A stretch of 64,000 nt of DNA from Streptomyces sp. NRRL S-646. GTDB lineage: Bacteria > Actinomycetota > Actinomycetes > Streptomycetales > Streptomycetaceae. The stretch is taken from positions 45,385 through 109,384 of the forward strand of contig NZ_JODC01000032.1 in assembly GCF_000720765.1 (NCBI RefSeq), given 5' to 3'. The notes below the pieces were generated by a model that saw only the letters and a program-made list of their open reading frames with translations, searched no databases and was not told where the DNA came from. This document shows, piece after piece, positions 1 through 64,000 of the stretch; the stretch's first letter is position 1; each line of letters opens with the position of its first letter. Both the position numbers and the translations under genes were made by a program.

Positions 1-241
1 CAACCTGCACCGCTTCTTCTGGCGCGAACTCACCCTCGTCGGCGCCCGGTTGTACGACCGCGGTGACTTCGAGCGCGCAGTGGCACTGGTCGCGGACGGC
101 ACCATCCCGGCCGAGCGGCTGATCAGCAAGGTCGTGCCGCTCACCGAGGCGCCCGCCGCCTTCGAGGCGCTGGAGGGTGGCGGCGACGTGATGAAGATCC
201 TCGTGGACTGCACCGACGACACTCAGGGAGCCGCCCTATGA
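1..241 (+). CDS. Zinc-type alcohol/sugar dehydrogenase (MDR family), C-terminal fragment
   Basis: Only the last 79 codons are in the window; the gene begins upstream. The visible tail (…LISKVVPLTEAPAAFEAL…, ending with a conserved lysine-containing strand) is the C-terminal cofactor-lobe end typical of threonine-dehydrogenase-like medium-chain dehydrogenases, such as L-idonate or galactitol/sugar-acid 5-dehydrogenases. The stop overlaps the start of the next gene by ATGA, so it belongs to the following sugar-acid operon and probably oxidises a polyol or aldonate with NAD(P). The catalytic zinc ligands lie outside the window, so activity and substrate cannot be judged. Confidence 0.75.
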   Translation, partial: NLHRFFWRELTLVGARLYDRGDFERAVALVADGTIPAERLISKVVPLTEAPAAFEALEGGGDVMKILVDCTDDTQGAAL

Positions 242-999
242 CCGCCTTCGACCTCAGCGGAAAGCTCGCCGTCGTCACCGGCGCCCGGCGCGGCATCGGC
301 CGGGCCATGGCCCGCGCACTCGCCGAGGCCGGCGCGGACGTCATCGGCGTCAGCGCGTCACTGGAGGAGTCCGGCAGCGCGGTGGAGAAGGACGTCCACG
401 CCGCCTGCCGTACCTTCGAGGCGATCCGGACCGACTTCGCCGACGCCGAGGCCGTGCGGGCCCTGGGCGCGGAGCTGGCAGGGCGCGAACGGCCGGTGGA
501 CATCCTGGTCAACAACGCGGGCACGATCCGCCGCGCTCCGGCCGCCGAACATGCCGACGAGGACTGGGAGTTGGTGCTCCAGGTCAACCTCAATGCGCAG
601 TTCACGCTGACCCGTGCGGTCGGCACGACCATGGTGACCCGCGGCCAGGGAAAGATCATCTTCACCGCCTCGCTGCTCAGCTTCCAGGGCGGCATCACCG
701 TCCCCGGCTACACCGCCGCCAAGCACGGCATCGCCGGCCTGACCAAGGCCCTGGCCAACGAGTGGGCCCCGCACGGCATCAACGTCAACGCCATCGCGCC
801 GGGCTACATCGCCACCGACAACACCCAGGCGCTGCAGGACGATCCGGTGCGCAGCCGAGCGATCCTGGACCGCATCCCGGCCGGCCGCTGGGGGGACGCC
901 GACGACCTGGCGGGCGCCACGGTGTTCCTCGCCTCCGAGGCCGCCGCCTACGTCCACGGCGTCGTCCTGCCCGTGGACGGCGGATGGCTGGGCCGATGA
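238..999 (+). CDS. SDR-family oxidoreductase, gluconate 5-dehydrogenase / KduD-like
   Basis: A 253-residue classical short-chain dehydrogenase. The N-terminus has the Rossmann motif TGARRGIGRAMA (about residues 15-26) and NNAG near residue 91. The active site is Ser in the TASLLSF region with YTAAK about 15 residues later. The C-terminus ends in the usual PVDGGW. This is the profile of 2-keto-3-deoxy-gluconate or gluconate 5-dehydrogenases, which interconvert keto sugar acids with NAD(P)H in the cytoplasm. The ATG overlaps the upstream stop, and its own stop overlaps the next start (ATGA at 996-999), so it is translationally coupled in a sugar-acid operon. The exact substrate is not determined by sequence. 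Confidence 0.85.
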   Translation: MTAFDLSGKLAVVTGARRGIGRAMARALAEAGADVIGVSASLEESGSAVEKDVHAACRTFEAIRTDFADAEAVRALGAELAGRERPVDILVNNAGTIRRAPAAEHADEDWELVLQVNLNAQFTLTRAVGTTMVTRGQGKIIFTASLLSFQGGITVPGYTAAKHGIAGLTKALANEWAPHGINVNAIAPGYIATDNTQALQDDPVRSRAILDRIPAGRWGDADDLAGATVFLASEAAAYVHGVVLPVDGGWLGR

Positions 1000-1628
1000 G
1001 CGGCACCGACCTGGCTTCCGTACTGGACGGAGCCCGCCTCCTGCCGGTGCTGACCGTGCCGTCCCCCGCGACCGCCGGCCCGCTGGCCGACGCGCTCGCG
1101 GCGGGCGGCGCCCGGTGCGCCGAGGTCACCTTCCGCACCCCGGGCGCCGAGCAGGTACTCAAGACGATGGCCGCCCACGGTGGCCTCGTCGTCGGCGCCG
1201 GCACGGTGCTCACCCCCGAACAGGTGGAGCGGGCCGTGGCTGCCGGGGCCCGCTTCGTGGTCTCGCCCGGCTTCGACGAGGAGGTCGTCGCGAAGTGCGG
1301 TGAGCTGGGGGTCCCGGTCGTGCCGGGCATCGCCTCCGCCACCGAGCTGATGCGCGCACTGAAGTCGGGTCTCGACACCGTCAAGCTCTTCCCCGCCGAG
1401 CCGCTCGGCGGCCTGCGCACGCTGCGCGCGCTCGCGGCCCCCTTCCCCCGGGTGCGCTTCGTCCCGACGGGCGGGATCGACGCGTACCGCATGGCCGCCT
1501 ACCTCGCCGATCCGGCGGTGCTCGCCGTCGGCGGCAGCTGGATGGCCACCGCCGACCACCTGGAGCGCGGCGACCACGAGGAGATCCGCCGGCTGACCGC
1601 CGACGCGGTGGAAAGGAGCATGAGGTGA
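996..1628 (+). CDS. KDPG/KHG-type aldolase (2-keto-3-deoxy-phosphosugar-acid aldolase)
   Basis: A 210-residue class I aldolase. It shows EVTFRTP near residue 42, GAGTVLT near residue 67, and the Schiff-base lysine region DTVKLFPAE near residue 128, followed by PTGGID. This family cleaves 2-keto-3-deoxy-6-phospho-sugar acids to pyruvate and a phospho-aldehyde, the last step of Entner-Doudoroff-type routes. The start chosen is the ATG inside the ATGA overlap with the preceding dehydrogenase; a longer upstream frame exists but would overlap that gene heavily. The end carries a ribosome site (AAAGGAG, about 1613-1619) for the kinase that follows. It works with that PfkB kinase as a kinase-aldolase pair. 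Confidence 0.88.
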   Translation: MSGTDLASVLDGARLLPVLTVPSPATAGPLADALAAGGARCAEVTFRTPGAEQVLKTMAAHGGLVVGAGTVLTPEQVERAVAAGARFVVSPGFDEEVVAKCGELGVPVVPGIASATELMRALKSGLDTVKLFPAEPLGGLRTLRALAAPFPRVRFVPTGGIDAYRMAAYLADPAVLAVGGSWMATADHLERGDHEEIRRLTADAVERSMR

Positions 1629-2662
1629 CCGACGTGCTGGCCCTCGGCGAGGTCATGCTGCGCTTCGACCCGGGCGAGGGACGCATCCGCACCGCCCGCA
1701 CCTTCCAGGTCTGGGAAGGCGGCGGCGAGTACAACGTCGTCCGCGGACTGCGCCGCTGCTTCGGCCTGCGCACCGCCGTCGTGACCGCCCTCGCCGACAA
1801 CGCCGTGGGCCGGCTCGTCGAGGACCTGATCCTCCAAGGCGGAGTCGACACCTCGCTGATCCGCTGGGTGCCCGACGACGGCATCGGCCGCACCGCCCGC
1901 AACGGCCTGAACTTCGTCGAACGCGGCTACGGCATCCGCGGCGCGCTGGGCGTCAGCGACCGCGCGCACACCGCCGTCTCCCAGCTGCGCAAAGGGGACG
2001 TGGACTGGGAGTCGGTGTTCTCGGCCGGGGTGCGCTGGTTCCACACCGGCGGCATCTTCGCCGGCCTGTCCGACACCACGGTGGACGTCGCGGACGAGGC
2101 CATGGCCGCGGCCCGCCGTCACGGGGTCACCGTCTCCTACGACCCCAACCACCGCCCCAGCCTCTGGGCCGGCCGGGGCGGCGCCGAACGGGCACGCGAG
2201 GTCGACCTGCGGCTCGCCCGGCAGGCCGACGTCGTGGTGGGCGCCCTCGGCCTGGCCGGCACCCACCCAGGACAGAAGCGCCTCGGGGCCGACGAGGTGG
2301 CGGACGCGCTCGCGGAGGTGGCCGACCTGCTGCCCGCGGCGAAAGTACTGGCGACGACCCTGCGCGAGGTTCCCTCGGCCGGAGTCAACGACTGGTCCTC
2401 GGCCGCCTGGTCCGCCGAAACGGGCTTCGTCACGGGCCCGCGGATGCCCGGCCTGCACGTCCTGGACCGCATCGGCTCCGGCGACGCCTTCGCCGCCGGT
2501 CTGATCCACGGACTGCTGGGCGGCACCGGCCTGGAACGGGCCCTGGCCTACGGCACCGCCCACGGTGCGCTCACCATGACCACGCCCGGAGACGTGTCCA
2601 TGGCCTCGCTCGCCGAGGTCGAGGCGCTCGTCGCGGGCGGCTCGGCCCACGTCAGACGCTGA
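1625..2662 (+). CDS. kdgK: PfkB-family sugar kinase, probable 2-keto-3-deoxygluconate kinase
   Basis: A 345-residue ribokinase/PfkB-fold kinase. The N-terminus has ALGEVMLRFDP, the substrate-binding GGGEYNV lies near residue 36, and the signature with catalytic Asp is DRIGSGDAFAAG near residue 280. The start is GTG overlapping the aldolase stop (GTGA). Next to a KDPG aldolase, the likely role is ATP-dependent phosphorylation of 2-keto-3-deoxy-gluconate (or a stereoisomer) to the aldolase substrate. It is the third enzyme of the operon. The specific sugar acid (gluconate, galactonate or uronate-derived) is inference only. Confidence 0.82.
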   Translation: MTDVLALGEVMLRFDPGEGRIRTARTFQVWEGGGEYNVVRGLRRCFGLRTAVVTALADNAVGRLVEDLILQGGVDTSLIRWVPDDGIGRTARNGLNFVERGYGIRGALGVSDRAHTAVSQLRKGDVDWESVFSAGVRWFHTGGIFAGLSDTTVDVADEAMAAARRHGVTVSYDPNHRPSLWAGRGGAERAREVDLRLARQADVVVGALGLAGTHPGQKRLGADEVADALAEVADLLPAAKVLATTLREVPSAGVNDWSSAAWSAETGFVTGPRMPGLHVLDRIGSGDAFAAGLIHGLLGGTGLERALAYGTAHGALTMTTPGDVSMASLAEVEALVAGGSAHVRR

Positions 2663-2698
2663 CCTGCGCCCCACCACCCGTCACTCCAGGAGCACGTC

Positions 2699-3712
2699 TT
2701 GCACCAAGGGACGATCCAGAACACGTCCGTCGCCCTCAGCGATCTCGGCTTCGGGGCCTCCGTGATCGGCAACCTGTACCGGGTGACCCCGGTGGAGGAG
2801 GCGACGGCCGCCGTCGACGCGGCCTGGGAGGCAGGCATACGGTACTTCGACACCGCGCCGCACTACGGCCTCGGCCTCTCCGAGCGCCGCCTGGGCGCAG
2901 CTCTGAGAGGGCGCCCGAGGGACGAGTACGTCGTCTCCTCCAAGGTGGGCCGGTTGCTCGTGCCCAACGAGGAACCGGGCGGAGTCGACACGGAGGGCTT
3001 CGTCGTACGGGACGACCTGCGTCGGCAGTGGGACTTCAGCCGGGACGGCGTCCTGCGCTCCATCGAGGACACGCTGGAGCGCACCGGCCTGGACCGCCTC
3101 GACATCGTCTACCTGCACGACCCCGACGACCACTGGCGGCAGGCCGCCGAGGAGGCCATGCCCACCCTCGCGGAATTGCGCGACCACGGCGTGATCGGCG
3201 CGATCGGCGCAGGCATGAACCAGTCGGCGATGCTCGCCCGCTTCCTGCGCGAGACCGCCGCCGACGTGGTGATGCTGGCCGGGCGCTACACGCTCCTGGA
3301 CCAGTCGGCGCTGGACGACGTCCTGCCCGCCGCGCGGGAACTGGGCAAGAGCGTGGTGGCGGTGGGTGTCTTCAACTCGGGACTGCTCTCCCGCGACCGG
3401 CCCGCCGAGGGCATGAAGTACGACTACGCGGACGCCCCACCCGCTCTGGTCGCCCGCGCCCGGACGATCGCCGACGTCTGCGAGGCGCACGGGACCAGCC
3501 TGCCCGCCGCCGCGATCGCCTTCCCGCACACGCATCCCAGTATCATCAACGTCACCCTCGGCATGCGGACTGCGGAACAGGTCGGACGAAACGTGGAACT
3601 CCATGATCAGCGCGTCCCGGACGCCCTCTGGGACGATCTCCGCACTCAGGGGCTGATCAGGTCGGACGCGCTCGTGGGGCGCGGTGGCGGGAGGGATGCG
3701 CGGTGTCTCTGA
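2699..3712 (+). CDS. Aldo/keto reductase, D-threo-aldose 1-dehydrogenase / L-fucose dehydrogenase-like
   Basis: A 337-residue aldo/keto reductase. The tetrad can be placed: Asp and Tyr in FDTAPHYGLGLSE (about residues 50-62), Lys in SSKVGR, and His in YLHDPDD. The start is TTG, preceded by CAGGAGCAC at good spacing; no earlier in-frame start has a comparable site. The PHYG and GLGLSER context matches the branch that includes D-threo-aldose 1-dehydrogenases, which oxidise L-fucose, D-arabinose or L-galactose to lactones. It overlaps the GntR gene by 10 bases, so it is co-transcribed. It could supply the aldonic acid consumed by the upstream enzymes. Confidence 0.82.
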   Translation: MHQGTIQNTSVALSDLGFGASVIGNLYRVTPVEEATAAVDAAWEAGIRYFDTAPHYGLGLSERRLGAALRGRPRDEYVVSSKVGRLLVPNEEPGGVDTEGFVVRDDLRRQWDFSRDGVLRSIEDTLERTGLDRLDIVYLHDPDDHWRQAAEEAMPTLAELRDHGVIGAIGAGMNQSAMLARFLRETAADVVMLAGRYTLLDQSALDDVLPAARELGKSVVAVGVFNSGLLSRDRPAEGMKYDYADAPPALVARARTIADVCEAHGTSLPAAAIAFPHTHPSIINVTLGMRTAEQVGRNVELHDQRVPDALWDDLRTQGLIRSDALVGRGGGRDARCL

Positions 3713-4425
3713 CGGACAAGGCAATCGAGCAGATCCGGGAGTTGATCCGCACCGGCGCGCTGCCGCCGGGCTCGAAGCTCCCGCCGGAGCCGGACCTGGC
3801 CGCCCAGTTGGGGCTCTCCCGCAACCTCGCCCGCGAAGCGGTCAAGGCACTGGCCGTCGCCCGCGTACTGGAGGTCCGGCGCGGCGACGGCACGTATGTG
3901 ACCAGCCTGCAGCCGAGCCTGCTCCTGGAGGGGCTCGGCGGCGCGGTGGAACTGCTGCAGGGCGACTCGGTCGCCCTGCAGGACCTCATGGAGGTACGGC
4001 GGCTCCTCGAACCGCTCGCCACGGCCCTCGCCGCCACCCGGATTTCCGACGCCCAACTGGCCGAAGTGAAGCGGCACTTGGACGCGATGCGCGAGGCCCG
4101 CGACGACGTCGAACAGCTCAACGCCCACGACGCGGCCTTCCACCGTGCCGTCGTCTCGGCCACGGGCAACGAGACCCTCCTGACCCTCCTGGAAGGGATC
4201 TCCGGCCGCACCCTGCGCGCCCGCATCTGGCGCGGTCTCGTCGACGACAGGGCCGCGGGCCGCACCCTCGCCGAGCACGAGGCGATCTTCAACGCCCTGT
4301 CCACCCGTGACGCCGCCCTCAGCCAGGCCGCCGCACTGCTGCACGTGAGCAACACCGAGCAGTGGCTGCGGGAACACCTGCGCTCGCGCGAACCCCTGCC
4401 CTTCGGGACGACGGCGCGGAAGTGA
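3703..4425 (+). CDS. GntR-family (FadR/FCD type) transcriptional regulator
   Basis: A 240-residue regulator. An N-terminal winged helix (residues 1-70, with GSKLPPEPDLAAQLGLSR) is followed by an all-helical FCD ligand domain. The metal/ligand-binding motif NAHDAAFHRAVV is near residue 143 and a late EHEAIFNAL histidine near residue 190. FCD regulators commonly sense sugar acids or organic acids and repress their own catabolic operon. It starts with GTG inside the end of the aldo/keto reductase gene. An autoregulatory role over the sugar-acid operon is inferred from position; the operon promoter lies outside the window. Confidence 0.85.
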   Translation: MSLTDKAIEQIRELIRTGALPPGSKLPPEPDLAAQLGLSRNLAREAVKALAVARVLEVRRGDGTYVTSLQPSLLLEGLGGAVELLQGDSVALQDLMEVRRLLEPLATALAATRISDAQLAEVKRHLDAMREARDDVEQLNAHDAAFHRAVVSATGNETLLTLLEGISGRTLRARIWRGLVDDRAAGRTLAEHEAIFNALSTRDAALSQAAALLHVSNTEQWLREHLRSREPLPFGTTARK

Positions 4426-4599
4426 CGTACTGACTGCCCGCCCCCGCCGATCCCTCAGCGCGAGTGATCGGCCTTCCGCTGGACGGCTGACGTCGACGTG
4501 GCCGGGCGTCCAGAAGGTCCAGGCAAGGCCGGCGGGTCCGGCTGTCGTTCCTCGGCTGAGCGGCGCGGCCGCGGGAGACCGGGCGGCGCACTCTGTGCT

Positions 4600-4712
4600 A
4601 GCGTTGCGCGTTTGCAGCGTCACTGTGTCGGTGCACCCTTCGGTGTCCCTGACCGGTGGCCGCGTCCTCGCCGCGCCTTCCTCGGTACGGTCCCTTTGGA
4701 GGAAGGCTTTCT
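4600..4712 (+). promoter_or_regulatory. Long leader upstream of the DEAD-box helicase
   Basis: About 110 bases upstream of the helicase start contain a -10-like TAGCGT near 4601, alternating T-rich and GC-rich short segments and a very strong ribosome site (GGAGGAAGG, 4698-4706). DEAD-box and cold-shock genes in actinomycetes often have long structured leaders that control translation with temperature. The assignment here is by position and look only. Confidence 0.35.
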
Positions 4713-6134
4713 GTGAGCGAATCAGCACGTGCCGATGCCCGGCAGCAGGACCATGTGTCCCAGGCGTCGGGCGCCACTTCGGCGCTGCCCACGGCGTCGT
4801 CCTTCGCTCAACTGGGGCTGCCGGCCGAGGTTCTGCGGGCGCTCGACGAGCGCGGTGTGACGGTGCCCTTCCCCATCCAGGCGGCGGCGCTGCCGAACGC
4901 CCTCGCGGGACGGGACGTCCTGGGCCGGGGCCGCACGGGATCCGGCAAGACGCTCGCCTTCGGCCTGGGGATGCTCGCGCGGACGGCCGGGCGGCGCGCG
5001 CAGCCCAAGGAGCCGCTGGCACTCGTGCTGGTGCCCACCAGGGAGCTGGCGCAGCAGGTCGGTGAGGCGCTCACGCCCTACGCCGAGACGCTGCGGCTGC
5101 GGCTCGCGACCGTGGTGGGCGGAGTGTCCATCGGACGGCAGGCCGCCGCGCTGCGGGACGGCGCAGAGATCGTCGTCGCCACGCCCGGTCGGCTGCACGA
5201 CCTCATCGAGCGCAAGGGCTGCCGACTGGGACGGGTGCGCATCACGGTCCTGGACGAGGCCGACCAGATGTGTGACATGGGCTTCCTCCCGCAGGTCACC
5301 GAGATCCTGGACCAGGTGCGTCCGGACGGGCAGCGGATGTTGTTCTCCGCCACCCTCGACCGCGACGTCGACCAGCTGGTGCAGCGCTACCTGCGCGACC
5401 CCGCCGTCCACTCCGTGGATCCCTCGTCCAGCGCGGTCTCCGCGATCGAGCACCACGTCTTCGTCGTGCACGGCCCGGACCGGTACGCCGTGACGACGGA
5501 GATCGCCGCGCGGGACGGCCGCGTCCTGCTGTTCCTGGACACCAAGCACGGCGTCGACCAGCTCACCCGGCATCTGCGGGCCAGCGGCGTGGCTGCCGCC
5601 GCCCTGCACAGCGGGAAGTCCCAGCCGCAGCGCACCCGGACCCTGGCCCAGTTCAAGAACGGGCAGGTCACCGCGCTGGTGGCGACGAACGTCGCGGCAC
5701 GCGGCCTGCACGTCGACGACCTCGACCTCGTGGTCAACGTCGACCCGGCCACCGACCCGAAGGACTATCTCCACCGCGCGGGCCGCACGGCCCGGGCCGG
5801 CCGCTCCGGCACCGTCGTGACACTCGTCCTGTCGGGACAGCGCCGTGAGACGAGCCAGGTCATGGCGGATGCCGACGTCGCCGCCAAGGTCACCACCGTG
5901 CGGTCCGGCGAGGCGGAGCTGAGCCGGATCACCGGCGCCAAGGCCCCCTCCGGAAAGCCGCTCGACGGAGGTCCGGCCGTAGCGCGCGCCAAGAACCACA
6001 ACGCCCCGTTCCGCGGCCTGGGCAGCACCAAGGACGCGCAGAGCGGCTCAGGTGGCAGGCCGTCCCGGAAGAGCAACGAGGCCCGCAAGCTCGCGGAGGC
6101 CCGCAAGGCGGCCCGGGTGCGGCGCGGCGGCTGA
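4713..6134 (+). CDS. DEAD-box ATP-dependent RNA helicase
   Basis: A 473-residue helicase with the full motif set: Q-motif (FPIQAAALPNAL), Walker A-like GRTGSGKT near residue 76, PTRELAQQ, TPGRLHD, DEAD variant as LDEADQM, and SAT as FSATLD. The C-terminal lobe has VATNVAARGL and HRAGRTARAG. A basic tail (KSNEARKLAEARKAARVRR) is typical of actinobacterial RhlE/CsdA-like helicases that remodel RNA or ribosome assembly. The GTG at 4713 is preferred over an ATG 57 bases upstream because GGAGGAAGG sits just before it. Transcribed alone; a short GC hairpin at 6135-6150 follows the stop. Confidence 0.92.
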   Translation: MSESARADARQQDHVSQASGATSALPTASSFAQLGLPAEVLRALDERGVTVPFPIQAAALPNALAGRDVLGRGRTGSGKTLAFGLGMLARTAGRRAQPKEPLALVLVPTRELAQQVGEALTPYAETLRLRLATVVGGVSIGRQAAALRDGAEIVVATPGRLHDLIERKGCRLGRVRITVLDEADQMCDMGFLPQVTEILDQVRPDGQRMLFSATLDRDVDQLVQRYLRDPAVHSVDPSSSAVSAIEHHVFVVHGPDRYAVTTEIAARDGRVLLFLDTKHGVDQLTRHLRASGVAAAALHSGKSQPQRTRTLAQFKNGQVTALVATNVAARGLHVDDLDLVVNVDPATDPKDYLHRAGRTARAGRSGTVVTLVLSGQRRETSQVMADADVAAKVTTVRSGEAELSRITGAKAPSGKPLDGGPAVARAKNHNAPFRGLGSTKDAQSGSGGRPSRKSNEARKLAEARKAARVRRGG

Positions 6135-6150
6135 GCCCGGCTTCCCGGGC
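6135..6150 (+). terminator. Short hairpin after helicase gene
   Basis: Six-base arms GCCCGG and CCGGGC with a CTTC loop directly after the helicase stop. There is no T-run, so it is a weak terminator candidate. Confidence 0.3.
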
Positions 6151-6259
6151 CGTATCTTCGTCTACGCTGCTGGGCGTATACGCGGGAGCGGAAATCGGCC
6201 GGGGTGCACCGGCCGGCGTCGCGCACGGGTGACCATGCGCAGGGGGAGGCGTGCAGGCG

Positions 6260-7642
6260 ATGGGGAACGGCGCGGACCTGCCGCGGCGGATCGGTGTCTA
6301 CACCGTCGAGCGAGAGCTGGGCGCGGGCGGTATGGGGACGGTCTACCTCGCCCGGTCGCGGGGCGGTCGGGCCGTCGCGGTGAAGGTGGCCCGCCCGGAG
6401 CTTGCGGCCGACCCGCACTTCCGCGAACGGTTCCGCGCAGAGGTCGAGGCCGCCCGCAAAGTCGGCGGTTTCCACACGGCTCCGGTCGTGGACGCCGATC
6501 CCGACGCGGAGGCGCCCTGGCTGGCGACCGCGTACGTCCCCGGACCGACCCTCGCAGAGCTGATCAGAGGTCAAGGTCCCATGGGCGAAGGGGAGTTGAG
6601 GTCCCTCGGTGCAGCGCTCGCCGAGGCGCTCCAAGCCGTCCACGCCTGCGGGCTCGTACACCGCGATCTGAAGCCGGGCAACATCATCATGGCCGACGAC
6701 GGCCCACGCGTCCTCGACTTCGGCATCGCGCGGGCCGTGGAGTCCACCCGGCTGACCGCCACCGGGGCGGCCTTCGGCACTCCCGGATACCTCGCGCCCG
6801 AGCAGGCGCAGGGCGACGAAGTCGACGGTGCCGCCGATGTGTTCGCGCTCGGGGCCGTGCTCGTCTCGGCGGCCGGAGGCAGCGCCTTCGGCACCGGCAC
6901 GCCCCTGGGGCTGATGTACCGGTCGGTGCACGAGCCTGCGGATCTCTCCGCGCTGCCGGAGCAGTTGCGGTCGGTGGTCGCCGCCTGCCTGTCGAAGGAT
7001 CCGGCCGGCCGTCCCACGCTCGAGGCGCTCCTGGTCTCGCTCAGCGCGGACCCGGCCCCGGACCCGACCACGCTCGCGCTCGCCACGCCCGACCCGCCGC
7101 GCGTCGCGCCGCCCGTCCCGGTCGTGCCTCTCGCCGATCCCGGCCGCGCCGACGAGCCTCCGCTGCCCGCCCCGGCCGGAGGCTCGCGCACGCGCCGCGT
7201 GATCACCCTGCTGATCGTGGCCGCGGCCGTGACGAGCGCGCTGGTGGGCGCCATCCTCGCCCTCACCCGGCACGGGGACGACAACAAGGCCGGTGGACCC
7301 TCCGCAACCGCTTCGGACACCCGGCGGTCCACATCGCAGGCCTCCGCTCCGCCTTCCACGCCGGGATCGTCCCGGGTGAGCGCAGCCCCCAGGGACCGGG
7401 TCACCGTCGGGGTGACCGCCAAGAGCGGCCAGAGCTGGATCTCGGCGAAGGACCACGACGGCCGAGTGCTGTTCGACGGACTGCTGCACAACGGCGAGAC
7501 CAAGAACTTCACGGACAAGAACCGGATCACCCTGGTCCTTGGCGACGCCTCCGCCGTCGGGCTCGTGGTCAACGGCAAGGAGGTCACTGACGACTTCGAG
7601 GCCGGCCAGGTCCAACGTCTCACCTACGGCAGAGACGACTAG
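6260..7642 (+). CDS. Transmembrane Ser/Thr protein kinase with RodZ-C-like outer domain
   Basis: A membrane kinase of about 460 residues. The kinase domain spans about residues 10-265: glycine loop GAGGMGTVYLA, lysine in AVAVKVARPE, catalytic loop VHRDLKPGNI, and DFGIA followed by the activation segment and PGYLAPEQ. A Pro/Ala linker and one membrane helix (VITLLIVAAAVTSALVGA, about residues 315-335) follow. The outside C-terminus (about 370-455), with SWISAKDHDGRVLFDGLL and a late VVNGKEV, looks like the DUF4115/RodZ C-terminal beta domain. All kinase residues are present, so it should be active. GGAGG at 6245-6249 fits the ATG at 6260 better than the GTG at 6251. A cell-envelope sensing role is inferred. 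Confidence 0.85.
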   Translation: MGNGADLPRRIGVYTVERELGAGGMGTVYLARSRGGRAVAVKVARPELAADPHFRERFRAEVEAARKVGGFHTAPVVDADPDAEAPWLATAYVPGPTLAELIRGQGPMGEGELRSLGAALAEALQAVHACGLVHRDLKPGNIIMADDGPRVLDFGIARAVESTRLTATGAAFGTPGYLAPEQAQGDEVDGAADVFALGAVLVSAAGGSAFGTGTPLGLMYRSVHEPADLSALPEQLRSVVAACLSKDPAGRPTLEALLVSLSADPAPDPTTLALATPDPPRVAPPVPVVPLADPGRADEPPLPAPAGGSRTRRVITLLIVAAAVTSALVGAILALTRHGDDNKAGGPSATASDTRRSTSQASAPPSTPGSSRVSAAPRDRVTVGVTAKSGQSWISAKDHDGRVLFDGLLHNGETKNFTDKNRITLVLGDASAVGLVVNGKEVTDDFEAGQVQRLTYGRDD

Positions 7643-7713
7643 GCGGACGCGACCTGCGAGTGGAGCGCCTGGCCGGTGACTGCGGCGAGGCGGTCGAAGT
7701 CCCGGTCCCGGCG

Positions 7714-7770
7714 CGGGAAGGGGCAGCCCCCGCAGCTTGGCCTGCTGTCGTGGGACTGCCCCTCTTCCCG
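7714..7770. terminator. Bidirectional terminator between convergent genes
   Basis: CGGGAAGGGGCAG (7714-7726) pairs with CTGCCCCTCTTCCCG (7756-7770) with a two-base bulge. It lies between the kinase stop and the GH27 stop, as expected for a shared terminator. Confidence 0.6.
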
Positions 7771-7802
7771 TCGGACATCTGCCTGCGCGGCTGGGGGGCG
7801 GG

Positions 7803-9449
7803 TTACGGGAGCGTGGTCCACTTCTGGTTGTTCTGGCCGCTGCAGGTCCACAGAATGAGCGGGGTTCCGTTGGCGGTACCCGCTTGCTGGGCGTCCAGGC
7901 ACAGCCCGGCGTGGACGTTGCGGATCGACCCGTCGGCCTGCATGGTCCACTTCTGGTTGTCCTGGCCGTTGCAGGGCCAGATGATGACCGGCGTGCCGTT
8001 GCTGGTGCCCTGGTTGGAGGCGTCGAGGCACTTGTCGCCGTAGACGCGGATCTCGCCTCCGGCCCACGTGGTCCACAGCTGGTTGGCGGCGGTGTGGCAG
8101 TCCCAGATCAGCGTCGTCGTCCCGGCCGCGGTGGAGGCGCGATCCACGTCCAGGCAGCGGCCGGAGCCGGTACCGCGCAGGCGTGCCGTGGTGGAGGCCA
8201 GCGGGCTGCCACCGGTCACCTTGAACACGGCGACACCGTGCGCCGGGACGCTCGCCGATATCTGGCCGGAGGTGCTCGACGTACTGCCGGTCCACAGGTC
8301 CGTCAGGGTGAACGGCCCGCCCGACAGGCCGACTTGGGCGGCCGTGGTGGTGATGGTCGCGGTGCCGCTTCCCCGGTTGAACAGGCCGACCGCGACCGAG
8401 CCGTCGGACAGGGGCTTGGCGAACACCTCGGTGTCGCCGTCGTCGCGTACCCGGCGCCCGCCCGCGCCCAGCCGGTCCTGGTTCACCGCCAGCAGGCGGG
8501 GGTTGCGCAGGATCGCGCTCACGTCGGCGGACATGGTGCGGATGTCGTTGCCCGCGATGAGGGGGGCCGAGAGCAGCGACCACAGGGCGAAGTGGGAGCG
8601 GGACTCGGTCAGTGACAGGCCGGGGCGGCCGACGACCAGCATGTCGGGGTCGTTCCAGTGGCCCGGACCCGACTGAGCGGCCAGCGGCGCGTCGATGTCG
8701 AGGACGCTGCCGACGCCCATCGGGTAGCTGTTGGTGTTGCCGTTCTGCCAGATGTCGAGCAGGTCCTCGGTCGTCCGCCACAGGTCGGCGACCTGGCCCC
8801 AGTTGTAGGTGGCACCGGTGATGGCGTGGAAGCTGTTGGGGTTGATGCTGTAGACGATCGGGCGGCCGGTGGCGCGCAGCGCGTCGCGCATGAGGGAGAA
8901 CTGCGCGACCTGTTGGTCCAGGGTGCCGCTGGAGGAGCACCAGTCGTACTTGAGGTAGTCCACGCCCCAGGAGGCGAACGTGGTGGCGTCCTGGGCCTCG
9001 TGGCCCTTGCTGCCGGTGGAGCCGGGGTAGGTGCCCACGCCCTGTGCGCACGTGCGCTCGTTGGGCGCCTCGTAGATGCCGAACTTCAGGCCCTTGCTGT
9101 GGATGTAGTCCCCGAGCGCCTTCATCCCGCCGGGGAACTTGGCCGGGTCGGCCCGGAGGTTGCCCGCGCTGTCACGCTGCGGGTCGAACCAGCAGTCGTC
9201 GACGACGACGTACTGGTAGCCGGCGTCCTTCATGCCCGAGGACACCATCGCGTCGGCGGCCTGACGGACCTGCGTCTCGTTGACACCGCATCCGAAGCTG
9301 TTCCAGCTGTTCCAGCCCAGCGGCGGGGTCAGCGCGGGGCTGCCCGGCGCGGCCTCGGCGGTCGTGCCGGCGGAGGCGGTGACGCAGGCGGTGAGCGTCA
9401 GCGCGGTGGCAGCGACGAGACGCAGCAGTCGTCTGTGTATGGGAACCAC
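7803..9449 (-). CDS. Secreted GH27 alpha-galactosidase / beta-L-arabinopyranosidase with CBM13 lectin domain
   Basis: A 548-residue secreted hydrolase. A signal peptide (RRLLRLVAATALTLTACV…) is followed by the GH27 catalytic domain (about residues 40-320: PPLGWNSWNSFGC, VDDCWFD, nucleophile Asp in YLKYDWC, acid/base Asp in WNDPDML), a small beta domain, and a C-terminal ricin-type CBM13 (about 420-548) with three Q-x-W repeats. GH27 enzymes release terminal alpha-galactose; some Streptomyces members with CBM13 release beta-L-arabinopyranose instead. Its neighbour is an arabinofuranosidase fusion, which makes the arabinopyranosidase option plausible. The start is GTG with AGGAAGG upstream. Confidence 0.88.
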   Translation of the reverse strand: MVPIHRRLLRLVAATALTLTACVTASAGTTAEAAPGSPALTPPLGWNSWNSFGCGVNETQVRQAADAMVSSGMKDAGYQYVVVDDCWFDPQRDSAGNLRADPAKFPGGMKALGDYIHSKGLKFGIYEAPNERTCAQGVGTYPGSTGSKGHEAQDATTFASWGVDYLKYDWCSSSGTLDQQVAQFSLMRDALRATGRPIVYSINPNSFHAITGATYNWGQVADLWRTTEDLLDIWQNGNTNSYPMGVGSVLDIDAPLAAQSGPGHWNDPDMLVVGRPGLSLTESRSHFALWSLLSAPLIAGNDIRTMSADVSAILRNPRLLAVNQDRLGAGGRRVRDDGDTEVFAKPLSDGSVAVGLFNRGSGTATITTTAAQVGLSGGPFTLTDLWTGSTSSTSGQISASVPAHGVAVFKVTGGSPLASTTARLRGTGSGRCLDVDRASTAAGTTTLIWDCHTAANQLWTTWAGGEIRVYGDKCLDASNQGTSNGTPVIIWPCNGQDNQKWTMQADGSIRNVHAGLCLDAQQAGTANGTPLILWTCSGQNNQKWTTLP

Positions 9450-9483
9450 GGAAGGTTCCTTCCTGGGAGATGGAGCGGAAGCC

Positions 9484-9518
9484 GCTTGTGACCGTGCCTG
9501 GCAGGCACGGTCACAAGC
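9484..9518 (-). terminator. Perfect 16-bp inverted repeat between the two glycosidase genes
   Basis: GCTTGTGACCGTGCCT (9484-9499) and its exact complement (9503-9518) are separated by three bases. It lies 22 bases after the stop of the GH127-GH62 gene and upstream of the GH27 start. It is most likely a terminator or mRNA-protecting stem, since there is no T-run. Confidence 0.6.
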
Positions 9519-9539
9519 CTGTGGTCATGTGCGCACGGG

Positions 9540-12500
9540 TCAGCGCTGCAGAGTGAGGACGCCCGGCCGGTACGGCAGTTTCTCGTAGGAGGTGCCGTCC
9601 GAGCTGGGGGACCTGCCCTGGTAGAGGAGCTGCAGGTTGCAGGGGTCGATGGTCATGGTCTGGTCGGGGTTGTTGCGGACCAGGTCGCCGTGGCTGATGT
9701 CGTTGGTCCAGGTGGCGCCGCTGTTGCCCTTGCCCGCGAAGGGGTTGGACTCGGTGGCGGCCTGCGGGGTCCACGGACCGTTCAGGCTGGAGGCGGTGAA
9801 CGAGCGGAAGAAGCGCTGCTCGGTCGCACCCCGGGCCTCGACGATCATGAGGTACTGGTTCTGGCCCTGGACCTTGTAGACCTGCGGCGCCTCGAACAGG
9901 TTCTTCGCCGAGTCGGTCATGACCGTCGTGGAGGACGAGCCGAAGCTGCCCGGGAAGTTCCCTATCGGCATGGTCGACTTGAAGATGCTGCCGTCGTCAT
10001 TGGCGAAGAACAGATACATGTTCTGGTCGTCGGCGATCAGGGTCGGGTCGATCGGACCGCCGGTGGGGGTGCTGCCGGTGAACAGCGGCTGCGGCGCGGA
10101 CCAGCCGTTGGGGTTGGTCGGGTCGCTGGACGTGCGGTAGGTGAAGGGCCACTGGGTGCCCCATCCCAGAGAGGCCAGCACCCAGATGTTCTTGGGCGCG
10201 AAGTAGAACAGCTGGGGCGCCACCGCGGAAGAGCTCATCGCGGTCTGGGGGGCCGTCGCCATGTCCGACCAGTTCGTGAAGGGGCTGAAGCCCATCGAGT
10301 GCCAATTACCGTCGGAGTAGGTCGCGTAGACCAGGTGCTTGCCGTTGTACGTCGTGGTGGTGAAGTCCTTCAGCGAGTACCACCCGTTCGCCGGCTGTGC
10401 CAGCGGACCCGTCGAGCTCCACCGGTACGTCGACGGAAGAGCACACGAGTTGGTCGTGCCGGACAGGCCGGTCCACTTCTGGTTGCTGGCGCCGGTGCAC
10501 GACCAGAGCTGCACCGCCGTGCCGTTGGCCGTGGCGGCGCCCGACACGTCCAGGCACAGCCCGGACTCCACGCCGACGACCGTGCCGTCGGCATTCACCC
10601 GCCACTGCTGGTTCGTGCCGCCGTTGCAGGACCAGATCTCCACCTTGGTGCCGGCCGTGGTGGCGTGGCCCGGGACGTCGAGGCACTTGGTGGTGCCGTC
10701 GTCCGAGTCCTGGACCGCGAACGCGCCGACGGCGGTGGAGTTGCCCGCGATGGCGAGCAGCTTGCCGCTGTTCACGTTGCGGATCTTGTAGGTTCCGTCT
10801 CCCTGGTCGAGCAGCGTCCACTTGTGGTCGGCGGTGCCGTTGTCCGACCACTGCAGGACGGTCGCACCGTCTGTTGCGGCCATGTTCAGGACGCCGAGCA
10901 CCTTGCCGCTGTGGGCATTGCGGAAGCGGACCGCGTTTCCGTCGGTGATCATTTGCCAGTCGTGGTCCGCGGTGCCCGAGTCGGTCCACTGCAGGGCGCG
11001 GCCACCGTCGGCCGTGGACATGTTCTGGATGCCCAGCACGAGGCCGCTGCCCACGTTGGCCAGACGGACGGTATTGCCCGAAGTGTCCCAGTAGACGGTG
11101 TAGTTGACGCCGTGCGCGTCGTGGAACGGGCCCAGGTTGACGGTGGAGCCGCCCGCGGTGGCGGTGAAGGCGAGCGAACTGCCGCTGGTCCGCTTGACCG
11201 ATGACGTGTTCAGCGTGGGGAGCGAACTGAGCGTGGTGTCGCCGTAGTTGCCGGACAGGACCACCGGGCCGTAGGTGATCGCGGCGACGTTCGCGTTGTC
11301 GTTGGCCGGTCGTATGCCGACCCGCATGGGCAGACGGACGGTGACCGTGTCGCCGGAGGTCCACGAGCGGCTCAGGGTGGCGTAACTGCCGGGCGTGGCG
11401 GTGATGTTCTGCGCGACGCCGTTGACGCTGACGGTGGCACCGGTGGTCCAGCCCGGGATGCGGATGCGCATCGCCCAGGTTCCGCCGACATTGCCGGTGA
11501 CTCGCAGGGTCGTGGTGTCGCTGACGGGGTACGACGTGGTCTGGGTGACCGTGATGCCGCGCTCCGACCAGTTGAGCACCGAGGGCACGAACATGTTCAC
11601 GATCAGCGTGTCGTCACTGTGGAAGTAGATGGAGTCCATCAGCCTGGTGTGCATCTCCAGGCCCGTGCCCTGGCAGCACCAGAAGGTGCCGTAGTCGGTG
11701 CTCCAGGTGCCGCCGCCCCAAGCCGGGCCCACACCACGGCGGCCTCCCGGGTCGAGCGGGGTGAAGTAGGTGACGTGGCCGTGGTCGTCGGCCGGGTTCT
11801 GCTGGCCGATCATCTGGTTCAGCCACGCCCGCTCGTAGAAGTCGAACAGCGCGGCACGGTTCGGATCCAGCGCGAACAGCTCTCGGGTGAGGGTGAGCAT
11901 GTTGACGGTGTTGCAGCTTTCGCAGGTGTCCTTGTTCAGGTAGCCGGAGATGGCGTTCGGGGTGCGGAAGTGCTCCGCCTGGCTGTTGCCGCCGATGGCA
12001 TAGGTGTGCGCATTGACGCAGAAGTTCCAGGCGTTGGTGGCGATGTCCCGGTAGCGGCTCGTGCCGGTGGCCTTGTACTCCCGGGTGGCCCCGATCCACT
12101 TGGGCACCTGGGTGTTGGCGTGCAGACCACTGAGCTGGTCCTGGCCGGACGCCAGGGGGTCGAACACCGCGGCGTGATCGAACCGCTGGGCGACGCTGAG
12201 CCACCGTGCGTCGCCTGTCTGCTGGTAGAGATCGGTCAGCACGGTGTTCATGCCGCCGAACTCGGTTCCCAGCATGGCCTGCATCTGCTGGCTGCTCAGC
12301 CGGCCGGTGCGCCAGTCGACCCATCCCGCCAGGGCGAGCAGCACGTCCCGGGCCTGTGTGCTGCCGATGTGGCGCCACACATCCAGCAGACCGGCGAGGG
12401 TCTTGTGAATGGTGTAGTACGGCACGTTGCCGTTGCTCAGGGTCCGCTGCTCGAGAGCGGTGAAGTCGGACTCGGGGTAACCGGACAGGTATCCGGCGTT

Positions 12501-12968
12501 GAAACCGGCGGCGCTGTTGTTGGCCTGGCACTTGGCCAACTCCGCAACCATGGTGGTTGCCTTGTCCCGGCAGGTGGTGTCCCCGGTCACGGCATACAGC
12601 TGTGACCATGCCGTGAGGAAGTGCCCCTGGATGTGGGTGCGGAAGGGGAACGTCGGCCCGTCCCAGCCGCCGGTCGCGGCTGCGCCGTTGGTGGACAGCT
12701 TGTGGTTGGCGCGGAAGTTGTACAGCAACCGGTCGACGTCCACGAACCGCAGGTAGTTCTGGGTGCGGTTCTGGTTGTCCAGCCACCGGCTTGCGGTGAG
12801 CCGGACCTGGCCGAGCTCGAAGGGGTCCGCGGAGACCCCGATGTCAGCCCTGGCGGGAGGTATGGCCGCATGGGCAGGAGATGCGCCGATGAAGGACCCG
12901 GTGGCAGAGGCGGCTGCGGTGGCCCCGGCCAGTTGCAGGAGGCGCCGTCTACTGACGGAGGAAGACAT
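9540..12968 (-). CDS. Secreted multimodular arabinosidase: DUF1680/GH127-like, two lectin modules, GH62
   Basis: A 1142-residue exported protein. The N-terminal Tat signal has [10 protein letters not shown]. Residues about 45-620 match DUF1680 beta-L-arabinofuranosidases (GH127/GH146); the zinc/nucleophile set is visible as CESCNT (Glu-x-Cys) and WCCQGTG (paired Cys). Residues about 640-755 are a RICIN-type lectin module. A second, CBM13-like module (about 757-845, KCLDVPG … NQQWR … NQKWT) follows, and residues about 850-1142 are a complete GH62 alpha-L-arabinofuranosidase ([31 protein letters not shown]). It thus joins enzymes for beta- and alpha-linked arabinofuranose. The lectin-lectin join near residue 755 looks like a fusion point. 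The start has GAAAGG upstream. Confidence 0.87.
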
Positions 12969-13443
12969 CTTGCACCTTTCGGTGACGGCATCACGATTGC
13001 CTGGTCGTGATGGGGTGGCGGCTCACATGTCCGGCGGTCTGGTGCAGCACGTCACGGGCTTGTCTGCTGCCGATGTGGCGCCATACCGCCACCGGGCCGG
13101 ACTGATCCGCGTGGGCAAGGCGGCAGCGCGGCTCGGAATGGAGGCCCGGGGTCCGTAGGGGTCTCGGACCACTCGGCCCTCTCCAGTGACACATGGGATG
13201 GATTAACGGATATGAAGGTGTCCGGTGTCTAGCCTTGCGACACAAAATCCATGCCTGATCGCCTATTCGTCAGGCGGGCGTCCGTGCGGCGTCCCTGACG
13301 TCGAGCCAAACATTGGATGTACCATGGGAGAGCGTGGAGTGCGAGTGCAGGACAAGGGTGGCTCGTGCTGTTGACGCGGTTCCCACCCTGCCTGCGCTTC
13401 GGTGCTGTTGCTGCTGTCGAAGCGGACCCGGAAGTGCGTCGGC
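12969..13443. other. Upstream region of the arabinosidase gene, with a gene remnant
   Basis: No convincing intact gene. It holds the promoter side of the arabinosidase gene, a 43-base segment (about 13042-13085) that repeats part of the DUF1680 coding region, and an ACAT-TGG-ATGT dyad at 13310-13320 that could be a small operator. The rest shows nothing recognisable. Confidence 0.5.
13042..13085 (-). pseudogene. Remnant of a second DUF1680/GH127-type gene
   Basis: The stretch beginning GCAGCACGTCACGGGCTTGT matches 12342-12384 inside the arabinosidase gene with about four differences in 43 bases. On the minus strand it still reads VWRHIGS-QARDVL, as in the intact gene. Flanking bases do not extend the match. 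It is best explained as debris of a duplicated or recombined family member. Confidence 0.5.
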
Positions 13444-13487
13444 AAGGGCGCCTGACGGGCATCTGCCCAGGTCAGGCGCCCTTTTTT
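13444..13487. terminator. Strong hairpin beside the aldehyde dehydrogenase stop
   Basis: AAGGGCGCCTGAC (13444-13456) pairs perfectly with GTCAGGCGCCCTT (13471-13483), and six T follow on the + strand. It ends six bases from the dehydrogenase stop (minus strand), so it probably ends that transcript and also blocks + strand read-through. Confidence 0.75.
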
Positions 13488-13492
13488 GGTGT

Positions 13493-15016
<1,524 letters not shown>

Positions 15017-15083
15017 GCTGGTCTGCCTCCCTCGAAGCGCTGCCCGCCGTTGGGCAGCTCCGGTCGGGAGGCTAGGGACGGCG

Positions 15084-15102
15084 ACGTTGCAACTACGTTG
15101 CC
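15084..15102. promoter_or_regulatory. Probable operator of aldehyde dehydrogenase promoter (GCAAC/GTTGC repeats)
   Basis: GCAAC-TAC-GTTGC (15089-15101) is a perfect dyad, and the adjoining GTTGCAAC (15086-15093) forms a second, overlapping one. This gives three half-sites in 16 bases between the regulator stop and the dehydrogenase start, a natural binding site for the neighbouring GAF regulator. Confidence 0.5.
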
Positions 15103-15130
15103 GCGAGCGCCGGGGACCGGCCCTCGGGCG

Positions 15131-16462
15131 CTACGACGGTATGCCTCCCCGGCGAACAGCGGCGCCGGGCCAGTCGGCCGGTGCCCCCAACTCGCCCTCC
15201 AGCGCCGCCAGTCGGGCCCGGACCGTCGCCGTCGGACGGACCACGGCGAGAGCCCGCCACACGTCGAGGTCGTCCTCGCCCCACGGCGCGTGCGCCCAGT
15301 CGGCCAGCAGATCGGGGTCGCGGCGGGCTATCAGCGCCGTACGCAGGGCTTCGGCGAGGCGGTGCCTGAGCCGCACCACCGCCGGGGCCTGCGAGCCGGG
15401 CAGCAGCGGCCCCGCATACGCCGTCGCGGCCGCCGTGACCGCACCGGTCTCCAGCCGTCGCTCGACGACGGCCATGTCGCACTCGACGGGCACGGTCAGC
15501 CGGTACGGCCGCGAGGCCAGCAGCCCCGGACCCAGCACCCTGCGCAGCCGGGCCAGTTCGGCACGCAGAGTAACCGGCGTCACCGACTCGTCCTCGTACA
15601 GCGCGCACAGCAGCTCGTCCCCGGTCAGCCCCTCCGGGTGACGGGCCAGCAGGACGAGGATCTCGCTGTGCCGGCGGCTGAGCCTGATCCTGCGCCCGCC
15701 GGTGAGAAGGTGTGCCTCGTCCCGGCCCAGCACCGTCAGCTCGGGGGTGTCGGCGCCGGGCCGCTCCGGGGTGAGCAGCGCCAGCTGGGACTCGGCGGCG
15801 CGCGCGACCGCCTGCACGAAGCCCAGGCTGTGCGGATGCGCGAGACCGTCACCGCCGGTGATGTCCACGGCGCCGAGCACCCGCCCGGTCCGTGGATCGT
15901 GCACCGGAGCCGCCGCACAGGTCCAGGGCTGCACCCGGCGGATGAAGTGCTCGGCCGCGAAGACCTGCACCGGCCGGTCGACGGCGACCGCGGTCCCCGG
16001 AGCGTTGGTGCCCATCGCGGTCTCCGCCCAGCGGGCACCCGGCACGAAGTTCATCCGTCCCGCATCCCGGCGGGTGGCCGGATGCCCCTCGACCCACAGC
16101 AGCCTGCCGTTGGCGTCGCACACCGCGAGCAGATGCTCCCCGTCGGCCGCGAACGTTCCCATCAGCTCACGGAACAGCGGCATCACCCGCGCCAGCGGAT
16201 GCTCGGCCCGGTAGGCGCCGAGATCGCCGTCCACCAGCTCCACGCTCGCCGTGCCGTCGGGCCCCACCCCGGCCCGGGCGGAGCGCCGCCACGACTCGGC
16301 CACCACCGAACGCACCGGACGCGTCACCGTGCCCGCCTCGGTGAACGTCTCGTGCGCGCGACGCAGCATCCGCGCGTGCTCGGCAGGGTCGGCCCCCGGC
16401 TCCAGGGCCACCCACGGATCGGTCAACTCGGCCTCCCCGAAAGGTGATGCGGCTGAGGACAT
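15131..16462 (-). CDS. AcoR-like GAF-domain regulator with winged-helix output domain
   Basis: A 443-residue regulator. Residues about 25-230 match the N-terminal sensory part of AcoR-type activators (SWRRSARAGV, PGARWAETAMGTNA, HFIRRVQPWTCAAAP). The central AAA+ sigma-54 activation domain and the Fis-type helix-turn-helix are absent. Instead, residues about 265-345 (RIRLSRRHSEILVLLA, TPVTLRAELARLRRVLG) look like an OmpR-type winged helix. This makes sense in actinomycetes, which lack sigma-54. The ATG at 16462 has GGGAG just upstream; a GTG 45 bases earlier is less good. It sits upstream of the acetaldehyde dehydrogenase and probably senses an aldehyde, alcohol or acetoin-like compound. Confidence 0.75.
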   Translation of the reverse strand: MSSAASPFGEAELTDPWVALEPGADPAEHARMLRRAHETFTEAGTVTRPVRSVVAESWRRSARAGVGPDGTASVELVDGDLGAYRAEHPLARVMPLFRELMGTFAADGEHLLAVCDANGRLLWVEGHPATRRDAGRMNFVPGARWAETAMGTNAPGTAVAVDRPVQVFAAEHFIRRVQPWTCAAAPVHDPRTGRVLGAVDITGGDGLAHPHSLGFVQAVARAAESQLALLTPERPGADTPELTVLGRDEAHLLTGGRRIRLSRRHSEILVLLARHPEGLTGDELLCALYEDESVTPVTLRAELARLRRVLGPGLLASRPYRLTVPVECDMAVVERRLETGAVTAAATAYAGPLLPGSQAPAVVRLRHRLAEALRTALIARRDPDLLADWAHAPWGEDDLDVWRALAVVRPTATVRARLAALEGELGAPADWPGAAVRRGGIPS

Positions 16463-16572
16463 CGTCACTCCCGGTGCGCGCGCCGACAACCGTTTCGACC
16501 AGGTCACCCGAATGACGGCCGGTCCACCCGGCCGACGGTCTTCTCGCCGGGGTCAACGGTCTCCCGCCGCGG

Positions 16573-17172
16573 TCAGGCGAGGTCGACGAGCTTTATGTAG
16601 TGCGCCCAGTCCCAGTGGGGTCCGGGGTCGGTGTGGTCCGTCCCCGGCACCTCGTAGTGCCCGATGATGTGGTCCCGGTCCTTCGGGATGCCGTACTTCG
16701 TGCAGATCGCCGCCGTGAGTCCGGCCGACTGTCGGTACAGGGCGTCGGTGAAGTATTCGGGCCGGTCAACCCAACCCTCGTGTTCGATACCGATGCTGCG
16801 CGTGTTGTAGTCCCAGTCGCCCGCGTGCCAGGCGATGTCGGCCTCCCGAACGCACTGCGCCACGTGCCCGTCCGCCGAACGCACCAGGTAGTGCGCGGTC
16901 ACCTTCTTCTCCGGGTTCTGGAAGATGGCGAGCGTCTTGGCGTACGTCTCCTGCGTGACATGGATGATCACGCAGTCGAGGGGATAGGACGTGGGGCGGT
17001 CCGATGCCGTGTAGTTGGATGTGCTCGCCGGCTGCCACTCCGCCCCCGGGTAGTCGACGGCCTGGTCCTGCGCCCCGGCCCGCGCGTCGGGAAGTAACGC
17101 GTACGGGACGGCGGCCAGGACAGCGCCCTTCAGGAACCGCCGTCTGGATGTGCTGGGTCTTGCCCGTTCCAT
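16573..17172 (-). CDS. Exported N-acetylmuramoyl-L-alanine amidase (Amidase_2/PGRP fold)
   Basis: A 199-residue exported enzyme. Its Tat signal is TSRRRFLKGAVLAAV. The mature domain has the T7-lysozyme/PGRP signature: first zinc His in CVIIHVT (about residue 73), HYLVRSADGHVAQCV, IGIEHEGW and the last zinc ligand region in DHTDPGPHWDW. It cleaves the amide between muramic acid and the peptide stem of peptidoglycan and works outside the membrane. The ATG at 17172 is preferred because it starts the Tat signal and has GAAAGG upstream. It follows the acetamidase gene by 31 bases on the same strand, with no obvious functional link. Confidence 0.88.
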   Translation of the reverse strand: MERARPSTSRRRFLKGAVLAAVPYALLPDARAGAQDQAVDYPGAEWQPASTSNYTASDRPTSYPLDCVIIHVTQETYAKTLAIFQNPEKKVTAHYLVRSADGHVAQCVREADIAWHAGDWDYNTRSIGIEHEGWVDRPEYFTDALYRQSAGLTAAICTKYGIPKDRDHIIGHYEVPGTDHTDPGPHWDWAHYIKLVDLA

Positions 17173-17203
17173 GAAGCCGTGCCTTTCGGTCAGCGGGGGA
17201 GGC

Positions 17204-18217
17204 TCAGCCCCGCAAACTCGTCGCGATCTCGCGCAGCTGCGCGTGCACGCCGCGATGAGTCTCGCGCGCGGGCAGCCACTCCTTGCGGATCTTGGCCACG
17301 CAGGTGTAGTTGGTGTCGCACACATTGGCCAGCGGTGACTCCACCGCCTGGGTGGCGAACTGGTAGGCGTCCAGCTCACTGAAGCCGTAGTCGCGCACCA
17401 GCCACTGCACCAGGTCGAGCTGCGATATCCGGAACGCATCCTCCAGGGGGCGGGCCGACCCCGTGGAGATGATGTGCGTGTCCGACTCGATGCGCGGCCA
17501 GGGCGTGGCGAGCCCCCTGAGCAGTTCCACGATCACCACGGTGTTCATCGCGCACTCGACCGCGACGCCGCAGGTCTCGCCCTCGCCTTGCCGAGCGTGC
17601 CCGTCGCCGAGGCTGAGCAGCGCGCCCTCCACATTCACGCCGAGGTAGCAGGTGACGCCGGCCCGCATCTCGGGCGTGTCCATGTTGCCGCCGTGCGCGT
17701 CGGGTACCAGGGCCGAACGCACCTCGAGGTTGGCTGGGGCCACGCCCACGGTGCCGTGCATCGGGTCCAGGGGCAGCTCGGCCTCGATGTCGCTGTCGTG
17801 CGCCCGGAACAGCGCCGTGCGGCGGCTGCGGTCGAGCTGCCAGATCCACACCGTCTCCGGCAGCGGCGGCTGGAGCGTGGCCGTGGTGTGCGTGGAGGTG
17901 AGCGCGCCGAACAGCGGGACCGTGGTCGACGCGGCCCAGTCGCGGGCCGGTTCGACGGACACGAAGTGCACGGCGACCGTGTCACCCGGTTGGGCACCCT
18001 CGACGTGGAACGGTCCGGTCTGCGGATTGAGGAAGGGGAACTCGCACACCTCGGACACCAGGTCCTTCTCGGACCGCACCCGCCCGGCGAAGCAGTCCTC
18101 TGTGTACAGGTCGAGGACCGTGCCGGGCGCGATGCGCGCCACGGGCGGGGCGCCGCCGAACGTCCAGGCGTACTCGCCCGGCTCCGGCCGGACGGTCAGG
18201 ATGCGGGGGTCGCTCAT
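17204..18217 (-). CDS. Acetamidase/formamidase family protein
   Basis: A 337-residue cytoplasmic amidase of the FmdA/AmdA family. Recognisable parts are CEFPFLNPQTGPFHVEGA, the central NLEVR with MDTPEMRAG, and VNVEGALLSLGDGHARQGEGE, where the D-x-H-x-x-Q-G-E-G-E core carries the active-site acid. It hydrolyses short aliphatic amides such as formamide or acetamide to acid and ammonia. Its ATG overlaps the permease stop (ATGA), so transporter and amidase are coupled as a small uptake-and-hydrolysis unit for an amide nitrogen source. Confidence 0.85.
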   Translation of the reverse strand: MSDPRILTVRPEPGEYAWTFGGAPPVARIAPGTVLDLYTEDCFAGRVRSEKDLVSEVCEFPFLNPQTGPFHVEGAQPGDTVAVHFVSVEPARDWAASTTVPLFGALTSTHTTATLQPPLPETVWIWQLDRSRRTALFRAHDSDIEAELPLDPMHGTVGVAPANLEVRSALVPDAHGGNMDTPEMRAGVTCYLGVNVEGALLSLGDGHARQGEGETCGVAVECAMNTVVIVELLRGLATPWPRIESDTHIISTGSARPLEDAFRISQLDLVQWLVRDYGFSELDAYQFATQAVESPLANVCDTNYTCVAKIRKEWLPARETHRGVHAQLREIATSLRG

Positions 18218-19704
18218 GGGTGTGCTGCTCCGTTCTGCACAGGGCCGGTCGGGGAGGGGTCGTCGAGGTGGACGCGGGCGGTCTCGGATATCCGCTCGGG
18301 ATGCCGCCGCATGAGCACCAGCAGCACCACGACGCCGACGGCCATCCACACGGCGACGACCGGTCCCGCGTAGGAGACGGGCGCGGTCAGTGCGGTGACG
18401 AAGTCGAAGACGGGCAGGCCCGCCGCGGTCAGCAGCGCGGGCACGAACGCGATGATGCCCAGCAGCGGCAGCAGCAGATGCCGTACCGGTTTGAGCAACT
18501 CCCGCCTGCGGCGAAGGAAATAGCCGGCGCAGGAGAGGTTGACGACGATGTACACGCCGATCACGACGGTGACGATCACCGTGGCGAGCAGCAGGAACGC
18601 CGTCACCGGGTCGTAGCCGAAGCCGAGCCCCAGCACCGCACCGACCGCCACCACGGTCTGTACGGCGATTCCGGCGACGGGGGAGCGGTGTCTGGGGTGG
18701 AGCGTGGCGAAGAGGCGGGGCAGGACGCGGATGCAGGCCAGGGCGAAGGCCGTACGGGTGGAGACGTTGGCGCATGCGTTGGCGTTGGCGATCGTCGAGT
18801 TCACCACGGCCAGGAACACCAGCACCCAGAACAGGCCGAACGACGCCCGTGCCACACCCTCCCAGGACGCTGCGCCGGAGGCCCCGAACTTCGCGAACCG
18901 GTCAGGCCCGACGTACACCGTCATGGCGTAGGTGGTGACCACGTAGAACAGGCCGATCCCGAGCGCCGCGCCGAGTACCGCCCGGTGCATGGTGCGGCGC
19001 GGGTTGCGTGTCTCCTCGGCGAGCGGCGCCGCGGCCTCGAACCCGGCGAAGGCCAGTACCGTGTACACCGACCCGGCGAATACCCCGCTGACCCCGTGGT
19101 AGCCCTCGGCCGTGTGCGAAGTGCCGAACACCGAAAGGGTGTTGTCCGCTCCCGCCTTGCCGATCAGCCAGACGGCGAACACCAGGAGGACAAGGACCTC
19201 GAAGACGCCCAGGACGGTGCCGAAGCGGGCCGAGGCACGCACCCCGAAGTACCCTGTGGCCGCGATGATCGCCGCACCCGCGAGCGCCCAGGGCCACCAC
19301 AGGTCTGCCGGATAGGAGGACCACTCCTGGTGCAGCGTGCCGGCCGTGGTGAAGCCGAGCTGCAGAAGCAGCAGCGGCGGCACCAGCGCCTCCACGAACA
19401 CATAGCCCCAGCCGACGAGGAAGCCGACCGCCGGATGCAGCCCCTGCGCCGCATACGTCGACACCGAGCCCGCCGCCGGGAGCTCACGCGCCAGCTCGGC
19501 CACGCAGGACGCGGTGAACAGGCAGGCCACCAGCGCGATCAGCACGGCCAGTGGCAGACTTCCGCCGGCGAAGGCCGCGCCCGACGGAATGGACGCGGCG
19601 ACGGCTGCGGCCGGTGCCATGGCCGTGATGCTCTGGAACAGCACCTCGCGCAGCCCGATCGCGTCGCGCCTGAGACCTACGTCCGCTGTCACATCCCCCG
19701 ACAT
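18214..19704 (-). CDS. APC-superfamily amino acid/amide permease
   Basis: A 496-residue permease with about 12 hydrophobic helices. The conserved helix-1 start is LFQSITAMAPAAAVA, with a helix-3 region of SVSTYAAQGLHPAVGFLVGW and a helix-6-like AGFEAAAPLAEETRNPRR. This is the pattern of amino acid/polyamine/organocation transporters. The ATG at 19704 has a GAGGGGG ribosome site; frames extending further upstream lack one. The four-base overlap with the acetamidase suggests it imports the amide, or an amino-acid amide, that the amidase splits. Confidence 0.85.
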   Translation of the reverse strand: MSGDVTADVGLRRDAIGLREVLFQSITAMAPAAAVAASIPSGAAFAGGSLPLAVLIALVACLFTASCVAELARELPAAGSVSTYAAQGLHPAVGFLVGWGYVFVEALVPPLLLLQLGFTTAGTLHQEWSSYPADLWWPWALAGAAIIAATGYFGVRASARFGTVLGVFEVLVLLVFAVWLIGKAGADNTLSVFGTSHTAEGYHGVSGVFAGSVYTVLAFAGFEAAAPLAEETRNPRRTMHRAVLGAALGIGLFYVVTTYAMTVYVGPDRFAKFGASGAASWEGVARASFGLFWVLVFLAVVNSTIANANACANVSTRTAFALACIRVLPRLFATLHPRHRSPVAGIAVQTVVAVGAVLGLGFGYDPVTAFLLLATVIVTVVIGVYIVVNLSCAGYFLRRRRELLKPVRHLLLPLLGIIAFVPALLTAAGLPVFDFVTALTAPVSYAGPVVAVWMAVGVVVLLVLMRRHPERISETARVHLDDPSPTGPVQNGAAHP

Positions 19705-19887
19705 GTGAATCCCCCTCAACCCACGCCGACTTGCCCCACGCCGCCCGACCCGGCGGGAGTGCCTCGCGTGAATCACGGTACGGCGCTTGCGAGTTGGGCA
19801 GAAGGGCGCAGCGTGCTTCGGTGGACGACGGTGCGAATGTGGAAAACCCGGCCACCCGTACGGGTGAAGCCGACGGCTGGGCGCGAT

Positions 19888-20430
19888 CTACTGCGTACGC
19901 CGCAGGCTTGCCGAGAGATGGTGCTGCAACGGCCGGCCGACCGCCGCGAGGTCGAAGGCGAAGGTGAGGGTGTCGTCGTCGGCGAGGGTGTAGCGGCGGC
20001 GGGTGGCGGTGACCTCCTTCGCGGTGGGGGTGAGCGCCACGTCGTGGGTGGAGAGGTCCACCGTGCCCTCGCCCGCCCGGCCGACCGCGATCTCCGCAAT
20101 CCCGGTGGGCTGGGTGATCAGTGCCTCCACCCGGCCCTCGGGCTGAAGCCGCCACCAGCCGCTCTCCCGGGCCGCCGGACGCAGCGGTGCGCCGTCGGCA
20201 TCGAGCAGCCAGGCCCGGGCCTCGTAGTGGAGGAAGGGGCGCCCGTCATGGCTGAAGACGACCTCCTGCCCGTACGCGAAGTCCCCGTCGAGCGTCGGGT
20301 AGCCGCCCTCGCCGCGGCCCTGCCATGCACCCAGGAGGCCGAGCACGGGCGCGAGCAGAGGGTGTGGTGCGGGCGGTGCGTCCGGCCGCCGGCTGTCGGG
20401 GTACGGGTGCTCAGCTGCTGGGTCGAACAC
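19888..20430 (-). CDS. Nitrobindin-like heme-binding beta-barrel protein (DUF1794/FABP-like)
   Basis: A 180-residue cytoplasmic protein. It has the family signature [13 protein letters not shown] (about residues 34-46), an aromatic/acidic barrel and a conserved C-terminal histidine ([11 protein letters not shown]) that would be the proximal heme ligand. Nitrobindins bind ferric heme and react with NO or peroxynitrite. The GTG start is backed by GAGGAG eight bases upstream. It is downstream of the ROK gene on the same strand, with an 88-base gap, so it may be separately expressed. Confidence 0.85.
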
Positions 20431-20518
20431 GGTTGCGCTCCTCGGGTCGTGCCGGTGCCGGGGAAAGCCTAAGGCGGGTGCAGGGTGCTGATCCGGAACA
20501 GCGGCGCGGGTGCCGGGG

Positions 20519-21727
20519 TCAGGCTCGTTCGGCCACCGCCGCGGGGTCGTCCAGCACCGCCCGCACCACCGAGTGCGCCGCGCCCAGCAGGGGCCCTTCC
20601 GGGCCCAGCCGCGACACGGACACCGGACAGGCGGGGCCCGCGGTGCGCCGGTCCAGCTCGGCCTCCAGCGACGGCAGTAGCCACGGCGCGAGCCCGGCCA
20701 GCGCGCCGCCCAGCACCACGCCCTCGGGATCCAGCAGGTTGACCGCCCCGGTCAGCGCGATGCCGAGCGCCTTCCCCGCGTCGCGCAGCGCACCTCGTAC
20801 GTCCTCGTCGCCCTCTGCGGCCCGGCCCGCAAGCAGCCCGACCCGGTCCTCGCCCGGCTCCAGGCCCGCCGCCCGCAGCACCGCCTCCTCACCGGCGTAC
20901 TGCTCCAGACACCCGCGCCCGCCGCACGGGCAGGCAGGCCCCTCCGGCTGCACCGGGACATGCCCCAGCTCGCCCGCGAAACCACGCGTCCCGCGCAGCA
21001 GCCCCCCGGCCACGACGACCGCCGCGCCGATACCGATCTCCGCCGAGACATGCAGGAAGTCGTGCGGGGTGCGTTCCCCGAGCCAGAGTTCGGCGAGCGC
21101 ACCGAAGTTGGCCTCGTTGTCGACGGTCAGCGGGATGTCGGTGGGCAGCAGCGCCCCGATGTCGGTGTCGTGCCAGTCGAGGTTCGGGGCGCGTACGACG
21201 GTGCGGGCGTCGCGCGCCACCAGGCCCGGCACGGCCACCGCGAGCCCCGCGGGCCACAGCCCCTCGCGCTCCGCCTCGGCGACCACCCGGCGCACCAGAT
21301 CGGTGAGTTCCTCGATCACCGGCTCGGGCAAGCGGCCGCGGTTGGCGCCGTGTCGCACGGCACGCGCGCGTACCTGTCCGCGCAGGTCGACCGCGCAGAC
21401 CGCGAGGTGGTCCACGCCGATCTCGGCGCCGATGCCGGCGGGGCCGTGACCGCTGACGGCGAGCGCCGAGCCGGGACGGCCCACCCGTCCGGGCCGCTCG
21501 GGTCCCAGCTCTTCGAGCAGTCCGGTGCGTATGAGCTCGTCGACAAGGGTCGACACGGCCGCCCGGGTCAGCCCGATGCGGGAGGCGACGGTGGCTCGGG
21601 AGAGCGGTCCCTCGGCGCTGACGGTGTGCATCACCCGGGCGAGATTGCGGCGGCGCATGCCCTGCTGGGTGTCGGGCAGCGCCCGCCCCGGGCCGGCCGG
21701 GTGGGCCTCGTGCAGCGGTGCGGTCAT
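20519..21727 (-). CDS. xylR: ROK-family transcriptional repressor, probable xylose regulator
   Basis: A 402-residue ROK protein. The N-terminal winged helix-turn-helix (about residues 25-85, [22 protein letters not shown]) is followed by a sugar-kinase-like fold with [10 protein letters not shown], the zinc motif [14 protein letters not shown] and [15 protein letters not shown]. Proteins of this type repress pentose operons until the sugar binds. It lies ten bases after xylB in the same direction and across from xylA, so it should control the xylA/xylB divergent promoter. The ligand D-xylose is inferred from context. Confidence 0.88.
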
Positions 21728-21737
21728 GCCCCCGTCC

Positions 21738-23180
21738 TCAGCTGTCGGTGCTCCGCTCCAGCAGCGGGGCCGCGTCGGAGAGTACCCCGGCGATCCTCGC
21801 CAGCGTCGCCTCGTCCCGCTGCACGGCCTCCAGCACCGGGCCCGCGGCGGTGTTCCAGCGCCGGGCGACCGAGGCCGGATCCTCCCCGGTCAGCAGGCCC
21901 GCCGCCTGCGCCGCGGCGCCCAGCGCGACCAGTTCCTTGGCCTGGGGCACCTGGACCGGGCGGCCCGACAGGCGGCGTACGGTCTGCTGCCAGGCCGTGC
22001 CCCGGGCGCCCCCGCCGATCAGCAGCAGCGGCGTCGAGCGGTCCGCGTCCTCGTCGAGGACCAGGTCGAGCGCGCCGAGCAGCGAGTGCACGGCGCCGTC
22101 GTAGGCGGCCTGCAGGAGCTGACCGCCGGTGGTGTCGTGGCGCAGCCCGTGCAGCAGGCCGGAGGCGCTGGGCAGGTTGGGGGTGCGCTCGCCGTCCAGG
22201 TAGGGCAGCAGGGTGATGCCGATGGCCGGTTCGACGGCCTCGCGGTCCAGGCCCAGCAGTGTGGCGACGCGGTCGACGGCGAGCGTGCAGTTCAGGGTGC
22301 AGGCCAGCGGCAGCCAGTCGCCGTGGGCGTCCGCGAAGCCCGCCACCGTGCCGGTCGGGTCGGCAGGGCGCCGCTTGGAGACCGCGTACACCGTGCCCGA
22401 GGTGCCCAGGCTGAGCACGGGGGTGCCGGGACGCAGCCCGAGGCCGAGCGCCGCGGCGGCGTTGTCACCCGTGCCCGGCGCGACCAGGGTGCCCTTGGAG
22501 AACGGCAGGTCGTGGCTGTCGCGCACGGTGCCCGCCACCTCACCGGGCCGGACCACCCGGGGCAGCAGCGCGGGATCGAGCCCCACGTGCGCGAGGGTCT
22601 CCTCGTCGTAGGACTCCGTCCCCGAGGCCCACCACCCCGTACCGGAGACGTCGCCGCGGTCGGTCGTGCCCTGCCCGGTCAGCCGCTCGGTGAGGTAGTC
22701 GTGGGGCAGGCGCACCGCCCTGGTGGCGCGGACCGCCTCCGGCTCGTTCTCGGCCAGCCAGGCCCATTTGGTGACGGTGAAGGAGGGGCCGGGCACGCTT
22801 CCGGTGCGCTCCGCCCAAGCCTTCGGGCCGCCCAGCTCCTCGACCAGCCGGCGGGCCTGCGGCGCCGAACGCACGTCGTTCCACAGCAGCGCCGGGCGCA
22901 CCGGCTCGCCCCGCTCGTCCAGCGTGACCAGGCCGTGCTGCTGCCCGCCGATCGAGACCGCGGCGGCCTCGTGTGCCGCGTCACCGCACTGGTCGAGCGC
23001 CGCGCACAGGGCGTCCCACCACTGGCGCGGGTCGCTCTCGCGGCCGGCCCCGGAGGAGACGGTGTGCGGTGCCTGGCCGCTCGCGACGACCTGACCGGTG
23101 GCCGCGTCGACGACGAGCGCCTTGGTGGACTGAGTGGACGTGTCCACGCCGACGACGAGCGGACCCTCGGCTGCTGACAT
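21738..23180 (-). CDS. xylB: Xylulokinase
   Basis: A 480-residue FGGY-family kinase. It shows the N-terminal phosphate loop GVDTSTQSTKALVVD, the catalytic region ALLWNDVRS, GTGDNAAAALGLGL and the C-terminal LIGGGARGTAWQQTV. It phosphorylates D-xylulose to xylulose 5-phosphate for the pentose phosphate route. The ATG at 23180 has GGGAG before it. It is divergent from xylA and followed directly by the ROK regulator, the normal Streptomyces xylose locus order. Confidence 0.94.
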   Translation of the reverse strand: MSAAEGPLVVGVDTSTQSTKALVVDAATGQVVASGQAPHTVSSGAGRESDPRQWWDALCAALDQCGDAAHEAAAVSIGGQQHGLVTLDERGEPVRPALLWNDVRSAPQARRLVEELGGPKAWAERTGSVPGPSFTVTKWAWLAENEPEAVRATRAVRLPHDYLTERLTGQGTTDRGDVSGTGWWASGTESYDEETLAHVGLDPALLPRVVRPGEVAGTVRDSHDLPFSKGTLVAPGTGDNAAAALGLGLRPGTPVLSLGTSGTVYAVSKRRPADPTGTVAGFADAHGDWLPLACTLNCTLAVDRVATLLGLDREAVEPAIGITLLPYLDGERTPNLPSASGLLHGLRHDTTGGQLLQAAYDGAVHSLLGALDLVLDEDADRSTPLLLIGGGARGTAWQQTVRRLSGRPVQVPQAKELVALGAAAQAAGLLTGEDPASVARRWNTAAGPVLEAVQRDEATLARIAGVLSDAAPLLERSTDS

Positions 23181-24543
<1,363 letters not shown>

Positions 24544-24561
24544 ACGGCACGCGTACACGTG

Positions 24562-24596
24562 CGCGTGCGTGCTTGATCCGTATGCGCACGCACGCG
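24562..24596 (+). terminator. Hairpin after xylA
   Basis: CGCGTGCGTGC (24562-24572) pairs exactly with GCACGCACGCG (24586-24596), loop 13, starting 19 bases after the xylA stop. There is no T-run. Confidence 0.5.
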
Positions 24597-24711
24597 TGCC
24601 CGAGCGACTCCCGCGCGGAATGCCCCGGAACCGTACGGTCCATGGCATGGGGCCGTATCAACTTCCGTGCGGGGGTCGCCGCCTGCCCGATCTGCCGCGA
24701 CTCTGGACGGT

Positions 24712-25125
24712 ATGGCCACACCGCCGGTACCGCCTCGACCGCCCGGCCCGCCGGGTGACACACCGCCAGCGGGCGGCGGGTTCGGACCACCTCCGACCTA
24801 CGGCGACGGGCAGCCGTCCCCGCCACCGCCCAGGCGACGGCGCAGCCCGCTCTTCGTCCTCCTGGTCGCCCTCGCGGCGGTCGCCGCAGTGGCCGTCGTC
24901 GTCCTGATGGCCTCCGACCACGACGACTCGCCCGACAAGAAAACACCCAACGGCACCGGTGCGAGCTCCGGCCGCACACGGTCGCCGTCCCTGAGCATTC
25001 CGACGGAACTGCCGAGCAAGCTGCCCAGCAGACTGCCGTCGAAGCTGCCCAGTGGACTGCCGAGCAGTGTCCCGAGCGACCTTGAATCGCTGATTCCTTC
25101 CTTGGGGGACGTCGACCTGCCATGA
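24712..25125 (+). CDS. Small single-pass membrane protein with Pro-rich N-terminus and LPS repeats
   Basis: A 137-residue protein not assigned to a known family. Residues 1-45 are rich in Pro and Gly, followed by an RRRR stop-transfer cluster and one membrane helix (FVLLVALAAVAAVAVVVLM, about residues 45-65). The outer part ends in a short repeat of K/R/G-LPS units (about residues 97-122). The charge pattern suggests the N-terminus is inside and the repeat outside. Ribosome-site support is weak. It lies alone between xylA and the 8-bp tandem repeat; no function is proposed. Confidence 0.6.
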   Translation: MATPPVPPRPPGPPGDTPPAGGGFGPPPTYGDGQPSPPPPRRRRSPLFVLLVALAAVAAVAVVVLMASDHDDSPDKKTPNGTGASSGRTRSPSLSIPTELPSKLPSRLPSKLPSGLPSSVPSDLESLIPSLGDVDLP

Positions 25126-25169
25126 CGCGAGGTCAGGCACCGTGAGAAGACACCCCACGATGCCAACGG

Positions 25170-25241
25170 CCAAGCGGCCAAGCGGCCAAGCGGCCAAGCG
25201 GCCAAGCGGCCAAGCGGCCAAGCGGCCAAGCGGCCAAGCGG
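25170..25241. repeat. Nine perfect tandem copies of an 8-bp unit (CCAAGCGG)
   Basis: Seventy-two bases of uninterrupted CCAAGCGG repeats, preceded by one imperfect copy. The unit length is not a multiple of three, and no convincing gene crosses it. It lies 45 bases after the small membrane protein and about 490 bases before the Gly-rich protein. Slippage would change its length by 8. Confidence 0.95.
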
Positions 25242-25586
25242 CGAAGGGGAGTGCAGGGGGTGACTGTCCGCAGGCTCGGCCCGGATACTGCGGACAGGTA
25301 GTTCGTCTTCTCCATGACCCTGCCCGGGCTGCTCGTCGTGCTGACCCTGCTGGCCTTCGGCCGCGTGCGCAGGCGGTTATTGACGGTCTGCATCTTCGGT
25401 CGCCTGCGGACCCATGCGGAGTGGGCTCGATCGCGTCCTCCAGGGAGGCCGGGAGGGCTGAGGGATGTCGGCTCCGACTGTTCGCCATTTCGTTGGTGGG
25501 TCGACGGGTCGGTGGCCACATCTGATCGGTGAGTGCGCGGCGCGGTCGAGGTGCTCGGTGCCCGGCAACTGCCCTGCTCGTTGCAC
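25242..25586. other. Intergenic stretch without a recognised gene
   Basis: Between the tandem repeat and the promoter of the Gly-rich operon. Frames on both strands look like noise and lack ribosome sites. Confidence 0.5.
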
Positions 25587-25615
25587 TTGCGCCGTCCATG
25601 CCAAGGCTCTATAAC
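25587..25615 (+). promoter_or_regulatory. Vegetative-type promoter of the Gly-rich/FHA/kinase operon
   Basis: The -35 TTGCGC (25587-25592), a spacer of exactly 17 bases and the -10 TATAAC (25610-25615) fit a principal sigma factor promoter. The start of transcription would be near 25622, leaving a leader of about 110 bases before the Gly-rich gene. Confidence 0.6.
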
Positions 25616-25730
25616 GTCTCCAGCAGGTATCGGCGGGGATGGCCGGAAATGGCAGTTGCCGCCGACCAGGGGGGATCCTCGGCTCCGTCGCGATCGGCAT
25701 CAGTGCCCCCGGAGCGATGGAGACCGAACC

Positions 25731-27134
25731 ATGACCAACGACGCATATCGTGCTGCCCTGACCCGCCTGGCCGTCGACCCGGCCTTCCGTGCCGAACTCG
25801 ACGGCGACACCGGCGAGGTTGCGCGAAGACTCGGCCTGTCGCTCGCCCAGGTCGCCGAACTCCGCTCCCTCCGCGTCGAGTCCGCCACCGACGGGGGACC
25901 GGCCGCTCTCGACCCACGGCTGTCCAAGTCGTCCCTGTTCTTCGGAAGCGCGGCGCACGCGCTGGCGCATCACGACATCACCGCTGACCACACCGTCCCG
26001 GTCGACCACCACGCCGAGGTGACGCACGAGGCCTCCACGACCCACGCCGTCCCGGCTGAGCAGGTCTCAGGCGATCACGATGCCGGTGCCCCGGCCTCCA
26101 CCGAGCAGGGCTACGACCTGTCAGGTCCCGCCGGGGGCCAGGAGGGCGCCGCCGGCCTGGACACGGCAGCCACCGGTACCCACAGCCTGCTCGGCGGCCC
26201 CCTGCTGGACCGGTCCCCGGCCGAAGTGGCCGGCGAGCTCGGCCAGGTGGGCAACTTCGGTGAGTTCGGAGGGTTCGGGGACCATGTCGGCGGTCGCGCC
26301 GAGGGGGGCTTCGGTGACTTCGGCGCCGGGGGCGACGGCGGGTTCGGCGGCGCCGAAGGGGACTTCGGCGGGTTCGGTGGCGGTGCCGACGGCGGGTTCG
26401 GCGGTGGTGGCCTTGGCGACGGCGGCTTCGGTGACGGCGGTGCGGGTTCCGGTGGGTTCGGCGACTTCGGGGGCCATGGCGGCTTCGGCGGTGCCGGCGG
26501 GGAAGGCGGCGGGGACGCCGGTCACTTCGGCCACGGTGGCATCTACGACCGTGACGGCGGCGAAGGCGGCGGCGGCGAGGGCGGCGGCGGCGAGGGTGGC
26601 GGCGGCGAGGGTGGCGGCGGCGAGGGCGGTGGCGACTCGGAGAACAGCAACCGTCCCAGTGGTGGTGGTGGCCATGGCGGCGGTGGCGAGGGTGGTGGCG
26701 GTGGTGGCGAAGGTGGTGGCGACCCCGAGAACACCAACCGTCCCAGTGGTGGTGGCCATGGCGGCGGTGGCGAGGGTGGCGGCGGCGGTGGCGAAGGTGG
26801 TGGCGACCCCGAGAACACCAACCGTCCCAGTGGTGGCGGTGGCCACGGCGGCGGTGACGGTGGGGGCGACGGAAACGGCGGAGGCAGCCACGAGAACATC
26901 GGTCGGCGTCCCGGCGGTGTCGGTGAGCCCGGCGGTGGTAACCGCATCATCGTCCAGGGTGGCCTGCCCGCCTCGGGCGAGGGTGGCAACGGTGCTCACA
27001 TCATCGTCCAGGGTGGCCTGCCCGCCTCCGGCCTCGGAAACGCCGCCACGCACCTGCCGGACTCGGGCCCCGCCGCGGAAGGCGACGCAGGTTTCGACGG
27101 CGGAACGTTCGCCAGCGGTTCCGGCGCAGGCTGA
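25731..27134 (+). CDS. Gly-rich repeat protein with leader-like N-terminus (possible substrate/precursor)
   Basis: A 467-residue protein. Residues 1-50 (MTNDAYRAALTRLAVDPAFR… with ARRLGLSLAQVAELRSL) form a compact helical segment like leader regions of processed peptides. An Ala/His/Thr-rich stretch follows. From about residue 165 the chain is mostly Gly with Phe-Gly (GGFGDFGG) and then GGGGEGG repeats. Three modules of about 29 residues share P/S-EN-x-NRPSGGG, and a fourth is diverged (HENIGRRPGG). Near the end IIVQGGLPASG occurs twice. GGAG is nine bases before the ATG, and the next gene starts eight bases after the stop. No family was recognised; a role as substrate of the downstream protease and kinase is inference. 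Confidence 0.7.
   Translation: MTNDAYRAALTRLAVDPAFRAELDGDTGEVARRLGLSLAQVAELRSLRVESATDGGPAALDPRLSKSSLFFGSAAHALAHHDITADHTVPVDHHAEVTHEASTTHAVPAEQVSGDHDAGAPASTEQGYDLSGPAGGQEGAAGLDTAATGTHSLLGGPLLDRSPAEVAGELGQVGNFGEFGGFGDHVGGRAEGGFGDFGAGGDGGFGGAEGDFGGFGGGADGGFGGGGLGDGGFGDGGAGSGGFGDFGGHGGFGGAGGEGGGDAGHFGHGGIYDRDGGEGGGGEGGGGEGGGGEGGGGEGGGDSENSNRPSGGGGHGGGGEGGGGGGEGGGDPENTNRPSGGGHGGGGEGGGGGGEGGGDPENTNRPSGGGGHGGGDGGGDGNGGGSHENIGRRPGGVGEPGGGNRIIVQGGLPASGEGGNGAHIIVQGGLPASGLGNAATHLPDSGPAAEGDAGFDGGTFASGSGAG
26635..26890 (+). repeat. Coding repeat of about 87 bp (EN-x-NRPSGGG module)
   Basis: Three near-identical modules start near 26635, 26723 and 26810, each with AACCGTCCCAGTGGTGG followed by Gly/Glu codons. 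A diverged fourth (HENIG) begins near 26890. They are in frame with the Gly-rich protein. Confidence 0.8.
26945..27028 (+). repeat. Two copies of a 30-bp direct repeat, 54 bases apart
   Basis: Identical 30-base segments begin at 26945 and 26999 (CATCATCGTCCAGGGTGGCC…). They encode IIVQGGLPAS twice, separated by a short Gly/Asn linker. Confidence 0.85.
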
Positions 27135-27142
27135 GCCACCGC

Positions 27143-28909
27143 ATGCTCTGCCGTGTCTGCCGCGTCCACGTGCGGCGCGACTTCCCGTACTGCCTGCACT
27201 GCGGTACCCCGCGCCGGGGTGCCGCGTCGACCTCGTTCGCCGCACCCCAGTTGCGCGGCCTCGACGAACCCACGCTGCTCGTCTCGCTGACCGCCCCGGT
27301 CACCACGCTGGGCCGGGGCGAGGACAACGACGTGGTCCTGTCCGACACCAGCGTCTCGCGCCGCCACGCCCGCATCGTCCGCACCGCTGAGGGCTTCCGG
27401 ATCGAGGACCTGGACTCCTTCAACGGCACCGCCGTCGGCGGCGTCGACCTGCACGGCGGTGCGGCCGGCCTCGCCGACGGCACCGAGCTGTCCGTCGGCG
27501 ACGTACGCCTGGTGTTCGAGCAGCCTCGCGACACCCGGATCGGCTCGCGCACGATGGTCGTCGGCACCCAGCTGACGCAGCTGCCCACCGCCGGACAGGC
27601 CGGGCAGGAGGAGGCCCCCGAGGCGAACGGTCCGCTCACCGCGCGCCCCCGCCGCCGTTCGGGCTGGGCCCTCAAGCAGATCCCGACCGAACGCGGCGCA
27701 CCCCGCTGGGTGCTCAACAGCACCAGAACAGGGCGCTATCTCGAACTGGACGAGCGCCAGGTCTTCCTGTGGCACGCCCTTGACGGCGATAACACCGTAC
27801 GGGACCTGCTGTTCGCCTACGCCGACCGCTACGGCGAACTCGCCCTGCCCCGCATCGAGTCCGCGCTGGCCGCGTTCGCGGACGCCGGGCTGCTGCGTGG
27901 CCTGCCCGGGCGGCCGGAGGAGGAGCGGCCGAAGGGCTGGCGGCGGGTGGCGCGTGCCGTATACCGGGCGCTGCTGAAACTGGAGGTGTCCGTCCCCGGC
28001 CTCGACCGGCTGGTGACCCGGCTCTACCAGGCTTTCGGCTGGCGGCTGTTCACCCGGACCGGGGTGCTGCTCGCCTGGCTGTCGGTGACCGGTGGCCTCG
28101 CCGCGTTCTTCGCCGCGCAGGGGCGGCACCATCTACTGGACTTCGGCGGGGCGGGCGTGTGGGGCCCGGTCGTGCTGGCCGCCGGATATGTGAGCGCGCT
28201 GCTCGTCCACGAGCTCACGCATGCGCTGGCCGTGAAGTCGTACGGCCGCAAGGTCAGGCGCGGCGGGTTTCTGCTGATGATGGGCATGCCGTTCGCGTTC
28301 GTGGACACCAGCGACATGTGGTTCGGCTCCCGCTGGTCGCGGGTCGTGGTGGCCCTGTCCGGGCCGCTGTCCACGGCGGCGCTGGCCGGCTGGTGCGCCA
28401 CGGGCGCGGCCCTGCTGCCCGCGGGACCCGCCTCGGCCGTCCTTTACCACCTCGCCTTCGGCCTGTATCTAAACACCCTCTACAACTTCAACCCGCTGAT
28501 GCCGCTGGACGGTTACCAGGCGCTGACCGACGCCCTGCGGGTGCCCCGGCTGCGCGAGGAGGCGAGCGCCTACTTCCGCACGGGCCTGTGGCGAGACCTG
28601 CGGGCGGGCAACCGGCCCGGCCCCCGCCAGGCAGGCCTCGCCGCCTACGGCCTCGCGGTCGTCGTAGGCACCTACGGCTTCCTCGGCCTCGCCCTGCTGG
28701 CCTGGCGCTCCCGCATCGGCGACCTGCTGGACGGCCGACTGGCCGAGCCGTGGCCCACGGTGATCGAGGCGGCCGTGGTTGCCCTGGTCGCCTTCCCGGT
28801 GTGGTCCGCGCCCGCCCGCTGGCTGCTGCGCCGGGTACGGCGCCGCCGGGACGCGAGGGACGTACCGCGGGGGGCCGGGCTCCCCGCGCCGGTGGAGGGG
28901 ACGGCATGA
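27143..28909 (+). CDS. Zinc-ribbon / FHA / PqqD-like / M50 membrane metalloprotease fusion
   Basis: A 588-residue membrane protein. A zinc ribbon comes first (residues 2-24, two Cys-x-x-Cys pairs), then an FHA domain (about 45-130, with TLGRGEDNDVVLSD, SVSRRHARI and DLDSFNGT). Residues about 185-255 (TGRYLELDERQVFLW, HALDGDNTVRDLLF) look like a PqqD-type winged helix, the domain that binds leader peptides in RiPP systems. The C-terminal membrane part has the M50 zinc motif VHELTHAL and a second-site NPLMPLDGY. FHA binds phosphothreonine, so a phosphorylated partner from the adjacent kinase is likely. Processing or export of the Gly-rich protein is inferred. It overlaps the kinase gene by ATGA. 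Confidence 0.8.
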   Translation: MLCRVCRVHVRRDFPYCLHCGTPRRGAASTSFAAPQLRGLDEPTLLVSLTAPVTTLGRGEDNDVVLSDTSVSRRHARIVRTAEGFRIEDLDSFNGTAVGGVDLHGGAAGLADGTELSVGDVRLVFEQPRDTRIGSRTMVVGTQLTQLPTAGQAGQEEAPEANGPLTARPRRRSGWALKQIPTERGAPRWVLNSTRTGRYLELDERQVFLWHALDGDNTVRDLLFAYADRYGELALPRIESALAAFADAGLLRGLPGRPEEERPKGWRRVARAVYRALLKLEVSVPGLDRLVTRLYQAFGWRLFTRTGVLLAWLSVTGGLAAFFAAQGRHHLLDFGGAGVWGPVVLAAGYVSALLVHELTHALAVKSYGRKVRRGGFLLMMGMPFAFVDTSDMWFGSRWSRVVVALSGPLSTAALAGWCATGAALLPAGPASAVLYHLAFGLYLNTLYNFNPLMPLDGYQALTDALRVPRLREEASAYFRTGLWRDLRAGNRPGPRQAGLAAYGLAVVVGTYGFLGLALLAWRSRIGDLLDGRLAEPWPTVIEAAVVALVAFPVWSAPARWLLRRVRRRRDARDVPRGAGLPAPVEGTA

Positions 28910-30471
28910 GCCAGGACAAGGACACCGAGGGCGGCTGGGCCGTACCCGGCTACGCGGCCGTCCGGACGCTGGGAGAGGGAGCCGGCGGCCGGGTCGTCCT
29001 CGCCCGGCACACCGCGACCGGCGTCCCCGTCGCCGTCAAGTACCTGAGTGAACGCCTGCGCGCGGACCCGGAGTTCCTGGCCCGCTTCCGCGCCGAGGCC
29101 CGGCTGCTCGGCGAGCTGCGGCACCCGTTTGTGGTGCGGCTGTACGAGTACGTCGAGGCACGCGCCGGCGCCGCGATCGTGATGGAGGCCGTGGACGGCG
29201 TCAGCCTGCGCCACCTGCTGCGCCGCCACGGGGCGACCGGCCCCGAGGCAGCGCTCGTCCTGCTCAAGGGCTCCCTCCTGGGGCTGGGCGCGGCCCACAC
29301 GGCCGGGGTGGTGCACCGCGACTACAAACCGGAGAACGTCCTGGTCCGCGCCGACGGCACCAGCGCGCTCGCCGACTTCGGCATCGCGGTGCGCAGCGGC
29401 CGGGAGACCGACGTCGCGGGCACGCCCGCTTACATGGCGCCGGAGCAGTGGAACGGCGAGCCCGCCGGACCGGCGGCCGACGTCTACGCGGCCTCCGCGG
29501 TGTTCTTCGAGTGCCTGACCGGCCGACGGCCGTTCCCCGGGGACGACATGACCGCGCTGCGCCTGCAGCACCTGCGCGCACCGGCCCCGCTGGACGACGT
29601 ACCCGCGCCGGTGCGCGGACTGCTGCGCGCGGGCCTGGCGAAGGACCCGGCGGACCGGCCCGGCGTCGAGGCGTTCCTCGCCGACCTGGAACGGTCCGCC
29701 ACCGAGGGCTACGGCGCCGGCTGGGAGGAGCGCGGCCGCCGCCGACTGGCCGAACTCGCCGCGCTGCTGGCCCTGTTGTTCCCGTTCACCGCGACCGCGA
29801 CACTGGACGGGCCGGCCACCGCGCTCACCCTGCTGGGCCGGCTGAAGCGCGGGGGATGGAAGGTGGCGACCGGTGGGGTGGCCGCGCTGGCGGTCGTCGC
29901 GGGCGGAGCGACGTACGCGACGGGCCGCCCGCACGACACGTCCACGACGGTGGCGAGTTCGACCCCCGCGCCGGTCAACTCACCGACAGTACGGGTCACT
30001 TCACCCTCCTCATCCCCTTCGGTGAGCAGTGCCCCGCCCACAGCCGACACCTCGCCCACCACCACCCCCTCGGACAGCCCGTCGGCCTCGCCCACGCCGT
30101 CCACGGAGACGACCGCACCGGCCGGGACGCCGACGACCGAGTCCCCAGGCCCGCCCACCCCGGGCACGGTCACCCTCACCATCGGCTCCTGGCAGCGTGG
30201 ACAGAAACCCGGCACGCTCGTCGCGGCGGTGACCGTCGAGACGACAAGCACCGGTCCGCTGACCGTCACCGCGAACTACTACGTCGACACACCCGCCGAC
30301 CCGTACGGCTCCCAGGCCCAGTCCCTGTCCGGGAGCACGCGGTACGACCTGACCTTCGAGGCCGATTTCTCCAACCACCCGTGCCGAGGGACCTGGATGG
30401 TCTCGCTCAGCAGCGACCCGGCGGCAGCGAACGGTCCCCAGACGGCCTCCCTGGACGCACCGCCGTGCTGA
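28906..30471 (+). CDS. Ser/Thr protein kinase with one membrane helix and outer domain
   Basis: A 521-residue kinase. The kinase domain spans about residues 10-265: GEGAGGRVVLA, lysine in PVAVKYLSE, catalytic loop VVHRDYKPENV, ADFGIAVR and GTPAYMAPEQW. All catalytic residues are present, with Tyr replacing the usual Leu after HRD. A cytoplasmic helix-rich linker and a membrane helix (about 325-345) follow, then a Ser/Thr/Pro-rich stalk and an outer domain (about 425-521) with one late Cys pair. Its start overlaps the FHA/M50 stop. The FHA domain next door is a natural reader of its phosphorylation. What it senses is unknown. Confidence 0.85.
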   Translation: MSQDKDTEGGWAVPGYAAVRTLGEGAGGRVVLARHTATGVPVAVKYLSERLRADPEFLARFRAEARLLGELRHPFVVRLYEYVEARAGAAIVMEAVDGVSLRHLLRRHGATGPEAALVLLKGSLLGLGAAHTAGVVHRDYKPENVLVRADGTSALADFGIAVRSGRETDVAGTPAYMAPEQWNGEPAGPAADVYAASAVFFECLTGRRPFPGDDMTALRLQHLRAPAPLDDVPAPVRGLLRAGLAKDPADRPGVEAFLADLERSATEGYGAGWEERGRRRLAELAALLALLFPFTATATLDGPATALTLLGRLKRGGWKVATGGVAALAVVAGGATYATGRPHDTSTTVASSTPAPVNSPTVRVTSPSSSPSVSSAPPTADTSPTTTPSDSPSASPTPSTETTAPAGTPTTESPGPPTPGTVTLTIGSWQRGQKPGTLVAAVTVETTSTGPLTVTANYYVDTPADPYGSQAQSLSGSTRYDLTFEADFSNHPCRGTWMVSLSSDPAAANGPQTASLDAPPC

Positions 30472-30526
30472 CCACACTCCCGAGGGCTCCGAGAGCCACT
30501 CCCCGCCGCGACGAGAACGGATCGAC

Positions 30527-32179
30527 ATGACGACAGCCACCACAGTGGCCGGCCGGCCCCTGTCCGGCTGGTCAAGGCACACGCGCCACGGCACCTGGTA
30601 CGCCCTGCTCCCCGCCCGGTCAGGCGAACGGACCCTCGGCGCGCTGCGCATCGACCGCGCCCTGCTGGCGCCCGACGGCACGCGCGAGCGCCTGGCGGCC
30701 ATGGTGCTCGCCACGGCGAAGCTCCGGCTGCCCGGACTGCTCGGCACGGTCGACCTCGTGGCCGAGGCCGGTGAGGTGTGGCTGCTCACGGCCCGGCCGC
30801 CGGCCCCCACCCTGGCCGACGTCCTGGCGTCGGCAGGCGGCCCCCGCCCGGACGCGGGCAGCGCGGCCAGCATCCTCAACGAGACCGCGCAGACCCTCCT
30901 CGCCCTGCGCACGGCAGGCCTGACCCACGGCCCACTCGGCCCCGACACCATCGTCATGGCCCCGGACGGTGTCGCCCTGCTGGCCGGGGCGGAGACGGGC
31001 GCGGTGCTGGGCGACGCGGCCGCCGTACCGGTGTCGGGCGACGCGCCGCACGCCGACCGCCGGGCAGCAGTCGCCACAGCTGCCTGGGCCGCCCTGGCCC
31101 GCACCCTCGGCGACGCCTGGGCGCAGCCCGAAACCCCCGCGGCGGAACTGTTCGTTCGCTGCTCCGCCATCGCCGAGTCGCAGGGGCTGGCGGCGGCCCG
31201 GGCCGAACTGGTCGCCCAACGCGCGGCGCTCCCGGCGGACTTCCTGCGCCGCACGGCGCTCCGCGCGGCGGCGGCCGCGTCGACCCCGGACTTCGCGCCG
31301 CCGAAGGCACCGGCACCGTCCGTCGCAGCGACTCCTGGTCGCCCGGCTCAGCGGACGGACCCTCACCCGGCGCCGAACGCAACCGACTCCGACCCACGCC
31401 CCACCGTCCCCGAAGATCCTGCTGCCGCACCGGCCCGTTCCTCCCGCCCCTCAGCCGCCGTCGCCCAACCCGCCACGGCGGACCACGCCCGCACCGCCGC
31501 GGCCTCGGACCCGGGAGCCTCCCCGGCTCCCCCCGGACCGACCCCTTCAGCCGCCGCCGACCAGCCCACCACGGTCGGCCGCACTCACCGTCCCCATGCA
31601 GCGGACCCCCAGGCGACCGTCCTCGGCAAGCGCAACCATGTCGCCCTGCCTCCGGTGGACGCAGGGGAGGACTCCGACGGGATCCTGCTCCGGTTCGGGC
31701 CCGGGGTCCCGGTGGAGGAGCAGGACGTCCTGTGTGCCCGATGGCGGACCGAGGCAGCGGTTCCAGCCTCCCCGCGCTCGCGCCGCAAGCGCCGGGGCTG
31801 GATCGTCACCACCGCCGTCGTCGCGATCGCCGCCGTCCTGCTCTGGCTGCTGGTTCGCCCGGCCCCCGCTCCCGCGATCGTCGCTGTCCGGGTCCAGGCC
31901 CCCGCAGGGCCGTTGCACTGCGGTCAGACGGCCGACCTGGTCGGTGTCGTCACCACCGACGGGCACGCGGGCCCGGTCAATTACCAGTGGCTGCGCGCGG
32001 ACGGTCAGGATTCGGGCGAGCTCGTCCGCACCGCCCACCGGGGTGAGCGCCGGGTCAGGGTGCACCTGCGCTGGACGGTCCGCGGTTCCGGTCGCTTCCG
32101 GGGGACCGCCCGCCTGCGAATCGCGCACCAGCCGGCCCCGATGGAGGCGAGGGCGAGCTTCACCTACGTCTGTCCTTGA
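30527..32179 (+). CDS. Pseudokinase-like membrane protein
   Basis: A 550-residue protein. Residues about 15-245 follow the layout of a protein kinase but lack its chemistry. The catalytic loop reads THGPLGPDTIVM where HRDxKPxN is expected, and the DFG position reads LAGAE. A long Pro/Ala-rich low-complexity linker (about 260-390), an RRKRR cluster and a membrane helix (WIVTTAVVAIAAVLLWLLV, about 425-445) lead to a small outer beta domain with two Cys (HCGQTADLVG … FTYVCP). It follows the active kinase by 55 bases, so an allosteric partner or scaffold is likely. Assignment as a pseudokinase is by motif layout only. Confidence 0.6.
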   Translation: MTTATTVAGRPLSGWSRHTRHGTWYALLPARSGERTLGALRIDRALLAPDGTRERLAAMVLATAKLRLPGLLGTVDLVAEAGEVWLLTARPPAPTLADVLASAGGPRPDAGSAASILNETAQTLLALRTAGLTHGPLGPDTIVMAPDGVALLAGAETGAVLGDAAAVPVSGDAPHADRRAAVATAAWAALARTLGDAWAQPETPAAELFVRCSAIAESQGLAAARAELVAQRAALPADFLRRTALRAAAAASTPDFAPPKAPAPSVAATPGRPAQRTDPHPAPNATDSDPRPTVPEDPAAAPARSSRPSAAVAQPATADHARTAAASDPGASPAPPGPTPSAAADQPTTVGRTHRPHAADPQATVLGKRNHVALPPVDAGEDSDGILLRFGPGVPVEEQDVLCARWRTEAAVPASPRSRRKRRGWIVTTAVVAIAAVLLWLLVRPAPAPAIVAVRVQAPAGPLHCGQTADLVGVVTTDGHAGPVNYQWLRADGQDSGELVRTAHRGERRVRVHLRWTVRGSGRFRGTARLRIAHQPAPMEARASFTYVCP

Positions 32180-32240
32180 GGCGCCTCTCCTTGGGCATGT
32201 TGCCGGCGTGAGCCGCGTCGCATCGGAGCGGGCGAGGGTT

Positions 32241-32262
32241 GCTATGCAACGAGTTGCATAGC
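32241..32262. promoter_or_regulatory. PadR operator (perfect palindrome)
   Basis: GCTATGCAAC and GTTGCATAGC flank a two-base centre, giving perfect 10-base arms. The site lies 12 bases before the PadR start. The TATGCAA/TTGCATA core is the classical PadR-family site, so autoregulation is very likely. Confidence 0.85.
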
Positions 32263-32274
32263 AGGATCGACGGC

Positions 32275-32844
32275 ATGGCGCTCGAACACGCGATCTTGGT
32301 GTCGCTTCTGGAGAAGCCAGGATCCGGCTACGAGCTGGCCCGGCGCTTCGAGCGGTCCATCGGCTACTTCTGGACCGCGACCCACCAACAGATCTACCGC
32401 GTGCTCAAGCGCATGGAGAACGACGGCTGGGTCGACGTGCGGGACGTCGCGCAGCAGGGCCGGCCGGACAAGAAGGAATACTCCGTCGCCGACCTCGGCC
32501 GGGCCGCACTGTCCTCCTGGTTGCAGGATCCGATCGAACCGGAGAGCGTCCGCCACGACCTGGCCGTGAAGATCCGCGGCGCCGCCTTCGACGACCCGGT
32601 CGCCCTGATCCGCGAGGTGGAGCGGCACCGCCAGGCGCACCGGGACCGGCTGGCGCACTATCTCGCAGGAGAGGCGCGCGACTTCACGCCCGAAGCAAGC
32701 ACGGCCGGTCCTGCTGCGCCGCTCGACGCGGAGCGAGAGCTCCAGCACGTCGTCCTGCGCGGCGGCATCGCGTACGAGCGGATGATGATCGACTGGCTGG
32801 ACGACGTGCTCGCCACGCTGGCCCGGTTCGGTCCCGGCCGCTGA
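32275..32844 (+). CDS. PadR-family transcriptional regulator
   Basis: A 189-residue regulator. The N-terminal PadR winged helix (residues 1-90, LEHAILVSLLEKPGSGYELA, HQQIYRVLKRME and DKKEYSVAD) is followed by a C-terminal helical dimerisation domain. The start is ATG at 32275 with AGGA upstream; an earlier ATG would place the palindromic operator inside the gene. It likely represses itself and perhaps the acyl-CoA dehydrogenase gene 102 bases downstream, in response to a phenolic or lipophilic ligand. Confidence 0.88.
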   Translation: MALEHAILVSLLEKPGSGYELARRFERSIGYFWTATHQQIYRVLKRMENDGWVDVRDVAQQGRPDKKEYSVADLGRAALSSWLQDPIEPESVRHDLAVKIRGAAFDDPVALIREVERHRQAHRDRLAHYLAGEARDFTPEASTAGPAAPLDAERELQHVVLRGGIAYERMMIDWLDDVLATLARFGPGR

Positions 32845-32946
32845 TCGCCGCCGTTCCCGCCGCCGCTCCTCCCGATCCCCGTCCGGCCCGTCCGGCCGTC
32901 AGATCTTCCGTTTCCCACCCGTCCACCAGCCGAAAGGCGTCATCCC

Positions 32947-34671
32947 ATGGCCGACCAGCTGCTGTTCAACCCGCGCACCTACGACCCCGTGCACTTCGAC
33001 CCCGAGACGCGCCGCTTGCTGCGTGCCACCGTCGACTGGTTCGAGGAACGTGGCAAGAGGCGGCTGATCGAGGACTACCGGACTCGCGCCTGGCTCGGCG
33101 ACTTCCTCGCCTTCGCGGCGAAGGAGAACCTTTTCGCCACCTTCCTGACGCCGTCGTCCGCCGCGGGGGAGGGGGAACCGGACAAGCGGTGGGACACCGG
33201 CCGGATCGCCGCGCTCAACGAGATCCTGGGCTTTTACGGCCTCGACTACTGGTACGCCTGGCAGGTCACGATCCTCGGCCTCGGCCCGGTCTGGCAGAGC
33301 GACAACGCCGCAGCCCGCGCCCGCGCCGCGGAACTCCTCACCCAGGGCGAGGTGTTCGCGTTCGGCCTGTCCGAGAAGGTCCACGGCGCCGACATCTACT
33401 CCACCGACATGCTGCTCGAACCCGACGGCAACGGCGGCTTCCGCGCCACCGGCTCCAAGTACTACATCGGCAACGGCAACGCCGCCGGACTCGTCTCGGT
33501 CTTCGGCCGCCGTACCGACGTCGAGGGCCCCGACGGCTATGTGTTCTTCGCCGCCGACAGCCGTCACCCGTCCTATCACCTGGTCAAGAACGTCGTCGAC
33601 TCCTCGAAGTTCGTCAGCGAGTTCCGGCTGGAGGACTACCCCGTAGCGGGCGAGGACGTCCTGCACACCGGCCGCGCCGCCTTCGACGCCGCGCTCAACA
33701 CCGTCAACGTCGGCAAGTTCAACCTGTGCACCGCCTCGATCGGCATCTGCGAGCACGCGATGTACGAGGCCGTCACCCACGCCCACAACCGAATCCTCTA
33801 CGGCCGCCCCGTCACCGCCTTCCCGCATGTCCGGCGCGAGCTGACCGACGCGTACGTCAGGCTCGTCGGCATGAAGCAGTTCAGCGACCGCGCTGTCGAC
33901 TACTTCCGCTCCGCCGGCCCGGACGACCGCCGCTACCTGCTCTTCAACCCGATGACGAAGATGAAGGTGACCACGGAGGGTGAGAAGGTCATCGACCTGA
34001 TGTGGGACGTCATCGCGGCCAAGGGCTTCGAGAAGGACAACTACTTCGCCCAGGCGGCCGTGGAGATCCGCGGCCTTCCGAAGCTGGAGGGAACGGTCCA
34101 CGTCAACCTGGCGCTGATCCTGAAGTTCCTGCGCAGCCACCTCCTAGACCCGGTCGACTACCCCGCCGTACCCACCCGCCTCGACGCGGCCGACGACGAC
34201 TTCCTGTTCCGGCAGGGACCGGCCCGCGGCCTCGGCTCGGTGCGCTTCCACGACTGGCGGCCCGCCTTCGACGCGTACGCGCACCTGCCCAATGTGACCC
34301 GTTTCCGCGAACAGGCCGACGCACTCTGCGAGTTCGTTGCCACCGCCGCGCCGGACGCGGAGCAGAGCCGGGACCTCGATCTCCTTCTCGCGGTCGGTCA
34401 GCTCTTCGCCCTCGTCGTGCACGGACAGCTCGTCCTGGAACAGGCCGCGCTGACCGGCCTCGACGAGGACGTGCTCGACGAACTCCTCGCCGTCCTCGTG
34501 CGGGACTTCTCCGCGCACGCCGTCGAACTGCACGGCAAGGACTCGGCGACCGAACAACAGCAGGAGTGGGCGCTCGGTTCGATCCGGCGGCCGGTGGTCG
34601 ACGAGGCACGCACGGAGCGGGTCTGGCAGCGGGTCGAGGCGCTGTCCGGCGCGTACGAGATGGCCCCGTAG
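32947..34671 (+). CDS. Acyl-CoA dehydrogenase family protein
   Basis: A 574-residue flavoprotein of the larger ACAD/ACOX-like group. The middle region has FAFGLSEKVHGADIYSTD and GSKYYIGNGNAAG, which correspond to the flavin-binding beta domain. The helical C-terminal domain has NRILYGRPVTAFPHVR. It is longer than ordinary acyl-CoA dehydrogenases (about 380 residues), with an additional C-terminal region. Likely FAD-dependent oxidation of an acyl thioester or similar compound; the electron acceptor and substrate are unknown. The preceding PadR gene is its probable regulator. Confidence 0.8.
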   Translation: MADQLLFNPRTYDPVHFDPETRRLLRATVDWFEERGKRRLIEDYRTRAWLGDFLAFAAKENLFATFLTPSSAAGEGEPDKRWDTGRIAALNEILGFYGLDYWYAWQVTILGLGPVWQSDNAAARARAAELLTQGEVFAFGLSEKVHGADIYSTDMLLEPDGNGGFRATGSKYYIGNGNAAGLVSVFGRRTDVEGPDGYVFFAADSRHPSYHLVKNVVDSSKFVSEFRLEDYPVAGEDVLHTGRAAFDAALNTVNVGKFNLCTASIGICEHAMYEAVTHAHNRILYGRPVTAFPHVRRELTDAYVRLVGMKQFSDRAVDYFRSAGPDDRRYLLFNPMTKMKVTTEGEKVIDLMWDVIAAKGFEKDNYFAQAAVEIRGLPKLEGTVHVNLALILKFLRSHLLDPVDYPAVPTRLDAADDDFLFRQGPARGLGSVRFHDWRPAFDAYAHLPNVTRFREQADALCEFVATAAPDAEQSRDLDLLLAVGQLFALVVHGQLVLEQAALTGLDEDVLDELLAVLVRDFSAHAVELHGKDSATEQQQEWALGSIRRPVVDEARTERVWQRVEALSGAYEMAP

Positions 34672-34690
34672 GCGCGCCCTGCGCATCAAC

Positions 34691-34725
34691 ACCGGTGGCC
34701 GGGCCGCGTGGGCCCGGCCTCCGGT
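34691..34725. terminator. Terminator between convergent genes
   Basis: Arms of 15 bases (ACCGGTGGCCGGGCC and its near-complement, one mismatch) around a five-base loop. It sits between the acyl-CoA dehydrogenase stop and the phytase-like gene stop. Confidence 0.7.
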
Positions 34726-34751
34726 CGGGAAGTGTTCAGCCCCGCCGCAGG

Positions 34752-36101
34752 TCACATGCGAGGCTGAAGCCGGTGCAGTCGCACATACGTCACCGTCGTC
34801 TCGATGCCGCTGTCCACCAGCCGCCCCTGCGCGTCGAACGCGCCCGCTCCGTCCGTCATGCCGAAGTCGTTGTCGTTGATCAGGGCGAGCGTGTCGTGAT
34901 CCACGCGCGCGATGCCCTCGATCTTCCCGGGCACCCCGGCGACCGTACCGAGGTCGACGACCAGCCGCTTGTCGAGCACCAGGACGCCGGAGGCCGCCGG
35001 GTCGTCGAGCTGCTCCAGGGACGGAGACGTCGCGTCGTCGTCGTAGGGACCACCCAGGATGTTCGCGCCTCGCTCCAGCTTCACCAGCTGCAGCCGCGCG
35101 GCCTTGTCGGTGCGCTCCTCCACCAGCAGCCGATTGCCGCCCACGGCGACCACCGACGAGATCTTCAGCTCGGAGGTGTCGTCCTCGCTCGGATCCACCA
35201 CGTTCACCGGATCGAAGCGGTACGCGTACTCGGCGGTGACGGCCTTCTTCTTCGGCGAGAAACGAAGCAGACGCGTGGTGCGCGACGTTTCACCCGCATC
35301 CGTGTCGGGCAGGGACAGCGGGCTCTGTACGGCCATCACCAGGTCGCCGCCGGGCAGTTGGGCCAGCCCCTCGAAACCGCGGTTGGTCTTCCGGTGCAGC
35401 AGGATCGCGGGCAGCGCCTCCACCACCGGGTAGTCGGTACCGGTGAGGTTCAGCCCCTTCGGCACATAGCGCGTGAGTACCCTCCCGCGCGCGGAGACAT
35501 GGACAAGGCTCGGGCCGTATTCGTCGACGAGCCAGAAACTCCCGTCCTCGGACCGCACGATGCCCTCCGTGTCCAGCCCGCTCGGGTTGTACGACAGCGG
35601 AGACCTGGCGTCGTAGGAGTACGGCGCCTCGTCGCGCCCCGCCTGGTTCGGCAGCCCCGTGACAGCCTTCCCGGAAGCTGTGGTGATCGGAATCGCGTCC
35701 AGCACCTTCACGGTGTCGCCGACCACCCGGATCTTCACGATCGCCGGATCGAAGCCCGGCACCGGGAAGGTGCGGCGCTTCGTACCGGCCACCTTGATCT
35801 GGCCGTTGGGCCCGCGGTCGGTGACCGTCCAGAACTCACCCTTGCGGCCCGCCGGATAGATGTCGCTGCCGATCCCGCCGAGGTCGATGCCCCGGTCGTC
35901 GTCCACCGTCCCGGGCAGCAGGCTGTTGCTGAAGGCGCCCAGCGGAATGTCCCCGAGCGTCGCCGTACGGACGACATGCGCGTCCTCGTCCGACGCACTC
36001 GCGTCCGGACCGGCCGCCACCAGGGCCGCGATCACGACCAGCGGAACGCTCACTGCGACGGAGCGCCGGACGCGGAGCCGGCCGGTGGCGTGCGGGAACA
36101 T
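34752..36101 (-). CDS. Secreted esterase-like / phytase-like beta-propeller protein
   Basis: A 449-residue exported protein. The N-terminal signal peptide is RVRRSVAVSVPLVVIAALVA…. The mature chain matches the phytase-like/esterase-like domain: IGSDIYPAGRKGEFWTVTDR, DTEGIVRSEDGSFWLVDEYG, NRGFEGLAQLPGG and VPGKIEGIARVD. It probably forms a beta-propeller acting outside the cell on a phosphate or ester substrate. The ATG at 36101 has GGAGG at ideal spacing; the frame open further upstream has no ribosome site. Confidence 0.82.
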   Translation of the reverse strand: MFPHATGRLRVRRSVAVSVPLVVIAALVAAGPDASASDEDAHVVRTATLGDIPLGAFSNSLLPGTVDDDRGIDLGGIGSDIYPAGRKGEFWTVTDRGPNGQIKVAGTKRRTFPVPGFDPAIVKIRVVGDTVKVLDAIPITTASGKAVTGLPNQAGRDEAPYSYDARSPLSYNPSGLDTEGIVRSEDGSFWLVDEYGPSLVHVSARGRVLTRYVPKGLNLTGTDYPVVEALPAILLHRKTNRGFEGLAQLPGGDLVMAVQSPLSLPDTDAGETSRTTRLLRFSPKKKAVTAEYAYRFDPVNVVDPSEDDTSELKISSVVAVGGNRLLVEERTDKAARLQLVKLERGANILGGPYDDDATSPSLEQLDDPAASGVLVLDKRLVVDLGTVAGVPGKIEGIARVDHDTLALINDNDFGMTDGAGAFDAQGRLVDSGIETTVTYVRLHRLQPRM

Positions 36102-36248
36102 CGGGCCTCCTGTGTGACAAGTTCGTTGACAGCGGCAAGATTTGGGCACTGCAGCGAACGCGTCGCGACCGCCGGGTGAACACGGGGCGTCGGGTTGCGG
36201 CGCAGCGGACGCGACCCGGTCGATGCCTGCCTGAGAGGCGGGATCGAG

Positions 36249-36560
36249 GTGAATACCCAAGAACGTCGTCCGGCGTGGCTACGAGGTCGTCTCCCGGCGG
36301 GCGAACCATGCGGACTGCTCGTCGGCAGCGCGGTGCTGAACGTCGGATGCGGAAGCGGGCTGCCGGCCGCGCGGACCCTGGCGGCCTTGGGGCACCGGGG
36401 CACTCGCATGGTCATCAGCGAAGTCAGATCCGCAGGGCCCGGGAGCGGGCGCCGCAGGCGGAGTTCATCCGCGGCGACAGCCGCCCCTCGCGGGCGCCCC
36501 CACCCACCGCTCGTGGATCGCGCAGCCCGGGCGGACAGTGGAACGGCAGGAGTTCGCGCC
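36249..36560 (+). pseudogene. Frameshifted SAM-dependent methyltransferase remnant
   Basis: One frame reads VLNVGCGSGLPAARTLAALG (motif I of class I methyltransferases), then ISEV near 36425. A shift of one base brings in QIRRARERAPQAEFIRGD, which is the normal continuation in such enzymes. A single lost base at about 36425 explains both pieces. Neither the rest of the enzyme nor a good start was found, so this is a decayed fragment. The surrounding 36102-36663 interval contains no other gene. Confidence 0.65.
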
Positions 36561-36663
36561 CGACGGAGACGGCGGACACGCTCTGCTCCGGGCCCACCGC
36601 CCCGCACAGCCAGTGTGAACCCAGCCGACGGGGCGCCGTTGCCCGAGCCAACTCTGCCGCTTC

Positions 36664-37947
36664 TCAGGCGGGTTCCTCCCCGGGAGCCGGCTCCACCGAC
36701 TCCATCGAGGCCAGAGCCGTCGCCGGGTCCTGGCAGGCGGCTCCGGCGGGCACCCAGCGGCCCCGCTCCTTGCGGTACGGCCACCAGCGCCCCTCCCGCC
36801 CCAGGCGCAGTTGGGCCGGTGCGCCGACGACCGTCCACCGGTTGCCGCTCGCTCGCAGCGACGGTCGCTCGTCCTCGTCCCAGGCCGACTCCAGGGCGGC
36901 ACGCGCGCGTGCGAGAGCCTCGCCCGAGACGGTCCACTCCTCCTCCAGCACGGACAGCGCGGCCGCCCCTCCGAGGCGCCACGCGCGCGTGGCGCGCGCC
37001 AGCCCCTGACGGTCGCGTCCCGAACGGGCGGCCAGCCGGTCCGCCACGGCCGCCTCGTCGGTTCCTGCGGCGAGACGGACCGCATCCTGTGCGAGTGTCA
37101 ACTCCTGGTCCGGGCCGTGCGGTCCGGTCCCGGGACGGAGAGCCGCGGCGAGCAGGCGATGTGCCTCGACGGCGGTCCGGGCAGCCAGATACACCAGGGC
37201 GGCCGGTTCCACGCCCGGCCCGGGCGGGGCCTCGGTGTCCAGGGACGGCGGGATACCGGGTTCCGTGGGAAGCTCCGGCGGGGCGGGCAGAGGCGGCAGG
37301 ATGTCGCCGGCCCTGTATGCCTCGGCGGCGTCCACACCCTCCGGTTGGGCCGACTCCTCCGTGGGTGTGGGTGTGGCGCTGCGAGCCTGGAGGTCGTCCA
37401 GCAGGGTCCGTTCGTCCCGGCCGCGGATCAGCAGCAGCACGAAGGGGTCCTGGTCCAGCAGCCGCGCCACCTGGTAGCACAGAGCCGCCGTGTGCCCGCA
37501 GTGGTCCCAGGTGCCGCAGTCGCACTCCGGTTCCAGGTCGCCCATGCCCGGCAGCAGTTCGATGCCCGTGGCCGCTGCGTCCTCGACCAGATGCGGAGGC
37601 ATCTCGCGGTCCAGCAGCGCCGCGACGTGTCCGGCCCGCTCGACCGCCATGTCCAGGAATCGGTCCCACTGTTCGCCGTCCAGCTCCTCCAGCAGGACAT
37701 CGGCCCGGTGAGGCGTGCCGTCGCGGCTCTGGACCACGGCCGTGACACGTCCCGGGCGTATGGATACCGCGCCCACAGCCCCCGCGCGCGCGAGTCTGCG
37801 GCCCGCCTTGAGCTGTTGCGAGTCGAGCGCTGTGTCCTCCAGGGCTCTGAGCCAGGCCTGGCCCCACCAGGTGTGCGCGAACCCCTGCCCCTGTGCGGGC
37901 GGCAGCGCGGCGAACGTGCGCTCCGTGTCCTGGTCGTGCCGGTTCAT
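36664..37947 (-). CDS. SWIM zinc-finger protein (partner of SNF2 helicase)
   Basis: A 427-residue protein. Near the N-terminus is QGFAHTWWGQAWLRALED, the usual start of this family. The SWIM motif C-x-C-x(n)-C-x-H is seen as CDCGTWDHCGHTAALCY at about residues 130-146. A helical, Ala/Leu-rich C-terminal half follows. In actinomycetes this protein is encoded directly after an SNF2 helicase, as here: its ATG overlaps the helicase stop (ATGA at 37944-37947). A role in DNA transactions with the helicase is inferred. Its partner is truncated, so its upstream promoter has probably been lost. Confidence 0.85.
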   Translation of the reverse strand: MNRHDQDTERTFAALPPAQGQGFAHTWWGQAWLRALEDTALDSQQLKAGRRLARAGAVGAVSIRPGRVTAVVQSRDGTPHRADVLLEELDGEQWDRFLDMAVERAGHVAALLDREMPPHLVEDAAATGIELLPGMGDLEPECDCGTWDHCGHTAALCYQVARLLDQDPFVLLLIRGRDERTLLDDLQARSATPTPTEESAQPEGVDAAEAYRAGDILPPLPAPPELPTEPGIPPSLDTEAPPGPGVEPAALVYLAARTAVEAHRLLAAALRPGTGPHGPDQELTLAQDAVRLAAGTDEAAVADRLAARSGRDRQGLARATRAWRLGGAAALSVLEEEWTVSGEALARARAALESAWDEDERPSLRASGNRWTVVGAPAQLRLGREGRWWPYRKERGRWVPAGAACQDPATALASMESVEPAPGEEPA

Positions 37948-39274
37948 CGGGTGCCCCCTCGCAGTTCCACCAGATCGGCCAGCTCCGCGTCCGTCAGCTC
38001 CGTGAGCGCGGCCTCGCCGGAACCCAGCACGGCGTCGGCCAGCTCCCGCTTGCGGCCGAGCATGTCTGCGATACGGTCCTCGATGGTCCCCTCCGCGATC
38101 AGCTTGTGCACCTGCACGGGCCGGGTCTGGCCGATGCGGTGGGCACGGTCGGTGGCCTGCGCCTCGACGGCGGGGTTCCACCAGCGGTCGTAGTGCACGA
38201 CGTGTTCGGCCCGGGTGAGGTTCAGGCCGGTGCCCGCGGCCTTGAGCGACAGGAGGAAGACGGGTACTTCGCCGTCCTGGAAGCGCCCCACCATCGCCTC
38301 GCGTTCGGCGACGGGCGTCCCGCCGTGCAGGAACTGCGAGGTGACGCCGCGGGCCGTCAGGTGCCGTTCGACAATGCGCGCCATGCGCACGTACTGCGTG
38401 AAGACCAGAACGCTCGCTCCCTCGGAGAGGATGGTGTCGAGCAGCTCGTCCAGCAGTTCCAGCTTCCCCGAACGACCGGCGATCCGCGGCCGCTCCTCCT
38501 TGAGGAACTGCGCCGGGTGGTTGCAGATCTGCTTCAGCCCCGTCAGCAGCTTCACGATCAGACCGCGCCGCGCCATGCTGTCGGCCGCGGAGATCTCCGC
38601 GAGTGTTTCGCGCACCACCGCCTCGTACAGGCCCGCCTGTTCCTTGGTCAGGGACACGGCACGGTCGGTCTCGGTCTTCGGCGGCAGCTCCGGCGCGATC
38701 CCCGGGTCCGACTTGCGGCGGCGCAGCAGGAACGGCCGTACGAGACGGGCGAGCCGCTCCGCGGCGGCCGGATCCCGGCCACCCTCGACGGCCTGCGCGT
38801 ACCGCGTGCGGAAGGTGCCCAGCCGCCCCAGCAGTCCCGGAGTCGTCCAGTCGAGGATCGCCCACAGCTCGGAGAGGTTGTTCTCCACCGGGGTCCCGGT
38901 GAGCGCCACGCGTGCGCGTGCACCGATGGAACGCAGCTCCCGCGCGGTCGCCGAGTACGGGTTCTTCACATGCTGCGCCTCGTCCGCCACGACCATGCCC
39001 CACGTCATCTCGGCGAGCCGGCGCGCGTCCAGGCGCATCGTCCCGTACGTGGTCAGCACGAACTCGCCGTCGGCCACCTCGTCCAGGCTGCGCCGCGCCC
39101 CGTGGAAGCGGCGCACGGGCGTGCCGGGCGCGAACCTCTCGATCTCGCGCTGCCAGTTGCCCATCAGCGACGTCGGACACACCACGAGGGTGGGACCGGC
39201 GGTCGACGTCTCGCTCTGCCGGTGCAGATGCAGCGCGATCAGAGTGATCGTCTTGCCGAGTCCCATGTCGTCGG
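37944..39274 (-). pseudogene. SNF2-family helicase, 5'-truncated at the Walker A region
   Basis: About 443 codons of the C-terminal part of an SNF2/DEAD-like ATPase remain: DDMGLGKTITLIAL (Walker A), VVADEAQHVKN (DEAH box), LTGTPVENN, VLVFTQYVRM and QVTGLNL-like AAGTGLNLTRAEHV, then TDRAHRIGQTRPVQ. Family members have several hundred residues before this point. Here the reading frame runs into TAA about 20 bases upstream of the GACGAC codons, where the recombinase element begins. The breakpoint therefore lies at about 39273-39275. Translation from the internal ATG of MGLGKT is possible, but the protein would lack the N-terminal region. Confidence 0.88.
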
Positions 39275-39283
39275 TTGTTCCGA

Positions 39284-39299
39284 CTTACTTGCAGTGTCG
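39284..39299. repeat. Candidate left-end motif of the element
   Basis: CTTACTTGCAGTGTCG is the imperfect inverse (13 of 16) of CGAAACTGCACGTCAG at 45298-45313. It sits about ten bases inside the helicase break. Confidence 0.4.
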
Positions 39300-39331
39300 C
39301 ATTGAGCCTCAGAGAGGGGATTGGAGATCGT

Positions 39332-39366
39332 TTGTGAGGCATCAAGGTCCGTGTAGGCTGACGTAA
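39332..39366 (+). promoter_or_regulatory. Promoter of recombinase operon, probably leaderless
   Basis: The -35 TTGTGA (39332-39337), 16-base spacer and -10 TAGGCT (39354-39359) place the transcription start at about the ATG of the first recombinase. No ribosome site precedes it. Confidence 0.45.
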
Positions 39367-40832
39367 TGAAACAAGTGTTCTATTCGTCCTTAGGTTGGGA
39401 GTCCTGGGGGCTTGAGTTCAAACCTGCCATCCCTGAGGGAATGCCACTGCTCTTCGAGAACGACCTGCTCTTCGAGGACGAAGGCGGGGTGCGTGAGATC
39501 ACAGCGGTGAACCAATGGGCGTGCGAGCTGCCGACCCGAGGAGTTCCGGCCGCCAACTCCTGGCACACGTACGTGCGCGCGGTCCGCGAGTGGAAGGACT
39601 TCGCGGCAGTGCACGGGGTCGGCCTATTCGGGAGCCGGGACCGCTTGAAGGCCGTGCTCGGCACTTACGCGGTCCACCGGGGATCGGGCCCTCTGAAGGA
39701 GCGATTCGCGTCGTCGATGTGGAACCAGAGCATGTCGATCCTCAGCCAGTTCTACGACTGGGCGAGCGACCGCGGGTACGCCGCGCACGCGCCGTTCACC
39801 TACAAGGAGAGCGTCCAGCTGTTCGAAGGCGGTGCGACCACGCGCCGGGTGAACCAGGCTCGCAGGCGCCAGCCGAAGGAGCACGTGACCGTCAAGTATC
39901 TGATGGACGACTTCGCGGACCTGTTCGTCAAGGGGCTGGGGCGGCTGCAGCCGGACGGTTCGGAGGAATGGGGCTACCGGGGGCGGGAGATCGCGCGGAA
40001 CTCGGCGGTGGGCAAGTTCGTACTGTCGTCGGGGCTTCGGTCGCAGGAGTTCTCGTACATGCTCGCGTGCGAGGTTCCGCCGCTGCCGCGCCAACGGACG
40101 GATGTCCCACAGGTGCTGCCTGTGCCGGAGGGAATCACCAAGGGCAGCAAGTTCCGTGAGTCGTGGGTGAGTTACGACGTCCTGTCGGACCTGCACAGCT
40201 ATCTGGAGCTGGAGCGGGCGCTGTCGGTTCAGGCGTCGTCATGGATGCCGCCGGCACGCTGGGGCGAGCCGCTGATGGTGACAGAGTTCGATGCACGCGG
40301 CGGCCGGGTCAACGGGACCTGGACGACATGGGAGACGATGAAGCCTGTGGACCGGCGCAGGCTGGTGGGCCCCGGAGGCGGGTCGATGCTGCTGTCCGTC
40401 TGGGGCGAGGGGCGGCCATTCACCGAGTGGGCGAAGGTGTTCGAACGGAACGCGGACCGGCTCCGGGAGCGCTACGAGCCGCGTTTCCCGCATGTCTGGC
40501 CGCACCGGATCCGTCACACGATGGCGATGGCCACGATGAAGCGCCTGGTCGCGGGCTACTACGCGCAGGCCGCGCGGCTGGTGGCGGACACGGACGAGAA
40601 CGCGGCACTGGCGCTGTACCTGCGGACGACGGAGCCGATTCTCGTGCTGCGCGACCTGTTGGGGCACGCGAGTTCGTTGACCACGGAGAAGTACCTGCAC
40701 CGCCTGGACACCACACGCATCTTCCGTGAACTGTACGAGCGCAGCGGGCTGGAGGCCGGACTGCTGGCCGCCGCACGGGATCACGAGCTGGAGTCCGAGT
40801 TTGGCGAAGACCCGGCGGGGGTGGGGGTCTGA
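39366..40832 (+). CDS. Tyrosine recombinase 1 (TnpA-like)
   Basis: A 488-residue site-specific recombinase. The catalytic domain shows Arg I in SSGLRSQEFSYM (about residue 226), the His-x-x-Arg pair in WPHRIRHTMAMA (about 382), and the region LLGHASSLTTEKYLHR, giving the late His and nucleophile Tyr near residue 450. All catalytic residues look present. The N-terminal 170 residues contain a SAM-like core-binding domain. Its stop overlaps the next start by one base (TGATG). It should carry out strand exchange during integration and excision. Confidence 0.9.
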   Translation: MKQVFYSSLGWESWGLEFKPAIPEGMPLLFENDLLFEDEGGVREITAVNQWACELPTRGVPAANSWHTYVRAVREWKDFAAVHGVGLFGSRDRLKAVLGTYAVHRGSGPLKERFASSMWNQSMSILSQFYDWASDRGYAAHAPFTYKESVQLFEGGATTRRVNQARRRQPKEHVTVKYLMDDFADLFVKGLGRLQPDGSEEWGYRGREIARNSAVGKFVLSSGLRSQEFSYMLACEVPPLPRQRTDVPQVLPVPEGITKGSKFRESWVSYDVLSDLHSYLELERALSVQASSWMPPARWGEPLMVTEFDARGGRVNGTWTTWETMKPVDRRRLVGPGGGSMLLSVWGEGRPFTEWAKVFERNADRLRERYEPRFPHVWPHRIRHTMAMATMKRLVAGYYAQAARLVADTDENAALALYLRTTEPILVLRDLLGHASSLTTEKYLHRLDTTRIFRELYERSGLEAGLLAAARDHELESEFGEDPAGVGV

Positions 40833-42580
40833 TGCCCGCGACGGTGACCGAGCCCGGCGTGGTGCCGCCGGCGATCAGTGCGGTGTTCACAGACGGCCGC
40901 TCCTGCACAATACAGATCAACAAGTCCAGGAACCCGTTGCTGGCCCGGCAGCTGCTGCTGGGACTGGCCGACTTGGTCAAGCCGCACGGCGACCTCGACA
41001 GGCAGAGCAGCGTCGAGGGTTACTGCACCGGTGTGCGCTACTTCTGCGACAAGCTCGCCGAGTCAGGATTCACCGGCACAGCAGCGGATCTGACGCGCGG
41101 GGTGCTCGCTGAGTTCTGGCTGGGCCGCCCACACCCGATCAATGAGTCCAAAGCCCGGGCGATGCTCCAGCGACTCGACGACAACCACGCGGTCCTGAAA
41201 CCGGACGTGCGTGCGCTTATCGACGGTCGTGACTTCCATCGCACGCCTGTCAGCCAGCCGCTGAAACCCTACAGCGAAGGTGAGTGGGCTCGACTGACCG
41301 AGGTGTGCCAAAGGATCGTGAAGGAGGACTACGCCGCCTATCGGCAGGCGCTGGAAGAAGCAGCCCAGGGCTGCAACCCCTACGAGAACAGCTGGAGTCT
41401 GAACAACGTCCGCTGGGCGATGGCGACATGGGGTCCGGAGAGGGCCGAGGCCGTGGTCGACTGGCGGATCCCTGGCCATCCGTCCGGTCTGGGGCGGAGG
41501 CTTCCCTACTCGATCGAGAAGGACACCGAAGTCCTGTTCCCGAGCTCGGGCACGGTCATCGCCTACCAGCTCCTGCTGGGCGTCTACACCGGCATCGTGC
41601 CGGACGGCCTGGCGGATCTGGGCCTGGACGACATCGACTGGGCCGGCGAGACAACCGTTCTGCTCGACTACGTGAAGGGCCGCACGGCCCCAGAGAGCCT
41701 GGTGCTGTCGGCACGTGCGAGCCGGCTGTTGCAGCAGTGGCTCGACCACTCCTCTCTGGGCCGGAAGCTCGCTCCCGAGGCGGACCGGGGCGCGCTGTGG
41801 CTGCACTACTCAACGGCGGCCAAGCGGTGGCGCACCACACGGGAACACTGGTCCCGAATAAAGGACTGGGTGCGATGGACCGGGCTGAAGGACGATACCG
41901 GCCAGCCGTTGTCGATCCACCGGCACCGGATCCGTACCAGCAACGCTGCGATGCGTGAGCGGCGGTCGTGGCAGGGTAGTCGACGTTCGACGATCGACCC
42001 GAACCGCAGCCCGAGGGTGGAGGGGGACAACTACGTCACGTTGGGGACGGCGGCCCAGCGAGAGATGGTGAACGACATCATCGCCGACGCCCAGGGCGAC
42101 ATGCTCAGGCGGGCCCAGCCGCCGATGGTGCTGACCGAGGAGTCGCTGGCCAAGCTGGTACGTGAGTTCCCCGACCGCGTCGCGGCACTGGAGCTGACGG
42201 ACGAGGTGCTGACCGAACTCGTCGGTGGCGAGCGGGACGTGTTCACCGCGGCGTGCGCGGACCAACTGTCGGGCCTGCACGGACCCAAGGGCAAGCCGTG
42301 CCCGGCCAGGCCGTGGGTGTGCCTGCCGTGCCCGCTGGCCCTGTTCGCCCCCCGCCACCTGCCCAATCTGCTGCGGCTGCGGGCGTTCTTCTCCGCCCGC
42401 TGGCAGGAGATGACCTCCGCCGAGTTCATGGCCCAGTTCGGCGTCTATGCCCAGCGCCTGGACCAGATCCTGGACCCGGGCGTGCACTTCAGCGCCGAGG
42501 CGCTGGCCCGGGCCAGCGCCGAGGTGGCCGATACCGACGACGAGCTGCCGCTGCGGGCGGAAGAGAGGACCGTACGATGA
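40832..42580 (+). CDS. Tyrosine recombinase 2 (TnpB-like), first catalytic Arg not evident
   Basis: A 582-residue recombinase-like protein. A core-binding-like N-terminal half is followed by a catalytic-type domain. The box holding Arg I reads YTGIVPDGLADLGLDDI, with Val-Pro where Arg-Pro is expected. The second box is SIHRHRIRTSNAA and a possible Tyr is in EGDNYVTLG. A C-terminal Cys-rich patch (CPARPWVCLPC) may bind zinc. It overlaps the third recombinase by ATGA. It may be a structural or regulatory subunit rather than a strand-cutting enzyme, as inferred from the missing Arg. Confidence 0.75.
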   Translation: MPATVTEPGVVPPAISAVFTDGRSCTIQINKSRNPLLARQLLLGLADLVKPHGDLDRQSSVEGYCTGVRYFCDKLAESGFTGTAADLTRGVLAEFWLGRPHPINESKARAMLQRLDDNHAVLKPDVRALIDGRDFHRTPVSQPLKPYSEGEWARLTEVCQRIVKEDYAAYRQALEEAAQGCNPYENSWSLNNVRWAMATWGPERAEAVVDWRIPGHPSGLGRRLPYSIEKDTEVLFPSSGTVIAYQLLLGVYTGIVPDGLADLGLDDIDWAGETTVLLDYVKGRTAPESLVLSARASRLLQQWLDHSSLGRKLAPEADRGALWLHYSTAAKRWRTTREHWSRIKDWVRWTGLKDDTGQPLSIHRHRIRTSNAAMRERRSWQGSRRSTIDPNRSPRVEGDNYVTLGTAAQREMVNDIIADAQGDMLRRAQPPMVLTEESLAKLVREFPDRVAALELTDEVLTELVGGERDVFTAACADQLSGLHGPKGKPCPARPWVCLPCPLALFAPRHLPNLLRLRAFFSARWQEMTSAEFMAQFGVYAQRLDQILDPGVHFSAEALARASAEVADTDDELPLRAEERTVR

Positions 42581-44322
42581 CCACGACGAGCATGGTGACC
42601 TCCCCGTGGACGGGCGAGCGGGTCAGCCCGTTCGCGGGCGCCGACGTCTGCGAGGCCGCCCGGCTGACGGTGGAACCGGGCGGGCACCGGGCCCGCTTCG
42701 ACGAGGACGTGTGGCTCTTCACCGCCGTGGAGGGCCTGTCACAGCAGCAGGCCGACTGGGCTCGGCTCCTGGACTTCACCCTCATCCGTGATGCGCGCTG
42801 GCGCCCGGTGGCCAAGGAGTTCTTCTTCGCCCGCATGGCCCCATGGCACGACGGCGTGCGGACGCTGCCGGCCGCCTACCGCACCCCTGTGCACGTGATG
42901 ACCTGCTACCAGCATCTGGGTTTCCTCGCGGACTGGCTGAACTGGCTCACCGACAACCGCGTCACCTCGCTCGCGCAGGTGACCCAGCAGCACTGCGACT
43001 CCTACCTCGAATGGCGCCGGCACGTACGGGGCAAGGACGGGACGGCCATCAGGCCCAGAAGCGAGGGCGGGCTCGCGGACACGGCACAGGCGGTGATCGA
43101 ACTCGCCTACTACACGCAACTGTTCACCACCGACGCCTACTCGGACGGCTTCCTGCCGTGGCAGGGCCGAAGCGCCCACAGCATCGCCGGGAAGGTCGTC
43201 ACGAGGAAGAACAAGACCCCGGTCCTGGACGACACCGTTCTGCAGCCGCTGTTGGCGGCGGCCCTGTACGTCTGTCAGACGCTCGGCCCGCACCTGCTGG
43301 CCCAGCCTCCCCGCTCGCTGGCCAGGCATGTCAGCGTGACCTCCAGCGGCGAGAACTGGCAGGCACGGATCACGGATGTCCTGCACCGCCACCAGCGGTC
43401 CGGCACCCCGCTGGAACTGCTGCCCGACTTTCGCATCCAAAAGCGGCTGAAGCTCGGCTGGCTCGCGGACGACTCTCTCCTGGCGGTCAACCTGAACGCG
43501 GTCGCCCAAGAGGCCGGCATCCGCACCTTCCGGGAGCAGTGGCTCGGTCCGCTGCGGGGCCAGCTGGAGCAGACCCTGGCCGATGTCGGTGTGCAGGCTG
43601 GCTGGGGTGTGGACGCGGCCCTGGTGCCGCGCGCGGACGGCCAGGGCGAGGTGCCCTGGACACTGCCGCTGACCCGGGCCCAGGACATCGACTTCCTGAT
43701 CGAGAAGGCCCGAACGGCATGCATCCTGGTGATCGCCGGGGTCACCGGCATGCGCACGAGTGAGGTCATGGAACTGCCCCTCGACTGTGCGCTGACGCCC
43801 TCTGACGCGGGGGCCGGGCGGGTGCGCTACCGCCTGGCCGGCAAGCTGATCAAGGGGCAGCCGCTGGGCGGAAAACGCGAGGAGTGGGTGACCGTGAAGG
43901 AGCCGCACGACGCCGCCATCCTGGCCGCCGGCCTGCTCGGCGAGGACAGCGGGAAGGTACATCTGTTCGGCCGGATCGGCTTCAAGAGCCGCTACCAGCG
44001 CTTCCGTGAATGGGTCAACGGGCCCGAGGGCCGGCGTCTGGGGCTGGCCCCGATCCCAGAGGCCCTGGTGAACTTGCGCAGGCTACGGCGGACCCTTGCG
44101 GTCGAACTCGCCCACCGACCGGGCGGGTTGCTCGCGGCGAAGATTCATCTCAAGCACGTTTCGGTGGCCACGACCGAGGGCTACGCGGCTCTCCCGGGCG
44201 GCGCCCAGGGCAAGTTCCTGGCCGAGATGGCCCAGGAGGAGCAGAACCGCAACAAGGCCATCAGCCTGGAGGTGTTCCGGGACTTCCAGAACGGCGTGAT
44301 GCCCGCCGGGCCCGGTGCATAG
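42577..44322 (+). CDS. Tyrosine recombinase 3, catalytic part; ends at an in-frame TAG
   Basis: A 581-residue product containing the catalytic domain: Arg I in GVTGMRTSEVMELP, a basic RRLRRTLAVELAHR box, and HVSVATTEGYAAL with the nucleophile Tyr. The reading frame continues without shift after TAG at 44320-44322 into 141 more codons that form the usual zinc-type tail of this family. The stop is therefore a nonsense change in a gene that was about 723 residues long. The catalytic residues all lie before the stop, so activity may remain. ATGA overlap with the previous gene. Confidence 0.8.
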   Translation: MTTTSMVTSPWTGERVSPFAGADVCEAARLTVEPGGHRARFDEDVWLFTAVEGLSQQQADWARLLDFTLIRDARWRPVAKEFFFARMAPWHDGVRTLPAAYRTPVHVMTCYQHLGFLADWLNWLTDNRVTSLAQVTQQHCDSYLEWRRHVRGKDGTAIRPRSEGGLADTAQAVIELAYYTQLFTTDAYSDGFLPWQGRSAHSIAGKVVTRKNKTPVLDDTVLQPLLAAALYVCQTLGPHLLAQPPRSLARHVSVTSSGENWQARITDVLHRHQRSGTPLELLPDFRIQKRLKLGWLADDSLLAVNLNAVAQEAGIRTFREQWLGPLRGQLEQTLADVGVQAGWGVDAALVPRADGQGEVPWTLPLTRAQDIDFLIEKARTACILVIAGVTGMRTSEVMELPLDCALTPSDAGAGRVRYRLAGKLIKGQPLGGKREEWVTVKEPHDAAILAAGLLGEDSGKVHLFGRIGFKSRYQRFREWVNGPEGRRLGLAPIPEALVNLRRLRRTLAVELAHRPGGLLAAKIHLKHVSVATTEGYAALPGGAQGKFLAEMAQEEQNRNKAISLEVFRDFQNGVMPAGPGA

Positions 44323-44748
44323 GACCTGATCGAGTTCTTCGCCCAAGTTGACGGCAAGCTTGAGCCCGCCGGCGCCGCCAACGTGAAGGGAGGGGACCAG
44401 GAGGTGATCAACCTGCTGTCGCGCAGGGCGAAGACCCTGCACCTTGCCACCGCGAACTACTGCTGGTTCATGGACCCGTCCAAGGCCCTGTGCCTGAAGC
44501 TGGCCGGTGCCAAAGGCGGGACGAAGCCGATGGCGGGCATGTGCGACTCCTCGCGCTGCCCGCAGGCCACCCACCATCCCTGCCACCGGCCGGTGTGGGC
44601 CTCCAGTGCGCAGAGCAACAAGGTGTTCATCGCCTCGATCGGCCGCGGCCAGAAGGCGGAGAAGGCCCGGCTGCAGGGCGAGCTGGAACGCGAGCTGCGG
44701 GTCCTGGCCGAGATCGACGCTGCCGGCGGCGCTCTGGCGGTGGTGTGA
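44323..44748 (+). pseudogene. Severed C-terminal tail of tyrosine recombinase 3
   Basis: In frame with the upstream recombinase after its TAG, this stretch reads DLIEFFAQVDGKL, NLLSRRAKTLHLATANYCW and MCDSSRCPQATHHPCHRPVW. The Cys/His-rich part is the metal-binding tail of large recombinases in such trios. It could only be made by stop read-through or restart at an internal codon. The stop overlaps nothing, and the TnpC-like gene starts two bases later. Confidence 0.75.
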
Positions 44749-44749
44749 G

Positions 44750-45247
44750 ATGGGACGGATCAGCGAGGAGACCCGCGCCCGCAACGAGGAGGCCGTCAGA
44801 ACGGCCATGGAGCGGATGCTTCGCGGCGAACTGCCGTCCGGCGGCAAGTGCGACCTGAAGACGCTGGCCGCCGAGGCCGGCGTCCCGCGCACCGCCTTCT
44901 ACGCGCGCAAGGGCCGTGATGGCGGCGAGCGTCCCGGCCCCTACCAGCACCTGGCTGAGGAGTTCGAGCGTCGGCTGGAAGCCCTGCGGGAGGCCGGGAC
45001 GATCCCCGATCCCCGGGTCGCCCACATCGAGCGCCTCAAGAACGCCAACGCCGACCTGCAACGGCGGCTGAACGCCCGCGACAGCGAGATCGAGGAGCTC
45101 AAGGCGCTCAAGCAACTGGCCCTGTCCCGCATCGCCGCTCAACAATTGGAGATCCAGCGTCTGCGCGAGCAACTCGCGGCCCGGCCCGAGCCGGTCGGCC
45201 CGGTGGCCGCTGTGCACTACCTACGCACCGCCGAGCACGGCTCCTAA
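44750..45247 (+). CDS. TnpC-like / DUF6262-type small protein with coiled coil
   Basis: A 165-residue protein. The N-terminal half looks like a helix-turn-helix (KCDLKTLAAEAGVPRTAFY). The C-terminal half is a long coiled coil with heptads (RLKNANADLQRRLNARDSEI, then EIQRLREQLAARPEP). Proteins of this layout accompany recombinase trios and correspond in position to TnpC of Tn554, an accessory factor for orientation and efficiency of transposition. It starts one base after the preceding stop. Confidence 0.8.
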   Translation: MGRISEETRARNEEAVRTAMERMLRGELPSGGKCDLKTLAAEAGVPRTAFYARKGRDGGERPGPYQHLAEEFERRLEALREAGTIPDPRVAHIERLKNANADLQRRLNARDSEIEELKALKQLALSRIAAQQLEIQRLREQLAARPEPVGPVAAVHYLRTAEHGS

Positions 45248-45297
45248 AGCTGAGCGCCTGTGCGGCGGGCGGGTCCGCGGGGCCTTGCGGAAAATTA

Positions 45298-45313
45298 CGA
45301 AACTGCACGTCAG
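45298..45313. repeat. Candidate right-end motif of the element
   Basis: CGAAACTGCACGTCAG, imperfect inverse of the left motif at 39284-39299 (13 of 16). Confidence 0.4.
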
Positions 45314-45544
45314 GCGATCGTCTCAGTTGGGCCCGGGAACGCCCCTCTCAGCGTTTCGGAACGCGTGTCGTGTCTTCGTAGGTCAGCCGGGTTGCTCGGA
45401 GTTACTGATTGGAGGCGCCCCCGCCTTCGGCCAGCCGCTCTGCGGTTTCCCCCTCCAGCCCGACGAAGCGCCGAGACTGTCCCCGCGCTGACGGTGATCT
45501 TCTCCATCAGGTCGTGACGGTGGGCGACAGCCCAGCGTTATGTT

Positions 45545-45567
45545 CGGCGAGTTCGGCGAACTCGCCG
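45545..45567 (-). terminator. Hairpin after enoyl-CoA hydratase gene
   Basis: CGGCGAGTTCG and its exact complement around one base, 35 bases past the stop (minus strand). It would form a stem with a slightly larger loop. There is no T-run. Confidence 0.4.
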
Positions 45568-45602
45568 ACGGCCAACGCGAGCAGGTGTGGCAGGCGTCCG
45601 GG

Positions 45603-46382
45603 TCAGACAGGGCGGATGTTTGAGAAACGCGGTACGCGTTTCTCGGTGAAGGCGGCCATCCCCTCGGCGTGTCCGGGACCGCGCGTAGCTATGTCCTGTG
45701 CCTCGGCCTCGGCGGCGATCACCTCGGGGACCGAGGCGTGCGCGGCCAGCCGGAAGACCCGCTTGGTGAGGGCGAAGGCGTCGGCGGGGCCGGCCGCCAG
45801 CGCGTCGGCACGCGCCTGCGTCTCGGCTTCGAGGTCGGCGGCGGGGACGACCGCGTTCACGAGGCCGAGTTCATGAACCTCCCGTGCGCTCAACGAGCGG
45901 CCGGTGGTGGCCAGTTCGAAGGCACGGACGTGGCCGAGCGCGCGTACCAGGACGGCGGAGATCCCCGTGTCGGGCACGAGCCCTACCTTGCCGAAGGCGC
46001 AGGCGAAGCTCGCCGTGTCCGCGGCCATCACCAGGTCGCAGACCAGGGCTAGGCCCATGCCCGCACCCACCGCGAGCCCGTTGACGGCCGCGATGACCGG
46101 GGTGTCCATCCCCGTGACCGTGGTGACGAGCGGGTTGTAGGTGTCCCCTACGGTCGCACCGGCGTCGACGAGTTCGTGGTGGGCCGACAGGTCCTGGCCG
46201 ACGCAGAAGGCGCGCCCGGTGCCGGTCAGGACGACACAGCGGACCGCGGGGTCCTCGTCAGCCCCGTGGAGGGCGTCGAGGAGGGCGCGGCGGGTGGGCT
46301 CGTCGAGGGCGTTCAGCCGCTCCGGACGGTCGAGGGCGATCCACTCGACCGCCCCCTTGCGGGTGGTGGTCACCGTGGTCAT
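45603..46382 (-). CDS. Enoyl-CoA hydratase/isomerase family protein
   Basis: A 259-residue crotonase-fold enzyme. It shows ALDRPERLNALDEPTRR, the oxyanion-hole segment GRAFCVGQDLSAHH and AVNGLAVGAGMGLALVCD. In the second acid/base region an Asp (GLVPDTG) lies where Glu is common. This resembles PaaG-type isomerases rather than simple hydratases. It hydrates or isomerises an enoyl-CoA in beta-oxidation-like breakdown. The ATG overlaps the NTF2-like gene stop (ATGA). Confidence 0.88.
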   Translation of the reverse strand: MTTVTTTRKGAVEWIALDRPERLNALDEPTRRALLDALHGADEDPAVRCVVLTGTGRAFCVGQDLSAHHELVDAGATVGDTYNPLVTTVTGMDTPVIAAVNGLAVGAGMGLALVCDLVMAADTASFACAFGKVGLVPDTGISAVLVRALGHVRAFELATTGRSLSAREVHELGLVNAVVPAADLEAETQARADALAAGPADAFALTKRVFRLAAHASVPEVIAAEAEAQDIATRGPGHAEGMAAFTEKRVPRFSNIRPV

Positions 46383-46861
46383 GCCCGGACCTCCTCGACG
46401 GCGGGAGTGTGCAGACTGCTGCCTTCCTGGCCGTGGCCGGAGTAGCCGCGCTCGGCGTACGGGAAGGCGTCCAACTCGGTGTCCCTCTCCTCGTGCTGCC
46501 GGTAGTAGGAGCGGATCTCGCGAATCCGGCCGTCGGTGTCGAAGGTGAACCACTCCGCCCCGCGGGTGGCCACCCGCCGCCCGGTGTGCTGCGGGGTCCA
46601 GAACATCGTCCACTCGATGACGGCCTCTGCTTCGCCGTCCAGGATGTGGTCCACGACCCAGACCGCGTCGATGAGCCGGTGCACCTTGCGCCAGTAGCGG
46701 GCCAGGTGCTCGCCGCCGCGTACGGGTGCGGAGCCCGGGTTAGGGGCGAGGAAGAAGTGCACGACGTCCTCGGCGAGCGTGGTCCGCATCAGGTCGACGT
46801 CGCCGGTGCTGCAGCCGTCGTAGTAGCGGCTGATCGTCTCCAGGTGCGTGCTCGCGCTCAT
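46379..46861 (-). CDS. NTF2/SnoaL-like protein
   Basis: A 160-residue protein with a SnoaL-type cone fold: ETISRYYDGCSTGDVDLMRT at the start, then WTMFWTPQHTGRRVATRGAE and FDTDGRIREIRSYY. Family members act as cyclases, isomerases, lyases or hydrolases on small ring substrates. It overlaps genes on both sides (ATGA), so it is an integral step of the CoA-ester operon. The reaction is not predictable from sequence. Confidence 0.8.
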   Translation of the reverse strand: MSASTHLETISRYYDGCSTGDVDLMRTTLAEDVVHFFLAPNPGSAPVRGGEHLARYWRKVHRLIDAVWVVDHILDGEAEAVIEWTMFWTPQHTGRRVATRGAEWFTFDTDGRIREIRSYYRQHEERDTELDAFPYAERGYSGHGQEGSSLHTPAVEEVRA

Positions 46862-48333
46862 CGCTGGATCGCCTTCGTCTCGGTGAACTCGTCGATGCCG
46901 TGGGTGCCGAACTCCCGGCCCAGACCGGACTTCTTGTAGCCGCCGAAGGGCGCGGCGGGGTTGAAAGCGCCCCCGTTGACATCCACCTGGCCGGTGCGGA
47001 TACGGCGGGCCACGGCCAGCGCGTGCTCCTCGTCACCGCTCCACACGCCGCCGGCCAGGCCGTACGGGCTGTCGTTGGCGATGGCCACGGCCTCGTCCTC
47101 GTTGTCGAAGGGGATGATGACGAGGACCGGGCCGAAGATCTCCTCCTGGGCGAGACGGGAGGCGTTGTCGACCCCGGCGAAGATCGTCGGCCGTACGTAG
47201 AAGCCCTCGTCGAGGCCGTCCGGGGTGGCGGAGCCGCCGAGGACGAGCTTGGCGGCCTGGCCGGCCCCGCCCTCGCTCTCGCCGAGCCGGATGTAGTCGC
47301 GGACCGTCGCCTGCTGCTGCGCGGAGGCCAGCGGGCCGAGGCGGGTGGCCGCGTCCAGCGGGTGGCCGAGGGTGAGGCGCTCGGCGGCGGCGCGGGCGAG
47401 GTCGATCACCTCGTCCTGCGACTCGCGGGAGACCAGCATGCGGGTCCAGGCCGAGCAGGTCTGGCCGGAGTTGAGGAAGGCGTTGTTCACGCCCGTCTTC
47501 ACGGCCCGGCCCAGGTCGGCGGTGGGCAGGACGATGTTGGCGGACTTGCCGCCGAGTTCCAGCGAGACGCGGGTGATGTGCTCGGCAGCCGTCCGCATGA
47601 CCCGTGCTCCGGCCGCCGTCGACCCCGTGAACGAGACGACATCCACACCGGGGTGCCCGGCGATGGCCTCGCCCACCTCCGAGCCGGGGCCCGACACGAG
47701 GTTGAACAGGCCGGCGGGCAGGCCGAGACGGTCCGCCACCTCGGCGAAGACGTCGGCGAAGGCGAACGCGGACAGCGGGGCGACCCCGGCGGGCTTGGCG
47801 ACCACCGAGCAGCCGGCCGCGAGTGCGCCGCCCACCTTGGCGACGAGTTGGTGCAGCGGGTAGTTCCAGGGCGTGATCGCGCCGACGACACCGGCCGCTT
47901 CGCGGACCACGAGGGAGTTGCCCACCTCGTGCTCCCACGCGTACGAGCCGAGGGTGTCCGCGAAGGCGTTCAGGACCGCCGACGGCAGTCCGACCTGGAC
48001 GGCCCGGGAGATCTTCAGCGGGGTACCCACCTCCAGGCTGATCAGCCGGGCGATCGCGTCCTGCCGCTCGGCGAGCCCCGCACTCAGCGCCCGCAGGACC
48101 TCGACGCGCTCGGCGACACCGCTGGCGGCCCAGGCGTTGGAGGCGACACGCGCGGCGATCACCGCGACGTCCACGTCCTCGGCGGTGCCTCGCGGTATGG
48201 CGCCCAGCTCGGTGCCGTCGGCGGCGTTGGCCACCGGGTCGGTGGCGGCCCCGGCGGAGTAGCGCCAACTGCCGCCTATGTACAGGGCGTTACGGTCGGT
48301 GAGAGCCGGGTCGGGGGTCGGGTGGTCGTTCAT
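46858..48333 (-). CDS. Aldehyde dehydrogenase family protein
   Basis: A 491-residue ALDH with ITPWNYPLHQ, FTGSTAAGARV, LELGGKSANI (general-base Glu) and SGQTCSAWTRM (catalytic Cys), then FGGYKKSGLGRE near the end. It oxidises an aldehyde to an acid with NAD(P). The ATG at 48333 has AGGAG at suitable spacing. It is the first gene after the 3-hydroxyacyl-CoA dehydrogenase in this minus-strand operon, and probably acts on a semialdehyde formed after ring or side-chain cleavage. Confidence 0.9.
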   Translation of the reverse strand: MNDHPTPDPALTDRNALYIGGSWRYSAGAATDPVANAADGTELGAIPRGTAEDVDVAVIAARVASNAWAASGVAERVEVLRALSAGLAERQDAIARLISLEVGTPLKISRAVQVGLPSAVLNAFADTLGSYAWEHEVGNSLVVREAAGVVGAITPWNYPLHQLVAKVGGALAAGCSVVAKPAGVAPLSAFAFADVFAEVADRLGLPAGLFNLVSGPGSEVGEAIAGHPGVDVVSFTGSTAAGARVMRTAAEHITRVSLELGGKSANIVLPTADLGRAVKTGVNNAFLNSGQTCSAWTRMLVSRESQDEVIDLARAAAERLTLGHPLDAATRLGPLASAQQQATVRDYIRLGESEGGAGQAAKLVLGGSATPDGLDEGFYVRPTIFAGVDNASRLAQEEIFGPVLVIIPFDNEDEAVAIANDSPYGLAGGVWSGDEEHALAVARRIRTGQVDVNGGAFNPAAPFGGYKKSGLGREFGTHGIDEFTETKAIQR

Positions 48334-48364
48334 GAGGTGCTCCTGGGGATGACGGAGGGGGTGT

Positions 48365-49498
48365 TCACGCGCCGCTCCGGGCAGCGGAGTGGTCATGGAA
48401 GCCGGCGCCGCTCTTGCGGCCGAGCCGTCCGCCGTCCACCAGAGCCAGCAGACCGTCCGCGGGCTTCAGCCGCGCGTCGCCGGACGCCGCATGGAGCATC
48501 GTCTGGGCGGCGGCGGTGACATCGGTGCCGATGAGGTCGATCAGTTCGAAGGGGCCCATCGGATGACCGAGCGCCTCGCGCATCAGGGCGTCGGCCTCGG
48601 CGGCCGTGAACGCTCCTGAACCGAGGGCCCGTACGGCGTCGTTCAGATACGGGATGAGGAGGCGGTTGACGACGAAGCCGCGCTCGTCGCCGCAGCGCAC
48701 CGGGACCTTTCCGATCCGACGGATCCAGCCGCAGGCCGCGTCCAGCACCCCCTCGTCCGCACCGGCGACCTCGACCAGCTTCATCGCCTTGGCCGGGTTG
48801 AAGAAGTGCAGCGCGAGCACGGTGCGCCGGGCGGGGAGCCCGGCGCGGATCTCGGCGACCGTGAGGGACGAGGTGTTCGTGGCGAGGATCGTCCGCTCCG
48901 GCAGCGACCGGTCGAGGAGGGCGAGCAGCTCCCGTTTGACGGCCAGGTCCTCGGCGACGGCCTCGATCACGTGACCGCAGTCGGCCAGTGCGCCCGGATC
49001 GGTGGTCAGGCTCAGGTGGTTCAGCGCGCCGTCACGCAACCGGCCGGTGAGGCGGCCCTTGGCGACCGCCGCGTCCATGCTCGTGGCGACTGCGGCGCGC
49101 AGCCGGTCGGCGGAGGCCTGCGAACGGCCCAGCACGACCGTGGGCACGCCCGCCCGGACCAGGGCCTCCACGATGCCGGACGCCATGGTGCCGGTCCCGG
49201 CGACGCCCACGGGACGGGCCCATGGCTCGTTGTCCGCGTCCTGTGGGCTGCCGTCGGACACACCGGTGACCGCGGGTGGCTCGGGCAGCCCGGCGCCGGC
49301 ACGTACTGCCGGATCCAGTTCCCGGAGCAGCGTGAGCGGGCCGACCGGGTGTCCGGCCCCCAGCTGCATGGCGAGGTCGATGTCTTCCGGGGAGGCCACC
49401 CCTGAGGCGGCCAGGGCGACCGCGTCTCGCAGCAGCCCGCTGAACAGGGACAGGGCGGCCGGGGACGGCGGCTCGCCCGATGACAGGTCTTGACGCAT
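48365..49498 (-). CDS. 3-Hydroxyacyl-CoA dehydrogenase with an extra N-terminal domain copy
   Basis: A 377-residue protein. Residues about 15-65 (LFSGLLRDAVALAASGVASP, GHPVGPLTLLREL) resemble the helical C-terminal 3HCDH domain. The NAD domain follows at about 95-270 (GVAGTGTMASGIVEALVRAG, TNTSSLTVAEI, LHFFNPAKAM). The normal C-terminal domain then follows (GFVVNRLLIPYLNDA, LGHPMGPFELIDLIG). It oxidises 3-hydroxyacyl-CoA to 3-ketoacyl-CoA with NAD. The start ATG is 49498. It is divergent from the CoA-transferase genes, with an 18-bp operator between. Confidence 0.85.
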   Translation of the reverse strand: MRQDLSSGEPPSPAALSLFSGLLRDAVALAASGVASPEDIDLAMQLGAGHPVGPLTLLRELDPAVRAGAGLPEPPAVTGVSDGSPQDADNEPWARPVGVAGTGTMASGIVEALVRAGVPTVVLGRSQASADRLRAAVATSMDAAVAKGRLTGRLRDGALNHLSLTTDPGALADCGHVIEAVAEDLAVKRELLALLDRSLPERTILATNTSSLTVAEIRAGLPARRTVLALHFFNPAKAMKLVEVAGADEGVLDAACGWIRRIGKVPVRCGDERGFVVNRLLIPYLNDAVRALGSGAFTAAEADALMREALGHPMGPFELIDLIGTDVTAAAQTMLHAASGDARLKPADGLLALVDGGRLGRKSGAGFHDHSAARSGA

Positions 49499-49503
49499 AC
49501 CAC

Positions 49504-49521
49504 CTACCTTCCGGACGGTAG
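49504..49521. promoter_or_regulatory. TetR-type operator in divergent promoter
   Basis: CTACCTTCCGGACGGTAG is an 18-base dyad: outer arms CTACC/GGTAG, centre TCCGGA, one mismatched pair. It lies between the divergent dehydrogenase and CoA-transferase starts, so one repressor can control both. The TetR gene at 51700 is the obvious candidate. Confidence 0.7.
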
Positions 49522-49572
49522 ATAACGTAGGGTGACCGCGCCACCGTGTCAACGGAACCGAAAAGGACCGTC

Positions 49573-50418
49573 ATGGAGACAATGGAGACACCCTTGGCCG
49601 CCGGCCCCGGAGCCCTGAGCACACCGGCTCCCCTGAGCAAGGTCGTCGCAGACCCCGCCCGGGCCGTCGTCGACATCCCCGACGGCGCCACGCTCGCGGT
49701 TTGCGGCTTCGGCTCGTGCGGCATACCGAGCCTGCTCATCGACGCTCTCCACCAGGCCGGACCACGGGGCCTGCACGTCGTGTCGAACAACTGCGGCATC
49801 GACGGCTGGGGGCTGGGCATCCTGCTGGACGCCGGGCGCATCGACCGGGTCACCGCCTCCTACGTCGGCGACAACAAGGAGTTCGCCCGCCGCTACCTCT
49901 CCGGGCAGTTGGAGGTGGAGCTCATCCCCCAGGGGACGCTGGCCGAGCGGCTGCGCGCCGGCGGCTCGGGCGTCCCGGCCTTCTTCACTCCGGCCGGGGT
50001 GGGCACGCAGATCGCCGAGGGCGGGATGCCATGGCGCTACCGCGCGGACGGCACGGTCGCCGTCACCTCCCCGCCCCGCCGGACCGAAGACTTCGACGGC
50101 CGCCCGTACGTCCTGGAGCGTGCCGTCACCCCCGACTTCGGCCTCGTACGCGCCTGGAAGGGCGACACGGACGGCAACCTCGTCTTCCGCCGGGCCGCCC
50201 GCAACTTCAACCCGTTGTGCGCCATGGCGGGGCGCATCACCATCGCCGAGGTCGAGGAGCTGTGCGAGCCGGGCGACCTCGACCCCGATGCAGTGCACCT
50301 GCCCGGCATCTTCGTCCAGCGCGTCGTGCCGATCGGTCCGGAGGGGCCGGGCGCGGAGAAGCGCATCGAGAAGCTGACCGAACGCCGGCCCGCCGGCCAG
50401 GAGGAGACGTCCCGATGA
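49573..50418 (+). CDS. 3-Oxoacid CoA-transferase subunit A
   Basis: A 281-residue family I CoA-transferase alpha subunit. It has [48 protein letters not shown] and [11 protein letters not shown], then [15 protein letters not shown]. It works with the next gene product to move CoA from succinyl- or acetyl-CoA to a 3-keto acid. The ATG at 49573 has AAGGA upstream; a GTG at 49546 would sit nearer the operator and lacks a site. ATGA overlap with subunit B. Confidence 0.9.
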
Positions 50419-51110
50419 GCCTGACCCGAGAGCAGATCGCCCAGCGAGCGGCCCAGGAGCTGCGCAACGGCCAGTACGTCAACCTCGGCATCGGTCTGCC
50501 CACCCTCGTCCCCGGACTGCTGCCTCCGGGTGTCCGCGTCCGCCTGCACAGCGAGAACGGCATCCTGGGCACGGGTGACTACCCGCTGCCCGGCGAGGCC
50601 GACGCGGATCTGGTCAACGCGGGCAAGGAGACCGTGACCGTCCTGCCGGGCGCATCCTTCTTCGACTCGGCCGTGTCGTTCGCGATGATCCGCGGTGGTC
50701 ACGTGGACGTCGCCGTCCTGGGAACCATGCAGGTGTCGGCACACGGTGACCTGGCGAGCTGGGCGATCCCCGGCTCGATGATCAAGGGCATGGGCGGTGC
50801 GATGGATCTGGTGCACGGTGCCCGGCGGGTCATCGTGGCGATGGAGCACGTCACCCGCAAGGGAGAGCCCAAGATCCTCGACGCGTGCACGTTGCCGCTC
50901 ACCGGCGCGCGGGTCGTGCACCGGGTGATCACGGACCTGGCTGTGCTGGACGTCACCGACCGGGGGCTGGTGCTGCGCGAGACGGCCCCGGGTGTCACCG
51001 TGGACGAGGTCCGCGAGCGCACCGGGTGCCCGCTCGTCGTGGCCGGCGACATGCGTGTGATGGCCCTCGGCCCGGCGTCCACAACCGCAACCACCGCGGG
51101 GCCCCGTTGA
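50415..51110 (+). CDS. 3-Oxoacid CoA-transferase subunit B
   Basis: A 231-residue beta subunit. [20 protein letters not shown] is followed by the catalytic glutamate in [11 protein letters not shown], then [20 protein letters not shown] and [13 protein letters not shown]. This Glu forms the enzyme-CoA thioester. Together with subunit A it activates a beta-keto acid, linking aromatic or side-chain breakdown to thiolysis. The stop overlaps a TTG start of the next gene (TTGA). Confidence 0.92.
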
Positions 51111-51661
51111 CCGGGCGCCTGCCCGCCCTCGTACCGGGTGATCCCGAGACAAGGCGCCTACTGGACCCTTACCGGCTTCCCGACGGACGCCCGCTGCCGG
51201 TCTTCCAGGCCGTCGCCCACAGTCGGGCGGCCCTCGACGATCTGCGCCGGGCCACCGCCGCCTGCCTGAAGGGAACGCTGCTCGACGCCCGCGTCCGCGA
51301 AGTCACCATTCTGCGGGTCTGCGCCCGTGCTGGGGCGGAGGCCGAGTGGGCGGTGCACGTGGAGATGTTCGCCGCCGAGGCCGACCTGAGCGAGGCCGAG
51401 GTCCTAGCGACCGCGACACGAGACGCCCCAGTGCTCCGGTCGGTGCGGGACGCGCTGGCGGTCCGGCTCGCCGACGAGATCCACGACACCTCCACCGTCT
51501 CGGAGGACCTGTGGACCGCTCTGGCGACGACGTACACACCCCAGGAGATCGTCGAGTTGCTGCTGGTGGTCACCCAGTACCACAAGGTGGCCTGCCTCAC
51601 AAACGCGCTCGCGCTGCGGGCGCCCGCCGGCCTGCCCACGCTGCCGCGTGACATAGATTGA
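51107..51661 (+). CDS. Carboxymuconolactone decarboxylase (CMD/AhpD-like) family protein
   Basis: A 184-residue protein with TTG start overlapping the CoA-transferase stop. The AhpD/CMD core is seen as [21 protein letters not shown] (written in two halves as [11 protein letters not shown] and EWAVHVEMF) and later [20 protein letters not shown]. There is a single Cys in the first segment rather than Cys-x-x-Cys, so peroxidase activity is unlikely. Similar proteins sit in aromatic-acid operons with unclear roles. It is coupled to the TetR gene downstream. Confidence 0.78.
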
Positions 51662-51699
51662 CCGGCAGTGGCAGTGGCAGTGGGAACGGGAGAGCGCCG

Positions 51700-52317
51700 G
51701 TGTCGGACGCACGGAGCACGGGCACACGGATGTCCGGGGAACAGCGCAAGGCGCAGATCATGAAGGTCGCGGCGGAGCTGTTCGACGCGCGTGGCTACCA
51801 GGACGCCCCCATGGAGGCCATCGCCCAGAAGGTAGGCATCCGCAAGGCCTCGCTCTATTACTACTTCCCCAGCAAGGACGCCCTGCTGGTGCAAATGCAC
51901 CAGGAGATGATCGATCTGATCATCGACGCCCAGCAGCGCCGCCTCGACGAGGACAGCCTCGGCCCGCGCGGCCTGCTCCTCGCGATCATGACTGATCTCG
52001 TGTCGCTGATGGAGACCCACCCCGGGCACCTGCGCGTCTTCTTCGAGCACTACCGCGAACTCCCCGAGGCGGTCCGTGAAGAGATCGCCGGTAAGCGTGA
52101 CTGCTACCAGCAAATGGTGGTGGACGTCCTCGAACGCGGCGACGCCGAAGGCGAGTTCCGCATCGCTGACGCCCGCCTTGCCGCTCTCGCGATCCTCGGC
52201 ATGTGCAACTGGACCTACCAGTGGTTCCGCCCCGGCGGGTCACGAACAGCCCACGAGGTCGCACGCTACTTCTACGACACTCTGCTGGACGGCATCGGGC
52301 AGAGGGGCCGGGACTGA
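51700..52317 (+). CDS. TetR-family regulator of the CoA-ester block
   Basis: A 205-residue regulator. Its helix-turn-helix (about residues 12-60) has ELFDARGYQDAPMEAIAQKV and GIRKASLYYYFPSKDALL. The C-terminal ligand domain resembles the acyl-CoA-responsive group. The GTG at 51700 has GGGAG seven bases upstream; an earlier TTG would add a Gly/Ser stretch with no ribosome site. It ends the + strand operon and probably binds the 18-bp dyad at 49504-49521, with an acyl-CoA as inducer. Confidence 0.85.
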   Translation: MSDARSTGTRMSGEQRKAQIMKVAAELFDARGYQDAPMEAIAQKVGIRKASLYYYFPSKDALLVQMHQEMIDLIIDAQQRRLDEDSLGPRGLLLAIMTDLVSLMETHPGHLRVFFEHYRELPEAVREEIAGKRDCYQQMVVDVLERGDAEGEFRIADARLAALAILGMCNWTYQWFRPGGSRTAHEVARYFYDTLLDGIGQRGRD

Positions 52318-52368
52318 CCAGCGCGGGCGGCAGAAGGGCGCATGGCCACGTGAGAGGGCAACGGGTGA

Positions 52369-52468
52369 GTCCGTGCTGTCCAGGGTCCGGATCTTCGAGG
52401 CGTGCACGCCGGACGACCCCGCCCTGACGTTCTCCGAGGTGGCCCGCAGGACCGTGCTGCACTTCTGA
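52369..52468 (+). pseudogene. N-terminal remnant of an IclR-family regulator
   Basis: It reads SVLSRVRIFEACTPDDPAL, then TFSEVARRT, which is the start of the IclR winged helix (typically SVLSRVLRILEAF…, LTLSEIARRTGLP). It stops after VLHF within the helix-turn-helix. No further part follows, since a terminator stem begins at once. Confidence 0.6.
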
Positions 52469-52512
52469 GCTGTGGCCGGGCCCGCCCCTTGGGGCGGACC
52501 CGGCCACAGCTC
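52467..52512. terminator. Very long terminator stem between convergent genes
   Basis: Arms of 22 bases (GAGCTGTGGCCGGGCCCGCC… and its complement with one mismatch) and a two-base loop. It overlaps the stop of the FAD monooxygenase gene and follows the IclR remnant. Confidence 0.8.
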
Positions 52513-53770
52513 AGAAGGCGGTGCCGGGAGCCGCCCCGGCGCCGAGGACCGCGGCGAACCGGGCTTCGGCCCGGTCGATCTCGCCGAGTTGCTTGAGGAT
52601 CTCGCCGGGCGTGGCCTCGCCGACCACCTTCTGCAGGACCGGGGTGCGATCGAGGATGACGTCCCGTACCGGTCGCAGCGGGCGAGGCGCGTGATGGAAG
52701 AGCTGCCCGAGGAGGTAGGCCTGCTGGGACTGGCGGGCGGTATGAGGCTTGCGCGGGGTTTCGAAGGCGTCCAGCGCCCGACGGACCTTAGTGTAGTCGC
52801 TCAGGTCCACTCCCGCGAGACGGCGGCCGATGAAGTAGCCGTCCTCGGTGGCCATGCCGGCGCCGTACGCCGCGTAGGGAGAGGTGGGGTGTGCGGCGTC
52901 GCCGATGAGGGTGACGCGGCCCTTGGACCATTGTTCGAGCGGCCTGCGGTCGCGGATCACCCAGCGCTGGACGTGCGCCGGGTCAGTCGCGGCGATCAGC
53001 TGGGGCAGCGGGCGGGCGAAGGCCTCGCCGAGCGTGGTCGCGCTGGAGTACAGGTCGCCCGTGAACTCCTGGCTCGCGTCGAACGCCTCGAGCACCCACC
53101 ACTGGAAGCCGGCGCGTCCCTTGTCGCGGACGGCGGTCCAGCTGCCCTGCACGGTGCGGCTGTGGGAGACCACACACAGCCCCGGCTCGGCGGTGACGCT
53201 CTCGTCGAAGGTGTAGCCGCCGAAGATATGCAAGTTGTGCTCGCGTTTGGGGCTGTCGCCCCACAGTGTGCGGCGGACCAGGGAGTCGATGCCGTCGGCG
53301 CCGATGACGACGGCCGCGTCGTGGATCGCGCCGTCCGACAGATGCAGCCGCACGCCACTCTCGTCCTGCTCGACACGCACCACGGTGTGGTCGACGTGGA
53401 GGACGCCCTTGGGCAGGGCGGCGATCAGCCGCTCGTACAGCTCTGGGCGCAGCAGTCCGATGAAGCCGCCGCCGTAGGTGCGCACGACGTCCTCGGGGAG
53501 CTCCACGCGGACCCGGCGGCGGCCGTCGGCGCTGCGGAACTCGGAGGTGCAGGGGGCACCCAGGTCCTCGGTGTCCACCCCGAGCAGCCCGAGTGCCTTG
53601 ATCGGGGCGGGCCACAGGTTGAGGATGTTGCCGGCCGGTCTGGCCTGCGGGTATCGCTCGAAGAGCACGACGTCGTGACCGGCCTGGTGGACGGAGAGCG
53701 CGGCGGCCATGCCGGCGGGGCCCGCGCCGATGACGGCGACACGGCCTCGCTTGCCGGGAAGGAAGTTCAT
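52511..53770 (-). CDS. FAD-dependent aromatic monooxygenase (group A flavoprotein)
   Basis: A 419-residue hydroxylase. The FAD site is VAVIGAGPAGMAAALSVHQA and VVLFER, with the DG motif VVIGADGIDSLVRR and the GD motif VTLIGDAAHPTSPYAAYGAG. It is like salicylate, 3-hydroxybenzoate and related NAD(P)H-dependent hydroxylases. It adds oxygen to a phenolic ring. GAGGA precedes its ATG at 53770. The small quinol-monooxygenase-like gene lies 11 bases upstream in the same direction, and a TetR gene is divergent. Confidence 0.9.
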   Translation of the reverse strand: MNFLPGKRGRVAVIGAGPAGMAAALSVHQAGHDVVLFERYPQARPAGNILNLWPAPIKALGLLGVDTEDLGAPCTSEFRSADGRRRVRVELPEDVVRTYGGGFIGLLRPELYERLIAALPKGVLHVDHTVVRVEQDESGVRLHLSDGAIHDAAVVIGADGIDSLVRRTLWGDSPKREHNLHIFGGYTFDESVTAEPGLCVVSHSRTVQGSWTAVRDKGRAGFQWWVLEAFDASQEFTGDLYSSATTLGEAFARPLPQLIAATDPAHVQRWVIRDRRPLEQWSKGRVTLIGDAAHPTSPYAAYGAGMATEDGYFIGRRLAGVDLSDYTKVRRALDAFETPRKPHTARQSQQAYLLGQLFHHAPRPLRPVRDVILDRTPVLQKVVGEATPGEILKQLGEIDRAEARFAAVLGAGAAPGTAF

Positions 53771-53781
53771 GGTGGGTGTCC

Positions 53782-54078
53782 TCAGCCCTGGTCGTCGATG
53801 ACCCGGTGGATGGTCATGGTGGGCTCCGACGACACGAGGGCCGGCGCCTGGGCCAGGAAGTCCCGGGTGTGAGGGCGGCCCATGTGCTCGTCGAGCGCGT
53901 CCTGGCTGTCCCACACCTCGACGCCGACGATCGTGTCCGGGTCGGTCAGGTCGGCGTAGAAGCCGTAGGAGCGACAGCCCGTCTCGCGGAGGGTGGCCTC
54001 GCTCATCCTCCGCGCGGCCGCTACCAGTTCGTCGCGGCGGCCGGGAGCGGACCGCGCTGTGCCGATCACGATGAGCAT
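53782..54078 (-). CDS. Putative quinol monooxygenase (ABM domain)
   Basis: A 98-residue single ABM-domain protein (LIVIGTARSAPGRRDELVAA, GCRSYGFYADLTDPDT, EVWDSQDALDEHMGRPH). Related proteins are cofactor-free monooxygenases or dimeric ferredoxin-fold partners in quinone and aromatic metabolism. The ATG at 54078 follows GGAGG. It is the first gene of the pair with the FAD monooxygenase, and is likely controlled by the divergent TetR. Confidence 0.85.
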   Translation of the reverse strand: MLIVIGTARSAPGRRDELVAAARRMSEATLRETGCRSYGFYADLTDPDTIVGVEVWDSQDALDEHMGRPHTRDFLAQAPALVSSEPTMTIHRVIDDQG

Positions 54079-54117
54079 GCATGCCTCCAGGGCGGGGGAG
54101 TCTTCGCATAAAAACGA

Positions 54118-54127
54118 AGTGCGCACT
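54118..54127. promoter_or_regulatory. Palindrome in divergent TetR / monooxygenase promoter
   Basis: AGTGCGCACT is a perfect 10-base dyad in an AT-rich patch (CATAAAAACGA before it) between the divergent genes. It is a candidate TetR operator. Confidence 0.45.
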
Positions 54128-54217
54128 ACGGTTACGAGAGAATCGGGCCGCCAGTGAGGCGATGTCAAGGGTTACGGCAAAGTTTCCGGAGCGAGGTGTT
54201 CAGGGAGAATGGGCGTC

Positions 54218-54889
54218 GTGACAGCCCGAACGGACGACATCCCCGACCATCTCGCCATCCGGCCGCCGCGCCAGGAGCGCAGTCGGCAGGCTTGGGCCCG
54301 GGTCCTGGACGCCGGTGTCGCGCTCATCGAGGAGGGCGGGTACGAGGCGTTCACGATCGCCGCGGTCTGCGAGCGCGCCCAGGTCGCGCCACGCGCCCTC
54401 TACGACCGCACCACCAGCAAGGACGCCCTGTTCCTGGCCGTGTACGAGCACGGGGTGGACCGGATCAGGGCCGACGAGGAGGTCTTCACGCGTGAGGAAC
54501 GCTGGGCCGGTCTGGACGCGCGGCAGCTGATCGCGGGGGCGGTCACGGAGGTCGCCGCAAGCTTCACCCGCCATGCGGCGTTCCTCAGGCCGGTCGTGCT
54601 GCTGTCAGGAGCCCATCCGGAGGTCCACCGCAGGGGGCGGGCCAACAGCCGGCACGTGTCGGACCTGTTCACCGCCGTCGTGCTGCGGGCCCGGCAGCAG
54701 ATCACCCACGACGACGCCGAGCGGGCCGTGCGCCTGTGCTTCAGCACACTGTTCGCCGCCTGCGTCCTGCGCGTCGCCTACGGTCCCGGCTTCGCCGGGG
54801 CAGACGCCGACGACCGGGTGTTCGTGGAGCACCTCACCAGCACGGCGGTGCGGTACCTCCTCGGCCCGGAGTGCGCACCGCAAGCATGA
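54218..54889 (+). CDS. TetR-family regulator
   Basis: A 223-residue regulator. The helix-turn-helix spans about residues 15-65 (ALIEEGGYEAFTIAAVCERA, QVAPRALYDRTTSKDALF). A helical ligand domain follows. The start is uncertain: the GTG at 54218 leaves ten bases after GGGAG, while an ATG at 54209 is only one base away from it. It is divergent from the monooxygenase pair and convergent with LysR. It probably represses the monooxygenases. Confidence 0.82.
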   Translation: MTARTDDIPDHLAIRPPRQERSRQAWARVLDAGVALIEEGGYEAFTIAAVCERAQVAPRALYDRTTSKDALFLAVYEHGVDRIRADEEVFTREERWAGLDARQLIAGAVTEVAASFTRHAAFLRPVVLLSGAHPEVHRRGRANSRHVSDLFTAVVLRARQQITHDDAERAVRLCFSTLFAACVLRVAYGPGFAGADADDRVFVEHLTSTAVRYLLGPECAPQA

Positions 54890-55840
54890 TCAGGGGTTCG
54901 GGGCTCCTCCCCGCCCGGTGCCGTCGGTTTCCAGTGGGGCCAGGGTCCCGGCGGCGTCGGCGAGCATGCCGAGCAGCCACCGATGGCCGGGGTCGAGCTG
55001 GCGGCTGGGGTGCCACCAGGCGGCCTGGTGCAGCTCGGGCATCGGTACGGGCAATGTCACCAGGCGCAGCGGCACGTCGGGCGATGTCCGCAGCACGCGC
55101 TCGTGGACCAGCGCGAGCAGATCGGTTCCGACGACGAGCCGGCCGAGGGCGGTGAAGCTCTGCACGGTGACCGCGCTGTGCCGGTCGAGTCCGAGCGCTG
55201 AGAGATGGGCGTCGGCGGGTGAGGCGAGCGGCGAGGGGCCGAACGGCACGATCCAGCGGGTACCGGGCACGTCCGCCGCGGACAAGGCTGCGGGAGTGAC
55301 CGTGTTGCCCTCCCAGGCCACGCACACCCAGCGGTCGGCGTAGAGGTCGAGGCTGGGCAGGTCGCTGAGCAGGCCCCGCGCCATGACCAGGATGTCGGTG
55401 TCGCCGAGCACGGTGTGGGGGTCGTGGATGATCTCGGGGTCCACCGGCCGGATGTCGAGCTGGACCTGTGGCGCCGCCGAGTGGACGGCGGTGACCAGGG
55501 CCGGTCCCAGAACGGTCAGGACCGAGTCCGAGCAGTGCACGCGAAAACACCGGGTGGAGCTCTCCGGTTCGAATCGCGGCTGCGCGGTCAGCAGCCGCGT
55601 GAGCCGCTCCACCGTGTCGCCCAGCTCCGCGCGCAGTCCCTGGGCGACCGGCGTGAGCGCGTAGTGACTGCCGCTGCGTTCCAGCAGCGGGTCGTCGAAA
55701 TGCCTGCGCAGCCGGGCCAGCGCGGCGCTGGTCGCGGGCTGGGACAGTCCCACGCGCTCCCCGGCTCGGGTGACGTTGCGTTCCTCCAGGAGCGCGTGCA
55801 GGACGACGATCAGGTTCAGATCGAGTGTCGGAAGCTCCAC
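54890..55840 (-). CDS. LysR-family regulator
   Basis: A 316-residue LTTR. The N-terminal helix-turn-helix has LDLNLIVVLHALLEERNVTR and VGLSQPATSAALARLRRHF, the NodD/NahR-like branch. It is followed by a periplasmic-binding-like sensor. The start is GTG at 55840 with GGAGGG upstream. It is divergent from the aromatic-ring operon, which it most likely activates in the presence of an aromatic inducer. That branch often has aromatic or flavonoid-like inducers, a hint, not proof, about the substrate. Confidence 0.88.
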   Translation of the reverse strand: MELPTLDLNLIVVLHALLEERNVTRAGERVGLSQPATSAALARLRRHFDDPLLERSGSHYALTPVAQGLRAELGDTVERLTRLLTAQPRFEPESSTRCFRVHCSDSVLTVLGPALVTAVHSAAPQVQLDIRPVDPEIIHDPHTVLGDTDILVMARGLLSDLPSLDLYADRWVCVAWEGNTVTPAALSAADVPGTRWIVPFGPSPLASPADAHLSALGLDRHSAVTVQSFTALGRLVVGTDLLALVHERVLRTSPDVPLRLVTLPVPMPELHQAAWWHPSRQLDPGHRWLLGMLADAAGTLAPLETDGTGRGGAPNP

Positions 55841-55975
55841 ATGCCCTCCATAACGCCGGTGGATGGCACACCATACGGATCTTTTGTTGGCCTGGTGAGC
55901 GGTCCGAACCCGATGCTGCTGATTAACGCCGACGTTACATGCCGGTCGGTGAACGGCCTCACGAGGAGCGCATTC
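55841..55975. promoter_or_regulatory. Divergent LysR / FAH operon promoter
   Basis: A 135-base spacer with an AT-rich patch around 55872-55888 (ATACGGATCTTTTGTTG) and a ribosome site GAGGAG (55963-55968) for the + strand gene. The LysR site should be here, but no clear dyad was found. Confidence 0.45.
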
Positions 55976-56950
55976 ATGGTGTCCTTGATCGACCACGCCG
56001 GAACGTGGGCCCTGGCGGCCTTCACCCGCCCCGGGCAGCAGTCGGCCGTCCCGGGGCTCGTCCGCAGGGACCACGTCCTGGACCTGTCGTCGTGCCCCGA
56101 GGCGGGTCGCCCCGCATCCACCCAGGAACTGCTGGAACGCTGGGACACCGCCGAGCCCGCGCTCGCCGCGCTCGCCTCGGGGACCGGCTGGATCCCGCTG
56201 GAGGACGTCGCACTCACCAGTCCGGTGAGCCCGCGACAGGTGTTCCAGTGCGGGGCCAACTACCGCACGCACGTGATCGATCTGGCGGTCAAGCACCACG
56301 ACGGCTCCGACGGCCGGACCGCGGAGCAGGTACGCGCGGACGCTGCGGCCACGATGGACAGCCGCCTGGAGCACCCGCCGTACGTCTTCACGGGCCTGCC
56401 CAGCGCGATCTGCGGCCCGTACGACGACGTCATCCTGCCCCGGCACGGCGAGAAGCCGGACTGGGAGCTGGAGCTGGCCGCCGTCATCGGCCGGTCCGCC
56501 CGCGACCTCGATGTGTCCGAGGCAATGGACGCCGTCGCCGGGTGGACGATCGTCAACGACCTCACCCTGCGGGAGCTGGTCCTGCGCCGCGACATGCCCG
56601 AACTCGGCGCGGACTGGCTGGCCAGCAAGAACGCCCCGACCTTCCTGCCGACCGGGCCGGTGATCGTGCCACGTACCGCCGCCCCGGACCCCGCGGAATT
56701 CCACCTGACGCTGAAGCTGAACGGCCAGGTGATGCAGGACGAGTCCGCCAAGGACATGATCTTCGACGTGGCGCGGATCGTCGCCCACTGCTCGAAGGTC
56801 GCCACCCTGCTGCCCGGCGACCTGGTCCTCACCGGCAGCCCGGCTGGCAACGGCCTGGTCCACGGCCGGCTGCTGCGGCCCGGCGACGTGATGGACGGTT
56901 CGATCACCGGCCTCGGCGCCCAGCGCAACCGCTGCGTGGCGCAGAAGTGA
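55976..56950 (+). CDS. Fumarylacetoacetate hydrolase-family protein (first of two)
   Basis: A 324-residue FAH-fold enzyme. After an N-terminal cap, QCGANYRTHVIDLA and the metal motif in KPDWELELAAVIGRSA (E-x-E) are seen, then AGWTIVNDLTLRELVLRRD and LPGDLVLTGSPAGNG. Enzymes of this type hydrolyse or decarboxylate ring-cleavage products with Mg or Mn. The ATG at 55976 has GAGGAG at seven bases. The stop overlaps the amidohydrolase start (TGATG). Confidence 0.88.
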   Translation: MVSLIDHAGTWALAAFTRPGQQSAVPGLVRRDHVLDLSSCPEAGRPASTQELLERWDTAEPALAALASGTGWIPLEDVALTSPVSPRQVFQCGANYRTHVIDLAVKHHDGSDGRTAEQVRADAAATMDSRLEHPPYVFTGLPSAICGPYDDVILPRHGEKPDWELELAAVIGRSARDLDVSEAMDAVAGWTIVNDLTLRELVLRRDMPELGADWLASKNAPTFLPTGPVIVPRTAAPDPAEFHLTLKLNGQVMQDESAKDMIFDVARIVAHCSKVATLLPGDLVLTGSPAGNGLVHGRLLRPGDVMDGSITGLGAQRNRCVAQK

Positions 56951-57993
56951 TGACCGCGCATCCCGTACCCGCCGTCGACCTGCACGCGCACCTGGGCGTC
57001 CGGGCCGTCGACGAGCTCATCGCGGGCGAACCCGGCCTGGCCCGGCAGCGGGAGACCGACGCGGCAGCACTCGGGCCCGTCTCACTCGCCGAGAACGTAC
57101 GGCAGATCGGCTCGCTGGGGCCCCGCCTCACCGACGTGGATCTGCGCCTGGAGGCGATGGACCGGGCCGGAACCGACATTCAGGCGGTCAGCGCCGTCCC
57201 GCTGCCCCACGCCTGGGCCGGCCGGGAACTGGCCGAGCGCGTCACCGCCGTCTCCAACGAGTCGGTCGCGGTCTTCTGCGCCAAACACCCCGACCGGCTG
57301 CTGCCGATCGGGTCGGTCGCCCTCCAGCATCCCGATCTGGCCGTGCGGCAACTGCGCGACGCGAGCACGGACCTGGGGATGCGCGGGGTGCAGATCTCCA
57401 CCGCCGCCGCTCCCGGTGTCGAGCTCGACGACTCCCGGCTGGCCGAGTTCTGGGCGGCGGCCGAAGAACTGGGGGTGGCGGTCCTCATCCACCCCTGGGG
57501 CTGCACGCTCGGCCCGCGGCTGAGCGCGTACTACCTGTTCAACACGGTCGGCAATCCCGTCGAGACCGCGCTCGCCCTGTCCCGGATCGCCTTCAGCGGA
57601 CTCCTCGAACGCCACCCCGCCCTGCGCATCTGGGCCGCCCACGGCGGCGGCTACCTCCCGACCTACCTCGGCCGCGCCGACCACGCATGGAGCGTCCGCC
57701 CCGACGCCCAGACCACGGCCGAGCCGCCCAGCGCCCAGCTGCGGCGGATCTGGGTCGACTCACTCGTCTACTCCCCCCAAGCGCTGCGCCACCTCGTCGA
57801 GGCCATCGGGCCGACCCAGGTCACCCTCGGCAGCGACTACCCCTTCGACATGGGCGTCGAGAACCCCGTCGAGCGACTGCTTGCAGCCGGACTCGACGCC
57901 GCCACCGTAACCGCCGTACGCGGAGGAAACGCCCAGCGGCTGCTGGGCCCTCTGCCCGGATTTCCGCACACACCCGCCGGAGGTATCCGATGA
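56950..57993 (+). CDS. Amidohydrolase family 2 (ACMSD/resorcylate-decarboxylase-like)
   Basis: A 347-residue TIM-barrel metalloenzyme. The metal ligands are H-x-H in VDLHAHLG near the N-terminus, His in LIHPWGC, His in WAAHGGGYLPT and the late Asp in LGSDYPFDMG. The layout matches 2-amino-3-carboxymuconate-semialdehyde decarboxylase and gamma-resorcylate decarboxylase. A non-oxidative decarboxylation or a C-C hydrolysis of an aromatic or ring-opened acid is likely. It is coupled to genes on both sides by short overlaps. Confidence 0.87.
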   Translation: MTAHPVPAVDLHAHLGVRAVDELIAGEPGLARQRETDAAALGPVSLAENVRQIGSLGPRLTDVDLRLEAMDRAGTDIQAVSAVPLPHAWAGRELAERVTAVSNESVAVFCAKHPDRLLPIGSVALQHPDLAVRQLRDASTDLGMRGVQISTAAAPGVELDDSRLAEFWAAAEELGVAVLIHPWGCTLGPRLSAYYLFNTVGNPVETALALSRIAFSGLLERHPALRIWAAHGGGYLPTYLGRADHAWSVRPDAQTTAEPPSAQLRRIWVDSLVYSPQALRHLVEAIGPTQVTLGSDYPFDMGVENPVERLLAAGLDAATVTAVRGGNAQRLLGPLPGFPHTPAGGIR

Positions 57994-58928
57994 CGGAACG
58001 ACTGATCACCCACCTGAGGCATGTCGACCTCGCCGTGCCCGACTTCGACAAGCAGCGCGAGTTCTACACCACGCTGTGGGGCCTGACCCAGGTCGCCGAG
58101 GACGACGGCATCGCCTTCCTGGCCGCCGAGGGCTCCCCCGAGCAGTACATCGTCCGGCTGCGCCGCGACAGCGAGAAACGGCTCGACCTCATCTCCTACG
58201 GAGCCCGCGACCGCGCCGCCGTCGACGCCCTCGCCGCCCAACTGGCCACGGACGGTGTGCGGTTGGTGCATGAGCCGAGGGACCTGGACACCCCGGGTGG
58301 CGGCTACGGCCTGCGGTTCTTCGACGTCGACGGCCGCACCATCGAGGTCAGCGCCGAGGTCGCCGAGCGCCGCCACCGCAAGATCGAGGAGCGCGAGTCG
58401 ATCCCGGTCCGGCTCTCCCACGTCGTGGTCAACTCCGCCAACCCCGAGGCCACCCGCACCTTCTACGAGAAGCACCTCGCCTTCGGCCTGACGGACTCGC
58501 TGACCCTGCCGCACATGGGCGACCTGATGTACTTCATGCGCTGCAGCCCGCAGCACCACAGCCTGGCCATCGCCCGCGGTCCGCACACCTCCCTGCACCA
58601 CGTCTCCTTCGAGATGCGCGGCCTGGACGAGTACATGCGCGGCTCCGGCCGGCTCCTGCGGGCAGGCACGCACAAGGTGTGGGGTCCCGGCCGCCACATG
58701 GCCGGAGACAACACCTTCTCGTACTTCCTGGACCCACACGGCAACACCGTCGAGTACACCACCGAACTGGAGCTGCTCGACGAGGACATCTGGCATCCCA
58801 GCCAGTACGACGTGTCCCAGCCGGAGAACCAGGACCAGTGGGGCACCGCCAACCCGTTCAGCGAACTGGTCGCCAAGGAGTCCTTCAACGATGTCGACCG
58901 CGGCTGCTTCGTCGCGCCCCCGGTGTGA
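57990..58928 (+). CDS. VOC-family protein, type I extradiol dioxygenase-like
   Basis: A 312-residue protein with two pairs of VOC modules: THLRHVDLAVPDFDKQREFY at the start and RLSHVVVNSANPEATRTFYEKH in the second half. The metal triad can be placed in the second half as LSHVVVN, HHVSFEM and VEYTTEL (two His and a Glu). This is the arrangement of Fe(II) extradiol enzymes such as 2,3-dihydroxybiphenyl dioxygenase. It probably opens a catecholic or trihydroxylated ring. ATGA overlap with the amidohydrolase. Confidence 0.85.
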   Translation: MTERLITHLRHVDLAVPDFDKQREFYTTLWGLTQVAEDDGIAFLAAEGSPEQYIVRLRRDSEKRLDLISYGARDRAAVDALAAQLATDGVRLVHEPRDLDTPGGGYGLRFFDVDGRTIEVSAEVAERRHRKIEERESIPVRLSHVVVNSANPEATRTFYEKHLAFGLTDSLTLPHMGDLMYFMRCSPQHHSLAIARGPHTSLHHVSFEMRGLDEYMRGSGRLLRAGTHKVWGPGRHMAGDNTFSYFLDPHGNTVEYTTELELLDEDIWHPSQYDVSQPENQDQWGTANPFSELVAKESFNDVDRGCFVAPPV

Positions 58929-58935
58929 GGTGACC

Positions 58936-59928
58936 ATGAACGTTCTGAAGGAGTACGGCAGCGACCCCGAGGCCGCCATCGCCAAGGCCGCCGCCCTGCA
59001 CAGCAACTGGAACCGCTGGGGCCACGACGACGCCCTCGGCACCGTCAACTTCCTCGACGACGGACTGCGGGCGCGGGCCGGTGCCCTGGTGCGCACGGGC
59101 ATCTCCTTCTCGCTCGCGCTGCCGCTGGACGAGAACGGCCCGCAGAACGGCTGGAAGCGCCGGGTCAATCCGGTGCACACCATGATGTCCACCGGCCAGG
59201 ACACCGCCGCGCAGATGGGCACCCCGCACGGACTGACCGCCGCCGACGACGCCGTCTACATGCCGTTGCAGTGCGGCACCCAGTGGGACGGGCTCGGGCA
59301 CGTCTTCGACCACGGCATCGGCTGGAACGGCCGCCGCGGCGCCGAGACCGTCACCAGCGAGGGCGACGCGGTGACCGGCATCGAGAACCTCGCCGCCCCG
59401 CTGGTCGGCCGAGGCGTCCTGCTCGACGTGGGCCGGGCACTGGGGGGTGAAAACGGTGAACTCGACGACGGCCACCCCATCACCACCGAGGACCTGAGGG
59501 CCACAGTCGAACGGCAGGGACCGACCAGCGAGGTGCGCCGCGGCGACATCGTGCTGGTCCGCACCGGCCAGCTCGCCCGGGTCCGGCGCGCCCTGGCCCG
59601 CGGCGAGGGCTGGGGGACGTACGCCGGCGGGCCCGCCCCCGGCCTCTCCTTCGGCACGGTCGGCTGGCTGCACGGCACCGAGATCGCCGCGATCGCCACC
59701 GACACCTGGGGCTTCGAGGTACGGCCCAACGAGTTCCCCGGCTCCTTCCAGCCGCTGCACCAGGTGGTGCTGCCGCACGTCGGGCTGCTGGTGGGAGAGA
59801 TGTGGGACCTCGACGCCCTGGCCGAGCACTGCGCCGACGACGGGGTGTACGAGTTCCTGCTCGCCGCCCAGCCGCTGCCGTTCACCGGCGCCGTCGGTTC
59901 CCCGGTGAATCCCATCGCCGTGAAGTGA
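58936..59928 (+). CDS. Cyclase family protein (kynurenine-formamidase-like)
   Basis: A 330-residue metal-dependent hydrolase of the cyclase group. The signature is seen as QCGTQWDGLGHVFDHG, in which the usual HxGTHxDxPxH has Gln at the first two His positions but keeps Asp and the last His. Further match: RRGDIVLVRTGQ and a late HQVVLPHVGLLVGE. It may hydrolyse a lactone or amide in the pathway. The ATG has GAGGTGACC in front. Confidence 0.8.
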   Translation: MNVLKEYGSDPEAAIAKAAALHSNWNRWGHDDALGTVNFLDDGLRARAGALVRTGISFSLALPLDENGPQNGWKRRVNPVHTMMSTGQDTAAQMGTPHGLTAADDAVYMPLQCGTQWDGLGHVFDHGIGWNGRRGAETVTSEGDAVTGIENLAAPLVGRGVLLDVGRALGGENGELDDGHPITTEDLRATVERQGPTSEVRRGDIVLVRTGQLARVRRALARGEGWGTYAGGPAPGLSFGTVGWLHGTEIAAIATDTWGFEVRPNEFPGSFQPLHQVVLPHVGLLVGEMWDLDALAEHCADDGVYEFLLAAQPLPFTGAVGSPVNPIAVK

Positions 59929-59988
59929 CCCGCCGCTCACCGCACACGCACCGACAGCGCCCCCTTCGAGCCGCAAGGACGCACACCC

Positions 59989-60957
59989 TTGAAACTCACC
60001 ACCCTCCGCACCCCCGCGGGCCCACGTCTGGGCATCGCCGACGGCGACGCCGTCCGGGTGCTGCCCACGCGGGAAGCCCTGCTCCAGGTGATCCAGGGCG
60101 GCCAGGAGGCCCTTGACGACGTGGCTCGCCGGGCCCGCGACGCCGAGGCCCTGCCCCTGGAGCAGGCCGACTTCGCCCCGCTCCTCCAGCCGCCGACCAT
60201 CCGCGACTACCTGACCTTCGAGAACCACATCGCCGTCCTGATGTCGAAGGATGCGGCCGACGGCGCCGTCCCCGAGGGCTGGTACGAGGAACCCGGCTTC
60301 TACTTCTCCAACCCCGTCGCGGTCGTCGCCCCGTACGACCCCGTGCCGGTGCCCCCGGGCGCACGGCGGTTCGACTACGAACTGGAGATCGCCGCGGTCG
60401 TCGGGCGGGCCGGGTCCGACCTGACGCCCGCGCGGGCCCGCGAGCACATCCTCGGCTTCACCGTCATGAACGACTGGTCCGCACGCGACCTCCAGCGCCG
60501 CGAACTGACCCTGCCGCTCGGCCCATCGAAGTCCAAGGACACCGCCACCACCCTCGGGCCCTGGCTGGTCACCGCCGACGAGTTCGCCGACGTGTGGGAC
60601 GACGAGGGCACCCTGTCCCTCACCACCGAGGTACGGCTGAACGGCCGGCGTACCGGCGGCGACACCACCGCACACATGTCGTGGACCTTCCCAGAACTCC
60701 TCGCCTACGCCTCGCGGGGCACGGTCGTCCGGCCCGGCGACGTCTTCGGCTCGGGCACATGCGGTACCGGCTGCCTCGCCGAGCTGTGGGTGTCCCAGCC
60801 CGACACGGCGCCCGGCCCGCTCGCTCCCGGCGACACCGTCCGGATCGACATCGAACGCATCGGGCACATCGAGAACCGGATCGTCCCCGGTCCGGAGCCC
60901 GTCCCTCTCCCACCCGCCCGCAGCCGTCGTACGAGTCACACAGGGAGAACGTCATGA
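59989..60957 (+). CDS. Fumarylacetoacetate hydrolase-family protein (second)
   Basis: A 322-residue FAH-fold enzyme, distinct from the first. It has RDYLTFENHIAVL, the metal motif FDYELEIAAVVGRAGSDL (E-x-E), GFTVMNDWSARDLQRRE, KSKDTATTLGPWLVT and VFGSGTCGTGCLAELW. This is closest in pattern to true fumarylacetoacetase-like C-C hydrolases. The start is TTG with AAGGA a few bases upstream. ATGA overlap with the next FAD monooxygenase. Confidence 0.87.
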   Translation: MKLTTLRTPAGPRLGIADGDAVRVLPTREALLQVIQGGQEALDDVARRARDAEALPLEQADFAPLLQPPTIRDYLTFENHIAVLMSKDAADGAVPEGWYEEPGFYFSNPVAVVAPYDPVPVPPGARRFDYELEIAAVVGRAGSDLTPARAREHILGFTVMNDWSARDLQRRELTLPLGPSKSKDTATTLGPWLVTADEFADVWDDEGTLSLTTEVRLNGRRTGGDTTAHMSWTFPELLAYASRGTVVRPGDVFGSGTCGTGCLAELWVSQPDTAPGPLAPGDTVRIDIERIGHIENRIVPGPEPVPLPPARSRRTSHTGRTS

Positions 60958-62105
60958 GCCAGGTTTCCCGGGTACTCATCCAGGGCGCGGGCATCGGCGG
61001 GCTCGTCGCCGCCACCGCCCTGGCCCAGCGGGGCGTCCACGTCGACGTGGTCGAGCACCGCCCGGCCGGCTCCGTCCTCGGCGTCGGCCTCAACCAGCCC
61101 GGCAACGCCCTGCGTGTCATGCAGGAGATCGGCGTCCTCGACGACTGTCTGGCGGCCGGCTACCAGTACCGCGAACTGCGCATGGTCGCCCCGGACAGCA
61201 CCACCGTGGTGGACTTCCCGCCGCCGGACCACCCCGGCGTGCCCCCGAACAACGGCATCCAGCGCAGCGAACTGTGCCGGATCCTGCTCGGCGCTGCCCG
61301 CGGCGCGGGGGCCCGCCTGCACCACGGCGTCACCCTGTCCACCGTCCAGGAGGACGAGGACGGTGTGTATGCCGACTTCACCGCCGCCGTCGAGGGCGCG
61401 TCCGTATCCGAAGCGGGCCGCTACGACCTGCTGCTCGGCTTCGACGGCATCCGCTCGCGGGTCCGCCGCCACCTCTACGGCGACCGTTACGACGCCGAGT
61501 ACACCGGCTTCGCGTGCTGGCGGATCAGCCTGCCCAGGCCCGAACAGCTCGAACGGGTCGTGTACGCCGTCTCCGGGCAGGTCAAGGCCACCCTGATCCC
61601 GCTCAGCGACACCGACTGCTACGTGGCCCTCGTCCTCCAGGAGCACATCGGGGGCCGACGCGACGCTGCGGAGGTGGCGGACCGGATCAGAGTCCTGCTG
61701 GGGGAGTTCACCGGCTGGGTCGGGGAACTGGCCGGGCAGGTCTCCGGCCAGGCCGCGTCGGCCGCGTACAGCCCCGTCGAGCAGGTCACGGTTCGCGAAC
61801 CGTGGTTCCGCGGCCGGATCGCGGTGGCCGGTGACGCCGCACACGCCAGCAGCCCGCACATGGCCCAGGGCGCCGCGATGGCGGCGGAGGACGCCGTCGT
61901 GCTCGCCCAGTGTCTGGACTCGGCCGAGCCGCTCGACAAGGCCCTTCACACCTGGTGGGAGCGGCGCATGCGCCGCGCGGGATTCGTCCAGGACTACTCG
62001 GCGGCCCTGCTGCGCACCGAGTCGGGAACGCCGACCCCGGACGACGAGGAACTCCTCAAACTGCCCATCCCGGCGGCCCAGGCGAGACTCGCCGAACCGT
62101 ACTGA
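60954..62105 (+). CDS. FAD-dependent aromatic monooxygenase (second)
   Basis: A 383-residue group A flavoprotein: FAD site VLIQGAGIGGLVAATALAQ, DG motif LLLGFDGIRSRVRRHLYG and GD motif IAVAGDAAHASSPHMAQGAA. It is only distantly like the monooxygenase at 52511, so the block contains two different hydroxylases. It is in the same operon as the extradiol-type and FAH enzymes and likely prepares the ring for opening. The ATG is backed by GGGAG. Confidence 0.9.
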   Translation: MSQVSRVLIQGAGIGGLVAATALAQRGVHVDVVEHRPAGSVLGVGLNQPGNALRVMQEIGVLDDCLAAGYQYRELRMVAPDSTTVVDFPPPDHPGVPPNNGIQRSELCRILLGAARGAGARLHHGVTLSTVQEDEDGVYADFTAAVEGASVSEAGRYDLLLGFDGIRSRVRRHLYGDRYDAEYTGFACWRISLPRPEQLERVVYAVSGQVKATLIPLSDTDCYVALVLQEHIGGRRDAAEVADRIRVLLGEFTGWVGELAGQVSGQAASAAYSPVEQVTVREPWFRGRIAVAGDAAHASSPHMAQGAAMAAEDAVVLAQCLDSAEPLDKALHTWWERRMRRAGFVQDYSAALLRTESGTPTPDDEELLKLPIPAAQARLAEPY

Positions 62106-62466
62106 CCGCAACACACAGGTGGCGCCGAGTTCACCGGGGCTCGGCGCACCACCCGCCGGCCGGCCGTGGAACGACCCGCACCAGGGCAGGCCTCAACGAC
62201 GGCCGTCCGCTGCACCGCCACGCCGTCCGCACCCCGTCAGGCCCGCCGCACCCCGTGACGCCGGCCGCACCCCATTGGGCCGCTACGCCCGGCCGGTACA
62301 CGGCGACGCACCTACCTGCATCGGCCAACCCCGTCAGGCCGCTACGCCGGCCGCACACCGCCGGAGCACCGCCCGGCCGAACGCCCGCTCGCCCTCTCCG
62401 ACGTCGCCCTCCCGCTGAGGGTCGCGCGTCGGCCCATCGTCATCCCCCGACCAACCGGGAGCGAAC
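62106..62466. other. Spacer with imperfect short repeats before the MFS gene
   Basis: No gene. Between about 62215 and 62370 there are several imperfect copies of CGCACCCCGTCAGGCC-like units, and GGCCGCTACGCC occurs twice. A ribosome site GGGAG lies just before 62467. Confidence 0.5.
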
Positions 62467-63708
62467 ATGTCCGAGTCGAAAGTCGAGGGGTACAACCACG
62501 TACCCGCCGCTCCTTCCCCCGGCACAAGAACAGCAGGCCTCGGGCAGGCGCTCATCCTGCTGCTGGCCAGATGCATGGGAGTCCTCGGCGCCGTCCTGCT
62601 CACCCCTGTCCTGCCCAAGATGCAGGACGCGTTCGACGGCACCGCGGGCGCCGACATTCTGGTGCCCGTCACGCTCACCGCCCCCGCCCTGATGATCGGT
62701 CTGCTGTCGCTCGTCGCCGGATCGGTCGCCGACCGCCTGGGCCGCAAAGGGCTGCTGGTGGGCGCCCTCCTCGTCTACGCCCTCGTCGGCACCGCCCCGC
62801 TGTGGCTGGACTCGCTGCCTCTCATCGTCGGCAGCCGGGTCCTGGTCGGGGTCTGCGAGGCGGCCATCATGACGTGCTGCACCACACTGATAGCCGACCA
62901 CTTCGACGGCCACCGGCGTGACAAGTACCTCGGCCTGCAGGTGGTGTTCACGAACATCTCCGCCATCGCGTTCTTCGGGCTCGGCGGTGTGCTCGGCGGC
63001 GCGGGATGGCGCACCCCGTTCTGGCTGTACGCCGTCGGCCTGGCCCTCGCCGTCCTCGTGGCCCTCTTCGTCCGACAGCCGGCTTCCGGAGCCGAGCGGG
63101 GCACGCTGCAGCCCGTTCCCTGGCGGAGCCTGCGCAAGCCCGTCTGTGTGTCGCTCCTCGGCGGAGTGGTCTTCTACACGCCAATCGTGGAACTGTCGTA
63201 CGTCCTCGACGGCATCGGCGTCGAGTCCACCGCCACGATCGGACAGGTCAGTGCCGCCTCCGGGGTGGCCACCGCGCTCGGCGGAGTCGTCTTCGGTCGC
63301 GTCTCGCGATCCGGCCCGCGCACCCTGCTGCCCTTGGCCTTCGGCCTCGCAGGCGCCGGACTCGTCGGCATGGCCCTCGGCTCCCAAATCGCCGTGGTGG
63401 CCGTCGGCGCGGTGATCGCCTGCGCGGGTACCGGTCTGCTGCTGCCGACCCTCCTGACATGGGCCATCTCCTCCCTCGGCTACGAGGAGCGCGGTCGCGG
63501 CACCGGATTGTGGACCGCCGCCTTCGGCATCGGCCAGTTCTTCTGCCCCCTGGCGGTCCTCGCCCTGTCGGCCCGGCTGGGCGGTCTGTCGGCCGCGATC
63601 ACCGCGGTGGGCGCGGTGTCGCTCGCCATGGCACTCGCCGTGGTCGCCGTCGTGGGCCGGAGCGAGGTCGGCACGTTCCGCGCAGTCACCGCCGACAACG
63701 AATCCTGA
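62467..63708 (+). CDS. MFS transporter, probable aromatic-acid/H+ symporter
   Basis: A 413-residue major facilitator with 12 predicted helices. The loop 2-3 motif is GSVADRLGRKG, and the chain starts with LILLLARCMGVLGAVLLTPV. A long central loop lies near residue 205. It likely imports the substrate of the aromatic block or exports an intermediate. It lies downstream of that operon after a 361-base spacer. The ATG has GGGAG in front. Confidence 0.88.
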   Translation: MSESKVEGYNHVPAAPSPGTRTAGLGQALILLLARCMGVLGAVLLTPVLPKMQDAFDGTAGADILVPVTLTAPALMIGLLSLVAGSVADRLGRKGLLVGALLVYALVGTAPLWLDSLPLIVGSRVLVGVCEAAIMTCCTTLIADHFDGHRRDKYLGLQVVFTNISAIAFFGLGGVLGGAGWRTPFWLYAVGLALAVLVALFVRQPASGAERGTLQPVPWRSLRKPVCVSLLGGVVFYTPIVELSYVLDGIGVESTATIGQVSAASGVATALGGVVFGRVSRSGPRTLLPLAFGLAGAGLVGMALGSQIAVVAVGAVIACAGTGLLLPTLLTWAISSLGYEERGRGTGLWTAAFGIGQFFCPLAVLALSARLGGLSAAITAVGAVSLAMALAVVAVVGRSEVGTFRAVTADNES

Positions 63709-63922
63709 GGCTCCTCATAACCGCACACCTTCATACGCGTCAACCGAGTCGGATACGTCGCCCGCATCGCGGTGATGCGAGTGATCGTCAACCCGCTGAT
63801 GTCCAGGATCGCCAGGACGGCCATGCGCACGTGAAGCAGGCGGCCGAGATGGTGGTGGACCGCTACATCACGCTCGTGGACCGTGCGGTGCATGAACCCT
63901 GAGAGGTCGTTTTCTCCCTTTG
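63709..63922. other. Spacer without recognised gene
   Basis: A few broken frames (for instance one ending VVDRYITLVDRAVHEP) were seen but no clear start, ribosome site or family match. They could be gene debris. Confidence 0.4.
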
Positions 63923-64000
63923 TTTCATCCCGGAATCGGCGGTTGGTGTAGTTTTGCGGGGTCGCGCCAGGAGACGGTGGTCTCGCCGGTGAGGCGGCGG
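63923..64000 (-). CDS. C-terminal end of an unrecognised gene (partial)
   Basis: The last 25 codons (24 residues and TGA) of a minus-strand frame that runs out of the window: …GETTVSWRDPAKLHQPPIPG. Codon use is normal for the genome. It is too short to name. Confidence 0.4.

Follow-up and report, generated by a model that had tools for sequence, protein, structure and literature searches.

A conserved bacterial gene unit that may couple a membrane kinase to a leader-reading site-2 protease for long repeat proteins

What could join a glycine-rich repeat protein, a protein with FHA, PqqD and M50 protease domains, a Ser/Thr kinase and a pseudokinase into one function in Streptomyces sp. NRRL S-646? 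The initial annotation of this stretch of 64,000 nt (the window) had described four genes in the same direction, which is borne out by the open reading frame coordinates (Table 1), with intergenic spacings of 8, −4 and 55 bases and all genes on the + strand. The single good promoter that it had placed before them was not recovered: a sigma-70 consensus scan of positions 25100–32500 gave no match, which is a weak negative because many streptomycete promoters deviate from this consensus.

Table 1. Positions of the four genes and their features in the window
Feature	Position	Strand	Basis
Gene 1, cargo protein, NHLP-type leader and Gly-rich repeat core, 467 aa	25731..27134	+	ORF
Leader, residues 1–69, four predicted helices (2–52), then R-L-S-K-S hinge	25731..25937	+	NF038399, AlphaFold2
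L(X)4L motif LSKSSL, residues 64–69, presumed RRE-binding strand	25920..25937	+	leader comparison
Gene 2, zinc ribbon, FHA, PqqD/RRE and M50 site-2 protease, 588 aa	27143..28909	+	profile matches
FHA domain, residues 47–127	27281..27523	+	conserved contacts, profile matches
Thr137, invariant, behind FHA domain, candidate phospho-switch	27551..27553	+	20/20
PqqD/RRE domain, residues 189–248	27707..27886	+	PF05402 match
HELTH (HExxH) active site, residues 356–360; Asp456 at 28508–28510	28208..28222	+	20/20
Gene 3, Ser/Thr kinase, hydrophobic segment, C-terminal part presumed outside, 521 aa	28906..30471	+	PF00069
Gene 4, pseudokinase, linker, membrane span and Ig-like domain presumed outside, 550 aa	30527..32179	+	
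Thr364 of gene 4 in A-T-V-L-G-K-R, candidate FHA docking site	31616..31618	+	conservation
Membrane span of gene 4, residues 425–443	31799..31855	+	hydropathy 2.59
Ig-like domain of gene 4, two invariant cysteines	31889..32173	+	Cys, PDB profile

Co-occurrence in other genomes had been set as one of the checks on which the idea could fail, and the four genes were indeed found together elsewhere. Several gene orders of these parts exist among the window and 36 related loci from Streptomyces, Micromonosporaceae, Actinomycetospora, Jatrophihabitans, Catenulisporales MAGs and one Chloroflexi MAG; these 37 loci are not independent, for Streptomyces supplies 16 (the window among them, and S. diastatochromogenes two times) and Catellatospora 8, and the genes of the relatives were called by a crude GC-frame script with partly guessed starts. 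Gene 2 is present in 37 of 37 loci and the leader of gene 1 lies within the locus in 29; six of the eight misses are contig ends, and for the remaining two a leader was found on another contig of the same genome. The kinase (gene 3) is within the locus in 32 cases and farther out in 2 more, and the outside domain of gene 4 was found in 32, with two of the five misses at contig ends. At three Catenulisporales MAG loci (L039–L041) gene 2 is present and both the kinase and gene 4 are absent from the examined DNA. Among 345 genomes of the class, 3 carry the full gene 2, and a strong leader occurs in those same 3. Judged by the leader only, 9 of 295 Streptomyces genomes are positive (E ≤ 1e-5), comprising 7 strong leaders, each with gene 2 adjoining, and 2 weak ones with no gene 2 within the 14 kb inspected. 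The four genes are a conserved unit, and because the set recurs in several genera the association is more than chance.

The leader profile matches gene 1 from the ATG at 25731 (E 5e-33), and AlphaFold2 gave a pLDDT of 83–90 for residues 1–50 and below 50 past residue 58 (pTM 0.45). By sequence, this leader of ~70 residues resembles the nitrile-hydratase-like (NHLP) clan, the similarity being at clan level. The leader-like N-terminus proposed earlier holds for the family: NF038399 recognises all 17 leaders of the alignment, that of the window among them, at E ≤ 0.1 (best 3e-9), although the window leader reaches only 26–31 bits over residues 9–65, and 30.7 in this comparison, below the cut-off of 40. 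NF038399 alone is no proof of a RiPP leader, because a second place in the window genome, nitrile hydratase alpha-like by eye, scores alike (7.2e-6 versus 8.6e-6 for the gene 1 leader). An L(X)4L-type motif ends 36 of the 39 leaders from loci with gene 2 or a PqqD-M50 relative and exceeds this length by one residue in the remaining 3; this count omits L085, L093, L094, L096 and L097 as repeats, and the profile that collected the leaders included the hinge, which biases towards finding it. A tested precedent is another NHLP, MprE7, whose L(X)4L-type motif binds the RRE of MprC, according to passages of PMC12455567. Leaders of NHLP-type RiPP precursors are described in parts of PMC2887384 as ending in a Gly-Gly cleavage site; no conserved Gly-Gly exists across our leaders, whose conserved end is R-L-S-K-S-x-L. 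For Os1348, the clan namesake, excerpts of PMC12636437 and PMC7726476 report that the full-length protein is seen in cells and that no Gly-Gly site turned up, which counts against the model given below. The PDB profile matches of the leader are topped by 8vd6, a designed repeat protein (E 2e-5), with a score summed over tiny stretches. A second leader protein in the window genome was rejected, the next leader-profile match reaching only E 0.03.

Behind the leader we observed low-complexity cargos that are unlike one another and about 25 to >3,000 residues long, the whole proteins measuring mostly 184–3,120 residues and in one case 92. Gene 1 contains 84-base repeat units (26613–26856); an EN-x-R(R)P unit is repeated 2–6 times in 13 of 13 Streptomyces cargos and the second Hamadaea cargo has CNGH repeats. 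Glycine richness, considered as the key feature, was rejected as incidental. Of 39 cargos, 38 have no cysteine past residue 75. A C-terminal membrane span is present in 11 of 19, among them cargos from Micromonosporaceae, with 2–3 Lys/Arg after the span and 0–1 in the 20 residues preceding it; the Streptomyces cargos are without one. Behind the hinge lies a segment of only weak hydrophobicity, with a best 11-residue mean of 1.3–1.5 in two cargos and negative values in L039 and L088 (distances omit L038 and L045).

For gene 2 we aligned the window protein with 19 relatives (alignment A1, 20 members). At E ≤ 0.01 the FHA and M50 parts match in 20/20 each and PqqD in 16/20. The FHA part scores 54 bits in the window, its profile matches EmbR, GarA and FhaA (TB39.8) chains, and G57, R58, S72, R73, H75, N94 and G95 are kept in 20/20; with its GR, SRxH and NG contact motifs intact, it is probably phospho-binding. 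The PqqD part lies just under the cut-off in the window (22.9 versus 23.4 bits) and scores 27.3 bits when taken alone. At the sequence level the PqqD assignment was upheld, with 10 of 10 excised pieces matching PF05402 at E ≤ 1 (best 4e-8, window 4.6e-6); the PDB profile matches were for the most part partial ones to designed trefoils, the sole near-full-length match being TbiB1 (E 1.3). The M50 match (23.9 bits) is below its cut-off of 27.2, and H356, E357, H360 and D456 are conserved in 20/20. HExxH, the distal Asp and four hydrophobic segments mark gene 2 as a putative M50/site-2 protease.

Gene 3 matches PF00069 with 157 bits, and its glycine loop, Lys, HRDYKPxN, DFG and PEQW are kept in 13 of 13 sequences; with one hydrophobic segment (281–299, hydropathy 1.68) it is, judged by its catalytic residues, an intact membrane Ser/Thr kinase. 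For gene 4 by itself there is no Pfam or NCBIfam match. Its profile aligns with that of gene 3 (hhalign, 96.5%, E 1e-9) and also matches PknA/PknE and other kinases, and both HRD and DFG are broken in 10 of 10 sequences, which marks gene 4 as a pseudokinase, as in the first reading. Both cysteines of the outside domain are present in 12/12, and its only PDB profile match is T4 Hoc (E 7e-4), an Ig-like protein, hence the label. What had been missed is the linker in between. Thr364 is invariant in 11 of 11 aligned sequences, and the Thr motif was found in 27 of 32 linkers versus 0.49 expected from shuffles. As for the other five, the wrong ORF had been picked in L020 (the right one has the motif), L035 and L036 carry near variants by eye, L045 is frameshifted and L047 has another motif; TVIE/TVID takes the place of the Thr motif in the Chloroflexi gene 4, a point against the model below. 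In two Actinomycetospora and a Jatrophihabitans MAG the pseudokinase part is undetected and the linker and outside domain are retained, with the Thr motif multiplied to five, five and two copies; the second five were counted with a widened pattern (one by the standard pattern), four copies in A. endophytica needing it and one further copy falling outside the gene. The pseudokinase linker thus appears as the likeliest docking partner of the FHA domain.

What was observed is a conserved linkage, the type of leader, the L(X)4L motif, the intact residues of FHA, protease and kinase, and a Thr motif that is conserved and, in three relatives, multiplied. From this we infer the binding, phosphorylation and cutting steps, the topology and the cargo destination as follows. 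Gene 1 would provide the cargo, with a folded leader of NHLP type that has the L(X)4L strand at its end. The membrane kinase of gene 3 would phosphorylate one or more threonines in the linker of gene 4, on the cytosolic side, and Thr137 of gene 2 may be a further target. Once the linker is phosphorylated, gene 2 would dock on it through its FHA domain and bring the protease to the signalling complex, while the PqqD/RRE domain of the same protein would grip the cargo leader; the site-2 protease may then cut close to the hinge that follows the leader, or at the membrane anchor where the cargo has one, and free the cargo. To this model, in which a kinase gates leader recognition and membrane proteolysis of long repeat proteins, we give about even chances. 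In the span-less Streptomyces cargos the site-2 protease would need to accept the weakly hydrophobic segment behind the hinge, a point against it. Of the first reading as a whole, co-occurrence, PqqD and the leader-like N-terminus have stood; the promoter has not, and three loci lack kinase and gene 4.

Among the other explanations, regulated export or surface display is a possible one, with perhaps half the credit of the kinase-gated system. The leader would be a secretion signal, the four proteins and further partners would form a regulated membrane gate placing the cargos on the cell surface, and cutting would be secondary or trim the leader. Surface anchors are spans with Lys/Arg behind them, as in the spanning cargos, and FHA proteins and pseudokinases participate in type VI and type VII secretion. 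The YukC/EssB pseudokinase is cited in this respect in a passage of PMC12599244. Some cargos also look extracellular, being nearly all Cys-free past residue 75 and in L046 carrying a TSP3 repeat (20 bits, under the cut-off of 25), yet no cargo has a Sec-signal-like start by eye. Against export, the gene families common to at least 3 of 17 representative loci include neither an ABC transporter nor a secretion ATPase (MFS transporters recur at some), in a survey that used a crude gene caller, named ten examples by Pfam and does not exclude rarer or unlinked genes; gene 2, moreover, is a protease-type membrane protein and no channel. A RiPP pathway, in which the repeats would be a series of core peptides that enzymes encoded elsewhere modify and that are excised once the leader is removed, is unlikely: NHLP-type leader and RRE-protease are RiPP parts and the EN-x-R(R)P and CNGH repeats would suit it, but the survey recognised no RiPP-modifying family among recurring neighbours, and the cores are nearly Cys-free, up to 3,120 residues long and without a conserved Gly-Gly site. 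Still less probable is signalling by regulated intramembrane proteolysis with the cargo as sensor or messenger and a fragment acting in the cell; membrane kinase, pseudokinase, site-2 protease and the C-terminal-span cargos of Micromonosporaceae fit, whereas cargo sequences differ wholly between lineages and several cargos occur per genome, with six leaders in the Chloroflexi one. That unrelated neighbours merely share an operon in Streptomyces is hardly credible, since nothing beyond missing functional data favours it and the linkage spans several genera, a MAG of another phylum, several gene orders and differing Streptomyces flanks; a chance operon was rejected on the recurrence in other genera.

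Compared with known systems, the protease half of gene 2 is, by profile, nearest to the daptide leader peptidase MpaP/DapP (NF041824), in which PqqD/RRE likewise precedes an M50 membrane protease; the match covers residues 185–524 and recurs in 20/20 of A1 (best 4e-44). Passages of PMC10036551 state that MpaP/DapP removes the daptide leader and that daptide precursors carry an ELExMEAP-like motif and a C-terminal Thr. By eye, both are absent from gene 1 and 18 relatives; gene 2 scores only 145.7 bits against a cut-off of 300 and has an extra zinc ribbon and FHA, and its candidate substrates are large NHLP-headed proteins instead of short precursors. With NHLP/proteusin and Os1348-type precursors the family shares a clan-level leader similarity, a hypervariable C-terminal part and several precursors in some genomes, but cargos reach 3,120 residues without conserved Gly-Gly, the peptidase-ABC transporter and modification enzyme that cluster with such precursors were not recognised as conserved at the 17 representative loci, and length and Cys scarcity set gene 1 relatives apart from a short Cys/Ser/Thr-rich core. 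A daptide or classic NHLP RiPP cluster was rejected on these defining features. According to parts of PMC12599244, PknB phosphorylates the tail of the MviN pseudokinase, which recruits the FHA domain of FhaA. This resembles our set of kinase, membrane pseudokinase protein with a linker that may be phosphorylated and FHA protein that may dock on it, but PknB-MviN-FhaA controls peptidoglycan synthesis, whereas the FHA protein of our set is an RRE-protease whose partner bears a leader. In type VI secretion the membrane kinase PpkA and the FHA effector Fha control protein export; the FHA part of gene 2 matches VI_FHA in 19/20, but no type VI genes were noticed at the loci and the likeness is one of principle only. 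Finally, two clusters (L081 and L082, in genomes G192 and G334) have an Os1348-clan leader with I(X)4L, scoring 64 and 63 bits and thus above the cut-off, beside a PqqD-M50 protein, which is fused to cyclic-nucleotide-binding and AhpC/TSA domains and lacks the FHA part; neither cluster matches the gene 3 or gene 4 profile.

A plasmid or phage module was rejected (no plasmid match; 8 viral stretches matched a pattern, 0 by tblastn), as was phage defence, PADLOC matches (34 kinase-type models) being confined to gene 3. Our PMC search, partly judged among the matches listed, returned no paper combining PqqD with an FHA domain or holding the full combination; PMC12257519 was set aside as precedent, FHA being a peptide motif in the passages concerned. 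The individual parts are recognisable and their combination seems undescribed. Tentatively, and at somewhat less than even odds, we propose an undescribed phospho-gated sorting system of actinomycetes and at least one Chloroflexi lineage, in which giant, interchangeable repeat proteins would carry the natural-product-type leader as a re-used address tag; a receptor-like pair of kinase and pseudokinase would switch on the FHA-RRE-site-2-protease, which would read this tag and mature the cargo or display it.

To our knowledge, leader/RRE recognition is known only from peptide precursors. If the proposal is true, it would direct whole proteins too, and the timing of a leader protease would be set by a signal from a membrane kinase. 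Two pairs, the phospho-Thr364 peptide with the FHA domain and leader residues 1–75 with the RRE, are testable, and the leader tag might carry engineered cargos. Many actinomycete proteins named merely 'FHA domain-containing protein' would thereby gain a role.

The four genes were found where the initial annotation had placed them, with its spacings of 8, −4 and 55 bases; a sigma-70 scan found no promoter for them. The source genome comprises 10.7 Mb in 163 contigs. Gene 2 has its closest database protein in Streptomyces longisporus (95% identity) and encodes, in this order, a zinc ribbon (CxxC...CxxC, by eye), FHA, PqqD and M50 domains. By family search gene 3 is a PknB-like kinase, and gene 4 searched alone gave no family match.

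Coordinates of the gene set and of further features in the window and in other loci
Locus	Position	Strand	Feature	Remarks
Window	25731-32179	+	Genes 1 to 4	
Window	25162-25246		Tandem array of the 8-base unit GCCAAGCG	10.8 copies, 97% match; ~500 bases upstream of gene 1
Window	6251-7642		Second Ser/Thr kinase gene, with RodZ_C domain	Adjoins DEAD-box helicase gene
Window	39366-42580		Two neighbouring ORFs (488 and 582 aa)	No Pfam match at E<=0.001
L092 (Hamadaea MAG)	7435-8211		Second leader-bearing protein, many CNGH-type repeats	Away from gene 2; near a gene whose end resembles a LuxR-type regulator (by eye)
L081, likewise L082	7462-12851 (L081)		Os1348-clan leader above NCBIfam cut-off	Beside weakly RimK-like protein and PqqD-M50-cNMP-AhpC fusion; may represent another type of RiPP cluster
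L084	11983-12192		Short ORF, ELEPLEAP-like motif, C-terminal Thr (by eye)	Near PqqD-M50 gene; apparently an ordinary daptide cluster

The four genes are a unit. Comparing a gene 2 alignment with genome contigs gave 36 loci, and one profile per part was then applied to these and the window. The set recurs in related loci, which bears out the co-occurrence expected in the initial annotation: gene 2 was present in 37 of 37 loci, the leader in 29, and the kinase and the gene 4 outside domain in 32 each. The leader-less loci are either cut at a contig end (L012, L014, L028, L029, L031, L037) or have the leader on another contig (L040, L041). The kinase for L036 was found in L130, and that for L047 in L086, where it lies on the opposite strand some 2.5 kb beyond the final cargo. 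Of the loci without the outside domain, L015 and L029 stop at contig ends, and profiles found neither kinase nor outside domain in L039-L041. Matches to genes 2, 3 and 4 are fragmented in L045 (S. diastatochromogenes ATCC 21481) and L097, perhaps by sequencing errors. The commonest order is cargo-2-3-4; two Hamadaea loci (L033, L044) have an insertion ahead of gene 4, Actinomycetospora has kinase-4-cargo-2, and in Chloroflexi the kinase is reversed and the order is cargo-2-4-cargos. Of the gene families flanking 14 Streptomyces loci (two with the downstream side only), none was common to more than three. Besides the set, families in at least 3 of 17 representative loci were MFS transporters, short-chain dehydrogenases, kinases, LuxR-type regulators, glycosyltransferase, YbjN, histidine phosphatase and others, mostly from Micromonosporaceae loci with a common neighbourhood. 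For the four parts, pairwise distances between 23 loci correlated at 0.86-0.98, as expected from co-inheritance, but shared host descent gives the same.

Among 345 genomes of the class, the gene 2 profile gave 7 matches (3 full length, 4 PqqD-M50 only) and the leader profile 8. The 3 strong leader matches fell in the genomes with full-length gene 2, 2 weak ones (about 5e-6; genomes G192 and G334) each lay beside a PqqD-M50 protein without FHA, and 3 weaker ones (5e-4 to 7e-4) fell in genomes without a gene 2 match; the remaining PqqD-M50 genomes, G110 and G247, gave no leader match. The NHLP cut-off was passed by only 2 of 340 genomes, again G192 and G334, while 22 had any match at E<=0.001.

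Gene 1 consists of a leader and a cargo. Residues 9-65 match the Os1348-type NHLP clan of NCBIfam (26 bits with the whole protein and 30.7 with the leader by itself, both below the cut-off of 40), and this model, NF038399, was matched by 17/17 aligned leaders at E<=0.1 (best 3e-9), some of which also match other NHLP or nitrile hydratase models. A nitrile-hydratase-like place in the window's own genome scores as highly as gene 1 under NF038399, and these matches should therefore not be over-read. Against the PDB, the leader profile gave first a designed repeat with tiny stretches, judged to be chance, then 6lk7, whose 85-residue chain bears the name nitrile hydratase alpha (E 0.008), then nitrile hydratases and, more weakly, NHLP and LigA-type leader chains. 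For the first 95 residues AlphaFold2 predicted four helices (2-52; pLDDT 83-90 to residue 50) followed by disorder (mean 67 overall, pTM 0.45). The leader domain is closed by R-[LIV]-[ST]-[KR]. Among 47 leader rows, 39 have gene 2 or a PqqD-M50 relative in the same locus; the strict form R-[LIVM]-[ST]-[KR]-x-x-[LIVF] occurs in 36 of these and is one residue longer in 3, counts favoured by the collecting profile, which itself includes the motif. Half of the 8 other leaders carry it, all from gene 2-bearing genomes; of the 4 lacking it, two are in gene 2-bearing genomes and two have no gene 2 within the 14 kb inspected. This leader end may be read as L(X)4L, which in the NHLP MprE7 binds an RRE jointly with helix 1 (PMC12455567).

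The cargo behind the leader is interchangeable, and beyond the hinge no similarity between lineages was recognized. Streptomyces cargos have Gly-rich repeats; those of Micromonosporaceae (Catellatospora, Hamadaea, Rhizocola and Catelliglobosispora) are Pro/Asp-rich or calcium-repeat-like, in most with a C-terminal membrane span. Actinomycetospora cargos reach 3,120 and 2,216 residues, and Catenulisporales MAG cargos have His/Asp/Glu repeats or a 92-residue form. The Chloroflexi genome encodes six proteins with the leader, one upstream and five downstream of a single gene 2 (L047, L085, L086); one has an OCRE-domain match (57 bits). A C-terminal span was predicted in 11/19 cargos. Cys is absent beyond residue 75 in 38/39, the exception being the second Hamadaea cargo (15 Cys); the incomplete L037 cargo also shows some. 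Twelve other Streptomyces cargos share with the window a mean identity of 84% over residues 1-76, ungapped. In two other parts it is 54% and 68%, and the ratio of gapped to aligned columns there is about 0.43.

For the protease half of gene 2 the nearest model is that of the daptide intramembrane metalloprotease (145.7 bits against a cut-off of 300), which 20/20 aligned gene 2 sequences match; the YydH/LiaK epipeptide protease comes second. Both HExxH and Asp456 are invariant (20/20). PMC10036551 states an RRE-protease of this kind to be the leader remover of daptides.

FHA phospho-Thr contacts are kept in 20/20, and Thr137 behind the FHA is invariant, reminiscent of the self-binding switch of GarA/OdhI. 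Gene 3 keeps its catalytic motifs (glycine loop, Lys, HRDYKPxN, DFG, PEQW) in 13/13. The first ~160 residues of gene 4 align with the gene 3 kinase, PknA, PknE and other kinase structures, with HRD and DFG both non-intact in 10/10; a profile search did not detect this part in two Actinomycetospora and a Jatrophihabitans MAG. The gene 4 linker is poorly conserved apart from Thr364 in A-T-V-L-G-K-R, invariant in 11 aligned sequences, and T-x-[VILMF]-[GAD]-[KRNG]-R occurs in 27/32 linkers versus 0.49 expected from shuffles. In loci without a detected pseudokinase the motif is multiplied (five copies in L038, two in L037); A. endophytica has five if Ala is permitted at one place, otherwise one. 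In mycobacteria PknB phosphorylates the MviN pseudokinase tail, on which the FhaA FHA then docks, and this is a direct precedent (PMC12599244).

The parsimonious reading, inferred at every step from conserved sites and precedents, is that the kinase would phosphorylate the gene 4 linker, the FHA would then dock, the RRE would grip the cargo leader and proteolytic processing of the cargo would follow. It is weakest on the position of the cut and on the question of cargo export. Export or display of the cargo is the main rival, in keeping with the resemblance of some cargos to surface proteins; in these, however, inspection by eye showed no Sec signal, and conserved ABC transporters or secretion ATPases were not recognized at the loci. 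Os1348, the clan namesake, is seen at full length in cells (PMC12636437 and PMC7726476), and leader removal is therefore not to be presumed. The component parts are already known; in the PMC literature, with most subscription papers outside it, we found no description of the complete set or of an FHA-RRE-site-2-protease. The set lacks part of the defining features tested for NHLP RiPPs and daptides, and we therefore filed it under neither class. It probably functions in the manner of a pathway for leader-directed maturation.
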